Below, piece by piece: positions 1 through 64,000 of a stretch of 64,000 bases of DNA (the first letter of the stretch is position 1; every line of letters begins with the position of its first letter). A program made the position numbers and the translations under genes. Source of the DNA: Glutamicibacter sp. B1 (GTDB taxonomy: Bacteria > Actinomycetota > Actinomycetes > Actinomycetales > Micrococcaceae); the NCBI RefSeq assembly GCF_039602135.1, contig NZ_CP125942.1, forward strand, positions 682,001 to 746,000, read 5' to 3'. The notes below the pieces were generated by a model. The model did no database searches. It was given only the letters and a program-made list of their open reading frames with translations, and had not been told where the DNA came from.

Positions 1-333
1 GGGCTTGACGTATTTGATTTCGCCGCCGGCACTGCGAGCCAGGGCTTGTAGGGCGCCGAGCTGGTAGAGGACGTCATCGGCGAGTTCGGTGGCTGAGCAG
101 TCGAGGAATCGGCGGCCGAATCCTGCGAGGTCTCGGTAGCCTACGTGGGCGCCGATGGTGACGTTGGCGCTTACGGCGTCACGGCAGGTCTGTGCGATGG
201 TGCTGGGGTCACCGGCGTGGAAACCGCAGGCAATATTGGCAGAAGAGACCGAGGTGAAAATGGCTGCGTCGTCGCCCATTTTCCAGTTGCCGAAAGACTC
301 GCCGACGTCAGAATTTAGGTCTATGAATGGCAT
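1..333 (-). CDS. pxpA: 5-oxoprolinase subunit A (LamB/YcsF family), N-terminal part
   Basis: Only the first 111 codons are in the window; the gene runs off the left edge. Reading leftwards from the ATG at 333, the protein begins [15 protein letters not shown] and continues with [11 protein letters not shown] and [16 protein letters not shown], the signature stretches of LamB/YcsF proteins. The family is now known as PxpA, the hydrolase-side subunit that works with PxpBC to open 5-oxoproline to glutamate in the cytoplasm. A GGGGAT stretch lies just upstream as a modest ribosome binding site. pxpB and pxpC, if present, should lie beyond the window. The family call is secure; the substrate is taken from the family. 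Confidence 0.85.
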
Positions 334-442
334 TGTGATCCCCGTCTCGTGAACAACTCTTGGTAAAAGAATGCCCTACTTTTGATAATTGTTCAACAAT
401 CTGGGGAAGGTTTTCTTAACTTCCGTCACACCATTGCATTGC

Positions 443-2128
443 CTAGGACAGTCCCACTGCCTTTCCAGCCTGATCAACATCCATGCGCAGCGCGGCCGGA
501 ACTTGGGGCAAGCCAGGCATGGTGGTCAGCACACCGGTAATGGCAACGATGAAGCCGGCGCCGGTTTTAGGGATCAATTCACGGATCTGTAGCCGGAAGC
601 CAGTAGGAGCACCGAGTGACTGAGGATCATCAGAGAAAGAGTACTGAGTTTTGGCGACGCATACCGGAAGATGATCCCACCCGTTGGAGTGAATCTGTTC
701 CAGCATCCGCAGTGCCTTGGGGGAGTAGTCAACACCTTCACCGCCATAGACATCACGCACCAGAGATAAAAGTTTCTCTTCGATACTTTGCTCAAGGTCG
801 TAGAGGTGAGTGAAGTTGGTGGGGGAATCCAATGCGCGCAATACTGCGGTAGCCAATTCGCCTGCGCCCGCCCCTCCCTGACCCCAGACATCCGCCGTGG
901 CGCACTCAATGCCGTTCTCTGCTGCCCAATCGGTGACAATCTTCAGCTCGTTAGCGGTGTCCAAGGTGAACTGGTTAATGCCGATGACCGGTGGGATGCC
1001 AAACTTCTTGATGATCTCCACGTGACGCGCCAGGTTGGGCAGTCCGACCCGCACCGCTTCAAGATTCTCTTCACCCAGATCTTCTAGAGATACCCCACCG
1101 TGCATCTTCAGTGCACGAATCGTGGTCGTGATAACCACAGCGTTCGGAGCGCAGTCGGCAAAGCGTGCCTTGATATCCATAAATTTTTCGGCCCCGAGAT
1201 CCGCACCAAAACCTGCCTCGGTCACCACCACATCTGCTAATGAGCGTGCGGTGTTGGTTGCGATGGCTGAATTGCAGCCGTGGGCAATATTGGCAAAAGG
1301 GCCACCATGGATGAAGGCCGGGGTTCCAGCGATGCTCTGGACGAGGTTAGGTTTGATGGCGCCTTTGAGCAACAGGGTCAAGGCTCCCGCCGCGCCTAAA
1401 TCATCGACCGTCACCGGCTCTTTGGTATACGAGTAGCCGATGGTCATCTTGCCTAGTCGTTTGCGTAGATCCGCTAGGTCCGTGGCAAGACAAAAAACAG
1501 CCATGACTTCTGAGGCTGCGGTGATCTCGAATCCGGTCTCGCGGGGCACACCGTCGGTGGGCCCACCCAATCCGATAACCACCGTGCGCAAGGAGCGATC
1601 ATTCATATCCATGACGCGTTTAAAAGTGATACGCCGTGGATCAATGCCTAGCTTATTTCCGTGGTGCAGATGGTTGTCCACCATCGCCATGAGTAGATTG
1701 TTGGCGCTGGTAATGGCGTGAAAATCCCCGGTGAAATGCAGATTGATGTCATCCATGGGCAACACTTGAGATTGGCCACCGCCGGTGGCCCCGCCCTTCA
1801 TGCCAAAACTGGGGCCAACGGAGGGCTCGCGTAAAGCGATCATGGTTTTTGTGCCACTGGCGGCCAGTGCATCAGCGAGGCCCACCACCATGGTCGTCTT
1901 GCCTTCACCGGCGGGAGTGGGCGACATTCCGCTGACCAAAACCACTCGTCCACGCTTAGTGTTCTTGGCTGACAATAGTGCCGGATCCACCTTGGCTTTG
2001 TAGCGCCCATAGGGTTCAAGCGCATCCTCGGGGATGCCGGCACTCGCGGCAATCTCAGCAATAGGCTTGAGCACTGTCCGTGCAGCGATCTCTAGATCGC
2101 TCAAGTGGGTTCCTGGCGTCGTTGCCAT
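443..2128 (-). CDS. fhs: Formate--tetrahydrofolate ligase
   Basis: The 561-residue product matches the usual length of formate-THF ligase, which makes 10-formyl-THF from formate, ATP and THF. The nucleotide-binding loop TPAGEGKTT is at about residues 70-78, followed by the family stretches REPSVGPSFGMKGGATGGG and HFTGDFHAIT. The start at 2128 is preceded by GAGAGGAAGAG, a good ribosome binding site. It is transcribed away from the upstream MFS gene with a 159-bp gap that folds into several hairpins (see the leader entry). folD and purU, the other enzymes around the 10-formyl/methylene-THF pool, are in the same window at 50.4 and 47.6 kb. Confidence 0.96.
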   Translation of the reverse strand: MATTPGTHLSDLEIAARTVLKPIAEIAASAGIPEDALEPYGRYKAKVDPALLSAKNTKRGRVVLVSGMSPTPAGEGKTTMVVGLADALAASGTKTMIALREPSVGPSFGMKGGATGGGQSQVLPMDDINLHFTGDFHAITSANNLLMAMVDNHLHHGNKLGIDPRRITFKRVMDMNDRSLRTVVIGLGGPTDGVPRETGFEITAASEVMAVFCLATDLADLRKRLGKMTIGYSYTKEPVTVDDLGAAGALTLLLKGAIKPNLVQSIAGTPAFIHGGPFANIAHGCNSAIATNTARSLADVVVTEAGFGADLGAEKFMDIKARFADCAPNAVVITTTIRALKMHGGVSLEDLGEENLEAVRVGLPNLARHVEIIKKFGIPPVIGINQFTLDTANELKIVTDWAAENGIECATADVWGQGGAGAGELATAVLRALDSPTNFTHLYDLEQSIEEKLLSLVRDVYGGEGVDYSPKALRMLEQIHSNGWDHLPVCVAKTQYSFSDDPQSLGAPTGFRLQIRELIPKTGAGFIVAITGVLTTMPGLPQVPAALRMDVDQAGKAVGLS

Positions 2129-2143
2129 GACTCTTCCTCTCTT

Positions 2144-2230
2144 CGGATCTTATGAATCCGAGGACGGTAAAGGAAGACCTAGGCATCAGGTGTTCCTCGG
2201 CTTGCCTTCAAGCTATCACCAGAAGGGCAA
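2144..2230 (-). promoter_or_regulatory. Structured 5' leader of fhs (three hairpins, class unknown)
   Basis: On the transcribed strand three hairpins follow one another before the fhs start. At 2230-2202 TTGCC(C)TTC pairs with GAAGGCAA. At 2197-2171 AGGAACACCT pairs with AGGTCTTCCT, with one C-C mismatch and a 7-base loop. At 2160-2144 CGGAT pairs with ATCCG right before the ribosome binding site. No U-run follows any of them, so a plain terminator is unlikely. The conserved ZTP motif seen upstream of folD is absent, and it does not resemble a THF riboswitch. The hairpins are visible; a regulatory role is inferred. Confidence 0.4.
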
Positions 2231-2287
2231 ATGCCTAAGAGCAATGGCCGTGGCCATACCCAGAACAGTGCTCAAGCTCGGTGGAAC

Positions 2288-3736
2288 CTAGGAACGTTTC
2301 GCGGCAGCTGAACCCTTGATCCCTAACGCAATGAAGACTGCGATGGTGGCCAGTACCGCGCCGATCAAGAACGCGTAGTGAGCGCCGGCAAACTGGGCAT
2401 TGGTCGCGTCAAGGCCAGCCTCGGCCTTCGAGTTTGCAACCACCGACATCACGGTGACGAAGATGGTGGTGCCGATGGCTCCGCCGAGCTGCTGTCCGGT
2501 GTTGAAGATGGCAGAACCGTGTCCAAAGAGCCGCGGATCCACTGAGGCCATGGCCGAAGACATCAACCCGGTCATCAGTAGGGCGAGACCGATGGAGAAG
2601 ACGATGTGGATGAGCATGAATACCAACAGTCCGGTCTCGGCGTTGACCGTGGTGTACAGCCACTGCCCAGCGGCCAACATGATGGCCCCTGGAATCAGTA
2701 CCGGACGAGGACCACGCTTGTCGTAGATGCGTCCAAAGATTGGTGAAACGATCGCCTGAGCAACACCACCGGGAAGCAACATAATGCCGATCTTCAGAGA
2801 ATCGATTCCCTTGCCTGATTCCAAGAGCAACGGAACGATCATGAGTGAGCCAAGCATGGTGCCGAAGGCAATCATGATCATGATGATCGCCAGGGTGAAT
2901 CCACGGGATTTGAAGGCCGAGAGGTTCAGCAATTCGCGTCCCTGGCCAGAGAGTCGCAGCTGGCGCTTGATGAAAATTGCCAGGGATACCAGGCCAATAA
3001 CAAAGCTGAGGATAGTTGGGATCGGGTTGGTTGAGGCGTGCTCGATGCTGGAAATTCCGTACACCAAGAATCCAAAAGCCAGTGCGGAAAGCACTACCGA
3101 AACACCGTCCACGCGCATCTGGCGTGCGTTGGCTGGGACCTTGAAGAAGATCGCGCCCAAGATCAGCACTGCCACAGCGATGGGGAGCATTAGCGCAAAG
3201 ATGTAGTGCCATCCCAAAGCGTGGACCACGGCGCCGGAGACCGTTGGGCCAATGGCAGGACCGACACCAATCACGATGGAGTTCAGACCCATGATGGTGC
3301 CGCGCTTGTGCGCTGGTACCAAGGTCAGGGTGGTGGTCATAAGCAGCGGCAGGATGATTGCCGTTCCTAGCGCCTGAATGATGCGGGCCAGAAGCAAGAA
3401 GATGAAGCTCGGAGCAATCACGGCGATGACCGTGCCCACCAAAAAGCTAATGATCGCGAACATGAACAGCGAGCGATGGTTGAATCGCTGCAGCAAGAAT
3501 CCGGTGGTTGGAATGACTACCGACATGGTCAGCAAGAAGCCGGTAGTGAGCCACTGGCCAGTTGCGGCAGTGATGTTCATATCGGCCATGATTCCTGGCA
3601 ATGCCACGGTCAACACGGTCTCGTTCAAGATCATGGTGAAGGCGGCCAAGGCTAGGGCTGCAATGATGCCGGTGAGTTGTTTGGTGCTCAGCTGTGGTGG
3701 GGCTAAAGGTTCACCTTTTGCCTGTTCAGAGATCAT
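2288..3736 (-). CDS. DHA2-family MFS drug transporter
   Basis: The 482-residue, strongly hydrophobic protein has the layout of 14-helix EmrB/QacA-type proton-coupled efflux pumps. It has a cytoplasmic N-terminus, a first helix ending ILNETVLTVALPGI (DHA2 motif D1), QWLTTGFLLTM in helix 2, and a motif-C-like GVGPAIGPTVSGAVV in the fifth helix. Substrates cannot be told from sequence. It is divergent from a TetR gene at 3886, and two near-identical palindromes lie between them, so it is very likely the pump that this repressor controls. The start at 3736 follows a weak GAAAGCGAAACG region. Confidence 0.9.
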   Translation of the reverse strand: MISEQAKGEPLAPPQLSTKQLTGIIAALALAAFTMILNETVLTVALPGIMADMNITAATGQWLTTGFLLTMSVVIPTTGFLLQRFNHRSLFMFAIISFLVGTVIAVIAPSFIFLLLARIIQALGTAIILPLLMTTTLTLVPAHKRGTIMGLNSIVIGVGPAIGPTVSGAVVHALGWHYIFALMLPIAVAVLILGAIFFKVPANARQMRVDGVSVVLSALAFGFLVYGISSIEHASTNPIPTILSFVIGLVSLAIFIKRQLRLSGQGRELLNLSAFKSRGFTLAIIMIMIAFGTMLGSLMIVPLLLESGKGIDSLKIGIMLLPGGVAQAIVSPIFGRIYDKRGPRPVLIPGAIMLAAGQWLYTTVNAETGLLVFMLIHIVFSIGLALLMTGLMSSAMASVDPRLFGHGSAIFNTGQQLGGAIGTTIFVTVMSVVANSKAEAGLDATNAQFAGAHYAFLIGAVLATIAVFIALGIKGSAAAKRS

Positions 3737-3772
3737 CGTTTCGCTTTCTGTAGAATGTTCAACAGAAAAATA

Positions 3773-3822
3773 GTGTCATAGACTGACAGAATTTTTCAAG
3801 AGAAAGTGTCAGTGAGTGACAC
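3773..3822. promoter_or_regulatory. Two TetR operator palindromes
   Basis: Site 1 (3773-3789) is GTGTCA-TAGAC-TGACAG and site 2 (3806-3822) is GTGTCA-GTGAG-TGACAC, a perfect 6-5-6 palindrome. Their centres are 33 bp apart, about three helical turns, so two dimers could sit on one face of the DNA. They lie 36-86 bp before the MFS and 64-113 bp before the TetR start codons. Position and symmetry make the adjacent TetR protein the likely ligand; binding is inferred. Confidence 0.7.
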
Positions 3823-3885
3823 GAATCAACTTTTTGCTCGTCATTGTGAGACGATCACTTGGACGAAATGGCTTAAGGAGGGCGC

Positions 3886-4488
3886 ATGGGAATCCGAGAT
3901 CAACGCAAGATGGAAACATCTCGAAAGATTCAAGCGGTGGCTTTAGACCTCGTTGAAGAGTTCGGTCTTGAGGCGACCACTGTTGCGCGAATCGCCGAAA
4001 AAGTCGGCATTTCGGAGCGCACGTTCTTTCGCTACTTCGACTCCAAAGAAGCGGCCATTGTTCCCGGCCAGGGAGAAATCATTGATGCCTTGACGGGTGT
4101 GGAAATTGCTGAGGGAGCCACGCCGGCGGAAATTTTTCAGCAGCTGATCGGTAGCTGCCGGAAACATATTCTCTTTGAGGTTGATGTTGACTCCTCCAGT
4201 CGGCTTGCCCGGATCATGATTAACGAGCCAAAGCTTCTGCTGGTCGCTACACGTCGTGAACAAGAGCTGGTGGTTGAGCTCAGCGATTCCTTGCGTGAGC
4301 GAGATTTGGTCACCGGGATGCAGGGTGTGTTGATTGCTGAGCTCATCGCATCGATGTGGCGCGTTACCTGGCAGAACTACACGCACGCTAAAGCTGCTGG
4401 GAGCAAGTTGACTCCAGCGGACTACTTCGAAATCACGGTCAAGGAAATGACGCAAATTTCTTCGGGGTTCGCTGGCGGTGCGCAGTAA
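3886..4488 (+). CDS. TetR/AcrR-family transcriptional repressor
   Basis: The 200-residue protein starts with the TetR DNA-binding domain: helix 1 at about residues 10-28, then TTVARIAEKVGISERTFFRYFDSKEAA (about 31-58) containing the helix-turn-helix. The C-terminal ligand domain is variable, as usual. GGAGGGCGC precedes the ATG at 3886. It is divergent from the DHA2 pump, and paired palindromes fill the gap, so autoregulation and control of the pump are expected. The inducing compound is unknown. Confidence 0.92.
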   Translation: MGIRDQRKMETSRKIQAVALDLVEEFGLEATTVARIAEKVGISERTFFRYFDSKEAAIVPGQGEIIDALTGVEIAEGATPAEIFQQLIGSCRKHILFEVDVDSSSRLARIMINEPKLLLVATRREQELVVELSDSLRERDLVTGMQGVLIAELIASMWRVTWQNYTHAKAAGSKLTPADYFEITVKEMTQISSGFAGGAQ

Positions 4489-4532
4489 CCCACTTCTGGT
4501 CATTGAGTTATGGCAGATTAACTTAAATGTGA

Positions 4533-6926
<2,394 letters not shown>

Positions 6927-6939
6927 TTCTTTCGAGCTG

Positions 6940-6982
6940 AGCAGGCAGGTGCCGTCCCAGTGGGGCGGCACCTGCCTGCTTT
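6940..6982 (+). terminator. Rho-independent terminator after icd
   Basis: AGCAGGCAGGTGCCG pairs perfectly with CGGCACCTGCCTGCT, with a further G-T/GC extension into a 3-base loop, followed by a short T stretch. It lies 13 bp after the icd stop. Confidence 0.85.
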
Positions 6983-7162
6983 AATGGGCGACGCAATTGC
7001 TCGTGACTCGCACGCTCCGACACCCGCTGATGAGACCGCGTCGAATGCGCTATCTTGAGTGAAAGCACTCGCGGCCATCGTTCATGAAGATGTCATCGGG
7101 GAAACCGTCCAAGCTCCGGCGCCGCTTTGACGGTGTACAGGCCGCAGGAAGTTGCCCACAAG

Positions 7163-8455
7163 CTACTGCGGGCTTGCGCCACTTTTAGCGGTCTGATGGT
7201 CGTCACGCTGGTCGGGTAGCGCGAGCGGTTCTAGCGCCCGTATTCGGCGCTGCGCATTGTGGATTTCTTGCCGACGTCTATCCCGCTCATTAGCCAATAT
7301 CGCATAGCGGACAATATGTGCGGGGTAGCATAACCTGACGTAGGCTGATCTGAGCTTCGGTGACCGTGGATAGCGAGTCAATGCCAAAGGTATCACCAGC
7401 AGGCAGCTGCACAGCGACGAGGCGACCAAGACCGTGATGATCATTGCCGACGTCTTTTCGGTTCCTGCGTATTCACCACTGTTCAGCATCGCGACACTGA
7501 GGATCAGCAGGAACAGAATGCTTGCGCCCAGCGGCACGAGCATCACTACGGCTGCCAGCAGAGAACGATTCTGCGGCAACAACCACAGGACGCCGATGAG
7601 GCAAGGAAAAAGTACCAGCAACAAGAGCAAGATCCAGAGATCAACAATGATCTCAACATATTGGGCTTGGTCTGCGTCTAACACGTTACGGGGCGTAACG
7701 AGCATGATCACCATAAACGTGATCAGTATCAGGACGGCGGCAGACAGTGATAGCACCAGGCGCGGCAACTGAACTGAATCACGTGGAGTGAAATACCATC
7801 GGCGAAATGATACGTTCGTCGCTCGAAGATGCTTAGATAGCATTTCCGGCTGCCGGTCTTGGATCGCCGAAAGATGCTCACTTGCTGACAAACGGAAGGT
7901 AGATGCGACGTAGGCCAGGGCCTGCGAAAGGCACACAATGATCAAGGTGTCGGTCGCGTCTTGGGGGACGGAAGAGCTCACGGTCAAGAACCTAGCAAGG
8001 TAGAGCAAACCGAACATAACTGACAGGCCCCCGCAGATCTCGGTGGATAGGCGCAGTTGTTCACGTCTGCGAGTCTTTTCCCGCGCATCATGTGTGGAGG
8101 CGGCCAATGAGCGCGTGCTCAGGGCCAAGGCAACTATCAATGTTGCCAAGATCGCCAACGCGGCAATGACTGTGTCTTTTCGGATCTGCACGGCATCGAG
8201 AACAATTGCCGGAGTGATCTCGACCAGTTCCAGATGAACCAGAGACCCTAAAATGTAGGAAAGGATCACGAACGCCACGCATAAGACGACCCCCAGGATC
8301 TGGATGCCGGTCCATTCGCCCAGCTGATTGGGCAGTGTCTTCTCGGGTTCCTGATCCCATATGTTTGGCGCTCGTCGCTTCCTTGACGAACTGCGATATC
8401 CATGGATTTGAACTCTGCCATTCATGGGCCTGATATTGTCATACGTCACGGACAC
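7163..8455 (-). CDS. Multi-pass membrane protein, unknown function
   Basis: I do not recognise a family. The product (430 residues from the first ATG; an internal ATG at residue 11 is equally possible) has a basic N-terminus with SSSRKRR. About seven or eight membrane segments follow, including GIQILGVVLCVAFVILSYIL near residue 50 and pairs around residues 215-245 and 255-345. A long basic C-terminal tail (about 380-430) follows. It is the only gene between the two copies of the icd 3' end and points against icd. No integrase or excisionase accompanies it. It may be cargo of a lost small integrative element. Confidence 0.7.
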   Translation of the reverse strand: MSVTYDNIRPMNGRVQIHGYRSSSRKRRAPNIWDQEPEKTLPNQLGEWTGIQILGVVLCVAFVILSYILGSLVHLELVEITPAIVLDAVQIRKDTVIAALAILATLIVALALSTRSLAASTHDAREKTRRREQLRLSTEICGGLSVMFGLLYLARFLTVSSSVPQDATDTLIIVCLSQALAYVASTFRLSASEHLSAIQDRQPEMLSKHLRATNVSFRRWYFTPRDSVQLPRLVLSLSAAVLILITFMVIMLVTPRNVLDADQAQYVEIIVDLWILLLLLVLFPCLIGVLWLLPQNRSLLAAVVMLVPLGASILFLLILSVAMLNSGEYAGTEKTSAMIITVLVASSLCSCLLVIPLALTRYPRSPKLRSAYVRLCYPAHIVRYAILANERDRRRQEIHNAQRRIRALEPLALPDQRDDHQTAKSGASPQ

Positions 8456-8537
8456 TATGGGAAGTAGTCGGGAATGCCCCGGCCTGCCACGCCCAGTTTG
8501 TCGACTGTGTCGATATGTAAGGTGTCGAGAAGATTCC

Positions 8538-8720
8538 GCATTCTCTGCCGTAGCTAAGGCACTGGGCGAGAACGAGGAAGCAATTGTTTCCGAGCTCGCA
8601 GCAGTCCAGGGTCAGGCTGTGGATCTGGCCGGTTACTACCGTCCAGACGAAGTCAAGACTTCGGCTGTCATGCGCCCAAGCGCAACTCTGAACAAGGCTC
8701 TGGAACTGCTGAGCAAGTAG
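8538..8720 (+). pseudogene. Detached copy of the icd 3' end
   Basis: Reads in frame as the last 60 codons of icd ([11 protein letters not shown] to ELLSK and the same TAG stop). One of the 7 differences is an Ala-to-Val change (EAKTS to EVKTS); most others are silent. Sequence before 8538 is not icd, so it cannot make an enzyme. Whether this is the ancestral gene end displaced by an insertion, or the copy brought by the insertion, cannot be told from one genome. Confidence 0.85.
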
Positions 8721-8733
8721 TTAGTTCCTGAAC

Positions 8734-8775
8734 AAAATGCCGTTTGGCTCTTAAAAAGAGCCAAACGGCATTTTT
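8734..8775. terminator. Terminator after the icd 3'-end copy, probably bidirectional
   Basis: AAAATGCCGTTTGGCTCTT pairs perfectly with AAGAGCCAAACGGCATTTT around a 3-base loop, giving A-rich and T-rich sides in both directions. It can end transcription from the left and of the esterase gene at 8799-9509 from the right. Confidence 0.85.
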
Positions 8776-8798
8776 GCCTTTGAAGGCAGAATCGTGAA

Positions 8799-9509
8799 TT
8801 ACATCTTGGGACTTGATGCCTGAGCGATGGTACGCAGCACCAGATCCGCGACGGCGGGGTCACCCAACACTCGGAAGTGCCCTGAGGAAGCCACCCGATA
8901 ATTTTGGGCTCCTTCTAAGGCTGATCCGGCAGGGATATAAGGATCAAAGGCGGGCGTGATGGTGGTAATCCGTGTATTGCACGTCACCTGTGCGCCGAGC
9001 TCCAAAAGTAGTGCGTCGTCTTCCCTGAATCCTGAGATGACAGGGTGTCGTACCAGCCGAGCATAGGGTGAGCCGGCGAAGGGAGATGCGATGGCGATCA
9101 GATGCTTGATCGATACCGATGGATCTTTGACCAACAAATATTTGCCAATCAACCCACCCTTGCTATGTGCGAGCACAATGACCTGATCTAGCGAGTTCTC
9201 CCGGAGGTAAGCCGCAGTGACGGCAGCGGCTTGGGCCATCGGCATCGTATTGCGGCTCAACCCCAGCAGTACGTGCACCGGGTGTCCGGCCGCATTGATC
9301 CGGTCGCACAGTCTGCGCATCATGGTCCAGTTTTCGAAGACGCCGGGGATGATCAGCACCGGTTCTCGTTTTCCGGTGGCGTAGGCCGCGGGAAGTCGTG
9401 AACGAAAAATTCCGTGCCCAATCGAATACAGTGCCCAGCGGCTGTCTTGGACCCAGGACCAAGCGCGTACCAGTGGCAATGGTCGATCAGGAGTTACACG
9501 AATTTTCAC
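8799..9509 (-). CDS. Alpha/beta-hydrolase (lipase/esterase-like)
   Basis: The 236-residue protein shows the alpha/beta-hydrolase order. PVLIIPGVFENW (about 50-61) forms the oxyanion strand. The nucleophile elbow AHSKGG (about 114-119) has Ser as nucleophile. TPAFDPYIP may carry the acid, and SSGHFRVL near residue 210 carries the likely catalytic His. This resembles cytoplasmic PGAP1-like esterases; there is no signal peptide. The substrate is unknown. It ends just before a shared terminator. Confidence 0.8.
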   Translation of the reverse strand: MKIRVTPDRPLPLVRAWSWVQDSRWALYSIGHGIFRSRLPAAYATGKREPVLIIPGVFENWTMMRRLCDRINAAGHPVHVLLGLSRNTMPMAQAAAVTAAYLRENSLDQVIVLAHSKGGLIGKYLLVKDPSVSIKHLIAIASPFAGSPYARLVRHPVISGFREDDALLLELGAQVTCNTRITTITPAFDPYIPAGSALEGAQNYRVASSGHFRVLGDPAVADLVLRTIAQASSPKM

Positions 9510-9723
9510 ACCTTCATCGTATCCACCGATGACACAGTGTAATTCGAAGATGAAGAATCTTCTAAAAGTGCTAGAAACCAGTAGGGGCTGAACTGAGCCT
9601 CGCTGTTTCCTTGCACACCACCACTCAAACTTTGCCTGACGTGGTTGCGGCTAAGCCTTGAAACGACACAGACGCCAGAATCGATCAGCTCGGCTCGGAT
9701 GCTTGGTTTTCGGGGCGTGAGGA

Positions 9724-10230
9724 CTATTTTGATGCTTCTTCAGCCACGGCAATGTAGGTAGGAGGATGAGGGATTCGTTGTCGACTACCCCAACCAATTG
9801 CCCAGCCGTCAGTATCGTCAAAGTAGTCGGCGTAGGCTATCGGCAAGTCTGAGAGCCCATGAACCTGCGAGGCCAACTGCGCGTACCAGCAAACGTATTC
9901 TTCATTACCGGTTGCGCTCAGGGCAGTGCGTTGAATTGAAGGCATCTCGGAGAGTATCGCTTCGGCCACCGTTACATAGCTGACATCGCTAGGGAACTGA
10001 ATATGATTGTTGAAGACGTCATTGGCTGCGGTGGAATATGAGCATGACTCACGCGGTTCAAACGGCGCTCCGAACTGGCTGGCGTTGTCCCACTCGGTCA
10101 CGTTGAAGATGACGATCCTCCACGCCGTACCGGACGCATTCATACCAGGCAGTACTCTCACTCCGGCATAGCCCATGCGGTGCAGGAGTCGGACTGCTTC
10201 AATGATCCTGACAGCCAATTGCGAAGCCAT
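9724..10230 (-). CDS. Conserved-looking hypothetical protein
   Basis: A 168-residue soluble protein that I cannot place. It has no membrane segment or signal peptide. Notable stretches are LLHRMGYAGVRVLPGMN near the start, and two aromatic/acidic clusters (VCWYAQLASQV and YADYFDDTDGWAIGWGSR). It stands alone between the esterase and the divergent RNase H gene. The ATG at 10230 has only a weak purine tract upstream. Confidence 0.55.
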   Translation of the reverse strand: MASQLAVRIIEAVRLLHRMGYAGVRVLPGMNASGTAWRIVIFNVTEWDNASQFGAPFEPRESCSYSTAANDVFNNHIQFPSDVSYVTVAEAILSEMPSIQRTALSATGNEEYVCWYAQLASQVHGLSDLPIAYADYFDDTDGWAIGWGSRQRIPHPPTYIAVAEEASK

Positions 10231-10466
10231 GATTCGGGTTTTGTTCCTTAACGATTGCCCGGAGTTTAACAGTTCAATATTCTCACGGGCCTAGGACAAA
10301 ATACCTGAGGAGTAATCGATTTCCTGCAGTAGTTCTCGACTGCCACAAGAATCGTCAAAAGTAACTATTTGATAAAAGTGCCCTGTATTTAACAGTTGTG
10401 AAACCAAAATGCGGAGAACGCTCAGTATTATCATTCTCAAGTCTCTCAGCTGAACGAGGAGGAATG

Positions 10467-11483
10467 ATGTCTGTACCTTTCCCAGGATCTCAGATCTCCA
10501 TTGTTCTGGACCCCGATGGGGTGCGTCGGTTTGCTTCCTCGGAGCGTCAGTCCCAGCCATCACGCATTCTCGCCGTCGTGGATCGTGTGCCTTACACACG
10601 TGATCCCTCCGGTACTAAGCATGCCTATGTCCCGTTTTCTTCCGCCATAGGTAGTGACGGGCATTTGGCTCAACGCAGTGAACGAGGCCTGCACTTCGAC
10701 TTCGCCGTGACGCTATGCGATAGCCATCATCGTCCGGTAGTCACGCTTTCAGGAACATGTAAAAGCGGTGAATTAGGAACAGCGATTCTGGACTCAATTG
10801 CTGAATTTACTGGCACATGCCGTATCGCCAGTGCCGCCGCCATCGATATTGTTATTGCGAATTCTGATGGACTTGGATTCACAGATTTATTGAACAATCC
10901 TGTTTTCTGTTTGAACCCTTCATGGCTTTTCGGAGCCAACCTAGAATCCGCAGTCCAAGCAAACCGGGACGCTCTGGCAGCAAGTCGTTCACGAGCAACC
11001 GTCATTGCGTACACTGACGGCTCACTGCCACACCATGGAAATGACCGTGGGGCAGGAGCTATGGTGACGTTGCAAGGGCATTGGGCCACGCGGATTGCTC
11101 CAAAGAATTTTTCTCGTAGTTCTTTGATGGCGGAGACTACTGGGGCTTTGTTGGCTTTGCGTTATGCCCCGGCGGATTTTGACCTAGTCATTTACAGCGA
11201 CAGTCGAGCCATAGTGAACGCCATCAATAACATCGTCAGCGGAGAAATTCAGACAAGGCAATCGCACCATAACGCACTGGAGCTTTCCATTGTGCGGCGT
11301 AGCGGGCGGACAAGAGCCGTATGGGTCAGGGGCCATGCCGGAAATCGTTACAACGAGGCCGCTGACCGCATGGCTGTACTCATGGCAAGACACTACAACG
11401 CGAGAATCGATCCGACGCAGACGCACTCATTGATGCAAAAGATCCTTGAAGAGGAACTTGCTGGGCTGGCACTGGCTGGTTGA
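10467..11483 (+). CDS. RNase H-like domain protein with a novel N-terminal domain
   Basis: Two adjacent ATGs (10464, 10467) follow GAGGAGGA; 10467 has the better spacing. The 338-residue product has about 180 N-terminal residues I do not recognise, then a type 1 RNase H fold. The four acidic/His positions are visible: YTDGS (Asp 184), LMAETTGAL (Glu), IYSDSRA (Asp) and VRGHAGNRYNEAADRMA (His and Asp). Such domains cut RNA in RNA/DNA hybrids. This is not rnhA of usual size, so the N-terminal half probably gives binding or a partner. It is convergent with the dGTPase gene. Confidence 0.75.
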   Translation: MSVPFPGSQISIVLDPDGVRRFASSERQSQPSRILAVVDRVPYTRDPSGTKHAYVPFSSAIGSDGHLAQRSERGLHFDFAVTLCDSHHRPVVTLSGTCKSGELGTAILDSIAEFTGTCRIASAAAIDIVIANSDGLGFTDLLNNPVFCLNPSWLFGANLESAVQANRDALAASRSRATVIAYTDGSLPHHGNDRGAGAMVTLQGHWATRIAPKNFSRSSLMAETTGALLALRYAPADFDLVIYSDSRAIVNAINNIVSGEIQTRQSHHNALELSIVRRSGRTRAVWVRGHAGNRYNEAADRMAVLMARHYNARIDPTQTHSLMQKILEEELAGLALAG

Positions 11484-11505
11484 GTCGAATGCGAGCCTAG
11501 TCCAC

Positions 11506-13038
11506 TTAGAGGCCTCGTCCTGCCTCCCAAAGGCTGTCGGAGGTGCCGGTGAGCAAGGAATTCAGTGACACTGCTTGCGCGTCTGTGAAAGATGCGATGT
11601 AGTCGACAATTGCCCGTGCCTGCCCTAATCGATTGATCTCATTGGGGCCAGCCTGCGAGAACAGTTCAGGGTTAGACTCACGCAACTGACGGTATTCCTC
11701 CGTGGTAGCTTCAACGGAATCTAAGAGGCGTCGAGGAGCACGCCCTGCATCATCAGGATCATTCAACCAGGTACTAAAGCCCTCGGCGAGTGAACGAATA
11801 ATCCTCGTTTGGCCGCGTTGGTACACCGCTAAGTCTGAACGGTCCAAGACGAAACGTGAGTGCACAAATTTGAGCACCACAACGTCATGCCAGGCTTCAT
11901 CGCTCAGGCGGATATGGCCACTGCGAACGATGGGTGTGCGGTCTACGGTGACCGATTCTTGAAGTCGATCGATCCAGCGGCGTGTGAACGAGGTGACCGC
12001 GCGGTCGGCTTGAAGGCCACCGTCATAGGGAACCGCTAACAGCCCATCAACTAAATCGTGGCCCACACGCTGCACCGAGTCACGGAATGCGTCAGCATTA
12101 GCGATCCATGGGTCTTTTGCGACCAGACGACGCCAGGTCAGTTCCAGTGCATGGCCGGGGTGGCGCTGATCCAGTTCCGAGGTTTTGAGTGCTTGGAAAC
12201 TGGTGGCGTTCTCCAGCCATGCGCGCAGTTCAGCTGACACGCTGGTGTACTGCAAGATTCCGGCACGGTAGAAGTCGTCGAGGTCATGCACCGCATAGGC
12301 GATGTCATCGGCAATATCCATGACCGAGCATTCCAGCGTTTGCTGGTTTTGAGCAATGCCAGGGAATACCGAGAGAACATCAGCCATCTCTGCCGCTTCA
12401 ATATCGTAGGCAGAGTACTTCATGGCTCCAGCTGCTGGGTCGGTGCCGACCCCGCGGGGGAGTAGTTCCGGAGCGATGGGTCCTTTGGAGCGCCAAGCGT
12501 TACGGGTCCATGGGTATTTCAGTACGGCTGCTCGTACGGCTCGGGTGAGGTTCATTCCGCGTGGAGTTGCCGCACAGCTGTCCAGGGCCGTGAGGATTCT
12601 GAAGCTTTGGGCGTTGCCTTCGAATCCATCGGGTAGACCGAGCATGTTGCGAGCGACTCGGTCGAGTTCCTGTTCGCCAAGATGCCCAAATGGTGGGTGA
12701 CCCAAGTCGTGGGCAGCTGCTGCTGCCTGAACAACTACGGGATCACAACCACCTAAGTCGGAGATTAGTCGCCTAGTAGATTCATCGGTTGATCTGAGAT
12801 TGATCGCGATGGAACGAGCTACTGCCGAGACTTTCAATGAATGCGTCAGGCGGTTGTGAACGAGCGTGCCAGAACCGCCCTGCGGAATCACCTGAGTCAC
12901 CGAGGATAGTCGGGAGAAATAGGGAGAGAAACGAATGCGTTCCACATCGACGCGAAATTCATCGTCGCCAGCACGATTAGGCTCGACGATAGCGCGTTCG
13001 CGGCCACCGGACTGATGCGTTTTAACTCTAGTATTCAT
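11506..13038 (-). CDS. dgt: Deoxyguanosinetriphosphate triphosphohydrolase (HD superfamily)
   Basis: The 510-residue protein has the metal-binding HD pattern of dGTPases. NRLTHSLKVS gives the first His, AAHDLGHPPFGHLGE the central HD pair and further His, and MDIADDIAYAVHDL the distal Asp. The N-terminus FSPYFSRLSSVTQV is the family's allosteric/substrate stretch. It hydrolyses dGTP (and often other dNTPs) to the nucleoside plus triphosphate. Actinobacterial members usually sit near dnaG; here the neighbours are an RNase H-like gene (convergent) and a dehydrogenase. Confidence 0.9.
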   Translation of the reverse strand: MNTRVKTHQSGGRERAIVEPNRAGDDEFRVDVERIRFSPYFSRLSSVTQVIPQGGSGTLVHNRLTHSLKVSAVARSIAINLRSTDESTRRLISDLGGCDPVVVQAAAAAHDLGHPPFGHLGEQELDRVARNMLGLPDGFEGNAQSFRILTALDSCAATPRGMNLTRAVRAAVLKYPWTRNAWRSKGPIAPELLPRGVGTDPAAGAMKYSAYDIEAAEMADVLSVFPGIAQNQQTLECSVMDIADDIAYAVHDLDDFYRAGILQYTSVSAELRAWLENATSFQALKTSELDQRHPGHALELTWRRLVAKDPWIANADAFRDSVQRVGHDLVDGLLAVPYDGGLQADRAVTSFTRRWIDRLQESVTVDRTPIVRSGHIRLSDEAWHDVVVLKFVHSRFVLDRSDLAVYQRGQTRIIRSLAEGFSTWLNDPDDAGRAPRRLLDSVEATTEEYRQLRESNPELFSQAGPNEINRLGQARAIVDYIASFTDAQAVSLNSLLTGTSDSLWEAGRGL

Positions 13039-13078
13039 CGTAGGAACTAGCCTAGGTGATCAACAGCTAAACGCCGAG

Positions 13079-13999
13079 TCAATTGATGATTTGATTCGTG
13101 AGTTCTTCACCGTTCACAAAGTTGATGACTTGGTTAACCGCCAGCTCGGAGACCAACGCGATGAACTGTTCAGTGTCTCCGGCCATGTGTGGAGTGATGA
13201 TGCAATTAGGTGCGCTCCACAGCGCATGGCCTGCCGGCAGTGGCTCGGGATCTGTGACGTCCAAGGCAGCACGCAGTCTGCCGGCTTGCAGCTCCAATAG
13301 TAGGGCTTCAGTATCGACGATGGGTCCGCGTCCCACATTGACCAGTAGGGAGCCGTCCTTCATTGCAGAGAGGAATTGGGTATCGATGAGTTGCTCAGTT
13401 TCTCGGGTATGTGGCAGAGCAACAATCACTACGTCCGCGGAGGGTAGAAAATCCCAGAGTCTGTCGAGAGAATAAATCGGGTAGCCCTGCTCATGCATCC
13501 GTTCGGTACGGGCAAAAGAAGTTAGCTCGGAAGGTTTGAAAGGCAGCAATCGCGAGCGGATTTCGCTGCCGACTCCACCAGCCCCGAGAATCACGACTTT
13601 TGACCCGTGTAGTGAGCTGGTCCATGTACGAGTCCAGTTCTGCTCGCGCTGCTGCTGGCCTGCCAGTGTCAGCTGCCGAAGCGAAGCCAGAATCAGTGCG
13701 AGGCAGTGCTCCGCAGTGGCATCTTCCACGGCGCCTTTGGAGTTTGTTAAAGTCACCTGCTCTGGCAGATGCTCCAGCACCCACTCGTAGCCGATGGACA
13801 ACAGGTGGACGTGCTTGAGTCCCTTGATGCGGGAGACCCTTGAACGCAGCTGAGGGTTGCTCGGACGTTCGGTCACCAGCACGTCGGCAGGTGGTGCATC
13901 ATTCGGATCATCATTGATGTGCCAGAGTATCGGTTCAATACCCGGAAGCTGCAGTCGGTCGACGAGATCCTGCCAGGGGAGTAGTACACGTAGTGCCAT
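13079..13999 (-). CDS. D-2-hydroxyacid dehydrogenase (NAD-dependent)
   Basis: The start is set at 13999 (MALRVLLPWQDL), with AAAGGAC ten bases upstream; the frame stays open to 14077 but without family character. The 306-residue product has the NAD-binding GAGGVGSEI (about 142-150), VNVGRGPIVDT with the catalytic Arg region, a Glu in VTDPEPLP, and the catalytic His in TPHMAGDTEQ. This is the D-isomer-specific 2-hydroxyacid dehydrogenase family, which reduces 2-keto acids. The substrate cannot be assigned. It lies 40 bp downstream of dgt's start and reads in the same direction. Confidence 0.85.
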   Translation of the reverse strand: MALRVLLPWQDLVDRLQLPGIEPILWHINDDPNDAPPADVLVTERPSNPQLRSRVSRIKGLKHVHLLSIGYEWVLEHLPEQVTLTNSKGAVEDATAEHCLALILASLRQLTLAGQQQREQNWTRTWTSSLHGSKVVILGAGGVGSEIRSRLLPFKPSELTSFARTERMHEQGYPIYSLDRLWDFLPSADVVIVALPHTRETEQLIDTQFLSAMKDGSLLVNVGRGPIVDTEALLLELQAGRLRAALDVTDPEPLPAGHALWSAPNCIITPHMAGDTEQFIALVSELAVNQVINFVNGEELTNQIIN

Positions 14000-14131
14000 G
14001 CGAAGAATGTCCTTTCGAGTGCTACGACCATTGTGTCCGTTGGATCTCAGGGATGAAGAATCTGGTGACAAGGTCATTACTTCGCGTCTGTTATTCCAGA
14101 TTGAGGATCAAATAACCATTAGACTGAAGCT

Positions 14132-14362
14132 ATGACTCATAAAGGGATTGTCGGAACCACCATACTGATGGCACTTGGTTGGACGGTGTTTGTCCTTGGC
14201 CTCGTCGCGTTATTCTTCGACCCGCTGGTCGGCGGTCTGTTGGCAATCGCCGGCGCGGTACAAGTCAGTGGCGGCATGATCACCGAAGCGTTGAATAGGA
14301 AGCGTGAGGCGTCCGCAGAACTGCAAAACAGCATTGAAAAAGAAATGCCTGCAGTTGATTAG
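14132..14362 (+). CDS. Small two-helix membrane protein
   Basis: A 76-residue protein with two hydrophobic segments, IGTTILMALGWTVFVLGLVALFF-like at about 6-29 and GGLLAIAGAVQVSGGMI at about 34-50, then a charged tail NRKREASAELQNSIEKE. No known family was recognised. It is divergent from the 2-hydroxyacid dehydrogenase. The following 280 bp hold no gene I can support. Confidence 0.6.
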   Translation: MTHKGIVGTTILMALGWTVFVLGLVALFFDPLVGGLLAIAGAVQVSGGMITEALNRKREASAELQNSIEKEMPAVD

Positions 14363-14643
14363 TAGTTGCTCTCCACTCTTTAGCTCCTCCGAGAATGGTC
14401 ACGTCAGTGGTATATGGCAGGTTGGCATATCGCAGGATAGATGTTGCCGGCTTACGATGTCGGGGCAACGGGGCCAGCTACTACCTTCTGACTAGTGGAG
14501 AAGTCCGTCGCTCCCTTGTGCGCGAGACCTTGGCCTCTGTATGCGAAACAGTTGGGGCGACAATTTTACGTTTGTTTCGTATTGCCTGATTATTCGGGTT
14601 TTTGATGGCAAGAAAGTACTCAGCAGAATCCTGTTTGTTCGCT

Positions 14644-15210
14644 TCAGTCTGGTGCTTCGGACAGCTGCCGAAGAAATTTCTCAAGTCTCGCCGACCGAGT
14701 CTTCTCGGTCTTGGCAATCATTAGCTGGTGCAGAATGTGATAGCGCGGTTGGGACTTCAATGCTTCGAAAACCGCTTTGGCAGCTGGGTTCGCATCTAGA
14801 GCGCGCCGCAGGTCTTCAGGAACCTGGGCGGTGGCCTGTCCTTGGTAGGCGCGGTCCCACCTGCCATCGGCTTTCGCCTTATCGATTTCTGCTTGTCCAC
14901 GTGGGCGCATCCTGCCCTGCTCGATTAGTTCCTGGACGAACTGCGTATTCTTTTCAGACCAGACAGATGCTTTGCGTCGCGGTGTGTAACGCTGTAGGAA
15001 AGTAGTTTCGTCTCGACTGCGACGTTGACCATCGATCCATCCGCTGCATAAGGCTTCCTGTAGTGCATCGGCAACCATCAGAGATGTCGGTTCGGTAGTG
15101 CCCTTTTTGGCTACGAGCAACCACACTCCATCGCTAGTGTCTTCGTTTTCATTCAGCCAGGTGCGCCATGCATTGACGTCTTTGATGATCAGCGGGTTGT
15201 CGTAGTCCAT
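14644..15210 (-). CDS. YdeI/OmpD-associated family protein
   Basis: The 188-residue product matches the YdeI-like family throughout. It has WRTWLNENEDTSDGVWLLVAKKG at the start, EALCSGWIDGQRRSRDETTFLQRYTPRRKASVWSE-type core stretches at about 50-85, and a C-terminal LKSQPRYHILHQLMIAKTEKTR region. In E. coli YdeI has been linked to polymyxin and oxidative-stress resistance, but the biochemical role is unknown. It is divergent from the hsd operon; the 292 bp between them hold the hsdM promoter region and no gene. Confidence 0.8.
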   Translation of the reverse strand: MDYDNPLIIKDVNAWRTWLNENEDTSDGVWLLVAKKGTTEPTSLMVADALQEALCSGWIDGQRRSRDETTFLQRYTPRRKASVWSEKNTQFVQELIEQGRMRPRGQAEIDKAKADGRWDRAYQGQATAQVPEDLRRALDANPAAKAVFEALKSQPRYHILHQLMIAKTEKTRSARLEKFLRQLSEAPD

Positions 15211-15502
15211 GGCATCTATTGTGCGCTATGACTTCTTGGCTCGAAAGTAACGAATGGATTAGGGGAACGGAACATTAGAAGTGCGATACGGAATCACCAG
15301 TACTTTATATTCGAAATTGCATTCCAGGACACTACTGCTGTCATTTTTGGGCGTCTGATTGATTGATCTTGGGTTTATAGACGTAGGCGAACGCCACAAA
15401 TTGTGGAGAACGGCTCACTCGCGCTATCTTGTGGGGTTGCTGGGGTAACGTTACAAGTAATCAAATGCTAATTAGTGCCTGCGAAGGCACAGGAGAAAGT
15501 TG

Positions 15503-17071
15503 ATGGCAAGTAGCGTGAAGGAACAGCAACGAGCGGAACTGCACAAAACAATCTGGCAAGTGGCCAATGACCTTCGCGGTTCGGTGGACGGCTGGGACTT
15601 CAAGTCATATGTGCTGGGCATGCTGTTCTATCGGTTCATCTCTGAAAACCTCACCAATTACATCAACGATGGCGAGCGAGATGCGGGCTCGACTGACTTT
15701 GATTTCGCCAAGATGAACGACGAAGAAGCCGAATTCGCTCGTGAAGACATTGTCAGCGAAAAGGGCTTCTTTATTCGCCCTTCGGAACTTTTCGAAAACG
15801 TGCGTCAAAGCGCTGCAAAAGATGAAAACCTAAACCAGACCCTCCAAGGTATTTTCAAAGGTATTGAAGGCTCGGCGACCGGTACTAACAGCGAGGCCGA
15901 TCTCAAAGGCTTGTTTGATGATCTGAACGTCAACAGTACCAAGCTCGGTAACAATGTCGCGAAGCGTAACGCCAAATTGGTCAAGTTACTCGACGCGATC
16001 GGTGACCTTCCTCTGGGCGGCAAATTCTCGGATAGCACCATTGACCTGTTTGGTGACGCCTACGAGTACCTGATGCAGATGTACGCATCTAGTGCCGGAA
16101 AATCTGGCGGTGAATATTACACCCCGCAGGAAGTCTCTGAACTGCTAGCAAAGATCACCACGGTCGGTAAGACGCGAGTGAACAAGGTATATGACCCCGC
16201 CGCTGGTTCGGGTTCACTCCTGCTCAAGTTTGCAAAGGTGCTAGGCAAAGAGAATGTGGGCGGGTTCTATGGTCAGGAAATCAACCTCACCACCTACAAC
16301 CTGGCTCGTATCAACATGTTCCTGCACGATGTGAACTACGAGAACTTTGACCTGGCTCTGGGTGACACGCTACTTGAACCGCACCACTGGGATGATGAGC
16401 CGTTTGAAGCGATTGTCTCTAACCCTCCCTACTCGATCAAGTGGGAGGGCGATGCTAACCCAATCTTGATCAACGATCCACGCTATGCGCCGGCTGGCGT
16501 GTTGGCTCCTAAGTCAAAGGCAGACCTCGCTTTCACGATGCATATGCTGCACTGGTTGGCGACCAACGGTACGGCAGCGATTGTTGAGTTCCCTGGCGTG
16601 CTGTACCGTGGTGGGGCTGAACAGAAGATCCGTAAGTACCTGATCGACAACAACTACGTTGATACGGTGATTCAGCTTCCTTCTGATCTATTCTTTGGTA
16701 CCACGATAGGTACCTGCATCATCGTGCTGAAGAAGTCGAAGAAGACCAACGACGTGCTATTTATTGACGGTTCGGCTGAGTTCGTGCGCGGAGGCAACAA
16801 GAACAAACTGAGCGAAGCCAACCAGCAGGCTCTGCTTGATGCGTTCACGAATCGTGAATCTACGGAATACTTCACAAGACTCGTTGACAACAGCGATATC
16901 GCTACGAATGACTACAACATTGCCGTGTCATCGTACGTTGAGGCTGAAGACACTCGCGAAGTCATCGACATTATCGAGCTGAATACCAGAATCGAGCAGA
17001 TCGTAACTCGCCAGACTGAGCTGCGCACGTCGATTGATTCGATCGTTGCTGACCTGGAGGGCGTGAAGTGA
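15503..17071 (+). CDS. hsdM: Type I restriction-modification system, DNA methyltransferase subunit
   Basis: The start at 15503 follows AGGAGA with 6-base spacing; a TTG just before is less likely. The 522-residue protein has the N-terminal HsdM helical domain (about 1-170, DLRGSVDGWDFKSYVLGMLFYR). The SAM site DPAAGSGSLLL is at about 230 and the catalytic NPPYS motif of N6-adenine methyltransferases at about 305. It works as M2S to methylate adenine in a bipartite site and as part of the R2M2S nuclease. Its stop overlaps the hsdS start (GTGA), beginning a six-gene run of coupled genes. Confidence 0.96.
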   Translation: MASSVKEQQRAELHKTIWQVANDLRGSVDGWDFKSYVLGMLFYRFISENLTNYINDGERDAGSTDFDFAKMNDEEAEFAREDIVSEKGFFIRPSELFENVRQSAAKDENLNQTLQGIFKGIEGSATGTNSEADLKGLFDDLNVNSTKLGNNVAKRNAKLVKLLDAIGDLPLGGKFSDSTIDLFGDAYEYLMQMYASSAGKSGGEYYTPQEVSELLAKITTVGKTRVNKVYDPAAGSGSLLLKFAKVLGKENVGGFYGQEINLTTYNLARINMFLHDVNYENFDLALGDTLLEPHHWDDEPFEAIVSNPPYSIKWEGDANPILINDPRYAPAGVLAPKSKADLAFTMHMLHWLATNGTAAIVEFPGVLYRGGAEQKIRKYLIDNNYVDTVIQLPSDLFFGTTIGTCIIVLKKSKKTNDVLFIDGSAEFVRGGNKNKLSEANQQALLDAFTNRESTEYFTRLVDNSDIATNDYNIAVSSYVEAEDTREVIDIIELNTRIEQIVTRQTELRTSIDSIVADLEGVK

Positions 17072-18252
17072 GCCGTATCGATGAATTGATAGCGGAGCAC
17101 TGTCCGGCGGGCGTTAAACATAAAACCTTAGGCGACGTAGGCCAGTTTATTCGTGGTAATGGGCTGCAGAAGAAAGACCTTTTCCACGAAGGCTTTCCGG
17201 CAATCCATTACGGTCAGCTCCATACCCTTTATGGCGTCTCGGCGAGTGGGACATACTCTTTTACCACTCCTGAACTCGCCTCGAAACTACGTCATGCGCG
17301 CCACGGCGATTTGTTGATTGCAACTACCAGCGAAGACGATGAAGCCGTGGCCAAAGCTACCGCATGGCTGGGTGATACTGAAGTGGTCTTGAGTGGCGAC
17401 GCATTTATCTATCGCCATGAGCTGGAACCTCGTTATGTTTCCTACTATTTCCAGAGCCGTCAGTTTCAAGATCAGAAGCAGCGACACGTCTCAGGAACAA
17501 AGGTACGACGAATTTCTGGCTCATCGTTGGCCAAGCTAATTATCCCCGTTCCGCCGCTTGAAATTCAGCGTCATATCGCGGATATTCTTGATACTTTTAG
17601 TAAAATGGAAGCGGAGCTGGAAGCGGAGCTGGAAGCGGAGCTGGAAGCTCGGAAGCAGCAGTATGAGCACTATCGAGCTGAGCTCTTGAGCGAGAATACG
17701 GACGGCGTTTCTACGCCCTTGGGCGAGATCTTTGAAATGCGTGCTGGCACCCATGTGAAGGCATCCGAAATTTCTGATGACCAGTCGGAAACGCATCCTT
17801 ACCGCTGTTTTGGCGGAAATGGCGTACGCGGATACGTCAGTGGGTATAACTACGACGAAGACGTAGCGTTCATTGGCAGGCAAGGCGCGCTTTGCGGCAA
17901 TGTTCATCGTGCGCAAGGCAAGATTTATGCAACAGAGCATGCCGTGGTCGTTACCCCGAAAGCAGAAGTCGACATGTCGTGGGCATTCCACAAGCTGACT
18001 GAGATGGATCTGAACCAGTATAAGACCAAATCTGCTCAACCTGGTCTCGCCGTTGGTCGCATCAAAAAAATAGTTATTTCTCTTCCTAAGATCAAGGAAC
18101 AACGCCGCATCGTCGAGATCCTCGATAAGTTCGACGCGCTCGTAAACGACCTGAGCGTTGGTTTGCCTGCGGAGTTGGCTGCGCGTCGCCAGCAGTACGA
18201 GTACTACCGGGACCGACTTCTGACCTTCAAGGAGCTGGAGCCCGCATCATGA
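17068..18252 (+). CDS. hsdS: Type I restriction-modification system, specificity subunit
   Basis: A GTG start overlaps the hsdM stop. The 394-residue protein has two target-recognition halves, each followed by a conserved helix. The first half runs to about 170 (ending IPVPPLEIQRHIADILDTF) and the second to about 360 (ending KEQRRIVEILDKF). Between them three EAEL tetrapeptide repeats extend the central helix. Each half reads one part of a split DNA target. Recognition domains are too variable for a site prediction. Both halves look intact. It overlaps the next gene by ATGA. Confidence 0.94.
   Translation: MSRIDELIAEHCPAGVKHKTLGDVGQFIRGNGLQKKDLFHEGFPAIHYGQLHTLYGVSASGTYSFTTPELASKLRHARHGDLLIATTSEDDEAVAKATAWLGDTEVVLSGDAFIYRHELEPRYVSYYFQSRQFQDQKQRHVSGTKVRRISGSSLAKLIIPVPPLEIQRHIADILDTFSKMEAELEAELEAELEARKQQYEHYRAELLSENTDGVSTPLGEIFEMRAGTHVKASEISDDQSETHPYRCFGGNGVRGYVSGYNYDEDVAFIGRQGALCGNVHRAQGKIYATEHAVVVTPKAEVDMSWAFHKLTEMDLNQYKTKSAQPGLAVGRIKKIVISLPKIKEQRRIVEILDKFDALVNDLSVGLPAELAARRQQYEYYRDRLLTFKELEPAS
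17608..17643 (+). repeat. Three 12-bp tandem repeats in hsdS (EAEL)x3
   Basis: GAAGCGGAGCTG occurs three times in perfect tandem, encoding EAEL-EAEL-EAEL at the junction of the two halves of HsdS, followed by a partial unit (GAAGCTCGG). The same place in type IC subunits of the EcoR124 group carries TAEL repeats; two versus three units change the spacer length in the DNA target. Slippage here would keep the frame. Confidence 0.9.
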
Positions 18253-19091
18253 GTACCACCCCGGTGAATGTGCAGATACCTTCGGATACTGAAGCGCCGA
18301 TCATTGCTGACTTTGTCGAGCATGCTTTACGTGTTGCTTATTTTGATCGTCAGCATTGGGCTTCTCTACCTTCGAGCGATTGGGACGCGCCTGGCGTGTA
18401 TATCCTGATGACAGCCGACGGATCGAGTCGAGTGTATGTAGGGCAAGCACGCAAACTACGTGGCCGCTTGCAGCAGCACAACAACAAGGAAAAGCTTCCT
18501 TGGCGACGGGCTCTTGCGGTGAAGCGCGATACCACCGCCGGGTTCAACACTGCCGAAATCGGGTACCTGGAAGGCCGTATCGCGGCAGAGCTAAATGCGC
18601 TGCACCAGATCACGGTCATCGAAGGCCAGACGAGCGGTGACGAGACGCTGCCCAAGCACATGATGATCTCCTTGGATGCGTTCGTGAAGAGTATCCTCGG
18701 TGCTCTGCGTCTGGCTGGGCTGGATATCAGCCGGAGCAATCCTCAAACGCTGACCGAAGACGAGCAACCTACATCTGCGCCAGTGCCATCTAACAAGCCG
18801 AATAAAACCGTGACCGTTGCTGACTTGGTTTCCAGCGGTCTACTCCAAGCAGGCCAGGCACTATTCCTGAGCCAAGCTGGTAAAGAGGCCGAAGGCAGCG
18901 TCACCGCGGACGGAGAGATTATCGTTCGCGGCGTTTCCTATAAATCTCCGAGTACCGCAGCCGCAAAAGCCCTTGAGCTGCAATCCTCTAACGGTTGGAT
19001 GGCATGGAAGGTCGGCAGCCAGTCCGGTCCGCCGCTCGATATGTTGCGACAACAATGGCTAATACAACAAACGGAGGAGGCAGAAAAATGA
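18249..19091 (+). CDS. GIY-YIG nuclease-like protein with C-terminal DUF4357-like domain
   Basis: The 280-residue protein has a GIY-YIG-type core at about 49-110: PGVYILMTADG, then VYVGQARKLRGRLQQH and a downstream conserved Glu region (YLEGRIAAELNAL). The C-terminal part, VADLVSSGLLQAGQALF through GVSYKSPSTAAAKAL and NGWMAWKV, resembles the DUF4357 module often found in restriction-linked proteins. It sits between hsdS and hsdR with ATGA overlaps on both sides, so it is made with the complex. Its role in restriction is not established; it could be an accessory nuclease. Confidence 0.8.
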   Translation: MSTTPVNVQIPSDTEAPIIADFVEHALRVAYFDRQHWASLPSSDWDAPGVYILMTADGSSRVYVGQARKLRGRLQQHNNKEKLPWRRALAVKRDTTAGFNTAEIGYLEGRIAAELNALHQITVIEGQTSGDETLPKHMMISLDAFVKSILGALRLAGLDISRSNPQTLTEDEQPTSAPVPSNKPNKTVTVADLVSSGLLQAGQALFLSQAGKEAEGSVTADGEIIVRGVSYKSPSTAAAKALELQSSNGWMAWKVGSQSGPPLDMLRQQWLIQQTEEAEK

Positions 19092-22000
19092 TCGAAGCAC
19101 AGGCACGTAAATATGAGCCGATCGCCGTAAGCAACGAGAGCACTGTTGTCTCGGTCTATGATGCCGATCCATCCAAAGAAACTTCGTACCAGTCGGAATC
19201 ACAGCTGGAACGTGAATTTATTCACCGACTCGAAGGCCAGGCTTACGAGTATGTGGAGCTGACGAGTGAAGAACACCTCGTCGCTAATCTTCGCGCCCAG
19301 CTCGAAGCCCTGAACCGTTTCACCTTCTCGGATGAGGAATGGCAGAGGTTCTTCAAAGAACGGATCGCCAGTACCGGTGACGGAATCGTCGACAAGACGG
19401 TGCGCATCCAGGAAGATCACGTCCAGCTGCTGACTCGTGATGACGGCACGACGAAGAACATTACCCTGCTAGATAAGCAGAATATTCACAACAACCGTTT
19501 ACAAGTGATCAACCAGTATGCGGTGGATTGTGGCGAGGGCGGCGCAAGCTTCTCGAACCGATACGACGTGACCGTTCTGGTCAATGGCTTGCCGATGGTG
19601 CATATCGAGTTGAAGCGCCGCGGTGTACCGATTCGTGAAGCGTTCAATCAGATCGACCGATACCAGCGCGATAGCTTCTGGGCTGGCTCTGGTCTGTTCG
19701 AATACGTGCAGCTGTTCGTGATCAGCAACGGTACGCAGACGAAGTATTATTCGAACACCACTCGACGCCAGCATGTTGCCGATGCTACGGGCGCCAAGAA
19801 GAAGTCGAAGACGTCCAATAGTTTCGAGTTCACGTCGTGGTGGGCAGATGCGCAGAACATGCCGATTCTCGATCTGACAGCCTTCGGCAAGACATTCTTC
19901 GCCAAGCACACGCTACTAAACATCCTGACCCGCTACTGCGTCCTGACCAGTGACCGCCTGCTGTTGGTGATGCGTCCGTATCAGATTGTGGCGACCGAGA
20001 AGATCTTGCAGAAGATCGATATCTCGACAAACTACAAGAAGCTGGGCGCCGTTGATGCGGGCGGTTACGTCTGGCACACGACTGGCTCTGGCAAGACGCT
20101 GACCAGTTTCAAGACAGCACAGCTGGCTTCCCGTCTGGAGAATGTGAACAAGGTGCTGTTCGTCGTTGACCGCAAGGATCTGGACTACCAGACGATGAAA
20201 GAGTACGACCGGTTCGAAAAGGGCTCGGCGAACTCCAACACATCAACAGCGGTACTGAAGCGCCAGCTAGAAGATCCGTCGAAGAAAATCATCATCACGA
20301 CGATCCAGAAGCTCTCTACCTTTATCGCAAAGAACAAGGGTCATGAGATCTACTCAGGCCATATCGTGCTGATTTTTGATGAGTGCCACCGTTCCCAGTT
20401 CGGTGACATGCACACGGCCATTACGAAGGCGTTCAAGCGCTACAACCTGTTCGGTTTTACCGGTACCCCGATTTTCGCAGAGAACTCCGGTAGCGGTGGC
20501 AACCCGCAGTTGAAGACCACCGCCCAAGCATTCGGCGAGAAGCTACACACCTACACGATCAAGGACGCGATTACCGATCAGAATGTTCTTCCCTTCCGTA
20601 TTGATTATGTGAATACGATGAAGGTCGGTTCGGTCATCGACAAGCAGGTGTCGGCAATCGACACTGAGAACGCCTTGCTGTCACCTGTGCGGGTGTCTCA
20701 AGTGGTTTCGTATATTTTGGAGCACTTCGATCAGAAGACGAAGCGGGCCGTGGGCTACGCCCTGGGCGAGAAACGTGTTCGCGGGTTCAACTCCCTGTTT
20801 GCCACCGCCTCGATTACGGCAGCCAGGACGTATTACAACGAGTTCAAACGCCAGCAAGCGGAGCTCACACCTGATCGCCGGCTGAAGATCGCCACGATCT
20901 TCTCCTACGCTCCGAATCCAGACTCCGAAGACGGTGTGCTGGAAGAAGAAGGCTTTGAAACCGAGAACCTTTCCGGTGATGCCCGTTCGTTCCTGGAGTC
21001 GGCGATTGCTGACTATAACCAGATGTTCGGCACCAGCTACGATACGAGTTCAGACAGCTTCCAGAACTATTACAAGGACTTGTCGCTGCGGCTGAAGAAC
21101 CGGGACTTGGACATGGCCATTGTGGTGAATATGTTCCTGACTGGTTTTGATGCGACCACGATGAATACCTTGTGGGTGGATAAGAACCTGCGCTCCCACG
21201 GGCTGATTCAGGCGTATTCACGCACGAACCGTATTTTGAACTCGGTGAAGACCTACGGGAATATCGTAAACTTCCGTGACCTGGAAGAAGCCACGAACGA
21301 CGCGATTGCCCTGTTCGGCAACAAGGACGCTGCCGGGATCGTGCTACTCAAACCGTACCGAGAGTACTACGGCGAGTATGCGCAGAAGGTCTCTGACTTG
21401 TTGGAGAAATTTGTTCCCGGTCAGGTGATCGAGAGCGAATCCGGGCAGAATGAGTTCATCAAACTCTATGGCGAGATCCTTCGACTGAAGAACATCTTGA
21501 CCTCGTTCGATGAGTTTGCCGGAAACGAGGTGCTCACGGAGCGCCAATCCCAGGATTACCAGTCGGTGTATCTGGATCTGTGGAATGACCGCAAGAAGCG
21601 CGAAACTGGCGAGAAGGAGCAAATCACCGCCGATCTGGTGTTCGAGATTGAGCTGATCAAGCAGGTTGAGATCAATGTTGATTACATCTTGCTGCTTGTT
21701 CAGCAGTACCGTGAAGAACGAGGCGATGGCGACGATAAGGAGCTGCGCGCTGGGATCTCTCGCGCGATTGATTCCAGTCCTTCCCTGCGTAACAAGAAAG
21801 ACCTGATCGAGAACTTCGTCGACTCCGTGTCCGTGAATGGCTCGGTACAGGATGAATGGACGGCGTATGTGTACAAGCAGCGTGAGTGCGAGCTTGAGGA
21901 GATTATTGCTTCGGAGAATCTGAAGCGTGAGCAGACGCTGGGATTTGTAGACCTGGCGTTTGCTGACGGGCTCCTGCGAACGTCTGGAACTGAAGTCACC

Positions 22001-22132
22001 AAGATCTTGCCGCCCGTGTCACGGTTCTCGAAAGATATGAATCATAGCGAAAAGAAGCGCCGCGTGATCGAGAAGCTGACGGTGTTCTTTGAACGCTTTT
22101 TCGGCCTAGCGACAAGAGGTAAAAACGACTGA
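19088..22132 (+). CDS. hsdR: Type I restriction-modification system, endonuclease/translocase subunit
   Basis: The ATG at 19088 follows GGAGGAGG and overlaps the previous stop. The 1014-residue protein has an N-terminal PD-(D/E)xK nuclease with HIELKRRG at about 172-178. The superfamily 2 translocase follows: Walker A HTTGSGKT near 330, DECH box at about 431, and FTGTPI as motif III. The C-terminal helical part binds HsdM. It cuts unmodified DNA after translocation. The stop overlaps the first RT gene by one base (TGATG), which is unusual: the hsd operon simply continues into the RT genes. Confidence 0.95.
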   Translation: MIEAQARKYEPIAVSNESTVVSVYDADPSKETSYQSESQLEREFIHRLEGQAYEYVELTSEEHLVANLRAQLEALNRFTFSDEEWQRFFKERIASTGDGIVDKTVRIQEDHVQLLTRDDGTTKNITLLDKQNIHNNRLQVINQYAVDCGEGGASFSNRYDVTVLVNGLPMVHIELKRRGVPIREAFNQIDRYQRDSFWAGSGLFEYVQLFVISNGTQTKYYSNTTRRQHVADATGAKKKSKTSNSFEFTSWWADAQNMPILDLTAFGKTFFAKHTLLNILTRYCVLTSDRLLLVMRPYQIVATEKILQKIDISTNYKKLGAVDAGGYVWHTTGSGKTLTSFKTAQLASRLENVNKVLFVVDRKDLDYQTMKEYDRFEKGSANSNTSTAVLKRQLEDPSKKIIITTIQKLSTFIAKNKGHEIYSGHIVLIFDECHRSQFGDMHTAITKAFKRYNLFGFTGTPIFAENSGSGGNPQLKTTAQAFGEKLHTYTIKDAITDQNVLPFRIDYVNTMKVGSVIDKQVSAIDTENALLSPVRVSQVVSYILEHFDQKTKRAVGYALGEKRVRGFNSLFATASITAARTYYNEFKRQQAELTPDRRLKIATIFSYAPNPDSEDGVLEEEGFETENLSGDARSFLESAIADYNQMFGTSYDTSSDSFQNYYKDLSLRLKNRDLDMAIVVNMFLTGFDATTMNTLWVDKNLRSHGLIQAYSRTNRILNSVKTYGNIVNFRDLEEATNDAIALFGNKDAAGIVLLKPYREYYGEYAQKVSDLLEKFVPGQVIESESGQNEFIKLYGEILRLKNILTSFDEFAGNEVLTERQSQDYQSVYLDLWNDRKKRETGEKEQITADLVFEIELIKQVEINVDYILLLVQQYREERGDGDDKELRAGISRAIDSSPSLRNKKDLIENFVDSVSVNGSVQDEWTAYVYKQRECELEEIIASENLKREQTLGFVDLAFADGLLRTSGTEVTKILPPVSRFSKDMNHSEKKRRVIEKLTVFFERFFGLATRGKND

Positions 22133-23520
22133 TGAGCAAATATCCGTATTCGCTCCGCAACTTTACTGCACTTGCAGAACGAGAATCTCGGCGTGGAAAA
22201 GATATTTCCCACGTGGTTCCGTCTACTAAGCGCACAGTAGCAGCCCTCCGCGAACTCCGTGAAGCATACAAACTCGAGATTAAGGATCTGACTTTAGACA
22301 GCCCGGAGAGACTTGCCGCCCGCGAGAGGTATCAAGAAAAAAGACTTGACCTGCGAAAAAGTCTCGACAGCGTTCTCGAAGAATCCCTTCAGAACGCTCT
22401 GAACCATTTCCAATCTGCATTATCCAACCGTTCTTTCGAATGGGGGCTAGAAAATGGAGTGCTACTCGGCGAGCGCCAAACGTATCGGATAAGTTCCAGC
22501 CTTGATGTAGTGTTTCCGGGCCGAGAAGCTGCCACAATACTACGTGAGGCTAGTGGAACCCACATGGTAGGCAGAAACAGCATTGTTCGTGCCCTAAAAC
22601 ATTCATTGATGAAGCGATATGCCCATGCTGTCTATCGTCTCGATATCAGGAGTTTCTTTGATTCCATCCCGCACAAGAAGCTCCTGAACAGAATCGCTGA
22701 AGTTCGGAGCCTTGATCGAATCACGGGCGAACTTGTTGAGCGACTCCTGCATGAATATCAGTTATTGAAGGGCGAACCGATAGGCATCCCTCAAGGAGTA
22801 GGGGTCAGCTCTCCGCTGGCAGAACTTTATTTGAGCGATTTTGATCGCGCCATACGGTCATTTCCGGGCGTACTTTTTTATGCGCGTTATGTTGACGACA
22901 TAATCGTAGTTTTAGAGGGAGAAGAAGCCTGCAATCAGGTCGCTAGTAAGATCGATCTTCTTCTTTCCGAACTGGATCTTGAAGTTAATAAGTCAGACGA
23001 CAAGTTTGCGAAGATTGTTGCCGACAGTAATGGGGACTATTTAGAAGATGAGTCTGTCGAATACCTGGGGTACAAATTTATACGATCTAACGGCCGGCTT
23101 GTCATTGGCTTGACAGACAGGCGATCGAAAAGACGTAAGAATCGGTTAAATACTGCCTTTGAACATTGGCTCTCCAAAAACCCAACCCGAAAGACTGCAA
23201 ATTCGGGCGATGAGGGAATCCTTGTCGATCGTGTCAGATTCCTTGCAGGCAACACGTCGCTTAAGAACTCAAAAGACAATGTCGCTGTCGGCATCTACTT
23301 TTCGAACAGCTCACTGGATTCGGATGCCCAAGAGCTTAAAGATCTCGACGAGTTACTATCAAACTTGATTAAAACCAATAGATCACGAATGTCACCCCTG
23401 CTTCTGAAGCGGCTTCGTGCAGTATCATTTGTTCGTTCATTCCGCGAACGTACTTTTATTCGTTTTAGGCAGAAGCGCCTGGAACAAGTCGTCCAGTGCT
23501 GGAAGGCGGAACAATCGTGA
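22132..23520 (+). CDS. drt3a: Defence reverse transcriptase, Drt3a-like (first RT of a DRT3 module)
   Basis: A 462-residue reverse transcriptase. Motif A is YRLDIRSFFDSI with Asp 171, motif B is GIPQGVGVSSPLAELYL, motif C is ARYVDDIIVV with Asp 255 and 256, and motif D includes EYLGYKF. All catalytic residues are present. There is no maturase domain, intron RNA, integrase or retron msr/msd around it, which points to the 'unknown group' RTs of phage defence. Two tandem, unlike RTs are the hallmark of type 3 DRT systems (UG3 plus UG8), and this one fits the smaller first partner. Base composition is visibly more AT-rich than the flanks. The subtype rests on architecture and memory, not on a search. 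Confidence 0.75.
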   Translation: MSKYPYSLRNFTALAERESRRGKDISHVVPSTKRTVAALRELREAYKLEIKDLTLDSPERLAARERYQEKRLDLRKSLDSVLEESLQNALNHFQSALSNRSFEWGLENGVLLGERQTYRISSSLDVVFPGREAATILREASGTHMVGRNSIVRALKHSLMKRYAHAVYRLDIRSFFDSIPHKKLLNRIAEVRSLDRITGELVERLLHEYQLLKGEPIGIPQGVGVSSPLAELYLSDFDRAIRSFPGVLFYARYVDDIIVVLEGEEACNQVASKIDLLLSELDLEVNKSDDKFAKIVADSNGDYLEDESVEYLGYKFIRSNGRLVIGLTDRRSKRRKNRLNTAFEHWLSKNPTRKTANSGDEGILVDRVRFLAGNTSLKNSKDNVAVGIYFSNSSLDSDAQELKDLDELLSNLIKTNRSRMSPLLLKRLRAVSFVRSFRERTFIRFRQKRLEQVVQCWKAEQS

Positions 23521-25554
23521 AATACCAGCGTGCAAAACGCGACCCGCTCCGTGCACTGACCTCAGAGATGCTCCCGCATGAAGTCCCATTACCTTTCAGT
23601 GCAGCAGGCCTGTACCGTTTTCTCAAACGTCTTAAATTTGAGTGGATTTCGGGAAGAACAATTCACGGTCAACGCTAGACGCTTGGGTGAAGCGGAGCGA
23701 GTATGGCTGAGATTGATCTTTGATGGTGTCGAACTTGATGAAGTTGTTCTGGATGATGGTCGGATACGATTTGGTCGAGCAAAGCAGAGTCTCACGAGGC
23801 GACTTTTGCACCCATACAAGTTCCGTGCTCGACGAAACAACGGGAAGCTTCGTGAAATCACGGTTCCGCACCCCCAGTCCATGCTCGGCATGGCCTATTT
23901 CATTGATAAGTATCGAGACAGTATCCTTTACTTCACGAACCGAAGCAGTTACTCAATACGACATCCCCATCGGACAGCGCGAGTTCAAGCACGCCGTGAT
24001 AAAGCGTTTCTACGCGAGCTAGATTCGGAGGACTACGGACTCGAACAGTTTGGCCTTGAATACGACATAGTCACGTCATATTTTGCCTATAAGCGTTATA
24101 ACAACATCAATCGGTTCTACTCGTCACCCGAGTTTCGGGCTTGCGAACGTAAGTACCCATTGTTAATGCGTGCGGACATATCAAAGTGCTTCGATAGCAT
24201 CTACACGCATACAGTTGCATGGGTTTCGAATGGTCGAACTGCCAGCAAAATAGAGAAACGTGAGTCTACCAACGCTACCTTCGGCGGCTCTTTTGACCGC
24301 TACATGCAGTACTTGAACTATGCGGAAACAAGTGGGATCGTGATCGGTCCCGAGTTCTCACGCATATTCGCAGAGATCATCCTTCAGGAAGTTGATGTAC
24401 GAGTTGAGTGTGAACTTGAAAAGGGAGATCTCAAGCACGGTCAAGATTATGAGATCATGCGCTACGTTGATGACTACTTCGTGTTCCTCGCTGACTCATC
24501 GAACAGTGAGCGAGTAGAGAATGTCCTTTCGAGGCACCTAGCACATTTCAAATTGCACCTTAATGATCAAAAACAAGAGAGTCTCGAAACTCCTCTGAAA
24601 TCGCACATGTCAATTGCAAAGCTCTCAGTACGTGAAGGCCTTAGCGCGAGAACAAAGTGCGAGATCGAGACGGAGCCGGATAATAAGGCAGACCTATTCT
24701 TCTCTGCCCATAAAGCCATCATTGATTACAAGGCGATCTTGACAGATACAGAAAGACAACACGGCGAGCTGGCAAACTCTTATCTGTATGAACTGAGTAG
24801 GCGAGCAGAAAAGACGTTGTGCACTTATGGAGAGCATCTGGATGCTCTCGTTGAAGAGGGCGACTTGCGAAAGATCAAGTCAGCGCACAGTGCACTAATT
24901 AGTTACTTGGTCGCGGTCCTAGACGTGGCTGTGTTTGTCTACTCGGGCTCTCCGTCGGTCTCACATAGCCTAAAGCTATCAAGACTCATCGCAACAAGCT
25001 TAAGAGAACTTGAAGCCCGGAGCGTTGGCCACATTGAGATGCAGATTTTCAGGAGTAAGGTTCGTAGGGAGATAATTGCTCAGTTGTCTGCCGTACGTGA
25101 CCAGACAAGTTTTGGACCGCACACATTGAATCTGGTGGACTGTCTTTTCTATCTCGACCCAGAGACCAATGGCGCAACATTGCGACAGATTCTCAAACAA
25201 CGTGGTGCTACAACGGATTCCCTCGATGCATTCGCTTTGCTTACTATGTTGCGGTGCTGTGGCGATCGTGAATCTACTAAGGGTCTGAAAGCCGAACTTC
25301 TCTCTAGAGCTAAAGTTATTGTGGAGGCAGGTAAGACTGATCCTGATTTTGAGACTGAACGGGCAATTCTCCTGCTCGCTCTTCCGGACTGTCCTACTGC
25401 TTCTCCGGAAGAAGTCGGTGAGGTGACGGGTTTGACTGTTTCCGAAATTAAAGCGCTCCGAAATTCAAATGGGCCAAATATGCTCTTTGCATGGAACGCA
25501 AGCGACCACTATTACGAGAGGCTTCAATTGAAATCCTCTCAAATGGTATATTAG
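23517..25554 (+). CDS. drt3b: Defence reverse transcriptase, Drt3b-like, with an apparent N-terminal frameshift
   Basis: Translation should start at the GTG (23517) overlapping the drt3a stop, with GGAAGGCGGAA upstream. That frame gives RALTSEMLPHEVPLPFS, typical of the N-terminus of UG-group RTs, but stops at 23678. The rest (ATG 23578 onward, 658 codons) is in another frame. It has the usual PHPQSMLGMAYFIDKY-type region, motif A ADISKCFDSIY, and motif C MRYVDDYFVFL at about 24457-24489. Removing one base near AAATTT at 23634-23639 would join them as FLKRLNLSGFREEQF. This may be a real mutation, programmed +1 shifting or a read error. The long C-terminal helical region is intact. Confidence 0.7.
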
Positions 25555-25690
25555 GCATGCAGCCACGATGCACCTAAGTTTACTCACACGGAACAATCTT
25601 GGTGGGTAGGCTCACACACTGGCGCGAGAGGGACGAGCATCGTCGAATCCCTTGCAATTACCCAGCCTCGGCTGGGTAATTGCATTTTTG
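25555..25690 (+). ncRNA. Candidate DRT3 non-coding RNA with ACACAC tract
   Basis: This 136-bp segment follows the second RT directly and ends in a strong terminator. ACGATGC (25565-25571) pairs with GCATCGT (25637-25643), closing a large domain. A competing local hairpin, GACGA-gca-TCGTC, lies within 25631-25644. An open CACACAC tract (25613-25619) lies between the two arms, with a second CACAC at 25585-25589. Type 3 DRT systems carry an ncRNA, and I recall reports that an ACACAC stretch in it is the template for GT-repeat synthesis by Drt3a. The pairing and tract are visible; identity and borders are inferred. Confidence 0.55.
25654..25689 (+). terminator. Terminator of the defence operon / ncRNA
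   Basis: GCAATTACCCAGC pairs perfectly with GCTGGGTAATTGC around a CTCG-type loop, followed by ATTTTT. The 13-bp stem ends the hsd-RT transcription unit. Confidence 0.9.
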
Positions 25691-25953
25691 CCGACATTAT
25701 CAGTCAAACTCAAACTAGCCCTTCTATCCTTAAGTGTGCTGAGGTTCTAAGCGTGAGCAATTGAGGGTATAAGTGCTAAAAAAGTGTATAGGTGACGCGC
25801 CGAACTGGGCTCATCGACGCCCGCCCCACCCTTTTCGGACTCCATTTCCGTCATTTCAATTTAAATTCTGGTCGTAAATTGCGGCCCGATGGGTTCTGGC
25901 CTGGGACTGTCAGCCTAACGATGTCTAGCAGAAACTTTCGGTAGTGAATGAAT
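25691..25953. other. Gene-free spacer between defence operon and IS3 remnant
   Basis: No open frame of interest and no convincing RNA motif is seen. The segment is relatively AT-rich and marks the border between the operon and the insertion-sequence region. Confidence 0.6.
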
Positions 25954-25985
25954 GGGTCTGCTGAAGGTTTGGTCGACACCAAGAT

Positions 25986-26820
25986 TTACGCTGCCAGAGC
26001 GACAGACTCGATCATTCTAGCCTCGAATTAGATCGGGGTCATTTTCCCCAAACCTCGTTGCTTGCGCTAGCGGTGATACTTCCCCTCCAGCCATCCAATA
26101 ATGGCCAGGCGAAGTTGTTGGCGGGAGGACCACCAACGGCGGTCCAGCACGTTCTTCTGCGGCAGGCTGAAGAACGACTCCATGGCTGCATTGTCACCGG
26201 CTGCCCCGACCCTGCCCATCGAACCGACTAGCCCGTGACGCTCCAAGGCTTGAGTGAAGCTCTTTGACCGGAACTGGCTGCCACGGTCACTGTGGACCCT
26301 AACTCCGCTCGGGTGGCCACGGTGCGCTACAGCCATCTCCAGAGCATTGACCGCCAGGTGGGCCTTCATCCTCGAATCCATTGAATACCCCACGATTCTG
26401 TTGCTGAACACGTCCCTAATCGCGCACAGGTACAGCTTTCCTTCGCCCGTGTGGTGCTCGGTAATATCGGTCAGCCACAACTGGTTAGGCTGATCAGCGG
26501 TGAAATTCCGCCGCACCAAGTCATCATGCACCGGCGGACCGGCCGGAACGTGCTTACGTTGGCGTTGGCTGATCACCGAGCGGATCCCTGCCTTGCGGCA
26601 TAACCGCCAGACCCCGGCGCTCGGAAATTTGGTAGCCGGCGTCTTCCAAGTCATCAGCCAGCACACGGTACCCGCCCTCGGGATCTTCCTCGTGAAGCTC
26701 ATGCAGCTTGCCAATCAACTCCAGCTCTTCGATTTCCCGGGCAGAGACAGGGCTCTTCAACCACTTGTAATACGCCTGGGTGCTGAATCCCAAGACCCGA
26801 CACGCCACTGCCACTGCCAC
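25986..26820 (-). pseudogene. IS3-family transposase orfB, degraded
   Basis: The N-terminal part (26820-26554, ACRVLGFSTQAYYKWLKSP) and the catalytic part (up to about 26640 and on to 26067) are in different frames, joined near 26620-26640. The DDE residues are still there: WLTDITEH, VHSDRGSQF and DNAAMESFF. After GWLEGKYHR there are a TAG and later a TAA inside RKQRGLGKMTPI-FEAR. One frameshift and two stops make it inactive. Confidence 0.85.
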
Positions 26821-26875
26821 TTCGAATATGTTTCCTGCCTGTTCTAGCGGCTAATTCTTGATTGATGCGGGCCCA

Positions 26876-27166
26876 TTACTTTGGGGAACGAATATGCGAC
26901 TGGGAAAGGTAGGCCGCGGCCTTGCGCAGCACCTCGTTCTCCATTTCGAGCTCCCGGATGCGTTTGAGCGCTTGAGACATTTCTTTGCGTTCGTCAGCAT
27001 CAGAGGATGGGGTCATTCCGTGGGATTGGTAGCGGGCATCGCGGACCCACGTTTACAGCGCGGTCTTTGAGACTCCCAGATCCGCAGCGGCTTGCTTCTG
27101 GGATATCCCCGATTCGACGAGAGCGACGGCGTCCTTCTTGAATTCTTCGGTGAAGATTCTTGGCAT
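26876..27166 (-). pseudogene. IS3-family transposase orfA, interrupted by a stop
   Basis: Starts MPRIFTEEFKKDAVALVESG with a helix-turn-helix (SQKQAAADLGVSKTAL), followed by an in-frame TAA and then TWVRDARYQSHGM to LRKAAAYLSQSHIRSPK. It is otherwise a normal 96-codon orfA with a C-terminal leucine-zipper region. Confidence 0.85.
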
Positions 27167-27243
27167 GGTTTTTGTTCCTCCGTTTGAGCATAACCATAGA
27201 CGGGTTATGCGGTCGAAGTGTCAACCAAACCTACAGCAGACCC

Positions 27244-28940
27244 GAAACTCGCGTACCTCGACGGTTACGAACAAGCCATCCAACATGGTGAAATTGGCAG
27301 CTACCTGCGCTCCAACGGGATCTACTCCTCACAGATCGCTGAATGGCGCAAGCTACGCGACGCAGGCATCCTGGACGAAAATTCCACCACAATCACCGGC
27401 CAGTCCTCCCGGAGCGCCAAGAGTAAGATCAGCAAAGAACAAGCTGAAATCGCACAGCTCAAAAGGCAGTTAGCGGCGCCACGATGGCCCGCCACACTCG
27501 TGCGCAACGATTCCCAACAAGATCAGTGGACGCGCCTCGTCCAGCACCACCGAACAAACTCACCGCCGCTGAGGAAACAACGATTCTTGAAGCGTTGAAC
27601 AAAGATCGGTTCGTGGATCAGGCCCCGGAGCAGATCTATGCGGTACTGCTGAGTGAAGGAACGTATTTGTGTTCAGTGTCCACGATGTATCGGTTGTTGC
27701 GCCGGGAGAAGCAAGTTCAAGAGAGCCGGCGTCAAGCACGTCATCCTGCCCGAAAAGTCCCTGAGCTGGTGGCGTATCAGCCGGGTGAAGTGTTTTCTTG
27801 GGACATTACGAAACTCGCTGGTCCGGCTAAGGGAACCTATTTTGATGCGTACGTGATGATTGATATTTACTCCCGCTACATTGTTGACTGCGAAGTGCAC
27901 GCCAGGGAGTCGGGATTGTTGGCTGAATCGTTCATGAAAAACGTCTTTATCCAGCATCAAGTGCCGCAGATCGTCCATGCTGACCGAGGCACGAGCATGA
28001 CTTCGAAACCAGTAGCGTCGTTGCTTTCTGATTTGGATGTATTGCGGTCGCATTCACGGCCGAAAGTCAGTAATGACAACCCTTATTCCGAATCGTGGTT
28101 TAAGACCTTGAAGTATATGCCGGTGTTTCCTGAACGGTTTGGTTCGTTGGAGCACGCACGGGATTTCATGGGCAGGTTTGTCCAGGCGTATAACACTGAG
28201 CATCGTCATTCTGGGTTGGGTTTTCATACGCCTGCGGACGTGCATTTCGGGATGACTGGGCACATGGATGATCAGCGTTTAGCTGCGTGCCGAATAGGGC
28301 GAAATGGTACGCCCGTTCCGGCGACCGGGTACCGAGCGATTCTTAGGACCTGGTATTTCAATTCCTGCTAGAAGGTACCGCTGATGATGTGAACTTTGGT
28401 GCGTTAGGAGTCCATGAGGATCGCATCCGACCAACCCAACCACGTGGCCATCTAGCAGTCGGGCGTCGCACACAATGCGGTAGTTTCGTCGCTGCTGAAG
28501 GACGGCGAATCCTCGTGTCCGCACAACCTGGGAATCAGGGAATCATCGGGTCATCCGTCGATTGAAACTTGGGTAGCATCTCCGCGGCGCTTTCGGAATG
28601 GCAACGAGCTGCCACGCTGACAAATAAACCGGGTGTGCCACGGCCTTCTTTTTTTCAGCAAGTGAAGTTCCCGTTGACAGATTTGAGGCCGAAAGCTGGT
28701 TGAAGGATCCGCCTTGGAGCAGCGACAGTGGCGAACAGTACCAGGTTGGAAGAACAGTGGTTTCACATTGTAAGAATGGCAGTACCTTCAAGGATTATTC
28801 TGCACTGCGTTGGAGGCAGCGTGGGCTGAGCATCCTGAACGGTTTGGGAGGAACCGGTTACCGAAGAAAATGATGTTGCCTCAAGCGGCGTGGATTAATG
28901 AACCAAACATGCAGGAAGAAGGAAAGAAAATGGCCGTCTA
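27244..28940 (+). mobile_element. Second IS3-like element, truncated, deleted and interrupted
   Basis: The orfA part (27250-27470: LAYLDGYEQAIQHGEIGSYL, then SQIAEWRKLRDAGILDE) lost its 5' end to the neighbouring IS. OrfA and orfB are fused by an internal deletion near 27480. OrfB (27560-28290) keeps DDE stretches WDITKL, VHADRGTSM and NDNPYSESWFKTLKY. Its C-terminus is cut at about 28284, and its missing tail (LEAAWAEHPERFGRN to the stop at 28940) resumes at about 28799. So about 0.5 kb was inserted in it. Non-functional. Confidence 0.75.
28285..28798 (-). other. Insert within the second IS, possible DDE transposase fragment
   Basis: This block separates the body and tail of the IS3-like orfB. 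On the minus strand, 28524-28279 reads NYRIVCDARLLDGHVVG, which resembles the core of IS5/harbinger-type DDE nucleases, but no full gene remains. It is a nested insertion remnant; the family is uncertain. Confidence 0.35.
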
Positions 28941-29501
28941 AGAGCAGATGGCCTCACTTGACTTGAAAAATTTCCGATGGAAGAACAGATCTCGCAACCC
29001 TGCTGAGCCCCCGGGAGCCGTAGCCGTCGGCTGTACAGCTATGCAAATGTCCGTACTGCACTCCCAAGGTAACTCGGCCTCCAAGTAGCCGATAAATGAA
29101 CCAAGCCGTATTGGTCATTTGAGAACAACATCCATCACGTTCGAGATACAGCGATTGGATAGGATCATAATCAAGCGCGTACTGGGTTACGCGTCACGGA
29201 ATATTGCTGCGTTGACGAATGCGGTGCTCACGGCGTTTCGTCGTTTTGGACTGGTGAAGATCCGTTCGAGTACGGAAGCGTTTCATGCCCAGCATAGGCC
29301 AATTCCTGAGGTTGTGAAGTTGGTGTAGATCACATGCTTAGAACGCAACGCTCCTGCATGAAGATGAAGTTCCATATGGTTTCTCCGGGGTAACTTTCAG
29401 AGAACTTTCCTGCTGTGTCTCAAGGGGCGAGCAGATACTGGGTAGCGAGAACGCCCCTATCCCAAGACTTCAAATGCTTTTGTCTGTTTGTCGCAGTTTT
29501 C
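28941..29501. other. Gene-poor stretch with a possible transposase tail
   Basis: The only suggestive piece is on the plus strand at about 29180-29328, with SRNIAALTNAVLTAFRRFGL, which looks like the C-terminus of a transposase but cannot be assigned. The rest shows no gene, repeat or RNA motif that I can support. Confidence 0.35.
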
Positions 29502-30587
29502 CTACATTAATTGCTTATGCCGTTGTACACATCTGGGGCACTTTTCAACATTTTCATGGTCTGTAATGGGGACAAACCAATATCCGCACAAACTTTTGAT
29601 AGCAGAGCCTTCGACTTGAGCGTTCACTATTCCATCTTTATAGGTATAGTGCGATCTGAGCCCGATTCGAAGGCCTAGTGGTTGGAAATCAAGGGGAAGT
29701 TCATGATTGGTTTCAAGCAGTTCAGCATTGTCGATTGCGCTCGGAGGAACGATGGCAGAGAAGGCATATGAATTCTCTACGTACGTCGTAGAAGTCCACG
29801 CCTCAGCATCGTCGTCTATTGCGGCCCGAGCGTACTGACCAGCCAAGTCCACGGAAGCAACCTCGGCTTCGTTGAGAATTGTTGCGGCAAGAAAGACTTC
29901 GTCTAACTCCGTAGCGCCTTCTTTGATTCGTCCGATTATTGATACAGAGAGGCTGCCGATAGGCTCACTCTCAGAAAATCTTGACGGCTTAGTAAACTCC
30001 ATTGTTACGGTTTTTCCTACATGACGCCTAGCTTCGGCTAGTAATGCCAAAGTGGAACAGTGTATTTGCAAATACCATGCATCCTGAGCTGTAATCTTTT
30101 CATCGATTTCCAGCAGAAGCTTGTCGGCCTTTGCTGGTAAAAACGAGCTCGGGCCATTGTTGCTCACTTGGTACATGAAGCTTTTATAGAAATCGCTATT
30201 GTCGCCATCCCGGCGAATCCCTGCCGCGCATAGCCAGGCTGAATCTGAAGAGACACTAGAATGATCTGTTACGGCGCCTCTCCATTGCTGGGTTTTCTGC
30301 TTCCACCAATGCGGATTCGAAAGACCTGAAATGCTTTCTAGCTTCGAGGGATCGTATTCAGAAGTGAAGTGATTGCTGAAGTGCCGGAGTAGAGGGTGCG
30401 ATAGCGCATTTAGTCGTGGAAACACTCGAACGTGACGCGCAAGTTGAGATTTAGAAATTTCATCTGCAAAGTGTTTGCTGACGAGGTTCCCGAGTGATGA
30501 GGCAGCCCTCTGGTGATCCGCATTGGTCCAACCAGAGGTCAAATCCTCAATCAAGCATCTAAGCGTTACACGTGGCTCCATGGTCAT
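29502..30587 (-). CDS. Unknown protein with C-terminal DUF3039-like zinc motif
   Basis: The 361-residue protein (an ATG two codons in is equally possible) has an N-terminal helical half and a middle part that I do not recognise. It ends with CGYWFVPITDHENVEKCPRC. That C-x3-W-x-P...C-x2-C arrangement resembles the C-terminus of the actinobacterial DUF3039 family and probably binds zinc. It starts 34 bp after an excisionase-like HTH gene and is surely its operon partner. In similar pairs the second gene is often a PIN toxin; here the partner is different. Base composition is AT-rich, in line with transfer. Confidence 0.55.
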   Translation of the reverse strand: MTMEPRVTLRCLIEDLTSGWTNADHQRAASSLGNLVSKHFADEISKSQLARHVRVFPRLNALSHPLLRHFSNHFTSEYDPSKLESISGLSNPHWWKQKTQQWRGAVTDHSSVSSDSAWLCAAGIRRDGDNSDFYKSFMYQVSNNGPSSFLPAKADKLLLEIDEKITAQDAWYLQIHCSTLALLAEARRHVGKTVTMEFTKPSRFSESEPIGSLSVSIIGRIKEGATELDEVFLAATILNEAEVASVDLAGQYARAAIDDDAEAWTSTTYVENSYAFSAIVPPSAIDNAELLETNHELPLDFQPLGLRIGLRSHYTYKDGIVNAQVEGSAIKSLCGYWFVPITDHENVEKCPRCVQRHKQLM

Positions 30588-30621
30588 TAATGTATCCTAG
30601 CTTGCTTTAGAGCAGGAAATA

Positions 30622-31023
30622 TCAATCCATAGAGTCAAAAACCATGTCTTCCAGCTGTTCGCGTTTAGCAATCGACTGAGCGTCACCAGCGCGGAACTGT
30701 TGGGTCCGGAACAGGTAGTTCTTTACGTCAGACATGAGCATGCGACGAGTCCGTTCGCCAACAATGTGGAATGGGATCAGTCCAGCATCCAATACCTTAT
30801 AAAGATGCGCACGGCTGATTCCAAGGATGGAAGCCACATCTGAAGTGGTCAATTCGTCGTCGTCACGAGTCAAGGTGACGTCAACGCCGTCACGTAATCC
30901 TTCGGTCATCTTGCTCAAAACCTTGCCAAGTTCAGAATTAGCAGGTAGATGATTCTGCAATTTTTCCAACTCATTAATTTCAGAGTTGGTCACATTAGTC
31001 GAAGATAAAGTTGTGGTTGTCAT
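30622..31023 (-). CDS. Excisionase/antitoxin-type helix-turn-helix protein
   Basis: The 133-residue protein has a central MerR/excisionase-type HTH, ELTTSDVASILGISRAHLY then LDAGLIPFHIVGERTRRMLMSDV (about 68-112), and a charged C-terminal tail. This is the layout of actinobacterial antitoxins that precede PIN-domain toxins. An N-terminal helical region (about 14-50) may mediate dimerisation. Very AT-rich DNA lies upstream as promoter. It leads the two-gene operon with the DUF3039-like protein. An antitoxin or autorepressor role is inferred from type and context. Confidence 0.65.
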   Translation of the reverse strand: MTTTTLSSTNVTNSEINELEKLQNHLPANSELGKVLSKMTEGLRDGVDVTLTRDDDELTTSDVASILGISRAHLYKVLDAGLIPFHIVGERTRRMLMSDVKNYLFRTQQFRAGDAQSIAKREQLEDMVFDSMD

Positions 31024-31366
31024 TTATAAACCTTTGCAAGGTCAAGACTTTTATTTGAATTTTTTCATTACGCAAAAAATTCATTATTTAATTTATTGTT
31101 CAGCTCCCCCAAGAGCTCTATGTGTCATAAGTGTCACGCGTGGGGTGGGGTAAAGTCAAGCTGAAGTCAGGATTATCACCTTCAAAGTGTGCGCCCTCAG
31201 TCCGTCGGGCCATTGAGTACTAACCATGAAGTCTCTCTGACAAGCCCCTAAAGAACTGTGGGGTCGAGTCGTTAATGTAGAAAATTCCTGTTAGAAGTTG
31301 AGTTTTTAGTCCAACCAAAAACAGGAATCTCCCCATGCCAGTATCTCTTGAGGCGCGCATCAAAAG
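31024..31366. other. Promoter region and a 9-bp inverted repeat, no gene
   Basis: The first 100 bp are AT-rich and should hold the promoter of the HTH gene. At 31284-31328 ATTCCTGTT and AACAGGAAT form a 9-bp inverted repeat with a 27-base loop, next to the IS110 remnant; it may belong to that element's end. No coding region is seen. Confidence 0.5.
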
Positions 31367-31797
31367 CTACTCAAGATCAAATCCGGTGAGCATGCCAGGC
31401 GTGGTTTCATCCTCGTCAGAGACCATAATATTGCGCAGCGTGTGCGGCATCGTGCGGGCCGCGTCAGAGAGGATGAACGCATCTTTGTCATCGGTTTTCG
31501 CTGTCCCTGGATACAAGTCTGCGATGCGGCGCATGGTCAATCCGAGCAGGTAAGCTGCGCTGATTCCTAGGTGCTGAGCGACTGCAACAGCGAGGGCTCC
31601 GATGGTTGTTGGTTGGTCCACGACGACCAGCGCGGTGCCTTGAGCTATGAGTTTGATAGATCGCGACCAGTTTGGCTTCGTCGTTGGGCAGAGTTTTGTT
31701 CCAGATTTTGGTTCCGTCATTGGTGACGGCGCAAGCCCAGTGGTCTGTTTTCCCGACGTCGAGTCAGAGGAAAATGTCCACGTCTGAGGTGATCATG
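31367..31797 (-). pseudogene. IS110-family transposase, N-terminal fragment
   Basis: From about 31797 the frame reads DIFL-stop-LDVGKTDHWACAV (an in-frame TGA where a sense codon is expected), the DEDD nuclease start of IS110 transposases. After a frameshift near 31680 it continues ALVVVDQPTTIGALAVAVA and LYPGTAKTDDKDAFILSDAA. The protein ends at 31367, far short of full length; the second half with the Ser region is missing. Confidence 0.75.
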
Positions 31798-32039
31798 GAT
31801 AGTTTTCCTTTGAACTAGTTCTTGTTCAGGGTCGACCAACCGTCGGTAGCAAAGTCTTACATCCACTTTATGGCAGGCGTCCGTTTTTGGCGCCGCGCAC
31901 CTAACCGGCAATCACTGTACTGCCATTCCAGCCTCGGTGGCCATACTCCCCGACTGATTGGTTAATCAGGGGCAAGACACCATGCAGAGGCTGGTCGGAC
32001 GACAGTCCCTATGACCCTTTAGGGGGGCTGTCAACAAGA

Positions 32040-32395
32040 TAACGGGCCACTGCCTTGATCCCGCGGGAGCGGATGTCGCCGTGAACGTTGAGGGAGGATT
32101 ATGCCTTGTCAGCACTGACCGCATCCGGTCGAGTCCGTGCGAGATCGAAGTTGCGGCGGACGCGAAGTTGCGCCGTCAATGACAAGAACCTCGGGGAGTC
32201 CCAATCCTGTCCCAGCGCGATCAGCGGCAGCCTGTTCCCATCGACAACCCGCCTTGGATTGACGGAGGCCGTGATTAGGTGGCTCCATGCGCGGATTTCT
32301 GTAGTTCCACCCAGCACACCGGGATATGAGCCGTGTTCGCCGTGCGTGCTGATGCGCACGGAAGATGATCGAGTCCACCGACTGTGACCAAACAT
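32040..32395 (-). pseudogene. IS5-family transposase fragment
   Basis: Two frames together give DSIIFRAHQHAR, then EPPNHGLRQSK and RTRPDAVSADKA followed by a stop and HGDIRSRGIKAV. This is the middle of an IS5-type DDE transposase with at least two frameshifts and a stop. Both ends are missing. The short gap between this and the IS110 fragment has no gene. Confidence 0.6.
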
Positions 32396-32505
32396 CTCAG
32401 CGCAAGTTCGTGGAGTAACTGATCGCCTATGAGTCCACAGCTCTATTGGAGGGCCTCACCGAGACTGGCCGGGGTCTTTGTAATGAAAGTAGTGTGCTCC
32501 GAGGA

Positions 32506-34422
32506 CTAGGCTGGGAACGGCCAGCCCTCATTCTTGACCCGTTCGCGCCAGTAAATAGCCGCAGTTGTTCCGCCTTGCAAAGCGATGAACTCATCAGTCC
32601 GCTCAGCGAGCGCGTTTTGAGGGTCGGTCATTTCCACGAAGGACTCCAGTGCAATGTACAGGGCCGTCCCGCTTGTGAACTCTGCGAAGGAACGGACGGA
32701 CTCCACCACAGTGAAGGCTGCCGGGTTGCCATGTACGAGTGCGTTACGGAGACGACGTCGACGTGCCTCGAGCACGGCGCCTTCATCCTCGTACTCTGAA
32801 ATGAGAGCGCTGTATTTTGCGTGATTGCTGATGCTGTCGAACATGCGCTGAATCCAAGCGCGTTCGTGCTCGAGGCGACATAGGGAAAGAAAGTCGTCCC
32901 GCCGATCGTCGAGGAACAGGATCCATGGCTGCTTGGGATGACTCGAATGCCACTCCACGGTCAGACTATGATGCAGTGCGTGGTCCACCCCGCCACCAAG
33001 GAGGCACATCCTGGCTGCCACCTCAAGGTCGCTCAACCAGCGCGCATGTGCCCACTTCTCCCCGAGTAACTGGAAGAGGTCGTTCGGATCCATTGCCGCG
33101 TGAGCGGCAATGTGTTGCACGATCCTGTCAGAAAGCGGAATTACGCTGCTGATGTCGGCTTCTGATGGTTTGCGAAGTGCCATGTCCCGGCTGAACGGAA
33201 GGTCAAGCGTTGTCTGCACCTCAATCGCTGCCGCGAGAAAGCGCGGCAACTGCTGTTGAGCGAGGGCGTTGGCAATCCGGGGGCCGTGTGCATTAATCGC
33301 ATCCGACGTCATGCCCGCACCGTAGGTGTCGTCGGGGAAGCCAGTGCGATCCCAGACGGCGCTGTGTCCAAAGCTGGAGGGAACGCCGGATCGCACGACT
33401 ACATGCTCGGTGAGCTGCGGGCGGATGCCTCCGGAGCGGTGCAGTGCTACGTTGATGATGATGTCCACGATGGCACTCGCGCGTTCAACTGCTCCGGCAG
33501 CCGTGGTGCTACCAAGATCGACGCGCACTAGGGTCTCGACGTCGCCCTTCTCGTCTGCCAGCTCCGGGACACGGAAACTGAAGCCGTCTTTGACGATATC
33601 CCAGAGTTCTTCCTTGTGGTCGAACTCCTGCCGTCCCGGTTGTGCATTTGGGATTGCCCAGAGCGGCTCGTAGAACGACACTCGCCCAGCCGTCATTTCT
33701 ACGCCTACACGACCCTTGTACCCAAGCCAGACCGTGACCGGTTCGATAGTCGCAGGCGTCACGACATAGGCCCGCGCCTGTTCGAGGCGGTCAGTGTATG
33801 AGGTGTCCGCTCCGTCAAAGGACATCTCCTCTGGATCCCGACCGAACGCCATGATCGACACGAGTCCTCGGACCATTGACTCGGCCTCTAGTCCTCGGTG
33901 TCGTAGCTGATCTGTGAGAAGATCGGCGATCGGCCTGTATTCCCGGCCTTCCAGCGCGCGGTTCTGCGCGACGGCTACTAAGTCATCCCAACTTGCGATC
34001 ACAGCATCGTCGGACTTGAGCGCGGTGAGAAGATTTTGAGTCGCCGTCAGCATGGCTACCCATTGGGGTGCAACACGCGAGGCTCCGGGTGGTTGCGAAA
34101 GCACTGCAGTGCCACTAAGAGATAACGCGGCAAAGCTGGCTTGGAATGCTGCCAGCTCGTTCGCGATGTGCGAGCCGAGGTGCACACCGAGCGCGCCAGC
34201 CGACTGCGCGATGTCCTGGTCTAGCGAGTTACGGTTGGCTGTCTTCTTCCATGCATCCACCCCGCTCGCTAACTCCACCCAACGTAGGATCTCTTCGGCT
34301 ACCGCAGTAAGCGGCAAGATCGTTGTCGATGGATGGCGCAGATCTAGTGACGATACCAGCGACTTCACCCAAGCAGGTGTGTTCTGTGCCCAGTGGTTAC
34401 TGACGTTGTAGTCGATCATCAT
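32506..34422 (-). CDS. Large unknown protein with C-terminal HEPN-like motif
   Basis: The 638-residue soluble protein has no signal peptide or membrane segment. Most of it is unfamiliar: a helical N-terminus, and a middle region with VTVWLGYKGRVGVEM. Near residue 575 it has RRRRLRNALVHGNP, an R-N-x3-H pattern in a helical setting that fits the Rx4-6H active site of HEPN ribonucleases, many of them toxins or abortive-infection effectors. It stands alone among transposase remnants, on DNA of ordinary composition. The frame is long, intact and uninterrupted, so it is probably under selection. The function is inferred only from the motif and setting. Confidence 0.6.
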   Translation of the reverse strand: MMIDYNVSNHWAQNTPAWVKSLVSSLDLRHPSTTILPLTAVAEEILRWVELASGVDAWKKTANRNSLDQDIAQSAGALGVHLGSHIANELAAFQASFAALSLSGTAVLSQPPGASRVAPQWVAMLTATQNLLTALKSDDAVIASWDDLVAVAQNRALEGREYRPIADLLTDQLRHRGLEAESMVRGLVSIMAFGRDPEEMSFDGADTSYTDRLEQARAYVVTPATIEPVTVWLGYKGRVGVEMTAGRVSFYEPLWAIPNAQPGRQEFDHKEELWDIVKDGFSFRVPELADEKGDVETLVRVDLGSTTAAGAVERASAIVDIIINVALHRSGGIRPQLTEHVVVRSGVPSSFGHSAVWDRTGFPDDTYGAGMTSDAINAHGPRIANALAQQQLPRFLAAAIEVQTTLDLPFSRDMALRKPSEADISSVIPLSDRIVQHIAAHAAMDPNDLFQLLGEKWAHARWLSDLEVAARMCLLGGGVDHALHHSLTVEWHSSHPKQPWILFLDDRRDDFLSLCRLEHERAWIQRMFDSISNHAKYSALISEYEDEGAVLEARRRRLRNALVHGNPAAFTVVESVRSFAEFTSGTALYIALESFVEMTDPQNALAERTDEFIALQGGTTAAIYWRERVKNEGWPFPA

Positions 34423-34770
34423 CGGCGGCCTCGCTCGCAGTTCCAGGGTGAGTCGGTCATCTTCATATCCTCATCGGCCATTATAAATCGGGCGTCTAGT
34501 AGGAATTTCGGATGTTTCGCACAGAATTAGCTCTCAGCAGCCAGAAATAGATCACGGCCACTGGCGGTCTCCAGAGCGGTAGGTGCTCAGTCGATGATGT
34601 TGAAGTTGTCGTGTTCGAACGATGCTCGTCTTTTGGCATACGGTTGGACCTGAATGGGTACTGAATCACCGCAATTACCGCACCGACGATGGTAGCCGCA
34701 TCGACGATGCTCGCACCGATCATGCGAGCTCTTGTCCAGAAACCGGACTTGGTCTAAGCAGGAGCGGTAG
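34423..34770 (-). other. Short-gene region; one doubtful membrane ORF
   Basis: At 34496-34723 on the minus strand a 75-codon frame starts with the hydrophobic stretch IVDAATIVGAVIAVIQY and ends without family character. It has no clear ribosome binding site and may be chance or a gene remnant. No other gene is seen between the HEPN-like gene and the broken flavin-reductase copy. Confidence 0.3.
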
Positions 34771-35056
34771 TTACGACGCACCTCCCAATTTCGCCACCTC
34801 GATGTCGTGCACATCAAGGCTATGAACGACCAGTGTTGATGCCTTGGTCAGTACTTCTGCTGCCGAAGACAGCTCGGAAATCGAGAAAACGCGCAATGGC
34901 GTATCAATGCTAATCGACGCCACTGATGTCGTGGTGAGGGCAACTGGCCCGTTTCCATCATCTGCGGTAGTCGGGCTGATGCCGCCAGGATACCCGAGGA
35001 AGATCGCTTTGAGACTCATCTGCGGGCAACGAAGGCGTCGAAGATCACCTCATTTT
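34771..35056 (-). pseudogene. Truncated copy of the flavin reductase gene
   Basis: Aligns with the N-terminal half of the intact gene at 37765-38316 (FRGHPGG region, VALTATSVASISVD, VVHSLDAHDIEVAKLG). An in-frame TGA interrupts the first codons, and the last about 90 codons are missing. It is the downstream partner of the decayed mesD copy. Confidence 0.85.
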
Positions 35057-36005
35057 AGACTTGGGCACCGACAAGCTCCTCGCGCAGAACGGCGGCACCG
35101 GCGCTCAACGCGTTCAGCTTGGCCAGCGCGACGTTGCGGGGGAATGGCGCCATTCCGCAGTTGGTGCTCGGAATCAGTTTGTCGGCATCCACATACTCCA
35201 GCGCCTTGCGCAGGGTTTCTGCGACCTCTTCAGAGGTTTCAATCTGCTGGTTGGCCACGTCGATGGCGCCAAGCATGACTCGTTTGCCGCGCACCAACTC
35301 CACGACCTCCAGTGGGACATTCGAGTGGTGTGATTCCAGCGAAATGGTGTCAATGGACGAACGCTGCAGCAGCGGGAAGGATTTCTCATAGTGCCGCCGC
35401 TGGGTGCCCAGGGTCGCCTTCCAGTCATTGTTTGCCTTGATGCCGTAACCGAAGCAAATATGCGCAACGGTCTCAGCCTTCAACCCTTCGCAGGCGCGCT
35501 CCAGCGTGGCCACGCCCCAGTCGGCCACCTCGTCAAAGAAGACGTTGAACGCCGGCTCGTCGAATTGGATGACATCCACCCCGGCGGCTTCCAGCTCCCT
35601 GGCCTTCTGGTTCAGGATGGTCGCGAACTCCCATGCTAGTTTCTCGCGGCTGCCGTAGTAGCCATCATGCAGGGTATCCACCATGGTCATTGGGCCGGGC
35701 AGGGTCCACTTGATCTGCCGGTCGGTCAGTGTACGCAGGAATTTCGCATCCTCTACGAAGACCGGGGCCTTGCGCTCTACTGCGCCGACAACGCTGGGCA
35801 CGCTGGCCTCGTAGCGGTCACGGATCAGCACGGTCTGCTTGTTCTCGAAGTGCTGCCGGGTCTGCTCGCCGTCGGAAACGATGTCGATACTGCGGCGGGC
35901 CTGCTCCAGTACCGCTGCGCCCCGCGTTCTGATTGCCTTCAGCCTACGTCGCGCCTTTCCGTCTTCCATGGAGACTGCACTGTCCTGGCGATCCGTGCAC
36001 ATCAT
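35055..36005 (-). pseudogene. Decayed second copy of mesD
   Basis: Residues from about AAVLEQAR onward follow the intact MesD at 38300-39340 closely, including AHICFGYG and the Cys in TNCGMAP. The first 40 or so residues are missing or replaced. An internal deletion removes the equivalent of VTTFIEHLSGVDFEKRE after TRQHF. The 5' end abuts an IS remnant, suggesting insertion-driven loss. The frame is still open, so a shortened protein could be made, but loss of the N-terminal part makes activity unlikely. Confidence 0.8.
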
Positions 36006-36027
36006 GATCTGCTGCAGGTTGAAGCGT

Positions 36028-36278
36028 CGTTCGGGACGACAAAGTTAGACCTATGGTTCAGGCCGATCATCCACCTAGAAAAGAATGTCATTGATGCTCA
36101 TTTGACTCTGTTGTTTGCTGCGACGGCTAATGGCAGGCATATGCAGGAAATGACGCGTCTTCTTTTGAGATCGTCGATCAAGCATTTGGAGGCCTTGTGG
36201 GCTTCGCGTGTGACGATCAATGAGGAATGGGTGACTATCGATGCTCATGTTCCAACAGATTCTGAGTCGGTAGAATAG
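36028..36278 (+). pseudogene. Transposase C-terminal fragment (IS1634-like)
   Basis: Reads LWFRPIIHLEKNVIDAHLTLLFAATANG, the typical end of the catalytic domain of IS4/IS1634-type transposases, where RPI(Y/F)H precedes I-x-AH. It then continues LLRSSIKHLEALWASRVTI to a stop at 36278. Nothing of the N-terminal two thirds remains. It joins the 5' side of the decayed mesD copy. Confidence 0.6.
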
Positions 36279-36521
36279 TCCTTACTTGACGCGTACTAAG
36301 CAATGGCTTGCGACGGGAGTAGATTCGAATATTCTGTGGTTGACTAGGCTCACAGGAATCGAGTTTTAGGAGAAAAATTACTTGGTGAATTTTCGGGTAA
36401 TGAGTTAAATTGAGTCTAATCATCATTTCATCGGTACAGGACAGAGCGGCTTTAGCAATCCTTGCTAATTGATTCTGTTGTGAGGTTCTTGCACCGATTC
36501 GCACTCTTCGAAGCAGGATAA

Positions 36522-37688
36522 TTGAAAACTAAATTAAGCTCGGTGGCAATGTCGACGGCACTGATCACGGGATTGGTGCTTAGTGGCCCGGCCGCAAATG
36601 CAGAAGTGATTTCGGATGAGGTCGTCTCTACCCCGACGGAATCGTCAACGTCATCGGACGTGCAGACAGGGTCAGTAGCATCTCAGTCTCCTGTAGCAGA
36701 CGTCGTTGAATCCGAGGAAAGCAGCCTTCCAGCGGAGCCAGAGACGATGCTCGATGCCGACGAGTCCAATGAGGCAGAAACGTCGGAACCTGCCATCGAC
36801 CCGGTAACCGAGTCCTCGGCTGCTCCAATTGCTGTTTCCGATGTGGACGAGGAATCAGAACCAGCGGTGACGGAATCAGCTGCTTCGATAGAATCTGACG
36901 CTGCATCTGAGCTCACTGCTGAAGTTAGTGAGTCGGCCAAGGCCACCGAACCATCAACGGACGTTGCAGACCAGGATGAAGACCCTCGCTGGGCCCAAAT
37001 CGATGCGCTGATGCCTGAGGGCAGCGAGAATTGGGACGAAGCCCAGTGGGAAGCTTTCGAGCAAACTGAAGCCGGGCAGGAGATGAACCGGCTTCTTGAT
37101 GAATTGCTTGCTGAAGATGACAGCTGGGACGAAGAATTCGAGCTTTCGGATGAAGAACTGGCTTTCTGGGAGTCTATTACCGAACTTCTTCCCGAGGAAA
37201 GCTTCGACTGGGATGAAGCGCAGTGGGAAGCTTACTTCAGCACCGACCAAGGCCTCGAACTACTTGACCTGATGCTGCCATTCATCGCCGAAAGCATCGA
37301 AAGCGATGAAGACGCCGCTGAGTTCCAGGCGTTCCTCGAAGAAGTATTTGCCCATGATCCCGAACTGCGAGCGTACTACCTTGAGCTGTACTTCGGCATC
37401 GAGGCAGCTCCCGAGGATAACGGTTCTGACGGAACCGTAACTGAAGAAGAAGTGGTTCCGTCTCAGAGCGAGTCTCCAACGGCTAGCGCCGAAATCAAGC
37501 CAGTAGGTGAAATTAGCAAGGCTCCTGCAGTCGAGAAACAGTCCATCACGAAGGCTGCCGGTTCCACCGCGCCAGTACTGGCAAACACCGGCCTTGACGG
37601 TTTTTCAGCTGCAGGGCTAGGACTTCTCATGGCCCTTGTTGGTGCGGTCGTTGTGGCCTGTGAACGCAGGAAGTCCGCCAAGCACTAA
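36522..37688 (+). CDS. Acidic cell-wall-anchored protein with LAXTG sortase signal
   Basis: Taken from the TTG at 36522 (AGGA upstream), the 388-residue protein has a signal peptide (KTKLSSVAM to GPAANA). A long Ser/Glu/Asp-rich region (30-150) and two copies of a W-containing unit follow, ENWDEAQWEAF (about 168) and FDWDEAQWEAY (about 227). At the end come LANTG (353-357), a hydrophobic helix and a basic tail ERRKSAKH. LAXTG is the signal used by actinobacterial class E sortases, so the protein should be exported and fixed to peptidoglycan. Its partner is unknown. No sortase gene is in the window. Confidence 0.8.
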   Translation: MKTKLSSVAMSTALITGLVLSGPAANAEVISDEVVSTPTESSTSSDVQTGSVASQSPVADVVESEESSLPAEPETMLDADESNEAETSEPAIDPVTESSAAPIAVSDVDEESEPAVTESAASIESDAASELTAEVSESAKATEPSTDVADQDEDPRWAQIDALMPEGSENWDEAQWEAFEQTEAGQEMNRLLDELLAEDDSWDEEFELSDEELAFWESITELLPEESFDWDEAQWEAYFSTDQGLELLDLMLPFIAESIESDEDAAEFQAFLEEVFAHDPELRAYYLELYFGIEAAPEDNGSDGTVTEEEVVPSQSESPTASAEIKPVGEISKAPAVEKQSITKAAGSTAPVLANTGLDGFSAAGLGLLMALVGAVVVACERRKSAKH

Positions 37689-37720
37689 CTCGCTGTGGCA
37701 CAAGACCACTAGTGCAATCT

Positions 37721-37766
37721 GAGGCTGTTCGGCCGCTGTCCCAAGGGACAGCGGCCGAACAGCCTC
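37721..37766. terminator. Bidirectional terminator between surface-protein gene and flavin reductase
   Basis: GAGGCTGTTCGGCCGCTGTC and the following C pair perfectly with the mirror arm over 21 bp, with loop CAAG. It serves the two convergent genes; the flavin reductase stop codon lies at its right edge. Confidence 0.85.
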
Positions 37767-38316
37767 AATTGGAAAACTGCGAGTTTTCATCCAGCCGATG
37801 CCAGGCGCGGTTATGGTAGACCAATCCGTTGCTGGGCTGGCCGGGTTCGCTATCTCGTTCAATGTCCGACTCAAGGGCGCGCGCCACAAAAACTGTGGAC
37901 GTTCCTGCCTGAACCCGCTCGATGACCGCACAACGAACCCAGGCCCGGACGTCATCAAATACCGGTTCGCCGCTGCTCAGCCTTGACCACGTTTGCTTCT
38001 GTGCGAAGCGGTCGATCCCACTGGTTGCCCCTAATTTAGCCACCTCGATGTCATGCGCATCCAAGCTGTGAACGACAAGAGAAGTTGCGCGGGTAAGCAC
38101 TTTGGCCGCCGAGGACAGCGCAGAAATCGAGAAAACGAGCAATGGCGGATCAACGCTGATCGAAGCCACGGACGTTGCCGTGAGGGCAACTGGTCCGTCG
38201 CCGGCATCGGCGGTTATCAGGCTGACGCCACCAGGGTGCCCGCGGAAGATCGCTTTGAAGTATTCCGCGGGCAACGATGGTGTCGCCGATTCTGTCACTT
38301 CAGACGCGGGCACCAA
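37765..38316 (-). CDS. Flavin reductase-like FMN-binding protein
   Basis: The 183-residue protein is of the flavin-reductase (split-barrel) type. GGVSLITADAGDGPVALTATSVASISVDPPLLVFSI-like segments at about 28-65 form the flavin site, and VVHSLDAHD and RFAQKQTW follow. It likely supplies reduced FMN. Its start overlaps the mesD stop by 17 bp, so the two are translated together. Because MesD/MesX needs oxygen, a source of reduced flavin in the same operon makes sense; this is inference. A truncated copy lies at 34771. Confidence 0.85.
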   Translation of the reverse strand: MVPASEVTESATPSLPAEYFKAIFRGHPGGVSLITADAGDGPVALTATSVASISVDPPLLVFSISALSSAAKVLTRATSLVVHSLDAHDIEVAKLGATSGIDRFAQKQTWSRLSSGEPVFDDVRAWVRCAVIERVQAGTSTVFVARALESDIERDSEPGQPSNGLVYHNRAWHRLDENSQFSN

Positions 38317-39340
38317 TAAGCTCCTCGCGCAGGATGCCAGCCCCTGCGCTGAGCGCGCTGAGCTTGGCTAGGGCCACATCGCGGCGGAACGGGGCCATGC
38401 CGCAGTTGGTGCTGGCAATCAGCTTGTCGGCATCGACAAATTCGAGTGCGTTGCGCAGAGTCTGCGCGACTTCCTCGGGAGTCTCCACAGCGTCATTGGC
38501 CACGTCGATAGCTCCGAGCATCACTCGCTTGCCGCGCACCAATTCGACAACCTCCAGCGGGACATTCGAATGGTGGGATTCCAGCGAAACGGTGTCGATG
38601 GAGGAAGCCTGCAACAGCGGGAAAGACTTCTCGTAGTGACGCCACTGAGCGCCCAGAGTCGCTTTCCAATCGTTGTTCGCCTTGATACCGTAGCCAAAGC
38701 AGATGTGGACTACGGTCTCGGCTTTGAGTCCCTCGCAGGCGCGCTCCAGCGCAGCGATGCCCCAGTCGGCCACCTCATCAAAAAAGACGTTGAAGGCAGG
38801 CTCGTCGAACTGGATGACATCCACCCCGGCTGCCTCAAGCTCACGGGCTTCCTGGTTCAGGATGGTCGCGAATTCCCAGGCCAGCTTCTCGCGGCTGCGG
38901 TAGTGCGCATCGTACAAGGTGTCGACCATGGTCATAGGACCAGGAAGGGTCCATTTGATCTGCTTGTCAGTACAGGAGCGCAGGAATTTCGCGTCCTGAA
39001 CGAATACCGGCTTTTCGCGCTCTACTGCGCCGACGACGGTGGGAACACTGGCGTCGTAGCGGTTGCGGATGCGCACGGTCTCACGCTTTTCGAAGTCAAC
39101 ACCGCTCAGGTGCTCAATGAAGGTGGTGACAAAGTGCTGACGGGTCTGTTCACCATCGGCAATGATGTCGATGCCGCGCTGGGCCTGTTCGAGGACCGCA
39201 GCGCGCATGGCGTCTTGCTTGCCTTCGCGCAATTGCTCGCCTTCAAGCTTCCAAGGGGACCAAAGCTTTTCAGGTTCGGCAAGCCATGAAGGCTTGGGCA
39301 GGCTACCGACAATCGACGTGGGGATAAGCGGGGAAGTCAT
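38300..39340 (-). CDS. mesD: Folate-independent methionine synthase MesD
   Basis: The 346-residue protein matches only the C-terminal, zinc-binding barrel of MetE. It has SIVGSLPKPSW at the start, DGEQTRQHF, WTLPGPMTMVDTL and QFDEPAFNVF, the zinc ligands in HICFGYG (about 212-214), and the Cys in TNCGMAP (about 312). Such short 'core' methionine synthases lack the folate-binding half. The one next to a DUF1852 gene is MesD, which needs MesX and oxygen and uses an unknown methyl donor. It is 18 bp after mesX and overlaps the flavin reductase gene. GAAAGA precedes the ATG. Confidence 0.85.
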   Translation of the reverse strand: MTSPLIPTSIVGSLPKPSWLAEPEKLWSPWKLEGEQLREGKQDAMRAAVLEQAQRGIDIIADGEQTRQHFVTTFIEHLSGVDFEKRETVRIRNRYDASVPTVVGAVEREKPVFVQDAKFLRSCTDKQIKWTLPGPMTMVDTLYDAHYRSREKLAWEFATILNQEARELEAAGVDVIQFDEPAFNVFFDEVADWGIAALERACEGLKAETVVHICFGYGIKANNDWKATLGAQWRHYEKSFPLLQASSIDTVSLESHHSNVPLEVVELVRGKRVMLGAIDVANDAVETPEEVAQTLRNALEFVDADKLIASTNCGMAPFRRDVALAKLSALSAGAGILREELIGARV

Positions 39341-39358
39341 GAGTTATCTTTCGGAATC

Positions 39359-40351
39359 TTAGGCGACTGGAGTCGGGTAGGAGGAAGACCACTGATCTAG
39401 CAGTTGGCGATTCGGGATGATGAAATGCTCTTCGGTGAACTTGCCTTGGATCTTGCCCAACTGAGTTCGTTCTTCGCGGTCATAAAAGACGCGAGTGGGG
39501 GAGAAGTCTTCGGCGCCCAGGCTCGGGTGGTACACAGAAGGAGCGGCCGAATTGGCGTTATAGATTTCCGGGCGATAAATCTTCTGGAACGTTTCCATCG
39601 TGCTGATGAGGCTGATCAACTGCAGATTCGTGTAATCGTTGAGTAGGTCGCCGCGGAAGTAGAACGCCAGCGGGGCAACAGCGCCTGGTGGCATGAAGTA
39701 GCGGACGCTCAAACCCATTTTTCGGAAGTACGCGTCGGTCAATGAATTTTCGTCCTGCTGGTATTCCAAACCGAGCACTGGATGGCTGTTGCCGGTGCGG
39801 AAATAGGTCTTGGAAGTCGAGACGCTGATGCAGACCACCGGCAGCTGGGCAAAACGCTCACGGTATGCCTGTGAGTTCAAGAAATGTTGGAAGAGCTGCC
39901 CATGGAGATCGCCAAAATCTTCTGGAAGCACCGGAGCTCCGCTTTCATTGCACGATGCTGGAAGCACCACGCTGAAGTCGTAATCGCGGACATAAGAAGA
40001 AAAATTATTGCCGACCATGCCCTGGGACCGAGTGCCGGTGAGTTTATCCACGATCGTGGTTTCAAGCACTTCTAAAAGCGGGAATTCCTGATCGGTATTA
40101 TCGGCGGAATAATGCACATTTGCTGAAATGATTTCCAATTCCAGCTCATAGCGGTCACCTTGGGGATTGTCCCAGTGAGCCAGGGAATTGAAGCGGCGGT
40201 TGATCATCGTCAGGGCATTGCGAAGGTTCTCTTCGCGGCGCTCTCCGCGCGCCAAATTGGCGAAGTTTGTCGTGGTTCGAGAATTCGCAGAAGGGGAGTA
40301 ATTCTCGTCGAATCTTGTGGTGCTAATGCTGAAATTTAATGCGTCTGCCAT
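39359..40351 (-). CDS. mesX: MesX (DUF1852), partner of methionine synthase MesD
   Basis: The start is taken at 40351 (MADALNFSISTTRFDENY); the upstream extension to 40408 is not family-like. The 330-residue product follows the DUF1852 family: NFANLARGERREENLRN, LELEIISANVHYS, VPPGAVAPLAFYFRGD-type region and a conserved C-terminus. In Acinetobacter, DUF1852 is required for methionine synthesis by MesD; the chemical role is not known. It leads the operon mesX-mesD-flavin reductase and is divergent from a LysR gene with a clear binding box between. Confidence 0.85.
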   Translation of the reverse strand: MADALNFSISTTRFDENYSPSANSRTTTNFANLARGERREENLRNALTMINRRFNSLAHWDNPQGDRYELELEIISANVHYSADNTDQEFPLLEVLETTIVDKLTGTRSQGMVGNNFSSYVRDYDFSVVLPASCNESGAPVLPEDFGDLHGQLFQHFLNSQAYRERFAQLPVVCISVSTSKTYFRTGNSHPVLGLEYQQDENSLTDAYFRKMGLSVRYFMPPGAVAPLAFYFRGDLLNDYTNLQLISLISTMETFQKIYRPEIYNANSAAPSVYHPSLGAEDFSPTRVFYDREERTQLGKIQGKFTEEHFIIPNRQLLDQWSSSYPTPVA

Positions 40352-40427
40352 GATAGCCAATCTGTATTTGGGAGGCCTGGACAGGCCGAGGGGAAGTCGT
40401 TGCGTCAATCATGCAGGGTGATTCTTG

Positions 40428-40446
40428 ATATCAGGTAACTCGATAT
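40428..40446. promoter_or_regulatory. LysR-type binding box (ATATC-N9-GATAT)
   Basis: ATATC and GATAT form an exact inverted repeat around nine bases, giving the T-N11-A pattern typical for LysR regulators. It lies 27 bp before the LysR start and 77 bp before mesX, the usual place for a shared recognition site. Control of mesX by the LysR protein is inferred. Confidence 0.6.
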
Positions 40447-40473
40447 AACTATGGATTAATATAGACTCAAACT

Positions 40474-41415
40474 ATGGTTCAGGTTTCGAATGGATTGACA
40501 CTGCAGCAGCTTCGCTATTTTGTGGCGGTAGCTTCCGAGGGGTCGATTTCGGCTGCCGCCGACCTGATTTACGTCGCGCAGCCCAGCATGTCGGCGGCGA
40601 TGAAGGAACTCGAATCCCGGGTGGGGCGCACCTTGCTGGTGCGCTCGGCCAGGGGAGTGACGCTCACTGCTGAAGGCGCAGAATTCCTCGGCTACGCCCG
40701 GCAGGTGCTCGAGCAGGTGGAGCTTCTTGAGCACCGCTACCTCGGCCGCCCCGCCGCGCGGCGGCTGCTGGGTGTCTCAACCCAGCACTACTCCTTTTCG
40801 GTGGACGCCTTTGTGCGTATGGTCCAGGCCAGTGGTGCCGCGGAATACCAATTTTCGCTGCGTGAGACCCGCACCGAAGAGATCATCGAGGATGTGCGCA
40901 CCCTGCGCAGTGACATCGGGATTCTCTACCGCAACGACTTCAACCGGAAGGTCATCGACAAGCTGCTGCGCGAATCTCGGCTGGTCTTCCACCCGCTGTT
41001 CTTGGCCGATCCGCATATTTTCATCTCGCGCAGCAACCCACTGGCCGCCCGCGATCAGGTCACCCTCGAAGACCTCGAAGATCTACCCCGACTGACCTTC
41101 GACCAGGGGGCAAGTAACTCTTTTTACTTCGCCGAAGAGGTCCTCTCCACCCGCTCAAGCCAGCGCGAAATTCAGGTCTCGGACCGTGCCACGATCTTCA
41201 ACCTCATGATCGGTTTGGGCGGGTACACGATCTCCACCGGCATCATCAGCGACGAGCTGGATCCCTCCATCGTGGCCATCCCGCTGGCCATCGACGAGCG
41301 CATCGAGATCGGTTGGATCAACCACGCCGCCATTCCGCTGACCGATCAGGCCCAGCGCTACCTGCAAGAGGTCCGTGCGGTGGTTCAAAGCTTCGGAGTT
41401 CAGGTACTCGGCTAG
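40474..41415 (+). CDS. LysR-family regulator of the mesX-mesD operon
   Basis: The 313-residue protein has the winged HTH at about 8-66 (LQQLRYFVAVASEGSISAAADL, AQPSMSAAMKELE) and a two-lobed co-inducer domain (about 90-300). It is divergent from mesX, with a T-N11-A box between. LysR proteins next to methionine genes (MetR, for example) often sense homocysteine, but the effector is unknown here. The ATG at 40474 has no strong ribosome binding site; GTG codons nearby are possible. Confidence 0.88.
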   Translation: MVQVSNGLTLQQLRYFVAVASEGSISAAADLIYVAQPSMSAAMKELESRVGRTLLVRSARGVTLTAEGAEFLGYARQVLEQVELLEHRYLGRPAARRLLGVSTQHYSFSVDAFVRMVQASGAAEYQFSLRETRTEEIIEDVRTLRSDIGILYRNDFNRKVIDKLLRESRLVFHPLFLADPHIFISRSNPLAARDQVTLEDLEDLPRLTFDQGASNSFYFAEEVLSTRSSQREIQVSDRATIFNLMIGLGGYTISTGIISDELDPSIVAIPLAIDERIEIGWINHAAIPLTDQAQRYLQEVRAVVQSFGVQVLG

Positions 41416-41645
41416 GCCCCAAATCTGTAACAGTGTGTCACCGCTGGGTGCTTAGTTGTCACAAAGTTGAGGAAGATCCTTGGAATCTCGGGAATTCTCA
41501 TCTTGATCACGCGTCATAAAGGGTCGTTAGTGTCCGCGTCATGATGACAAGTAGACGACATATGAAGCGTCACGACCTTGTATGAAGCGTCAGCGCCGAT
41601 AGCGCTTGCACGCTGTGAGGCCCATGCCCAACCATGGAAGAACAA

Positions 41646-41732
41646 CCCATCAAGAGCGACTAAGAGATCTGGCTCGTTGACGTCGCAGCAACCATCGGGA
41701 AACCGAAAGGTGCTAAAGCCAGGAACGATGGA
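41646..41732 (+). promoter_or_regulatory. SAM-I (S-box) riboswitch upstream of metY-metB
   Basis: The conserved order of the S-box is visible. P1 is made by CCATC (41647-41651) and GATGG (41727-41731). AAGAG follows the 5' arm, then GATCTGGCTCGTTGACG, CGCAGCAACC, a P3-like hairpin TCGG-gaaa-CCGA, and AAGGTGCTAAAGCCAG. The SAM-binding core positions (GCAACC, AAGGTGC) are kept. It lies about 90 bp before metY. A CTCGT/ACGAG hairpin next to the metY ribosome binding site could be the expression platform, which suggests translational control. Confidence 0.88.
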
Positions 41733-41820
41733 GCAGTTCCGAACCCCGCATCAGCGTGGGCCTTGTGCCAAACACGATGCACTTCGGTCCTCCCTCGTGA
41801 TCAAGAAACGAGAAGGAGCT

Positions 41821-43116
41821 ATGAGCCAAGGAACCGACGCGGTCCACGCAGGATATCGCCCGAGCGGAGAGTTCCGCCCGATGCTACCTCCACTGCACAA
41901 TTCCGCAGCGTACCAATTTGAATCCCACGGCGAAGCCATCGAAAAGTTCGCGCTGCGCCAATCCGGCTTCACCTACTCACGCACCGGCAACCCCACCGTT
42001 TCCATCCTCGAACAACGAGTAGCCGCACTGGAAGGCGGAGCCCACGCGGTCGCCACCGCCACCGGCCAATCCGCGGTGGCCCTGTCCCTACTGGCCCTGA
42101 CCCAGGGACCCAAACACATTGTGGCTTCCTCCTCGCTCTACGGTGGCACCGTTGATCTGTTCACCGACACCTTCGCCGACTTCGGTATCCGCGTCACCTT
42201 TGTTGACCAGGCCGATCATGCCGCTTGGGGTAACGCTATTCAGGAAGACACCCGCGCGTTCTTCCTCGAATCCGTGTCCAACCCACTGTGTACCGTGGCT
42301 GACCTACCAGCCATTGCCGCCATCGCCCACGAACACAACATCCCGGTAGTCGTGGATAACACCCTGGCCACCCCAGTGAACGTCAAGCCGCTAGATTTCG
42401 GCGCCGACATTGTGGTGCACTCAGCCACCAAGGGATTAGCCGGACACGGTTCGGTCCTCGGCGGTGTGGTGGTGGACTCCGGCACCTTCGACTTCTCCAA
42501 TACGGTGCGCTGGCCACAAATCTCCGCCCCACGAGCACGCCTGAACAACACCTCACTGCTCGAACGCCACGGTGCCGGCGCCTATACGATGCTGGTGCGT
42601 TCCAAATTCCTGCACGATCTGGGCCCAACCCTGGCCCCGGCCAGCGCCCAGAGCATCCTCACCGGAATCGAAACCCTGCCGGTGCGCGCCGCCCACGTGC
42701 ATCGCAGCATCACCACCCTGATCGACAAGCTCTCTTCCCACCCGGGCATTGCGGCCATCCACCACCCGTCCTTATCCAGTCACCCAAGTTTTGAACTGGC
42801 GGCAACGATCACCCCGAACGGCACCGGCTGTGTACTTGCCATTGAACTGGCCGACCCCTCACTGGTCTCCCCGGTGATCGACGGGCTGAGCCTGATCTCC
42901 CTGGCCGCGAACGTGGGCGATACCCGCACCATGATTTCGCATCCGGCCACCATGACGCACTGCCGGCTCACCGAAGAACAATTGGTCGCCGCCGGACTAA
43001 ACACCTCCACCCTGCGCCTGTCGGTAGGGCTCGAAGACCCGGCCGACCTGTTGGCAGATCTTACCCAGGCCCTGGATCTGGCATTGGTCCTAGCCCCACA
43101 AACTCAAGGAGCATGA
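41821..43116 (+). CDS. metY: O-acetylhomoserine sulfhydrylase-like PLP enzyme
   Basis: The start is set at 41821 after GAAGGAG; the open frame before it is riboswitch. The 431-residue protein is a Cys/Met-metabolism PLP enzyme. It has GTDAVHAGY at the N-terminus, YSRTGNPTVSILEQRVAALEGG, VVDNTLATP with the PLP-binding Asp, and SATKGLAGHG with the Schiff-base Lys. It resembles O-acetylhomoserine aminocarboxypropyltransferases, which make homocysteine from O-acetylhomoserine and sulfide. Control by the SAM riboswitch fits. It is followed at one base by metB. The exact substrate within the family is not certain. Confidence 0.88.
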   Translation: MSQGTDAVHAGYRPSGEFRPMLPPLHNSAAYQFESHGEAIEKFALRQSGFTYSRTGNPTVSILEQRVAALEGGAHAVATATGQSAVALSLLALTQGPKHIVASSSLYGGTVDLFTDTFADFGIRVTFVDQADHAAWGNAIQEDTRAFFLESVSNPLCTVADLPAIAAIAHEHNIPVVVDNTLATPVNVKPLDFGADIVVHSATKGLAGHGSVLGGVVVDSGTFDFSNTVRWPQISAPRARLNNTSLLERHGAGAYTMLVRSKFLHDLGPTLAPASAQSILTGIETLPVRAAHVHRSITTLIDKLSSHPGIAAIHHPSLSSHPSFELAATITPNGTGCVLAIELADPSLVSPVIDGLSLISLAANVGDTRTMISHPATMTHCRLTEEQLVAAGLNTSTLRLSVGLEDPADLLADLTQALDLALVLAPQTQGA

Positions 43117-43117
43117 G

Positions 43118-44347
43118 ATGACTGGCTTCAACACTCAGGCCGTACACGCCGGCCAGCACAAAGACCCACATACCGGGGCCGTGGTCCCACCGATCTACCA
43201 AACCAGCACCTTCATCCAAGACGGTATTAACGTGCTGCGTTCCGGGCACGAATACTCCCGAGGCTCCAACCCCACCCGTGATGGCTTCCAAGAACAGCTC
43301 ACCGCACTTGAAGGTGGTGCAGCCGGGTTCGCCTTCGCTTCGGGCATCGCCGCCGAAGACGCCCTCTTGCGTGCCGTGCTTGAACCGGGCGATCACATCA
43401 TCCTCGGCGCCGACGGCTACGGTGGCACCAACCGGTTGATCTCCAAACTACACAGCAAATGGGGCATCACCTCTTCTGCGGTAGACATCACCAACCTGGA
43501 TTCGGTGCGCGCCGCGGTACAGCCGAACACCGCACTGCTCTGGGTGGAGACTCCCTCCAACCCACTACTGGGCATCGCCGATCTTTCCGGGTGGGCCACC
43601 ATTGCCCGCGAGAACGGTGCCCTGCTGGTGGTGGATAATACCTTCGCCACTCCTTATCTACAGCGCCCACTGGATTTTGGTGCGCACGCGGTGGTTCACT
43701 CCACCACCAAATACATTGGCGGGCACTCCGATGTGCTCGGTGGTGCGGTGATTCTCGCCGATCATCACTTCCGCGGCCAATCCCTGGCCGAAGCGGTGGG
43801 CTATCAGCAGTTCGCCGGGGGAGCGGTGGCCGGCCCGCAGGATTCCTATCTGGCCGCGAGGGGGCTCAAAACCCTGGGCCTGCGCATGGAACGCCACTGC
43901 GCTTCAGCCCAAGCACTGGCCCACTGGCTTGATGCCCGCCCCGAGGTCACCCGTGTCTACTATCCCGGTCTCACCTCCCACCCCGGGCACGAACTGGCCG
44001 CCCGCCAGCAGCGCGGATTTGGTGGCATCGTCTCGGTCGCGTTAAAAGATGAAGCCGCCGCCCGCGCCTTCGCCCAGTCCATGGAGTACTTCCAACTCTC
44101 GGTCTCCTTAGGCGGGGTGGAATCCCTGGTCTGTTATCCGCGCGAAATGACCCACGCCTCGCTGATCGGTACCGAACTGGAAATCCCGGCCAACCTGGTG
44201 CGCCTGTCGGTGGGGATCGAAGAGGTCGAAGATCTCATTGCCGATCTGGAACGCGGCCTGGCTGCCGCCCGTGCCACCGTTCCGGCCACCACTCGTGACA
44301 CCGCTTCCGCGCGCACGGTGCGCGAAAAGACGTTGGAAAACGCCTGA
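43118..44347 (+). CDS. metB: Cystathionine gamma-synthase/lyase-type PLP enzyme
   Basis: The 409-residue protein starts one base after metY's stop, behind AAGGAG. It shows GFNTQAVHAGQ, IYQTSTFIQDG, the Tyr-Arg pair in EYSRGSNPTR, VVDNTFATPYLQ and the PLP Lys in STTKYIGGHSD. These are typical of cystathionine gamma-synthase and its close relatives (gamma-lyase, beta-lyase), which cannot be separated safely by eye. As part of the SAM-riboswitch operon, a synthase role in trans-sulfuration to methionine is most likely. The C-terminal tail after about 380 is family-variable. Confidence 0.85.
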   Translation: MTGFNTQAVHAGQHKDPHTGAVVPPIYQTSTFIQDGINVLRSGHEYSRGSNPTRDGFQEQLTALEGGAAGFAFASGIAAEDALLRAVLEPGDHIILGADGYGGTNRLISKLHSKWGITSSAVDITNLDSVRAAVQPNTALLWVETPSNPLLGIADLSGWATIARENGALLVVDNTFATPYLQRPLDFGAHAVVHSTTKYIGGHSDVLGGAVILADHHFRGQSLAEAVGYQQFAGGAVAGPQDSYLAARGLKTLGLRMERHCASAQALAHWLDARPEVTRVYYPGLTSHPGHELAARQQRGFGGIVSVALKDEAAARAFAQSMEYFQLSVSLGGVESLVCYPREMTHASLIGTELEIPANLVRLSVGIEEVEDLIADLERGLAAARATVPATTRDTASARTVREKTLENA

Positions 44348-44379
44348 TAATTTCGGTCCGCAATCATCGGGCGGCGTAC

Positions 44380-44411
44380 CCCTTCCCCAAAGGATAGTAG
44401 TTGGGGAAGGG
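44380..44411 (+). promoter_or_regulatory. Hairpin covering the ribosome binding site of the AraC gene
   Basis: CCCTTCCCCAA (44380-44390) pairs perfectly with TTGGGGAAGGG (44401-44411) around a 10-base loop. The 3' arm is the purine-rich ribosome binding site of the gene starting at 44419. It may act as metB terminator (no U-run) or limit AraC translation on read-through. Confidence 0.5.
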
Positions 44412-44418
44412 TGGAATC

Positions 44419-45282
44419 ATGATCGGAATTCTTAATCGGCTCATCGAGCACATCGAGGCAAACCTGTGTGCCGAGATCAACCTCGCCGAACTGACGCGCA
44501 GCGAAGGCACCACCGAATATCACCTGCGCCGGATGTTCTCCTCCTTGGCCGGCATGCCGGTCTCCGAGTACATTCGCCGGCTCCGCATGAACGTGGCTGC
44601 CGCGGACCTGCTGGCCGGTGAGGACCTGTTAAGTATTGCGATCCGATACGGGTATGGATCGGCCGAAGCCTTCAGTCGCGCCTTCACCTCGGTGCATGGT
44701 GCGTCCGTGAGCGAAGTCCGCCAACACGGCGGACCCCTTCGAAGCCAAGCAATCATCAGGTTCAGCCTGCACGTCGAAGGGAACACCATGGACGCACGAA
44801 TAGTAGAACGAGAGAATTTCCAGCTCATTGGGTACGCAACCCAAGTGCCGTTGATTCACCATGGGGTCAACCCGCAGATCCAAGAGCACATCGCTTCGAT
44901 CCCGATGGCCGAACATGCCCGGCTCAAGGCATTGTCAGCCACCGACCCCGCAGGGCTATTGCAGGTCAGCGACCAGGTCGATGTCGATTACCAAGAAGGA
45001 TCCGAACTCACCTATCTGCACGGGGTCGCGGTGCCAGCCGGACCGGTGCCCGAGGACCTGGATTCCATTCAGGTGTCCGCCGGCCACTGGGTGGTTTTCA
45101 GTGTCACTGGTAATTACCCGGCGGCACTGCAAGAACTTTGGGCCGCCACCGCCACCTCATGGTTCCCGTCGAACCCCTGGCGCCTGCGCCCCGGACCATC
45201 CCTAGTTGCCGTGCTCGATCGGGCCGCCGATTTCAGTACCGCGACCTGCGAGCTCTGGCTACCGGTAGAGGCTGACAGCTAG
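44419..45282 (+). CDS. AraC-family regulator with GyrI-like effector domain
   Basis: The start at 44419 (MIGILNRLIEHIEANL) follows GGGGAAGGGTGG. The 287-residue protein has an N-terminal AraC DNA-binding domain (about 1-105) with two HTHs, INLAELTRSEGTTEYHLRRMF and LLSIAIRYGYGSAEAFSRAF. A GyrI-like small-molecule domain follows (about 120-285: VERENFQLIGYATQVPL, AGHWVVFSVTG). This is the order of Rob and similar drug- or stress-responsive activators. Target genes are unknown. Confidence 0.88.
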   Translation: MIGILNRLIEHIEANLCAEINLAELTRSEGTTEYHLRRMFSSLAGMPVSEYIRRLRMNVAAADLLAGEDLLSIAIRYGYGSAEAFSRAFTSVHGASVSEVRQHGGPLRSQAIIRFSLHVEGNTMDARIVERENFQLIGYATQVPLIHHGVNPQIQEHIASIPMAEHARLKALSATDPAGLLQVSDQVDVDYQEGSELTYLHGVAVPAGPVPEDLDSIQVSAGHWVVFSVTGNYPAALQELWAATATSWFPSNPWRLRPGPSLVAVLDRAADFSTATCELWLPVEADS

Positions 45283-45345
45283 GCCTATCCACACGCCGTC
45301 TTCACCTGCCCCGCGGAATCCTTGTCGCGGGGCATGCTCGTAGCT

Positions 45346-47001
45346 ATGAACACGGCACAAGCTCTCAAGAATTTGGCTCAGGCGAGCGAACTGATCGTCT
45401 CGGCCACTGCCGTGTTTTCCCAGGAGATTCCCGCCGGGCACGCCGCCTATTTCGCATTTCTCACCGAGCATCTGGCCCAACAACTAACGCGCGCTCAAAT
45501 CCAGGCCGCGCACGCGGTACGCCGCACCGGCGCCCACAAACTTGACCGCGAATCCTTCCAGGCCATCACCGACGCCGGAACCATCCCCACCCTGGAACAG
45601 ATTGAAGCCGCCGAAGGGCACACCACCTCCGGACGCACCCACTTTAATAGTGCCTCCGGGCTCATGCAGGACTGGTTAGATATTCCACGGGCCACCGCAT
45701 CGGCCCGCCTGATCCAAGCCGACTGCTTGATTGGTGGGGTGAATGAGGCAGGCCAACCCATCGCCCCGTGGTTGCCCCAGCTTGCCGAACAATTCATGGA
45801 CCCGGACGTCGACCCACGCCCGGTCGCCGCCACGGCCACGAAACTGCATTCCGCCCGCAAGGATCTGGGCGAGGGCAAAGCCGGACGTAAAAAGAAAGAA
45901 CAGCTGCAAGCCGACGCACTGGCTTTCCTGCGCACCGAACCGAAGTCCGCACGCAAACACATTAACGCGCTCATCGCCGAGGTGAAATCCGGTGAACGCC
46001 CGATCAAGGCCCTACTGGACTGTATCGGTATTTTTCGACGTGGCATGCGCCAAGGCCTGGTCGAATATGTGCTTCGTTTACTGCCTTCGCAGGCGGCTTT
46101 TATCGAGGCCTACCTCGCCAAGATGGACAATCCGGCCACCGTGGCCGGTAACCGCGAACATCTGAAGGACACCGAAGCTCAGTTCACCGGGGAACCGGGC
46201 AGCGACTGGGACGACGAGGAGTCGATGCCAGACTGGGCTAAGGGCGGGAACCGTTCTGGACCCGCCGAGCCGGCCGATCCATCCGAATCAGCACCACCGG
46301 AAACTTCGCAAAGCTCACCGAAACCGACCGAGCACAAACCGTGGGAAGAGATGAAGCCCGAACGCCGCCGGCTACTAGGACTACTAACCCTGTTGATGGG
46401 AAGCTCTCCCACCGGTTCCGGTGTAGCACCACCCGCAGCGCAGGTCAGCATCGTGTTGAACTGGGAAAAGATGCAACAGCAGGTCAAGGACTATGCCGTC
46501 ACTTCCAGCGGATTGTCGCTCAGCCCCGGTGAAGCGCGAGCCGCACTATGTACCGCCGGCATCTACCCGCTGGTACTCAATGGCACTTCTCTGCCCTTGG
46601 ACCTTGGCCGAACCCAACGGCTTTTCTCCAAGGCCCAAGGTCGAGCCATCCGCGCCGCCTACCGAGGCTGCTCCTACCCGGGCTGCTCCATGCCCGCCGA
46701 ACGTTGCGAACTGGACCACCTCGATCCCTGGGAAAAGGGCGGCCGCACCGACATCGCCTCAGCGGATCTGAACTGCCCGATCCACCACATCAGTCGGCAC
46801 TGCGGACTCTTTAGGACCGTCAAGATCCCGGGAAGTCGGCCCCTGGTACTACTATCCAGTGAGCTCGACCCGGAACAACGTCTAAGGATCAATACCTATT
46901 TCATGACCCCGGCTGAAGCGCTGGCCGCCGAAGCCCGGGCTGAACGGACGACAACCCAGTGGCGTTCGGGGCAACTGGTCCTAGAGTTCGCCGCGGCTTA
47001 A
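45346..47001 (+). CDS. DUF222 / HNH endonuclease family protein
   Basis: From the ATG at 45346 (an ATG at 45334 is possible), the 551-residue protein has the DUF222 helical domain over the first 300 residues, typical of actinobacterial 13E12-type repeat proteins. A disordered Pro/Ser/Glu-rich linker (about 300-340) follows, and an HNH nuclease near the C-terminus: CSYPGCSMPAERCELDHLDPW, then DLNCPIHH. These genes occur in many copies per actinobacterial genome and are thought to be mobile; function is unknown. Its last four bases overlap the convergent carbonic anhydrase-like gene. Confidence 0.85.
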   Translation: MNTAQALKNLAQASELIVSATAVFSQEIPAGHAAYFAFLTEHLAQQLTRAQIQAAHAVRRTGAHKLDRESFQAITDAGTIPTLEQIEAAEGHTTSGRTHFNSASGLMQDWLDIPRATASARLIQADCLIGGVNEAGQPIAPWLPQLAEQFMDPDVDPRPVAATATKLHSARKDLGEGKAGRKKKEQLQADALAFLRTEPKSARKHINALIAEVKSGERPIKALLDCIGIFRRGMRQGLVEYVLRLLPSQAAFIEAYLAKMDNPATVAGNREHLKDTEAQFTGEPGSDWDDEESMPDWAKGGNRSGPAEPADPSESAPPETSQSSPKPTEHKPWEEMKPERRRLLGLLTLLMGSSPTGSGVAPPAAQVSIVLNWEKMQQQVKDYAVTSSGLSLSPGEARAALCTAGIYPLVLNGTSLPLDLGRTQRLFSKAQGRAIRAAYRGCSYPGCSMPAERCELDHLDPWEKGGRTDIASADLNCPIHHISRHCGLFRTVKIPGSRPLVLLSSELDPEQRLRINTYFMTPAEALAAEARAERTTTQWRSGQLVLEFAAA

Positions 47002-47516
47002 GAGTTCGCAGCCAAATGCTTGGCCGCCAATTCGAGGTAATGCTCGGCGTTGACGTTCAACCCGGCAACCTCTTCATCGCTGAGCTCACGACGCACCTTG
47101 GCAGGTACACCGGCAACGAGCGATCGTGGTGGAACCTGCGTGCCCTCCAGCACCAGTGCGCCGGCAGCCACCAGCGACTGCTCACCAATCACCGCACCAT
47201 TCATGATGGTGGCACTCATGCCGACCAGACATCCATCACCCACGGTGGCACCGTGCACTACCGCCGAGTGACCCACCGAAATCCCGGCACCCAAGGTGCA
47301 TGGGTAGCCTTCATCGGCGTGAAGGACGACGTTGTCCTGCAAATTGGTGCCCTCGCCCACGCGAATCGGAGCCGAATCCCCGCGTACGGACACCCCGTAG
47401 AAGGCGCTGGACCGATCAGCCAAGGCCACATCCCCGCTCAACACGGCGGTGGGTGCAACAAATACGTTCTCGCCGACCTGCGGGGTCGACCCATCAATAG
47501 TAATAATGTGGCTCAT
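46998..47516 (-). CDS. Gamma-carbonic anhydrase family protein
   Basis: The 172-residue protein is a left-handed beta-helix made of hexapeptide repeats. It has FVAPTAVLSGDV, RGDSAPIRVG and TNLQDNVVLHADEG, GISVGHSAVVHG with the zinc-type His residues, then VGMSATIMNGAVIG and AGVPAKVRRELS at the C-terminus. Related proteins are either carbonic anhydrases or acyltransferase-like proteins (YrdA/PaaY); three His are in place, so zinc binding is likely. It is 37 bp downstream of purU and could share its transcript. Confidence 0.85.
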   Translation of the reverse strand: MSHIITIDGSTPQVGENVFVAPTAVLSGDVALADRSSAFYGVSVRGDSAPIRVGEGTNLQDNVVLHADEGYPCTLGAGISVGHSAVVHGATVGDGCLVGMSATIMNGAVIGEQSLVAAGALVLEGTQVPPRSLVAGVPAKVRRELSDEEVAGLNVNAEHYLELAAKHLAANS

Positions 47517-47553
47517 GACACCTACTCTAGTTGGAGCCGGAGCACGGTGCGAG

Positions 47554-48396
47554 TTAGGAGAAAACGATGGTCCGCTGACCGTCGAGCATCACTCGATGTT
47601 CCGAATGCCACTGCACCGCACGGTTCAGCGTACGACCTTCCACACTGCGACCCAGTTCCACTAACTGCTGCGCGGTACGGGTATGCGAAACATGGGTGAC
47701 TTCCTGATCAATGATCGGACCCTCGTCCAAATCCGCCGTCACATAGTGCGCGGTGGCACCGATCAGCTTCACCCCACGGGCATAAGCCTGGTGGTAAGGC
47801 TTGGCACCCTTAAAGGATGGCAAGAACGAGTGGTGAATATTAATGACGCGCCCCTGCATGCGCTCACACAGTGAGTCGGAGAGGATCTGCATGTAGCGGG
47901 CGAGCACGACCAGTTCAATGTCGTAATCTTCGGCGAGCTTGAGCAGTTCCGCCTCGGCCTGTGCCTTGTTCTCCTTGGTCACCGGCAGGTGGATAAAGTC
48001 CACGCCGTAAAAATCTGCCATCGGCTTCAAATCGAGGTGATTGGAGACGATCACCGGTACCTCGATGGCCAAGGTCCCGGCACGCTGAGCAAAGAGCAGG
48101 TCGTTGAGCGCATGTCCGGCCTTAGAGCACATGATCATGGTGCGTACCTTATCGCTCGCGTCGGCCACCTTCAGTGACATCGCGAACTCATCTTTGATCG
48201 GTGCCAGAGCAGCACGCGTTTGTTCGAGTGACTGCTCCGTTTCAACCTCAATGCGCATAAAGAAGGTTCCGGTCTCGGGGGAGAGGAACTGCTGCGACTC
48301 GGTGATATTACAACCGGCACCCAAGAGACCTCCGGAAATGGCGTGGACAATGCCGGGGCGGTCGATGCAAGACAGGGTGAGGATGTACTGGTTCAT
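47554..48396 (-). CDS. purU: Formyltetrahydrofolate deformylase
   Basis: The 280-residue protein has an N-terminal ACT domain (about 1-80, ILTLSCIDRPGIVHAIS) and a formyl-hydrolase domain. The latter has INIHHSFLPSFKGAKPYHQAY, with the catalytic Asn-His pair, and GATAHYVTADLDEGPIIDQ with the Asp. It releases formate from 10-formyl-THF, balancing the pool made by fhs. The ACT domain allows control by glycine/methionine in E. coli. Length and all motifs are normal. Confidence 0.95.
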   Translation of the reverse strand: MNQYILTLSCIDRPGIVHAISGGLLGAGCNITESQQFLSPETGTFFMRIEVETEQSLEQTRAALAPIKDEFAMSLKVADASDKVRTMIMCSKAGHALNDLLFAQRAGTLAIEVPVIVSNHLDLKPMADFYGVDFIHLPVTKENKAQAEAELLKLAEDYDIELVVLARYMQILSDSLCERMQGRVINIHHSFLPSFKGAKPYHQAYARGVKLIGATAHYVTADLDEGPIIDQEVTHVSHTRTAQQLVELGRSVEGRTLNRAVQWHSEHRVMLDGQRTIVFS

Positions 48397-48602
48397 GGAT
48401 TCTAAGTTAGCGCCCGCCAGCGAATTTCTACCAATTCAGTGAGCTACGTTGCGTTTGAGAGGTATTTTGTCGCGATCTTTCTTGCCGGATTCATCCGCAC
48501 CGTAACTAAAATCTGTTCTTGGCGTGCTGAGGTGTGGCTTCCGCCAATGATTATGTTGCTTGGTAGAAGTTATGAACACCGAACTCTTCAAGGTTCAATG
48601 AG

Positions 48603-48776
48603 ATGATTAGGCAACTCAAAAGCTTTGCAAAACTGGTGGTAAAGGTTGATGGCTCTTCGGCATTCGCCACGCATCGAAAAAGCACGAAAGCGGTTGCTTC
48701 ATTGACATTTATCAAGGAAGTCGCTGGCGTATTCGGCTTGGGTTCCCGTTTTGACATCCTCAGGGAAGCGTCGTGA
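48603..48776 (+). CDS. Possible small protein (57 residues)
   Basis: A short frame with amphipathic, basic character (MIRQLKSFAKLVVKVDG to SRFDILREAS). AAGG lies upstream at long spacing. It ends 7 bp before the possible start of the next small gene, as in an operon. No family is known and chance is quite possible. The rest of 48397-48602 holds no gene. Confidence 0.3.
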   Translation: MIRQLKSFAKLVVKVDGSSAFATHRKSTKAVASLTFIKEVAGVFGLGSRFDILREAS

Positions 48777-48783
48777 CAATGAA

Positions 48784-49044
48784 ATGCTATTTCGAGGAAG
48801 TGATGTTTTGAACTTACTAGTGACTTGGGCAATATTCTTGTTGTTGTCTGTGGTCGTTTTCTATCCTGCATGGAAAACTCAGTCGGCCCGCGTGGCGGGC
48901 CACGATCGAAGCGAGAAAGCATCCCTTGGCAAGCGGATCTCGCGCCTATTCGCTTCATTTGATGCTATGAACTGGGGATTGTTTATCGCCGCAATCTTAT
49001 TCCTCGTGGCTGCCATCATGCAGACCATAAGCATATTGGGGTAA
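48784..49044 (+). CDS. Small two-helix membrane protein
   Basis: The 86-residue product (a TTG at 48808 behind GAGGAAG is an alternative start) has two membrane segments, LLVTWAIFLLLSVVVFYPAW and WGLFIAAILFLVAAIMQTI. Between them lies a basic loop with HDRSEKASLGKRISR. It is not recognised. It stands between purU and the oxidoreductase gene in AT-richer DNA. Confidence 0.5.
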   Translation: MLFRGSDVLNLLVTWAIFLLLSVVVFYPAWKTQSARVAGHDRSEKASLGKRISRLFASFDAMNWGLFIAAILFLVAAIMQTISILG

Positions 49045-49220
49045 GGCATAAGGCGATTTCATGTTGGTGCTGCGACGCGTTGATGCGTCGATAAACCTCG
49101 ATATGCTTTTCGTAATAGAGCGTTTGGGGTGGCTACCAAGAGCTCCATCATTGTATTTGTTAGTAGGCCACGTGGATTCTTTACTGCGGATTTTTAGTTG
49201 ATCCCCGCCAGTAGGCCGGT

Positions 49221-50273
49221 CTACGTCGGAACCGACGCGAGGTACTTACTCGCGGCCAACGCAGCTTTACGCCCAGCCCTGGTAGCACCCAACGTGGAAG
49301 CCGACGCCCCATAGCCAACAAAAAAGATCCCGGGCATCGTGGTGCTCACCCCGTCGTCAGCCATCACGATGCCACCGGCTGCGGTATGTAGTTTCAGCTC
49401 ACGTAAATGACGGTGAGCATGACGGAATCCGGTGGCCCAGAGGATCGCGTCGATGTGCTCCCGCGAACCATCGGTGAAGAGAACCGCGTCAGATTCTAGG
49501 CGGGCGATCTTGCCTCGTGAGACTAGCGCGCCGGACTCAATCCCCGCGCGCATCCTCTCGTTAAGTAACAGTCCGGTGGTACCCACCACCGATTTGGGTG
49601 GCAACCCGGCCCGAGTGCGCTCGTTGACCTGGCGTTCTACCTCCAAGCCCCATTCTGTCCCGGTGACCTCTCGCCAATCCGGTGCTTGCCGAGTAGACCA
49701 GAGGGTATCGATCCCGGCCTCGCGTAACTGCACGATGAACTGCGTAGCGCTGGCCCCGCCGCCGACCACCAGCACTCGCTTGCCAGCAAACTGCGCGGGA
49801 GAAACAAAGCCGTTGGTATGCACCTGCAGCCCATCAAAATGTCCCGGGTAGACCGGCCAGAACGGATTGGTCCACGTCCCGGTGGCGTTAATAATGGTGC
49901 GCGCCGTGTAACGCTGATCGGCGTACACCTCGAAGTGATCATCTACCCGTTGCACGGAGCTGACCGTAACCGAATGTCGTACCGGCAGTGCGAACTTTCG
50001 CTCATACTCGCCGTAGTACTCCTTAACAACCTGAGACGCAGGTCGACTGGAGTCCTGCACCTCCAAAGGGAAATCCGGCAACGGATGAATATGATGCGTG
50101 GCACCCAGAGTGAGCGTATCCCACCGGTTCTGCCACGCCCCGCCCGGTTCAGGGTTGGCATCAAGCACTAAAAAGTCCACACCACGCTTGGCTAAATGGT
50201 AGGCAGCCGAAAGCCCGGCCTGCCCGGCACCGATCACAATAGTTGAGTACACATACAAGGTAACCGGGAACAC
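49221..50273 (-). CDS. FAD/NAD(P)-dependent oxidoreductase (flavin monooxygenase-like)
   Basis: The 350-residue protein (GTG start at 50273; a GTG at 50252 is possible) begins with the FAD fold STIVIGAGQAGLSAAYHLA. It has NPEPGGAWQNRWDTL, the flavin-monooxygenase type continuation, then the second, NADP-binding fold RVLVVGGGASATQ and a late ATGFRH motif. Such enzymes are close to CzcO/Baeyer-Villiger-like monooxygenases or thioredoxin-reductase-like proteins. The substrate is unknown. It is divergent from folD. Confidence 0.82.
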   Translation of the reverse strand: MFPVTLYVYSTIVIGAGQAGLSAAYHLAKRGVDFLVLDANPEPGGAWQNRWDTLTLGATHHIHPLPDFPLEVQDSSRPASQVVKEYYGEYERKFALPVRHSVTVSSVQRVDDHFEVYADQRYTARTIINATGTWTNPFWPVYPGHFDGLQVHTNGFVSPAQFAGKRVLVVGGGASATQFIVQLREAGIDTLWSTRQAPDWREVTGTEWGLEVERQVNERTRAGLPPKSVVGTTGLLLNERMRAGIESGALVSRGKIARLESDAVLFTDGSREHIDAILWATGFRHAHRHLRELKLHTAAGGIVMADDGVSTTMPGIFFVGYGASASTLGATRAGRKAALAASKYLASVPT

Positions 50274-50310
50274 CGCACTCTCATTCCCGCACCGTTTTTC
50301 GCTACACTGG

Positions 50311-50382
50311 AACCCGTGACTGGCGTTAGGTGGGTAACCACCGGGGAGCTAATTGTGCGAGTCGCGCGCCTGGGTCCGCACA
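50311..50382 (+). promoter_or_regulatory. ZTP riboswitch (pfl motif) upstream of folD
   Basis: The pfl/ZTP consensus is read directly. GTGACTGGCG starts the first domain, the GGTGG/CCACC helix encloses GTAA, then CCGGGGAGC follows and, after a linker of about 18 bases, CGCGCCTGGGTCC. These GACUGGCG, GGGGAGC and GCCUGGG blocks bind ZTP/ZMP, which builds up when 10-formyl-THF is short. A TACACT -10-like hexamer lies a few bases upstream (50302-50307). It should raise folD expression under folate stress. Confidence 0.92.
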
Positions 50383-50422
50383 CCACCCGCCTTGGCAACG
50401 AGGCACCTACGGAAGGATACGC

Positions 50423-51286
50423 GTGAGCGCACGCATTCTCGACGGAAAGGCCACCGCGGCCACCATCAAGCAGGAACTTGCTGAACGCGTGGCCAAGCTG
50501 AAGGCCGAGGGTCATAGCACCGGACTAGGTACCATTTTGGTCGGCAACGATCCGGGCTCCGCCTGGTACGTCGGTGGCAAGCATAAGGACTGCGCCGAGG
50601 TGGGCATCGAGTCCATTCGCGTGGACCTGCCCGAAGAAACCACCCAGGACGAACTGCTCGCCAAGGTGAAAGAACTGAACGAAAACCCGGCCTGCACCGG
50701 TTACATCGTGCAGTTGCCCCTGCCAAAGCACATCGATCAGGATGTCATCTTGGAGGCCATGGACCCGGCCAAGGATGCCGACGGTCTGCACCCGATGAAC
50801 CTTGGCCGTCTGGTGGCCAACGTGAATCGCCCAATGAATTCGCCATTGCCATGCACCCCGCTGGGCTGTGTTGATCTGCTGGCCCGTCACGATATTGATT
50901 TGAACGGTAAGCACGTGTTGGTGCTCGGTCGCGGTGTGACCATCGGCCGCCCGGTTGGCCTGTTGCTCACGCGCCGTAATGTGAACGCCACCGTCACCCT
51001 GGCCCACACCGGCACCACTAACCTGCCGGAACTGCTCGCTCAGGCCGATGTCATCATCGCCGCCGCTGGTGTGCCTCACATTGTGAAGGCCGACGCGATC
51101 AAGCCCGGCGCAATCGTGCTGGACGTTGGTGTCTCTCGCGTGGATGGCAAGGTCACCGGCGACGTTGACCCAGCTGCCGCTGAGGTGGCCAGCTGGATCA
51201 GCCCGAACCCGGGCGGTGTGGGTCCGATGACCCGTGCCATGCTGCTGAACAACGTGGTGGAAGCTGCCGAGCGTAACGCTCGCTAA
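50423..51286 (+). CDS. folD: Bifunctional methylene-THF dehydrogenase / methenyl-THF cyclohydrolase
   Basis: The GTG at 50423 follows GGAAGGA. The 287-residue protein has the family start [15 protein letters not shown] and [22 protein letters not shown]; the Lys in GKHKDC is in the usual active-site place, with the frequent Tyr in AWYV. It also has [27 protein letters not shown] for NADP, and [15 protein letters not shown]. It interconverts methylene-, methenyl- and formyl-THF. It is controlled by the ZTP riboswitch upstream and ends at its own terminator. Confidence 0.97.
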
Positions 51287-51294
51287 GCACCCTT

Positions 51295-51322
51295 AGCCCG
51301 CACTTCACGGTGCGGGCTTTTG
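51295..51322 (+). terminator. Terminator after folD
   Basis: AGCCCGCAC pairs with GTGCGGGCT, followed by TTTTG, eight bases after the folD stop. Confidence 0.85.
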
Positions 51323-51417
51323 TGTACCCAAAGTAAACTTCCTAGTGGATGTTCCACTCGTCGGATAAAGTGAAGTGAGCCGGGCTTTCGGCCATCGCAT
51401 CATCACTAAAGGGACAC

Positions 51418-51735
51418 ATGACACAGAATTACGAGCAGAACGAACGCCCCATCCAGATCAACAACCACATCGTGGTGGTCAACCAGAAGAGCACCCTGCT
51501 GGCATACGTACTGTGGTTCTTCCTGGGCCAGCTAGGCATCCACAAGTTCTACCTCGGTCAGGTAGTGGCCGGTGTTGTTTACCTGGCGCTGGGCATTATC
51601 GGCTGGGCGACAACCTTCATCCTGATCGGCTGGGTGCCATTGGGTGTGCTGTGGATCTTGCTGATTATCGACCTGTTCACGATCCCGGGCACCGTGCAGC
51701 GGATCAACCAGCGGGCGACTCGCTCGTTCCAATAA
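51418..51735 (+). CDS. TM2-domain membrane protein
   Basis: The 105-residue protein has a polar N-terminus (NYEQNERPIQINNHIVV) and a TM2 domain: LLAYVLWFFLGQLGIHKFYLG, then a loop and GWVPLGVLWILLIIDLFTIP. The LGxxGxHxFYLG signature is exact. TM2 proteins span the membrane twice and their function in bacteria is unknown. It stands alone between two terminators. Confidence 0.88.
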   Translation: MTQNYEQNERPIQINNHIVVVNQKSTLLAYVLWFFLGQLGIHKFYLGQVVAGVVYLALGIIGWATTFILIGWVPLGVLWILLIIDLFTIPGTVQRINQRATRSFQ

Positions 51736-51741
51736 CCTCTT

Positions 51742-51789
51742 AAGACACAGCAGGGGTCCGCTCACCGAGCGAACCCCTGCTGTGTCTTA
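51742..51789. terminator. Bidirectional terminator between TM2 gene and MHS transporter
   Basis: AAGACACAGCAGGGGT pairs with ACCCCTGCTGTGTCTT and an inner CGCT/AGCG extension. It ends both convergent genes. Confidence 0.88.
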
Positions 51790-51795
51790 ACCTTG

Positions 51796-53181
51796 TTAAA
51801 CCTCTTGAGCAGTTTTCACTGACTCAACGGTGCGCTTATCAGTAATCAGCGCGCCCACTTCCTGCTCAGCCTGGTTGCGGAAGGACAAATCGATCCCCGC
51901 GCGGTCGCGAATCAGTGAAACCGCGGTAAAGGAAATCGCAACAACAATCAGCAGGTACACCGCCACGGCAGTAGTGCCACCGGTAGCCTGCACCAGTGCC
52001 TGAGCAATAGTCGGGGCAAAGGCGCCACCAACGATCGCGCCGATCGCGTAGGAAATCGACACCCCAGAGAAGCGAACCGAAGCGGGGAAGAGCTCGGAGT
52101 ACAAAGCCGCCTGCGGGCCATAGGTCAGACCCAGCCCGATAGAGAATAGACCGAACGCCAGGTACAGCAGTGCCAGCGACCCGGAATTGACCAAGGCGAA
52201 GACCGGGAACAGGCTGATGGCAAGGATGATGAAGCCCAACTGGTAGGTGCGCTTGCGCCCGATCTTATCGGCAAGGAACCCTGCCACTAGGGTCATGATC
52301 AGCCACACCGCTGCGCCGAAGGCCACTGCCACCAGCACGTCGGTGCGCTCTAGACCCACCGGGCCGTCGGGGTTGGTGGTGTAGGACTGGAAGAATCCGC
52401 CGGTGGTCATGTACCCGGCAGCATTGTTGCCGGCGAACACCAGCGCGGCGATGATCACCAGTGGCCAGTGCTTTTTGAAGAGCACCAGGATCGGCACATT
52501 GGTCTGTGCCTTATGTTCGGCGATCTCTTCAAAGACCGGGGATTCATCCACCGAACGGCGCACAAAGTAGCCCACCAAGATCAGCACGATCGAAACGAGG
52601 AACGGCACGCGCCAGCCCCAGGCCATGAAGGCCTCGCCGGGGGAGATCACGCCGGTCATCAGCGCCATGGTGCCCGAGGCGAGCAGCATGCCCAGGGGCA
52701 CGCCGACCTGTGGGTAGGATCCGGCGCGGCCGCGGTGGCCTTCGGGGGCGTGCTCCACGGCCATCAATACCGCGCCGCCCCATTCGCCGCCGGCGGAAAT
52801 GCCCTGCAGGATGCGCAGCAGCAAGAGTAGTACCGGTGCCCATAATCCTGCCGTGTCATAGGTCGGCAGTATGCCGATCAGTGTGGTGGAGGCACCCATC
52901 AGTGCCAAGGTGAGCACCAGCATGGCTCGGCGGCCGATCTTATCGCCAAAGTGTCCGGCCAAGAATGCGCCCAGTGGGCGGAAGAGGAAGGACAGGCCCA
53001 CCGAAGCGAAGGAGATCAGTAGTGCGATCTCCGCGCCGGCCGGTTCGAAGAAGAGTTTGGAGAAGACTAGGCCGGCGGCGGTGGCGTAGATGAAGAAGTC
53101 ATACCACTCCACGGTGGTGCCGATGACTGTTGCGAAGGCGACGCGTCGTTGGTTCGTCTTCGCGGTGGGTGCTGTTGCCAT
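51796..53181 (-). CDS. MHS-family MFS transporter (organic acid/osmolyte:H+ symporter type)
   Basis: The start is set at 53181 (MATAPTAKTNQRR), with AAGGAACC upstream; the open frame beyond it overlaps the divergent gene and is not real. The 461-residue protein has about 12 helices. Its MHS signatures are GTTVEWYDFFIYATAAGLVF in helix 1, RPLGAFLAGHFGDKIGRR between helices 2 and 3, and LQGISAGGEWGGA in helix 4. Relatives include ShiA, KgtP and ProP; the substrate is unknown. The divergent LysR gene is the probable regulator. Confidence 0.9.
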   Translation of the reverse strand: MATAPTAKTNQRRVAFATVIGTTVEWYDFFIYATAAGLVFSKLFFEPAGAEIALLISFASVGLSFLFRPLGAFLAGHFGDKIGRRAMLVLTLALMGASTTLIGILPTYDTAGLWAPVLLLLLRILQGISAGGEWGGAVLMAVEHAPEGHRGRAGSYPQVGVPLGMLLASGTMALMTGVISPGEAFMAWGWRVPFLVSIVLILVGYFVRRSVDESPVFEEIAEHKAQTNVPILVLFKKHWPLVIIAALVFAGNNAAGYMTTGGFFQSYTTNPDGPVGLERTDVLVAVAFGAAVWLIMTLVAGFLADKIGRKRTYQLGFIILAISLFPVFALVNSGSLALLYLAFGLFSIGLGLTYGPQAALYSELFPASVRFSGVSISYAIGAIVGGAFAPTIAQALVQATGGTTAVAVYLLIVVAISFTAVSLIRDRAGIDLSFRNQAEQEVGALITDKRTVESVKTAQEV

Positions 53182-53244
53182 TGTGGTTCCTTGACAGTGA
53201 GGCCGTGCGTTGCGGATCACTTCAGTGTGACAGCCGATACAGGT

Positions 53245-53287
53245 AAGGTAAACTTCAAATATCTGCAGTACTTCTGAAGGTGAACTT
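53245..53287. promoter_or_regulatory. Direct repeats, probable LysR sites
   Basis: AAGGTAAACTT (53245-53255) and AAGGTGAACTT (53277-53287) are the same 11-mer with one change, 32 bp apart, about three helical turns. The second abuts the LysR start codon, which suggests autoregulation. Binding is inferred. Confidence 0.5.
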
Positions 53288-54187
53288 ATGTATTCGATGC
53301 GGCATTTGGAGATCATGGCCGAATTGCCCGGGCATACCACCCTCGGCTCGGCCGCTAGTGAACTGAAAATCTCCGAATCGGCCTTGTCGCAGGCCATCAC
53401 CGCGATCGAAAGGCTCGCCGGGGAGAGCCTGTGCCTGCGCCGCAAAGCCCACGGCATCACGCTCACCGCCTCCGGGCACCACTTCGCCGCCATGGCCAAA
53501 AAGATCCTGGTTGACGCCCAAGAGTTATCCGCAACCTTCCCACAGCGCGAAGGCAAACTGCGCGGACCGGTCCGCTTTGGGTGCTTCGCTTCGCTTTCCC
53601 CGCACCTGATCCCGGCCACCCTTGAAGACTTCGCCCACCCCGAAGTGCAGTTAGAAGTGCGCGTGGGCACCCACGATGAACTAATGCCCGCACTGCGCAA
53701 CGGCGAACTGGACGTCGCCTTCGTCTACGACCTGGCACTACCGGCGGATATGGACAAACAGGAAATCTACCGCACCGAAATGCAGGTCGTCCTTCACCCC
53801 GAGCACCGGCTCGCTTCGCTGGAACGCCCGCTAGAACTAGCGGACCTGGCAGCAGAACCACTGATCATGTACGAGTCCGAACCGAGCACCGACCACCAGC
53901 TCCAGCTCTTCGCCTCTCAAGGCCTGACCCCAAAAATTGTCGCCTCCGTCCCGCAGATGATCCTGGTCTCCGCCATGGTCGGCCGCGGGCTGGGTTACGG
54001 GTTACTCATGCGTCGACCGAACAACGCCCAGGTCTCCGTGGAGGGTCGACCGCTGGCCTTCCGCGAGCTGAAAACCCCGAACTTCCCCAACGCGGTCGTG
54101 GCCATCACCCCGCACTCGGTGCGCATCCCCGCCCGCGTGCAGGCACTGATCGAGCACTGTCGCTGTGCAATGGCTGAATCCTGGTAG
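53288..54187 (+). CDS. LysR-family transcriptional regulator
   Basis: The 299-residue protein has the N-terminal winged HTH (about 3-62: RHLEIMAELPGHTTLGSAAS, SESALSQAITAIERLAG) and a substrate-binding domain with RFGCFASLSPHLIPATLEDF. It is divergent from the MHS transporter with repeats between, so it probably regulates it in response to the transported compound. Confidence 0.9.
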   Translation: MYSMRHLEIMAELPGHTTLGSAASELKISESALSQAITAIERLAGESLCLRRKAHGITLTASGHHFAAMAKKILVDAQELSATFPQREGKLRGPVRFGCFASLSPHLIPATLEDFAHPEVQLEVRVGTHDELMPALRNGELDVAFVYDLALPADMDKQEIYRTEMQVVLHPEHRLASLERPLELADLAAEPLIMYESEPSTDHQLQLFASQGLTPKIVASVPQMILVSAMVGRGLGYGLLMRRPNNAQVSVEGRPLAFRELKTPNFPNAVVAITPHSVRIPARVQALIEHCRCAMAESW

Positions 54188-54219
54188 ACGGCGGGCAGCC
54201 ACACGCGCATAATGGGGCC

Positions 54220-54576
54220 ATGATTGGCACCTGGCAGGCCACGGTCATCGATTGTGAAGACCCCGATGCACTGGCCACATTCTACGAACAGCTCTTAGGC
54301 ATGGTCCGGATCGATAACGAGCCGGACTGGGTATCGATCGGCGACGCCCCGGACCGGCCGGGCCTGGCCTTCCAAGCGGTCAGCCCGTACGTTGCCCCGC
54401 AGTGGCCCGGGCACATCCACCCGCAACAATCCCACCTGGATGTGAAAGTCGCCGATCTGGACCTCGCCGAAGAACAGGTCCTGCACTTAGGCGCCCGCGC
54501 CACCGGTGAAGGCAGTGAAACCTTCAGGGTGTACCTGGACCCGCAGGACCATCCTTTTTGCCTGGTGAGCTGGTAG
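54220..54576 (+). CDS. VOC (glyoxalase-like) family protein
   Basis: The 118-residue protein has the paired beta-alpha-beta modules of the vicinal oxygen chelate fold. WQATVIDCEDPDALATFYEQLLG is in the first half and HLDVKVADLDLAEEQVLHLGA in the second, ending with the typical YLDPQDHPFCLV. Many such actinobacterial proteins are antibiotic-binding or lyase-like; the function is unknown. Its 3' end overlaps the response-regulator gene on the other strand by 53 bp. Confidence 0.85.
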   Translation: MIGTWQATVIDCEDPDALATFYEQLLGMVRIDNEPDWVSIGDAPDRPGLAFQAVSPYVAPQWPGHIHPQQSHLDVKVADLDLAEEQVLHLGARATGEGSETFRVYLDPQDHPFCLVSW

Positions 54577-55198
54577 CCGCGTAGGCGATCTTCGCCGCCT
54601 GCCATCGGGTGGAGACCCCGAGTTTGGCCAGCACCTGTGAGACATGGGACTTCACAGTACTCTGCCCAATGCCCAAAAGCTGCGCCAACTGTGGGTTGCT
54701 CAAGCCCTGCGCTAGCCCGTCGAGCACCTCGCGCTCCCGGCCGGTCAAATCATCGGGCAACGTATTCTCATTTTCCGAGGCCAGCGTTTCCGAGGCCAGC
54801 GCCCGGGACACAATCCGCGAGGTCACCTGCGGGTCGAGGACCGATTCGCCCCGGGCGGCGGCCCGCACGCCCATAATGATTGCCTCTGGTTCAGCGCTCT
54901 TGAGCAAAAAACCGTGCGCCCCGGCCTGTAACGCCCCAAAAAGGTACTGGTCATCGTCAAAAGTCGTCAGCACCACCACCCGATAACTCTCATGCAGCAC
55001 CTTGGTGGCCTCAATACCGTCGAGCCGCGGCATGCGCAGATCCATCAAAATGACATCCGGGTTCAGCGCCCGAGCCATGGAAATTGCGCTACGCCCGTCG
55101 CCGGCTTCCCCGACAACTTCCACATCCACCGCCGCCTGCAAGACGAGCCTGATGCCCATGCGCACGGTGGCGTGGTCATCAACAATCAGTACTTTCAT
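54524..55198 (-). CDS. NarL/LuxR-type response regulator
   Basis: The 224-residue protein has a receiver domain (KVLIVDDHATVRMG, phospho-acceptor Asp in DVILMDLRMP at about 54, Lys in FLLKSAEP at about 104). A LuxR HTH is at about 150-210 (LTGREREVLDGLAQGLSNPQLAQLLG, STVKSHVSQVLAKLG). Its start overlaps the histidine kinase stop by four bases, so they form a pair. Its 3' end runs 53 bp into the convergent VOC gene. Confidence 0.93.
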   Translation of the reverse strand: MKVLIVDDHATVRMGIRLVLQAAVDVEVVGEAGDGRSAISMARALNPDVILMDLRMPRLDGIEATKVLHESYRVVVLTTFDDDQYLFGALQAGAHGFLLKSAEPEAIIMGVRAAARGESVLDPQVTSRIVSRALASETLASENENTLPDDLTGREREVLDGLAQGLSNPQLAQLLGIGQSTVKSHVSQVLAKLGVSTRWQAAKIAYAATSSPGKKDGPAGPGTP

Positions 55199-56349
55199 GC
55201 TTTCTCCGATACTGCAGGGAAGCGGATCGTGACCTCAAAATCTGTGCCACTGTGTACCTTGAAGGACCCGTTCAGCGCCTGCGCACGGGTGCGAATATTT
55301 TCTAGCCCGATCCTGGCCCCCGTCGCGGTACTCGCCGCGGCCACCACCGGGTTACGCGCCGTGATGGTCAAGTCTCCGTCCTGGGTCACGCTCAGCTCCA
55401 AGGCGGTCTCGGCAGCATGCTTGGCGTGGTTGACCAGTAATTCAGACACTGTGCGGTGCGCTGCGGTATGCACCGCCGGGCTAAAGTCTTGAGGCTCGGC
55501 GACCTGATACTCCCAACGTACCTGGCTGCCGAAATTTGCCACCAGTTCGGGTAAATCCTCGATCCGTGCCTGCAATGCCGGGCCACCCTCATGCAACATC
55601 CGCACCATCGCAACCATGTCCTCCAAACCAGATACGGACTCATCGCGGATGCACTGCAAGGGTTCACGCACGGAATCCGGCGCGGAGGGAAGTAAGGCGC
55701 CAGAGAGCAAAGCGATGGACGAGAACCGGGCCGAGAGCACATCGTGCATCTCGCGGGCCAAGGCGGTGCGCTCCTGGACCCGCGAAAAATCATGCTCCGC
55801 CACCAGCTGGTCTTCACGTGCCACCGCAGCTAACTGCACCGCCTGTGTTCTTTGCGCTTCGGTTTTCGCCAGCTCCTTGGCTGTGCGCACATTTTCCGCC
55901 CAGAGCATCGGGGTGAAAAGAATAAAACCGGCCATGAACAGGCTCAGGACTACATCCTGCGCGTTCTGAGTGTTAAGCCACGTGGCGATCCCCAGCGCGA
56001 GGGAACCCAAACACAACAGCACTAGCCCGAAGGTTCGAAGCCGGGCAGAACCGAGCAGGAACAGGCCGAAGACGCATTCAAAGATCAGAAAGTAACCGCC
56101 CAAACTTCCCACGATCAGCAACCCGATGCCAGCGAGGAACATGATTACCGTGGCTGTAAGAAGCACACGGCGACGAATCAGGATCGCAGCCAAACCGATG
56201 AGTAATAGGGGAATCCACTCGTAGCCGCGGATTGCGACAGACGGGGAATTGACGATCCCGGAGAGGTGCAAGATGACGGTGAGCACCAGGTAAGTGCCGA
56301 TGACCTCGGGCTCCTTATCGCCGCTGCCGATCCGTCGAATGAAGTTCAT
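55195..56349 (-). CDS. NarL-type sensor histidine kinase
   Basis: The start is set at 56349 (MNFIRRIGSGDKEPEV); the frame stays open upstream but is not family-like. The 384-residue protein has five or six N-terminal membrane helices (about 15-160) and a coiled linker. The HisKA_3 dimerisation domain follows with the phospho-acceptor His in ALAREMHDVLSARFSSIA. A short HATPase contains SELLVNHAKHA and GARIGLENIRTRAQAL. There is no extracellular sensor domain, as in DesK/LiaS-like kinases that sense the membrane. Partner of the response regulator at 54524. Confidence 0.9.
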   Translation of the reverse strand: MNFIRRIGSGDKEPEVIGTYLVLTVILHLSGIVNSPSVAIRGYEWIPLLLIGLAAILIRRRVLLTATVIMFLAGIGLLIVGSLGGYFLIFECVFGLFLLGSARLRTFGLVLLCLGSLALGIATWLNTQNAQDVVLSLFMAGFILFTPMLWAENVRTAKELAKTEAQRTQAVQLAAVAREDQLVAEHDFSRVQERTALAREMHDVLSARFSSIALLSGALLPSAPDSVREPLQCIRDESVSGLEDMVAMVRMLHEGGPALQARIEDLPELVANFGSQVRWEYQVAEPQDFSPAVHTAAHRTVSELLVNHAKHAAETALELSVTQDGDLTITARNPVVAAASTATGARIGLENIRTRAQALNGSFKVHSGTDFEVTIRFPAVSEKA

Positions 56350-56458
56350 GCTTCCAGCATCCCCGAACTGTCGGTGATCAGGTATCCCCCTTAAGGAGGA
56401 GAAGGCACAGACCACTGGCCGATACCGCAAGCCCGCGCAGCGTAGAACAGTGGAAGTC

Positions 56459-57229
56459 ATGGACATCATGACGAGCAATCCCGAACTCTCCCTGGTCATC
56501 CTGGCACTCATCGACTCGACCAGCATCGGCACCCTGATCATCCCGCTACTGCTCCTGCTACGCGGGCGCCGTGAGGTGATCGCCAAGGTCATCATCTACC
56601 TGTTGGTGATTGCCGGGTTCTACTGGATCATCGGGGTGCTACTACGTAGTGGGCTATTGCTGATTGATCCCAGCATTTTTGAGCATCGTTTCTTCAGAAT
56701 CTCAGGCATGGTGCTCGGGGTGCTGATGATCATTTGGGCGTTGACCTACCGTACCGATGCGCAAAAGGAAGCCGACGCTCGGAAGAAAGCCGGTACGAGG
56801 AACAACGTCGAAGTGAGTCAGGCACCTATCGCCACCGAACAGCTCCCGCGACGCCTACACAGCCGTTTAGCAACCGCATTGGACACCCGCACGGGACTGA
56901 TCGCGCTGGCCCTATTCGCCGGACTCTTAGAACTTCCCACCATGCTTCCGTACTTAGCGGCGGTGGGCGTGATGCAAAGTACCCGGTGGAGCACCGGGGT
57001 GCAGCTACTCGCACTGATCGGATACTGCCTGGTGATGATCGTCCCGGCCCTGGTGCTGGTTGTTGCCCGCGCGCTCGCCGGTGAACGGATCGAAAACTGG
57101 ATGCGCAAACTGGGGGAGAAGGCCTCCCGCTACGCTCAAGAAACCCTCGGCTGGGTGGTAGGCATCGGCGGATACCTGTTGATTCGCGCCTGCCTTTCCG
57201 GGCAAGACCTGCAGAGCTTGTTCAGCTAG
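56459..57229 (+). CDS. GAP family (Sap-like) membrane protein
   Basis: The product (256 residues from 56459; ATG at 56468 also possible) has six membrane helices in two groups of three, separated by a charged loop at about 100-135. The LALIDSTSIGTLIIPLLLLL start and the FAGLLELPTMLPYLAAVGVM repeat match the GAP/Sap (sulfolipid-addressing-like) family, a branch of LysE-type exporters. Substrate unknown. It is divergent from the two-component system and may be under its control. Confidence 0.8.
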   Translation: MDIMTSNPELSLVILALIDSTSIGTLIIPLLLLLRGRREVIAKVIIYLLVIAGFYWIIGVLLRSGLLLIDPSIFEHRFFRISGMVLGVLMIIWALTYRTDAQKEADARKKAGTRNNVEVSQAPIATEQLPRRLHSRLATALDTRTGLIALALFAGLLELPTMLPYLAAVGVMQSTRWSTGVQLLALIGYCLVMIVPALVLVVARALAGERIENWMRKLGEKASRYAQETLGWVVGIGGYLLIRACLSGQDLQSLFS

Positions 57230-57309
57230 GCGTTCAGCGAGCCACGCTGTGGGCGAAAGCGCGGCCTGTCAATTGGCTTGCAACGGGCACGGGTGCGAGA
57301 ATTGATGTT

Positions 57310-57807
57310 ATGGAACCTCTAGGCAGCAGCGCGAAGCAGGGCAAAAAAGTCACCCTCAACGCCTCAACTTTGGCAATGTCCGTCATGGTCATCGTTCTTC
57401 TGGTGGCAGTCGTTTTTGCCGCCAACTCCAACCAGATCGTCGGCTGGTTTGTCGTCGTGATCTCCGCCGGTTGGCTGCTGCTGGCCGCCTTCATGATGTT
57501 TGGCCTCAAGCGCGGGGCCGACAAGATCAACAACTCGCTGCGTGAAGCCACCGCTGCGGCCACCCCACGGGCACAGTCCGGTTCGGTGATCGTGGACGAA
57601 TCCACCAGCCAGCGCGATATGAAGCTGGATCATTCCTTCAAGATCGTCCAGGTTCAGGCCCGGGTGATTTCCGAACAGCGTGAGGCGGCCACCGCCGAAT
57701 CTGAGGGCATGATCGACAGGGCACTAGAGACGATCCAGATGACCGCCGCCAATGCGCGGGACATGATCAAGCCGGCCAAACCAATGGACGGCGAAATTAT
57801 CGACTAA
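57310..57807 (+). CDS. Membrane protein of unknown function
   Basis: A 165-residue protein with a cytoplasmic basic start, two adjacent helices (LAMSVMVIVLLVAVVFAA and VGWFVVVISAGWLLLAAFMM), and a long hydrophilic, helical tail containing KIVQVQARVISEQREAATAESEG. It is not recognised. It is followed by a terminator. Confidence 0.65.
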   Translation: MEPLGSSAKQGKKVTLNASTLAMSVMVIVLLVAVVFAANSNQIVGWFVVVISAGWLLLAAFMMFGLKRGADKINNSLREATAAATPRAQSGSVIVDESTSQRDMKLDHSFKIVQVQARVISEQREAATAESEGMIDRALETIQMTAANARDMIKPAKPMDGEIID

Positions 57808-57814
57808 GGCAGAC

Positions 57815-57840
57815 GGGCAACGCACACGCGTTGCCCTTTT
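57815..57840 (+). terminator. Terminator before xth
   Basis: GGGCAACGC pairs with GCGTTGCCC around ACAC, then TTTTG. It ends the transcript of the membrane protein upstream. Confidence 0.88.
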
Positions 57841-57896
57841 GTTTTCGGCTCAGGGGTGATCAGCACGTTTTCGGGCGCAGAGTTTTGTAAGCTGGA

Positions 57897-58736
57897 ATGG
57901 TGATACCAACCAGCGTGGAAATTCTGAGCAAGAACGCCGGCGCCCTGCGCGTCGCCTCGGTCAACGTCAACGGCATTCGCGCCGCCTACCGCAAGGACAT
58001 GGCCGCATGGGTCGCGGATCGTGACGTCGACATCCTGTGCCTGCAGGAGGTACGCGCACCGGATAAGGTGATGCGTGAATTGATCGGCGATGGTTGGCAT
58101 ATTTTGCATGCCGAAGCCAAGGATAAGGGCCGCGCCGGAGTAGCGATCCTCTCCCGCGTTGAGCCAGTGGCAGTACGCGAAAACATTGGCGATGAGTACT
58201 TCGCCGACTCCGGACGCTGGGTAGAAGCCGACTTCGATCTCAACGGGGAAATCTTCACCGTGGTCTCCGCCTACGTGCACTCCGGTGAACTGGGCACCCA
58301 AAAGCAGGATGACAAGTACCGTTTCTTGCAGCGCATGACCGAACACCTGCCCGCATTGGCAGCGCAGAAGGATCACGTGCTGGTAGTGGGGGACCTAAAC
58401 GTCGTGCACACCGAAAAGGACATTAAGAACTGGAAGCCGAACCACAATAAGCGCGCCGGCGTGATGGATGAGGAGATCGCCTACTTCGACGGTTTCTTCG
58501 GCGCGGTGGGCTACGTGGATGTGGCCCGTCAGCTGGCTGGCGACGCTCAGGGCCCTTACACCTGGTGGTCCTACCGTGGGCAGGCCTTCGACAACGACGC
58601 CGGTTGGCGCATCGACTACCACATGGCTACCCCGGGCTTAGCCGAGAAGGCCATCAAGTCCCATGTTGACCGCGCCTCGGCCTATGACCTGCGCTTCTCC
58701 GACCACGCACCGCTGGTCGTCGACTACCAGTTTTAA
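57897..58736 (+). CDS. xth: Exodeoxyribonuclease III (AP endonuclease)
   Basis: The 279-residue protein has all landmarks of the ExoIII/APE family. These are ASVNVNGIRAA, LCLQEVRAP with the metal-binding Glu, ERAGVAILSR-type stretch, VGDLNVVHTEKDIKNW with Asp and Asn, WRIDYHMATPGL, and the final SDHAPLVVDY with the catalytic Asp-His pair. It repairs abasic sites. Its first 14 residues are variable. trpS starts 9 bp downstream, so they are cotranscribed. Confidence 0.94.
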   Translation: MVIPTSVEILSKNAGALRVASVNVNGIRAAYRKDMAAWVADRDVDILCLQEVRAPDKVMRELIGDGWHILHAEAKDKGRAGVAILSRVEPVAVRENIGDEYFADSGRWVEADFDLNGEIFTVVSAYVHSGELGTQKQDDKYRFLQRMTEHLPALAAQKDHVLVVGDLNVVHTEKDIKNWKPNHNKRAGVMDEEIAYFDGFFGAVGYVDVARQLAGDAQGPYTWWSYRGQAFDNDAGWRIDYHMATPGLAEKAIKSHVDRASAYDLRFSDHAPLVVDYQF

Positions 58737-59753
<1,017 letters not shown>

Positions 59754-59754
59754 T

Positions 59755-60273
59755 ATGAGCATCGAATCCCGCTTCACCTTGGGCGTGGTGATCCCGGTGC
59801 CGGCACCGCACCGGGAGACTCTGCGTACCTGGCGGCGGGAGTACGGGGGAGAAGCCACGGAGCCGATTGCCCCGCACATCACCCTGATTTCCGGGTCCTA
59901 CCTGAACACCTGGGAGAAAGCCGCCACCCAGGTTCGCAGAGTGGCGGCCGCGTCTAAACCCTTCGAGATCCGCTTGGGGCCGGCACAAAGTTTCCGCCCG
60001 AAAAGTGACGTGGTGTTCTTGCCCCTGGAAAGGGGGGCCGATGAATGCTGGGCGCTGCATCAGCAACTGCTCGGCGACGCCCTGCGCCACGAATCTGACT
60101 TCGCCTACCATCCGCACCTGACTATTGCTCAGAACGTGCCAGCTGCGCAGTTGGACGCGGCTCAAGCAGATTTGAAAGATGTGCAGATCACATTCGAGGT
60201 AGAAAGCATCGAGCTTTTTGATACGCGCAGCGGACAGTGGAACTTCAGCGAGAGGATCTCCCTGCAGTCCTAA
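59755..60273 (+). CDS. 2H phosphoesterase (2'-5' RNA ligase-like) family protein
   Basis: The start is taken at 59755, one base after the trpS stop. The 172-residue protein has the two HxT motifs that define the 2H superfamily, PHITLI at about 40 and PHLTIA at about 120, in a two-lobed fold. Related enzymes hydrolyse 2',3'-cyclic phosphates or 1',2'-cyclic ADP-ribose phosphates. The role is unknown; the tight link with trpS suggests a tRNA- or RNA-related task, but this is inference. Confidence 0.85.
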   Translation: MSIESRFTLGVVIPVPAPHRETLRTWRREYGGEATEPIAPHITLISGSYLNTWEKAATQVRRVAAASKPFEIRLGPAQSFRPKSDVVFLPLERGADECWALHQQLLGDALRHESDFAYHPHLTIAQNVPAAQLDAAQADLKDVQITFEVESIELFDTRSGQWNFSERISLQS

Positions 60274-60283
60274 AGTTTGCACT

Positions 60284-60316
60284 AAAGCGTCGTCCTTAAA
60301 GGGCGGCGCTTTCTTG
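60284..60316 (+). terminator. Terminator of the xth-trpS operon
   Basis: AAAGCGTCGTCC pairs with GGGCGGCGCTTT using G-T wobbles, loop TTAAA, followed by TCTTG. It lies 11 bp after the phosphoesterase stop. Confidence 0.75.
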
Positions 60317-60416
60317 TTGTTGGGCGAGTGCACTTCTATCAGGCTCATTGAGCTTCGTGACTGTGATCGATGCCCTGATCGCGTGGAAGCATAGAGCCTT
60401 GCGACGATGGTGAGTG

Positions 60417-60813
60417 CGCTCGCTGGACCGGTTAGTTGGAATTGAGCGAACGGCCATCGATATGATCAGCGAGCCAGGATCGGGACTTCAAACTCCATGG
60501 AGTCCTAGAGCCATTCTTGGACATGACGCGAGCACGCCGATGGTCGAAGCTATCAAAGGAATCATGGCTGTCTTGGCGCAATTGCGCGTCTCTACAATCC
60601 GCAAGAACACCCGCAGGGAATCGGAACACGCGCGCCCAAGGGAAATTAGGCGGCCGTACAACTGTCATGACAACTGAGCACATAGAAACAGCGGAGAGCT
60701 AACGACTCGCCAGCAAGAGCTATCCACAAATTGCCAAGATCCTACGGGCTGGTACTTCTACGATTCAACGAGCGTTACGCCTATTGCAGGATAAATTCGA
60801 GAAGTCTTCCTAA
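60417..60813 (+). pseudogene. Serine recombinase (resolvase/invertase) remnant
   Basis: Pieces in two frames match the second half of a small serine recombinase: ISEPGSGLQTPWSPRAILG and STPMVEAIKGIMAVLAQLRVSTIRKNTR, then GKLGGRTTVMTTEHIETAES, an in-frame TAA, and YPQIAKILRAGTSTIQRALR (the HTH). The catalytic N-terminal Ser region is gone. It is the only recombinase trace in the right half of the window. The other parts of 60317-61030 hold no gene; 60814-61030 is AT-rich and likely carries the promoter of the next operon. Confidence 0.7.
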
Positions 60814-61030
60814 AAAACCGCATAAGTTCGCTACTTCTCAAGAACAACCTATTTCATCATTTGCAACAAACTGATAACGAAACACTGGTTTTTCGAAAAA
60901 TCGGAATAATTTGCAAGAGGAACGGAATAGGCTACACGTGTAGGTCAGATCGCATGCTAGCGAGGCATAGAAGGCACTCAAAATTATGAGGCTGACTTGA
61001 TGAATCACTCACATCATTCCGAGGGGAAGT

Positions 61031-61678
61031 ATGAAGAAAAGCAAGCGGCGGATCGCAGCATTTATAAGTGCTGTCAGTTTGGCATCGGGAGCCGCAATGG
61101 TGGCAACGCCAGCTCTCGCAGCCGGTGATGAGCTGATTTCAGGAGGGATAGTAGGTACTCCGGCCGCAATTAGCTGCGGTGGTTTCGCGGGGAGTTACTA
61201 CACTGTCACCAACATATCAAAAGTCAAGAAAGTAACTCATGCCAGTAAGTACTACAATGGTACGAGCAGCAATGCAAAGGCAACATACTCTTCCGAGAAG
61301 CAACTAACCTTGACCGCCGGACTGACTTATTCTGTAGGAGCATCCACAGGAGCAACTGTTGATTTTAAAGCAGTTGCCGCCAAACTTGAAGCCAATACCC
61401 GCCTAGATCTGGCAGCTTCAGGATCCAAAACTAGTGGAAGTACCCTCTCGATATCTGCCACGATCAAGCCAAAGAAGTACCTCGTCGTAGCAGCTGGAAA
61501 TACTCAAGTCACTGGTAAGTGGAAGAAGAACTATTGCGCTTCTGGAAACTCGGGGGTTGTTGTTAAAGCCAGTGGAACCGGTAAATCCCATACCATCCGT
61601 GAAACCGCTGCAGTGCAATGCGATCTATCGCAGCCATCAGGATCGCTCGCAGGATTAGCTAAGTCTAGGTACTGCTAG
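61031..61678 (+). CDS. Secreted protein of unknown function
   Basis: The 215-residue protein has a classical signal peptide (KKSKRRIAAFISAVSLASGAA to TPALAA, cleavage near 31). The mature part is Ser/Thr/Gly/Lys-rich and beta-prone, with four Cys, including a final RYC. The LTAGLTYSVGASTGATVDFKAVAAKLEANT stretch (in pieces) resembles the amphipathic regions of some pore-forming or surface proteins, but no family was recognised. It is followed 16 bp later by a lipoprotein gene. Gene and signal are on AT-richer DNA next to a resolvase remnant. Confidence 0.7.
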   Translation: MKKSKRRIAAFISAVSLASGAAMVATPALAAGDELISGGIVGTPAAISCGGFAGSYYTVTNISKVKKVTHASKYYNGTSSNAKATYSSEKQLTLTAGLTYSVGASTGATVDFKAVAAKLEANTRLDLAASGSKTSGSTLSISATIKPKKYLVVAAGNTQVTGKWKKNYCASGNSGVVVKASGTGKSHTIRETAAVQCDLSQPSGSLAGLAKSRYC

Positions 61679-61694
61679 AACAAGGAGTAACTAG

Positions 61695-62291
61695 ATGAAG
61701 CGAAATGCCCTCGCAGCATTTGCTCTTGGCCTAGTTCTGGTGATTACTTCATGTACGAACCAGGGGAATTCTCAAAGCGGGGAAACTGCGGAGCCTAGAT
61801 TAGCCACTGTCGCTTCATGCGATCGTCCGTATGTGGTCAGTGACGGTGAGTCCATAGGAAAGCCGGAATTCATTCGAGTCGACAAGTTCTACGATCAGGA
61901 TATGAGTAAAACTTTGCTTGACAAGAAGGTTACCTCATCCATCCAGTGGGATCCGCAGCCCGAGTGGGACAACCGGGACGAAGTGCTGAAAGCTGTCGAT
62001 GAGGTCTCGCCGGATCCCGTCAAGGCGCAGTCTTTCCCCTTTGCCGAGAGCATTGAAAGTATGCTCGAGAACTCTGATCAGTCCCCTGGGTTTCTTGGAT
62101 ACTACGCAGCAACGCCTCTGACTTATGAATTCAGCGTTCAGTGCCAGAATGATCAGGACAATTGGTATCAGTTGAGCTTTTCTACTTGGACTGATTCTGA
62201 TTTAGGGATTATCGACTGCAACTTGAAGTTAGACAAAGACGCTCCCAAAGTGGCAAACGAAGCATATGGCGCGTATTGCCAGGAATCTTAG
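61695..62291 (+). CDS. Lipoprotein of unknown function
   Basis: The 198-residue protein has a lipoprotein signal (KRNALAAFALGLVLVITSC), with the lipidated Cys at about 20. The acidic mature part contains three further Cys and several Trp. It lies 16 bp behind the secreted protein with AAGGAG before the ATG, so it is the second gene of the same transcript. No known family was seen. It may anchor or partner the secreted protein at the cell surface (inference). Confidence 0.7.
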   Translation: MKRNALAAFALGLVLVITSCTNQGNSQSGETAEPRLATVASCDRPYVVSDGESIGKPEFIRVDKFYDQDMSKTLLDKKVTSSIQWDPQPEWDNRDEVLKAVDEVSPDPVKAQSFPFAESIESMLENSDQSPGFLGYYAATPLTYEFSVQCQNDQDNWYQLSFSTWTDSDLGIIDCNLKLDKDAPKVANEAYGAYCQES

Positions 62292-62334
62292 GTCTAAATT
62301 CCTCATAGTTAAACAAAGCGGGGACTGCCCTGAC

Positions 62335-62395
62335 GGGTTCTAGCGGTCGTTGCAACACCCTGAACAATCAGAAGTTGCGACGACCGTTAGAACCC
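62335..62395. terminator. Long hairpin between lipoprotein gene and catalase
   Basis: GGGTTCTAGCGGTCGTTGCAAC's 22-base arm (62335-62356) pairs with the 3' arm (62374-62395) with only two G-T wobbles, loop 17 bases. It lies between two convergent genes, so a bidirectional terminator is likely, though no clear T-run follows. Confidence 0.6.
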
Positions 62396-62419
62396 GCACA
62401 AGTGGCTGGCGTTTTTTCG

Positions 62420-63874
62420 TTACTTTTGACGCACGTTCGCTTCGATCTTTGCTCCGGTGTCCGCATCGATGTTCTTCCAGTACGCGATCGCGTTGGACAG
62501 CACCGGCTCGATGACCCCGTCCAGCGCCCCGGTGACAGTTTGGACCAGTTCGGCGCGCTGGGCATCATCCATCACCTCGCGGACCAGAATGCCGGGCTGG
62601 ACGAAGTCCCCGTCGTCCTTGCGCAGCGTGTAGGCCTCGCGGACCAGCTCGCCGTCGGACTCGAAGGAAGTCTCCGCCGGACCGGTTTCATCGCTCCACG
62701 AGTCCCCGAAGGAGTTCGGCGCGTAGACGCTGCGATCGCCGGTGTGCTCGTAGGTCATATTCCCTTCGAAGTTGTACGAGTGCACCGGGCACTTGGGCTT
62801 GTTCACCGGCAGCTGCTGGAAATTGGTGCCGATGCGGTAGCGCTGTGCGTCAGCATAGGCGAAATTGCGTCCCAGAAGCATCTTGTCCGGGCTCATCCCC
62901 ATGCCCGGGACCATGTTCCCCGGCGAGAAGGCTGCCTGCTCGATCTGCGCGAAGAAATTCTCCGGGTTCTTATTCAGCGTCATGGTGCCGACCTTGATTC
63001 GCGGGTAGTCCTTCTTGGACCAGACCTTGGTCAGATCGAAGGGGTTGAACCGGTAGGTCTTCGCTTCCTCGTAGGGCATGACCTGCACGTACAGGTCCCA
63101 TTGCGGGAAGTTGCCGGCCTTGATCGCTTCGAACAGGTCGCGGCGGTGGAAGTCGGCGTCGGCCCCGGCCAGTTCCTCGGCCTGCGCACCGCCCATGGTC
63201 TCGAACTTCTCGGACTGCTTGTTCAGGAAGTGGTACTTGACCCAGAATTTCTCGCCGGCCGCGTTGACCCACATGTAGGTGTGCGAGCCGTAGCCGTTCA
63301 TCTCGCGCCAGGTCTTGGGCAAGCCGCGCTGGCCCATGATGTAGGTGACCTGGTGGGCGGATTCGGGGTTCTGCGTCCAGAAGTCCCACTGCATGGTGCC
63401 ATCGCGCAGCCCGGAATCGGGAAGCCGCTTCTGCGAGCGGATGAAGTGCGGGAACTTCATCGGGTCGCGCACGAAGAACACCGGGGTGTTGTTGCCGACC
63501 AGGTCGAAATTGCCTTCGGTGGTGTAGAACTTCAGCGCGAAGCCGCGCACATCGCGCCAGGTGTCGGGGGAGCCGAGCTCGCCGGCGACGGTGGAGAAGC
63601 GGGCCAGCATCTCGGTTTTCACCCCGGGCTGGAACAGGGCTGCCTTGGTGTATGCCGAGACGTCCTCGGTGGTTTCGAATTCGCCGAAGGCGCCGGCGCC
63701 CTTGGCATGCGGGCGGCGTTCGGGCACGTTCATCCGGTTGAAATGCTGCAGGGTCTCGATCAGGTGGTGGTCGTGCAGCACGATCGGCCCGTTGGGGCCC
63801 ACGGTGAGGGAGTTGCGGTCGCTTGCCGCAGGAATTCCCGCTTGAGTAGTTGAATCTGGTTGATTACTGACCAT
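62420..63874 (-). CDS. katA: Catalase (haem, small-subunit clade)
   Basis: The 484-residue protein is a monofunctional haem catalase. The distal His lies in [15 protein letters not shown] (about 54-58), the distal Asn in [15 protein letters not shown] (about 128), and the proximal haem-binding Tyr in [15 protein letters not shown] (about 340). It removes hydrogen peroxide in the cytoplasm. The ATG at 63874 follows AAGGAG. This region is clearly richer in GC than the preceding secreted-protein operon. The long open frame on the opposite strand is a codon-bias shadow. Confidence 0.97.
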
Positions 63875-63948
63875 TAGTACTCCTTAGCTCACAGGACAAG
63901 GGCTGGTAGTACCCATCGTGCCACGAGTGGCGAAAGAACTAAAGGCAC

Positions 63949-63993
63949 GCAAAAAGCCCGGACCAAACTCACAGGATTGGTCCGGGCTTTTGC
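63949..63993. terminator. Terminator at the right edge
   Basis: GCAAAAAGCCCGGACCAA pairs with TTGGTCCGGGCTTTTGC around a 10-base loop. It lies upstream of katA, so it more likely ends a leftward gene beyond the window or one reading in from the right. Confidence 0.75.
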
Positions 63994-64000
63994 TCGCGTA

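Follow-up and report, generated by a model that had tools for sequence, protein, structure and literature searches.

A probable DRT3 antiphage module in a predicted cargo slot at the 3' end of a type I restriction operon in Glutamicibacter

In the described DRT3 system, Drt3a uses ACACAC as the template for poly(dTdG), and poly(dCdA) is built by Drt3b on its own C-terminal tyrosine with the help of Glu and Arg side chains (PMC13174585). In E. coli, RecBCD keeps the DRT3 duplex low, cells arrest when RecBCD is blocked, and DRT3 is derepressed by RecBCD loss or by Gam (PMC13174585). Second defense modules tied to type I restriction have also been reported: PrrC is genetically linked to a type I enzyme (PMC2610378), and an EPEC type I RM system carries DarTG2 between hsdS and hsdR (PMC12255303). 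Here we analyze a 64,000-nucleotide window of the Glutamicibacter sp. B1 chromosome in which, as we judge quite likely from sequence comparison, a DRT3 antiphage module (Drt3a, Drt3b, and an ACACAC noncoding RNA [ncRNA]) occupies a 3'-terminal cargo slot of a type I operon. Literature searches pairing DRT3 with type I restriction operons and with pseudoknots found no such report of either, most subscription papers lying outside their coverage.

Identity of the two reverse transcriptases and the broken drt3b frame

The features of the reverse transcriptase (RT) pair are as follows.

22132..23520, + strand: drt3a (PADLOC and NCBIfam); start codon shares TGATG with the end of hsdR; YVDD at 22888-22899
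23517..23651, + strand: drt3b N-terminal piece in a GTG frame; E22 equivalent (dA gate) at 23580-23582
23578..25554, + strand: main drt3b ORF in another frame (PADLOC and NCBIfam); YVDD at 24463-24474
23851-23853, 24361-24363, and 25549-25551, + strand: drt3b R71 equivalent, R241 equivalent, and C-terminal Tyr, placed by alignment

The original prediction of two unlike RTs forming a type 3 DRT (UG3+UG8) was borne out by both ORFs, each with its YVDD, and by profile searches against the Drt3a and Drt3b models. The Drt3a equivalog NF041747 (NCBIfam) scored 293.8 bits against a cutoff of 200 (PADLOC, 3.6e-93), and the Drt3b equivalog NF041748 scored 425.2 bits against a cutoff of 350 for the main ORF only (PADLOC, 2.9e-142, matching from residue 75 of that ORF). 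PDB relatives are 9z6y/9z6z and 26cz. Weaker matches to a group II RT (86.4 bits for RT1) and to Drt4 (122.1 bits for RT2) would point to a group II intron, retron, or other UG class, but both fall below their own cutoffs, which only the Drt3a and Drt3b equivalogs passed, and the ncRNA and gene order agree with DRT3; with the ncRNA model match also counting against it, we rejected this assignment as extremely improbable.

Like EcoDRT3 (PMC13174585; PDB 9z6y and 26cz), the locus has the order Drt3a, Drt3b, and ncRNA with ACACAC, together with the catalytic YVDD, R71 and R241 equivalents, and a C-terminal Tyr. The R241 switch and the C-terminal priming Tyr are both present in drt3b and are invariant in 38/38 rows of alignment A1, whose rows we chose from 120 relatives. 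Whereas Eco Y666 is the last-but-one residue (Drt3b tail, 622-667), the Glutamicibacter Tyr is the last. Unlike in EcoDRT3, drt3a overlaps hsdR, drt3b is frame-broken, the host carries an AdnAB-like pair and nothing that matches RecC, and the ncRNA has another sequence with a covarying, predicted pseudoknot (a word absent from PMC13174585). Relatives were gathered with an alignment query by Drt3b, which returned 274, the best 80 of which were kept; a contig scan with the single Glutamicibacter sp. B1 Drt3b as the query gave no confirmed relative.

The GTGA junction originally read as the start of RT2 proved to be a misreading, as the GTG at 23517 is out of frame with the main RT2 ORF and opens 53 codons before a stop. 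The first 45 residues of this GTG frame nevertheless match Drt3b N termini (95.6% identity to P0001, the nearest Drt3b), and the main ORF is 93.6% identical to P0001 over 644 amino acids; the Drt3b profile likewise matches this genome in two frames. Because the N-terminal stretch and the rest match relatives in different frames, drt3b is frame-broken in this assembly. The two parts lie in one frame in 57/60 relatives (the other three, P0053, P0057, and P0059, are shorter entries), and none of the 60 has the same break; this copy is therefore a pseudogene or contains a sequence error. Programmed ribosomal frameshifting could in principle bypass the break, and the high identity of both halves to P0001, with no decay visible, fits such a bypass; given the single frame of the relatives, however, we consider it very improbable. 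The Glu codon at 23580, which alignment places at the E22 described in PMC13174585, lies in the GTG frame and is not joined in frame to the RT. The missing in-frame dA gate bears on whether this drt3b copy works, not on its kinship. With the dA-gate residue cut off, this DRT3 copy is predicted to be inactive unless the frame break is a sequence error.

The ncRNA and its predicted pseudoknot

Downstream of drt3b we annotated the following.

25555..25652, + strand: DRT3 ncRNA, directly after drt3b (covariance model R1)
25614..25619, + strand: ACACAC template (sequence; template role from PMC13174585)
25653..25684, + strand: intrinsic terminator with a T run and a 14-pair stem, longer than any other stem in the scan
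25559..25625, + strand: helix a, 25559-25560 and 25562-25564 with 25621-25625 (in actinobacteria, conservation only)
25565-25571 (ACGATGC) with 25637-25643 (GCATCGT), + strand: helix b, crossing helices a and c (pseudoknot)
25629-25633 with 25648-25652, + strand: helix c, with the 3' arm of helix b inside its loop

The ncRNA and terminator (25555-25684) lie just inside the end coordinate of the original prediction, which overlooked them. Model R1, built from six relatives with the Glutamicibacter sp. B1 window excluded, has its sole match in the 64 kb at 25555-25666 (48.4 bits; E value, 4.1e-16). On more distant RNAs it detects barely anything (best E value, 0.016 in 24 sources), and Rfam at gathering scores gave no match in 12-30 kb of the window. 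An ACACAC occurs within 300 nt after drt3b in 103/106 loci, compared with 2/105 control stretches inside drt3b, and the ACACAC ncRNA downstream of drt3b that defines DRT3 (PMC13174585) is present here. The fold of 25540-25692 is unusually stable (z, -4.95) but owes much to the terminator; the ncRNA without it (25555-25655) has no unusual fold energy (z, -1.41; 18/200 shuffles as good).

The DRT3 ncRNA appears to be pseudoknotted, as judged from its predicted pairing, with helix a enclosing the 5' hairpin and the ACACAC template. Pairing was scored by contiguous stems, since RNA duplex energies that allow loops gave too much noise at the long-range helix (permutation, 69/10,000; cognate best in only 3/56 rows). 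Under contiguous-stem scoring of helix b, the cognate pair still ranked first in its row for no more than 7/14 actinobacterial RNAs and 0/42 others. Helix a showed no gain over noncognate pairs in the 14 actinobacterial RNAs (19,700/20,000 permutations reached it), and of the five measures taken on alignment A2, the one for further pair types did not exceed shuffles (101/500 reached it). A covarying pseudoknot in a DRT3 template RNA would be something for structural biologists to check.

The type I operon and its 3' border

The restriction genes upstream are as follows.

15503..17071, + strand: hsdM, type I methyltransferase (PADLOC MTase_I, 5.7e-133; Pfam N6_Mtase and HsdM_N); start taken at the ATG at 15503, after GGAG
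17068..18252, + strand: hsdS, specificity subunit (PADLOC Specificity_I, 3.7e-99); GTGA overlap with hsdM
18249..19091, + strand: GIY-YIG plus RAMA protein (PADLOC candidate PDC-S14); ATGA overlap with hsdS
19088..22132, + strand: hsdR (PADLOC REase_I); ATGA overlap with the GIY-YIG gene

hsdM, hsdS, and hsdR are intact ORFs of the right families for a type I RM operon. The proposed chain of overlaps holds from hsdM through drt3a (GTGA, ATGA, ATGA, and TGATG) and fails only at the final GTGA into RT2. As originally noted, the RT part is AT richer (GC content, ~0.47 to 0.49 versus 0.51 to 0.55 for hsd); GC3 drops from 0.70 in hsdR to 0.47 at the hsdR/drt3a border (RTs, 0.47 and 0.49). The overlaps and terminator are no more than consistent with a single transcript, which would run from an hsd promoter through hsdM-hsdS-GIY-YIG-hsdR-drt3a-drt3b and the ncRNA to the terminator. 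Between 14.5 and 26.5 kb, promoter-like sites were not above chance (5 found versus 8.8 expected in shuffles), and a promoter may lie inside hsdR.

Coupling of the RTs to HsdR had been put forward as new, but Scrofimicrobium canadense (locus L042) has hsdS-hsdR-drt3a-drt3b with ATGA overlaps and an ACACAC 49 nt after drt3b, its drt3b lying in one frame. It differs in that Mrr-like and PDC-S05 genes separate hsdM from hsdS, GIY-YIG has no match, and the hsdM ORF spans just the C-terminal half of the region coding for the methylase; identities to Glutamicibacter sp. B1 are 71% (HsdR), 39% (Drt3a), and 46% (Drt3b). The hsdR/drt3a overlaps are 1 and 4 nt in two genera (Glutamicibacter and Scrofimicrobium). 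Among 99 fetched DRT3 loci, drt3a lies farther behind hsdR in L068, L092, and L120, and in L090 it follows a type III res gene, its first possible start being 3 nt away. The gene order is kept in a few loci, and beyond them it appears largely not conserved: tblastn with the Glutamicibacter sp. B1 HsdR detected no type I HsdR relative in 94/99 related DRT3 loci, and no type I gene was detected within 10 kb in the nearest named Drt3 relatives (L039, L040, L041, and L043). Nor is one fixed layered unit supported, as two congeners with 93% and 95% identical HsdR gave no Drt3b match. The hsdR-DRT3 coupling is neither unique nor obligatory. P0001 (Drt3b, 94%) and the nearest HsdR, P0241 (95%), have a reported source in common, and the linkage is therefore probably kept among close relatives. 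A DNA search of G952, whose drt3b runs off the contig end, found nothing for the hsdR-drt3a region.

DNA similarity to the two congeners stops within the last 12 codons of hsdR. In L252 (HsdR, 95%) the next ORF begins ~230 nt after hsdR and has no family match, and in L253 (HsdR, 93%) a PDC-S06/AAA_13 ATPase follows, its TTG start overlapping the hsdR stop by 4 nt. Other genera carry SduA plus GajA-like (L202), PDC-S54 plus PDC-S06 (L197), an AbiP2 RT (L212), or AlbA_2 (L207) after hsdR. In L201, L203, and L205, ORFs whose call begins 20 nt inside hsdR are likely spurious extensions, and we left them out of the cargo. In our reading, the 3' end of the operon is a slot in which defense cargo is swapped. 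We saw no exchange at a single chromosomal site, the two congeners matching in the operon only and not in its flanks. In contrast to the EPEC and PrrC cases, the cargo here, DRT3, stands after hsdR, and the same border in relatives of the operon holds AAA_13, Shedu/GajA-like, or AbiP2 genes. Type I restriction operons would thereby count DRT3 as one of their cargos, with the hsdR stop as the defined border.

Possible relations between restriction and DRT3

Since the slot appears to be swapped between strains, the pair would not be a dedicated HsdR-RT machine, and the link between HsdR and DRT3 would be mainly genetic: the two would be expressed together, with DRT3 as a backup to restriction. 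The host genome has an AdnAB-like pair and no match to RecC, so AdnAB would take the RecBCD role and degrade the DRT3 product; the published RecBCD-based control must work differently in this host. A plainer account, in which the cargo was inserted flush with hsdR as a defense-island neighbor with no functional link beyond transcription, is possible, if somewhat doubtful; it shares the identification of the module with our preferred explanation, and the two are not exclusive. The differing cargos at the same hsdR border and the frequent occurrence of DRT3 elsewhere without adjoining restriction genes speak for it, but the overlaps of 1 and 4 nt may indicate selection for coupled translation or for polarity-free insertion. 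An older hsd-DRT3 unit, later lost in some lineages, is also possible: in a quick HsdR tree that leaves out the 93-95% congeners, fetched later, Glutamicibacter sp. B1 and L042 are sisters (96*).

A closer functional tie seems unlikely. In this view, HsdR-cut phage DNA would supply many double-strand ends that occupy AdnAB/RecBCD, or provoke its inhibition, leaving DRT3 products undegraded and the cell arrested, so that restriction and DRT3 act sequentially through a shared nuclease. The derepression of DRT3 by RecBCD loss or Gam (PMC13174585) favors such a sequence, as do the hsdR/drt3a overlaps in two actinobacteria, the wider-gap loci, and the type III neighbor in L090; against it stand the 94 related loci in which no type I HsdR was detected, the congeners that retain the hsd operon without DRT3, and the lack of a RecC match in this host. 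We likewise give little credence to the broader proposal that, in this actinobacterial type I family, backup abortive modules (DRT3, AAA_13, Shedu/GajA-like, or AbiP2) can generally plug in at the hsdR stop, and that the operon with DRT3 plugged in is a two-stage device. If it were true, restriction-made ends would draw AdnAB off the poly(GT/AC) product, so that restriction itself would arm the RT stage, and a phage inhibitor of end degradation would likewise arm it. Closely related hsd operons that carry DRT3, an ATPase, or no coupled gene are near natural comparators and allow a clean test of cooperation between restriction and repeat-DNA synthesis.

Identity of the reverse transcriptases and the break in drt3b

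The operon lies on the plus strand of a 3.6-Mb genome assembled as a single contig, and open reading frames (ORFs), PADLOC, and Pfam give the order hsdM, hsdS, a GIY-YIG/RAMA protein gene (PADLOC candidate PDC-S14), hsdR, and two reverse transcriptase (RT) genes. The GTGA, ATGA, ATGA, and TGATG overlap junctions described in the original prediction are present in the sequence. Judged by sequence, the RTs are DRT3, as had been proposed: the drt3a product (RT1) scored 293.8 bits against NCBIfam Drt3a (cutoff, 200), the drt3b product (RT2) scored 425.2 bits against NCBIfam Drt3b (cutoff, 350), no other NCBIfam model among those listed exceeded its own cutoff, and PADLOC concurred (Drt3a, 3.6e-93; Drt3b, 2.9e-142). 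Structural relatives include PDB entries 9z6y and 9z6z (Drt3a and Drt3b), and the Drt3b match with the best E value was 26cz, which is named just RNA-directed DNA polymerase; we equate it with EcoDRT3b on the basis of its residue numbering, which agrees with PMC13174585.

The GTGA start claimed for RT2 did not hold, since that GTG gives 53 codons and then a stop. The first 45 residues of this piece match 57 of 60 Drt3b relatives (P0001 to P0060; best, 95.6%), the other three being shorter entries, and the main ORF, in a different frame, matches relatives from its own residue 15 or 26 on (14 shown, P0001 to P0014), with 93.6% identity to P0001. An independent profile search of the genome returned Drt3b as two matches in two frames. 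The window's drt3b appears to be frame broken, through either a natural mutation or a sequence error; the similar identity of both pieces to P0001 favors an error or an event that happened recently, and intact copies are present in relatives. According to PMC13174585, E22 of EcoDRT3b gates dATP and its substitution abolishes defense. The Glu placed by alignment at E22 (23580-23582) lies within the cut-off N-terminal piece, and the main ORF holds the counterparts of R71, R241, and YVDD and of the C-terminal Tyr. Among the 120 Drt3b relatives listed, P[YFHW]E is found within the first 40 residues in 110, SR[IV]FAE in 116, a C-terminal VY in 119, and R[YF]VDD in all 120. On an E. coli plasmid (CP083496; L264:5704-7747), the annotation splits the drt3b region between two hypothetical proteins, and this copy too may be broken.

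The RNA downstream of drt3b

The original prediction recognized the RT pair as DRT3 but overlooked the noncoding RNA (ncRNA) after drt3b, at 25555-25652. PMC13174585 describes such an RNA 3' of drt3b and, within it, a conserved ACACAC template. This motif occurs within 300 nt after drt3b in 103 of the 106 loci with a drt3b stop found, window included (L112, which ran off, was excluded), and in 2 of 105 control stretches of 300 nt inside drt3b. It lies 20 to 95 nt after drt3b in 86 of the 103 loci and, in the window, at 25614-25619, 59 nt past the stop. A model of six actinobacterial relatives, which left the window out but whose helices were picked after viewing it, gave a single match to the 64 kb up to an E value of 10 (25555-25666, plus strand; 48.4 bits; E value, 4.1e-16). 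A terminator of 14 pairs lies directly 3' of the ncRNA, without which the fold energy is not unusual (z, -1.41).

Comparison of window positions 25555-25652 with the regions downstream of drt3b in loci L039 to L162 shows a predicted pseudoknot, in which a covarying long-range helix, b, would cross helices a and c, most strongly in actinobacterial copies. Helix a brackets the template, and helix b can form between the first bases past the drt3b stop and a segment 3' of the template; since the arms run a, b, a', b' and b, c, b', c', b crosses both. Once near-copies were taken out of 86 rows, 56 RNAs remained. By contiguous-stem scores, over search regions chosen once the sequences had been inspected, cognate helix b arms outscored shuffled partners on average: 0 of 20,000 permutations reached them among the 14 actinobacterial RNAs and 2 of 20,000 among the 42 others. 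The cognate arm ranked first in its row for 7 of the 14 and for none of the 42. The best actinobacterial helix b stem starts at a near-constant place, 8 to 14 nt past the stop, with different letters. Helix a is backed in the 42 others (0 of 20,000) and is without covariation support in the 14 actinobacterial RNAs (19,700 of 20,000). In an alignment of seven related rows, the same sequences on which the arms were picked, helices a, b, and c together pair 96.5% of 114 cells, with both-sided changes in 8 of 17 pairs; pairing drops to 34 to 49% when arms are slid by 1 to 3 columns. Four of five measures were reached by 0 of 500 shuffles, and the fifth (further pair types) was reached by 101. The word pseudoknot is absent from PMC13174585.

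DRT3 and the proposed slot after hsdR

We compared 99 related DRT3 loci (80 from genomes, the top-ranking of 274, and 19 viral ones; L114 and L121 have identical Drt3b). The predicted coupling recurs in one of them, L042 (Scrofimicrobium canadense), where hsdS-hsdR-drt3a-drt3b are joined by ATGA overlaps. Among the 99, hsdR immediately precedes DRT3 in the same orientation in 4 (L042, L068, L092, and L120) and overlaps only in L042. These counts are minima, as an upstream same-strand ORF was given for 74 loci (window included) and 20 were scanned with PADLOC. A tblastn scan with the window's HsdR, HsdM, and HsdS (E value, 1e-5) covered all 99 loci; L039, L040, L041, and L043, the nearest named Drt3 relatives, yielded no type I genes. 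The first possible drt3a start is preceded by a type III res gene at 3 nt in L090 and by a type IIG enzyme at 56 nt in L080. Among the best 8 plasmid matches, for which gene tables are incomplete, HsdR is two genes upstream in Acetobacter oryzoeni, hsdM-hsdS is downstream in Zymomonas, and none has an overlap. In L042, Mrr-like (mREase_IV) and PDC-S05 genes lie between hsdM and hsdS (1271-4310), so cargo occupies at least two sites in its operon; the L042 hsdM ORF covers the methylase region only in its C-terminal half.

From the restriction side, 347 genomes of the order contained 44, counting the window's own, with an HsdR relative (E value up to 1e-100), and 34 loci were fetched from other genomes. 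An ORF starts within 150 nt after hsdR in 25 of the 34. Among 43 first or second such ORFs, none is Drt3b; one that matches the Drt3b profile is an AbiP2 RT. It follows a same-family hsdR by 31 nt (L212:5413-6996, minus strand) and is thus a second RT type in this slot. PADLOC and Pfam, run on eight more of the 43, gave the following after hsdR.

L202: SduA, then a GajA-like protein
L197: PDC-S54, then PDC-S06
L194: an unnamed ORF, then a Ppl/SMC-like ORF
L207: AlbA_2
L216: an ORF without a match

Within the genus, the window's HsdR type occurs in 3 of 18 genomes, including its own. One fixed hsd-DRT3 unit, as originally envisaged, is not supported by the other two, whose HsdR proteins are 95% (G006) and 93% (G004) identical to the window's and which had no Drt3b match at E values of 1e-3 and 1e-20. 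In G004 (L253:11061-13733), an 890-amino-acid PDC-S06/AAA_13 ATPase, read from a TTG start, has a 4-nt overlap with the hsdR stop. The first ORF of at least 90 amino acids beyond hsdR in G006 begins about 230 nt away. DNA similarity of these congeners to the window ends inside the last 12 hsdR codons (22121 and 22095), and GC3 falls from 0.70 to 0.47 at the hsdR/drt3a border. Because of the different ORFs after hsdR, the end of similarity within hsdR, and the GC3 drop, we read the hsdR 3' border as a slot for cargo, where DRT3 would have been inserted. DarTG2 lies between hsdS and hsdR as cargo inside a type I operon (PMC12255303), PrrC is silenced by its linked type I enzyme (PMC2610378), and "guilt-by-embedding" is already described for such cargo. 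Among the matches listed, we found no published report of DRT3 in such a slot; thus, a known system would occupy a new variation of a known arrangement.

The hsd-DRT3 linkage may have been gained twice, or it may go back to a single old unit that was later lost in places. A quick Drt3b tree (105 of 106 loci; L162 was left out as too short) groups the window with four DRT3 loci that lack hsd and puts the long-branched L042 outside (support, 99 and 100). A quick HsdR tree, in which the two congeners without DRT3 are not among the rows, joins the window and L042 as sister branches (96). The closest Drt3b (P0001) and the closest HsdR (P0241) are probably on one contig; among the 120 HsdR matches listed, none apparently shares a contig with P0002 to P0007.

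Host nuclease and genomic setting

According to PMC13174585, poly(dTdG) is made by Drt3a with the ncRNA and poly(dCdA) by Drt3b; RecBCD keeps the product in check, and Gam brings on arrest. The window itself provides the parts, their order, the RNA, the frame break, and the neighbors. The host genome has no match to the RecC family, which among 14 control genomes matched E. coli only. Two adjacent host helicase-nucleases are closest to PDB entries 6ppj, 6ppr, 6ppu, and 7sjr, which we take to be mycobacterial AdnAB; AdnAB would then act in place of RecBCD. That a shared nuclease links restriction and DRT3 is a hypothesis that we consider improbable.

In another congener (L254), both flanks match the window and ~4.9 kb replaces the 21.7 kb at about 14.5 to 36.2 kb, which places the operon, on this comparison, in a variable island. 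Two proteins of the island in the window, at 32506-34422 and 29502-30587 (both minus strand), had no PADLOC match at an E value of 0.001. A dehydrogenase gene (13079-14077) adjoins the operon on the left. Among named records, its product is most similar to Glutamicibacter proteins, with 86% identity to JL.03c along the full length and 89% to halophytocola along 92%, which makes Glutamicibacter the very likely host genus. A relative of this dehydrogenase (P0178, 76%) and a Drt3b (P0002, 87%) apparently share a contig, so DRT3 in that source may occupy the same chromosomal place. Right after the DRT3 terminator, transposase-like integrase ORFs, judged by eye, occupy both strands (26067-28371).
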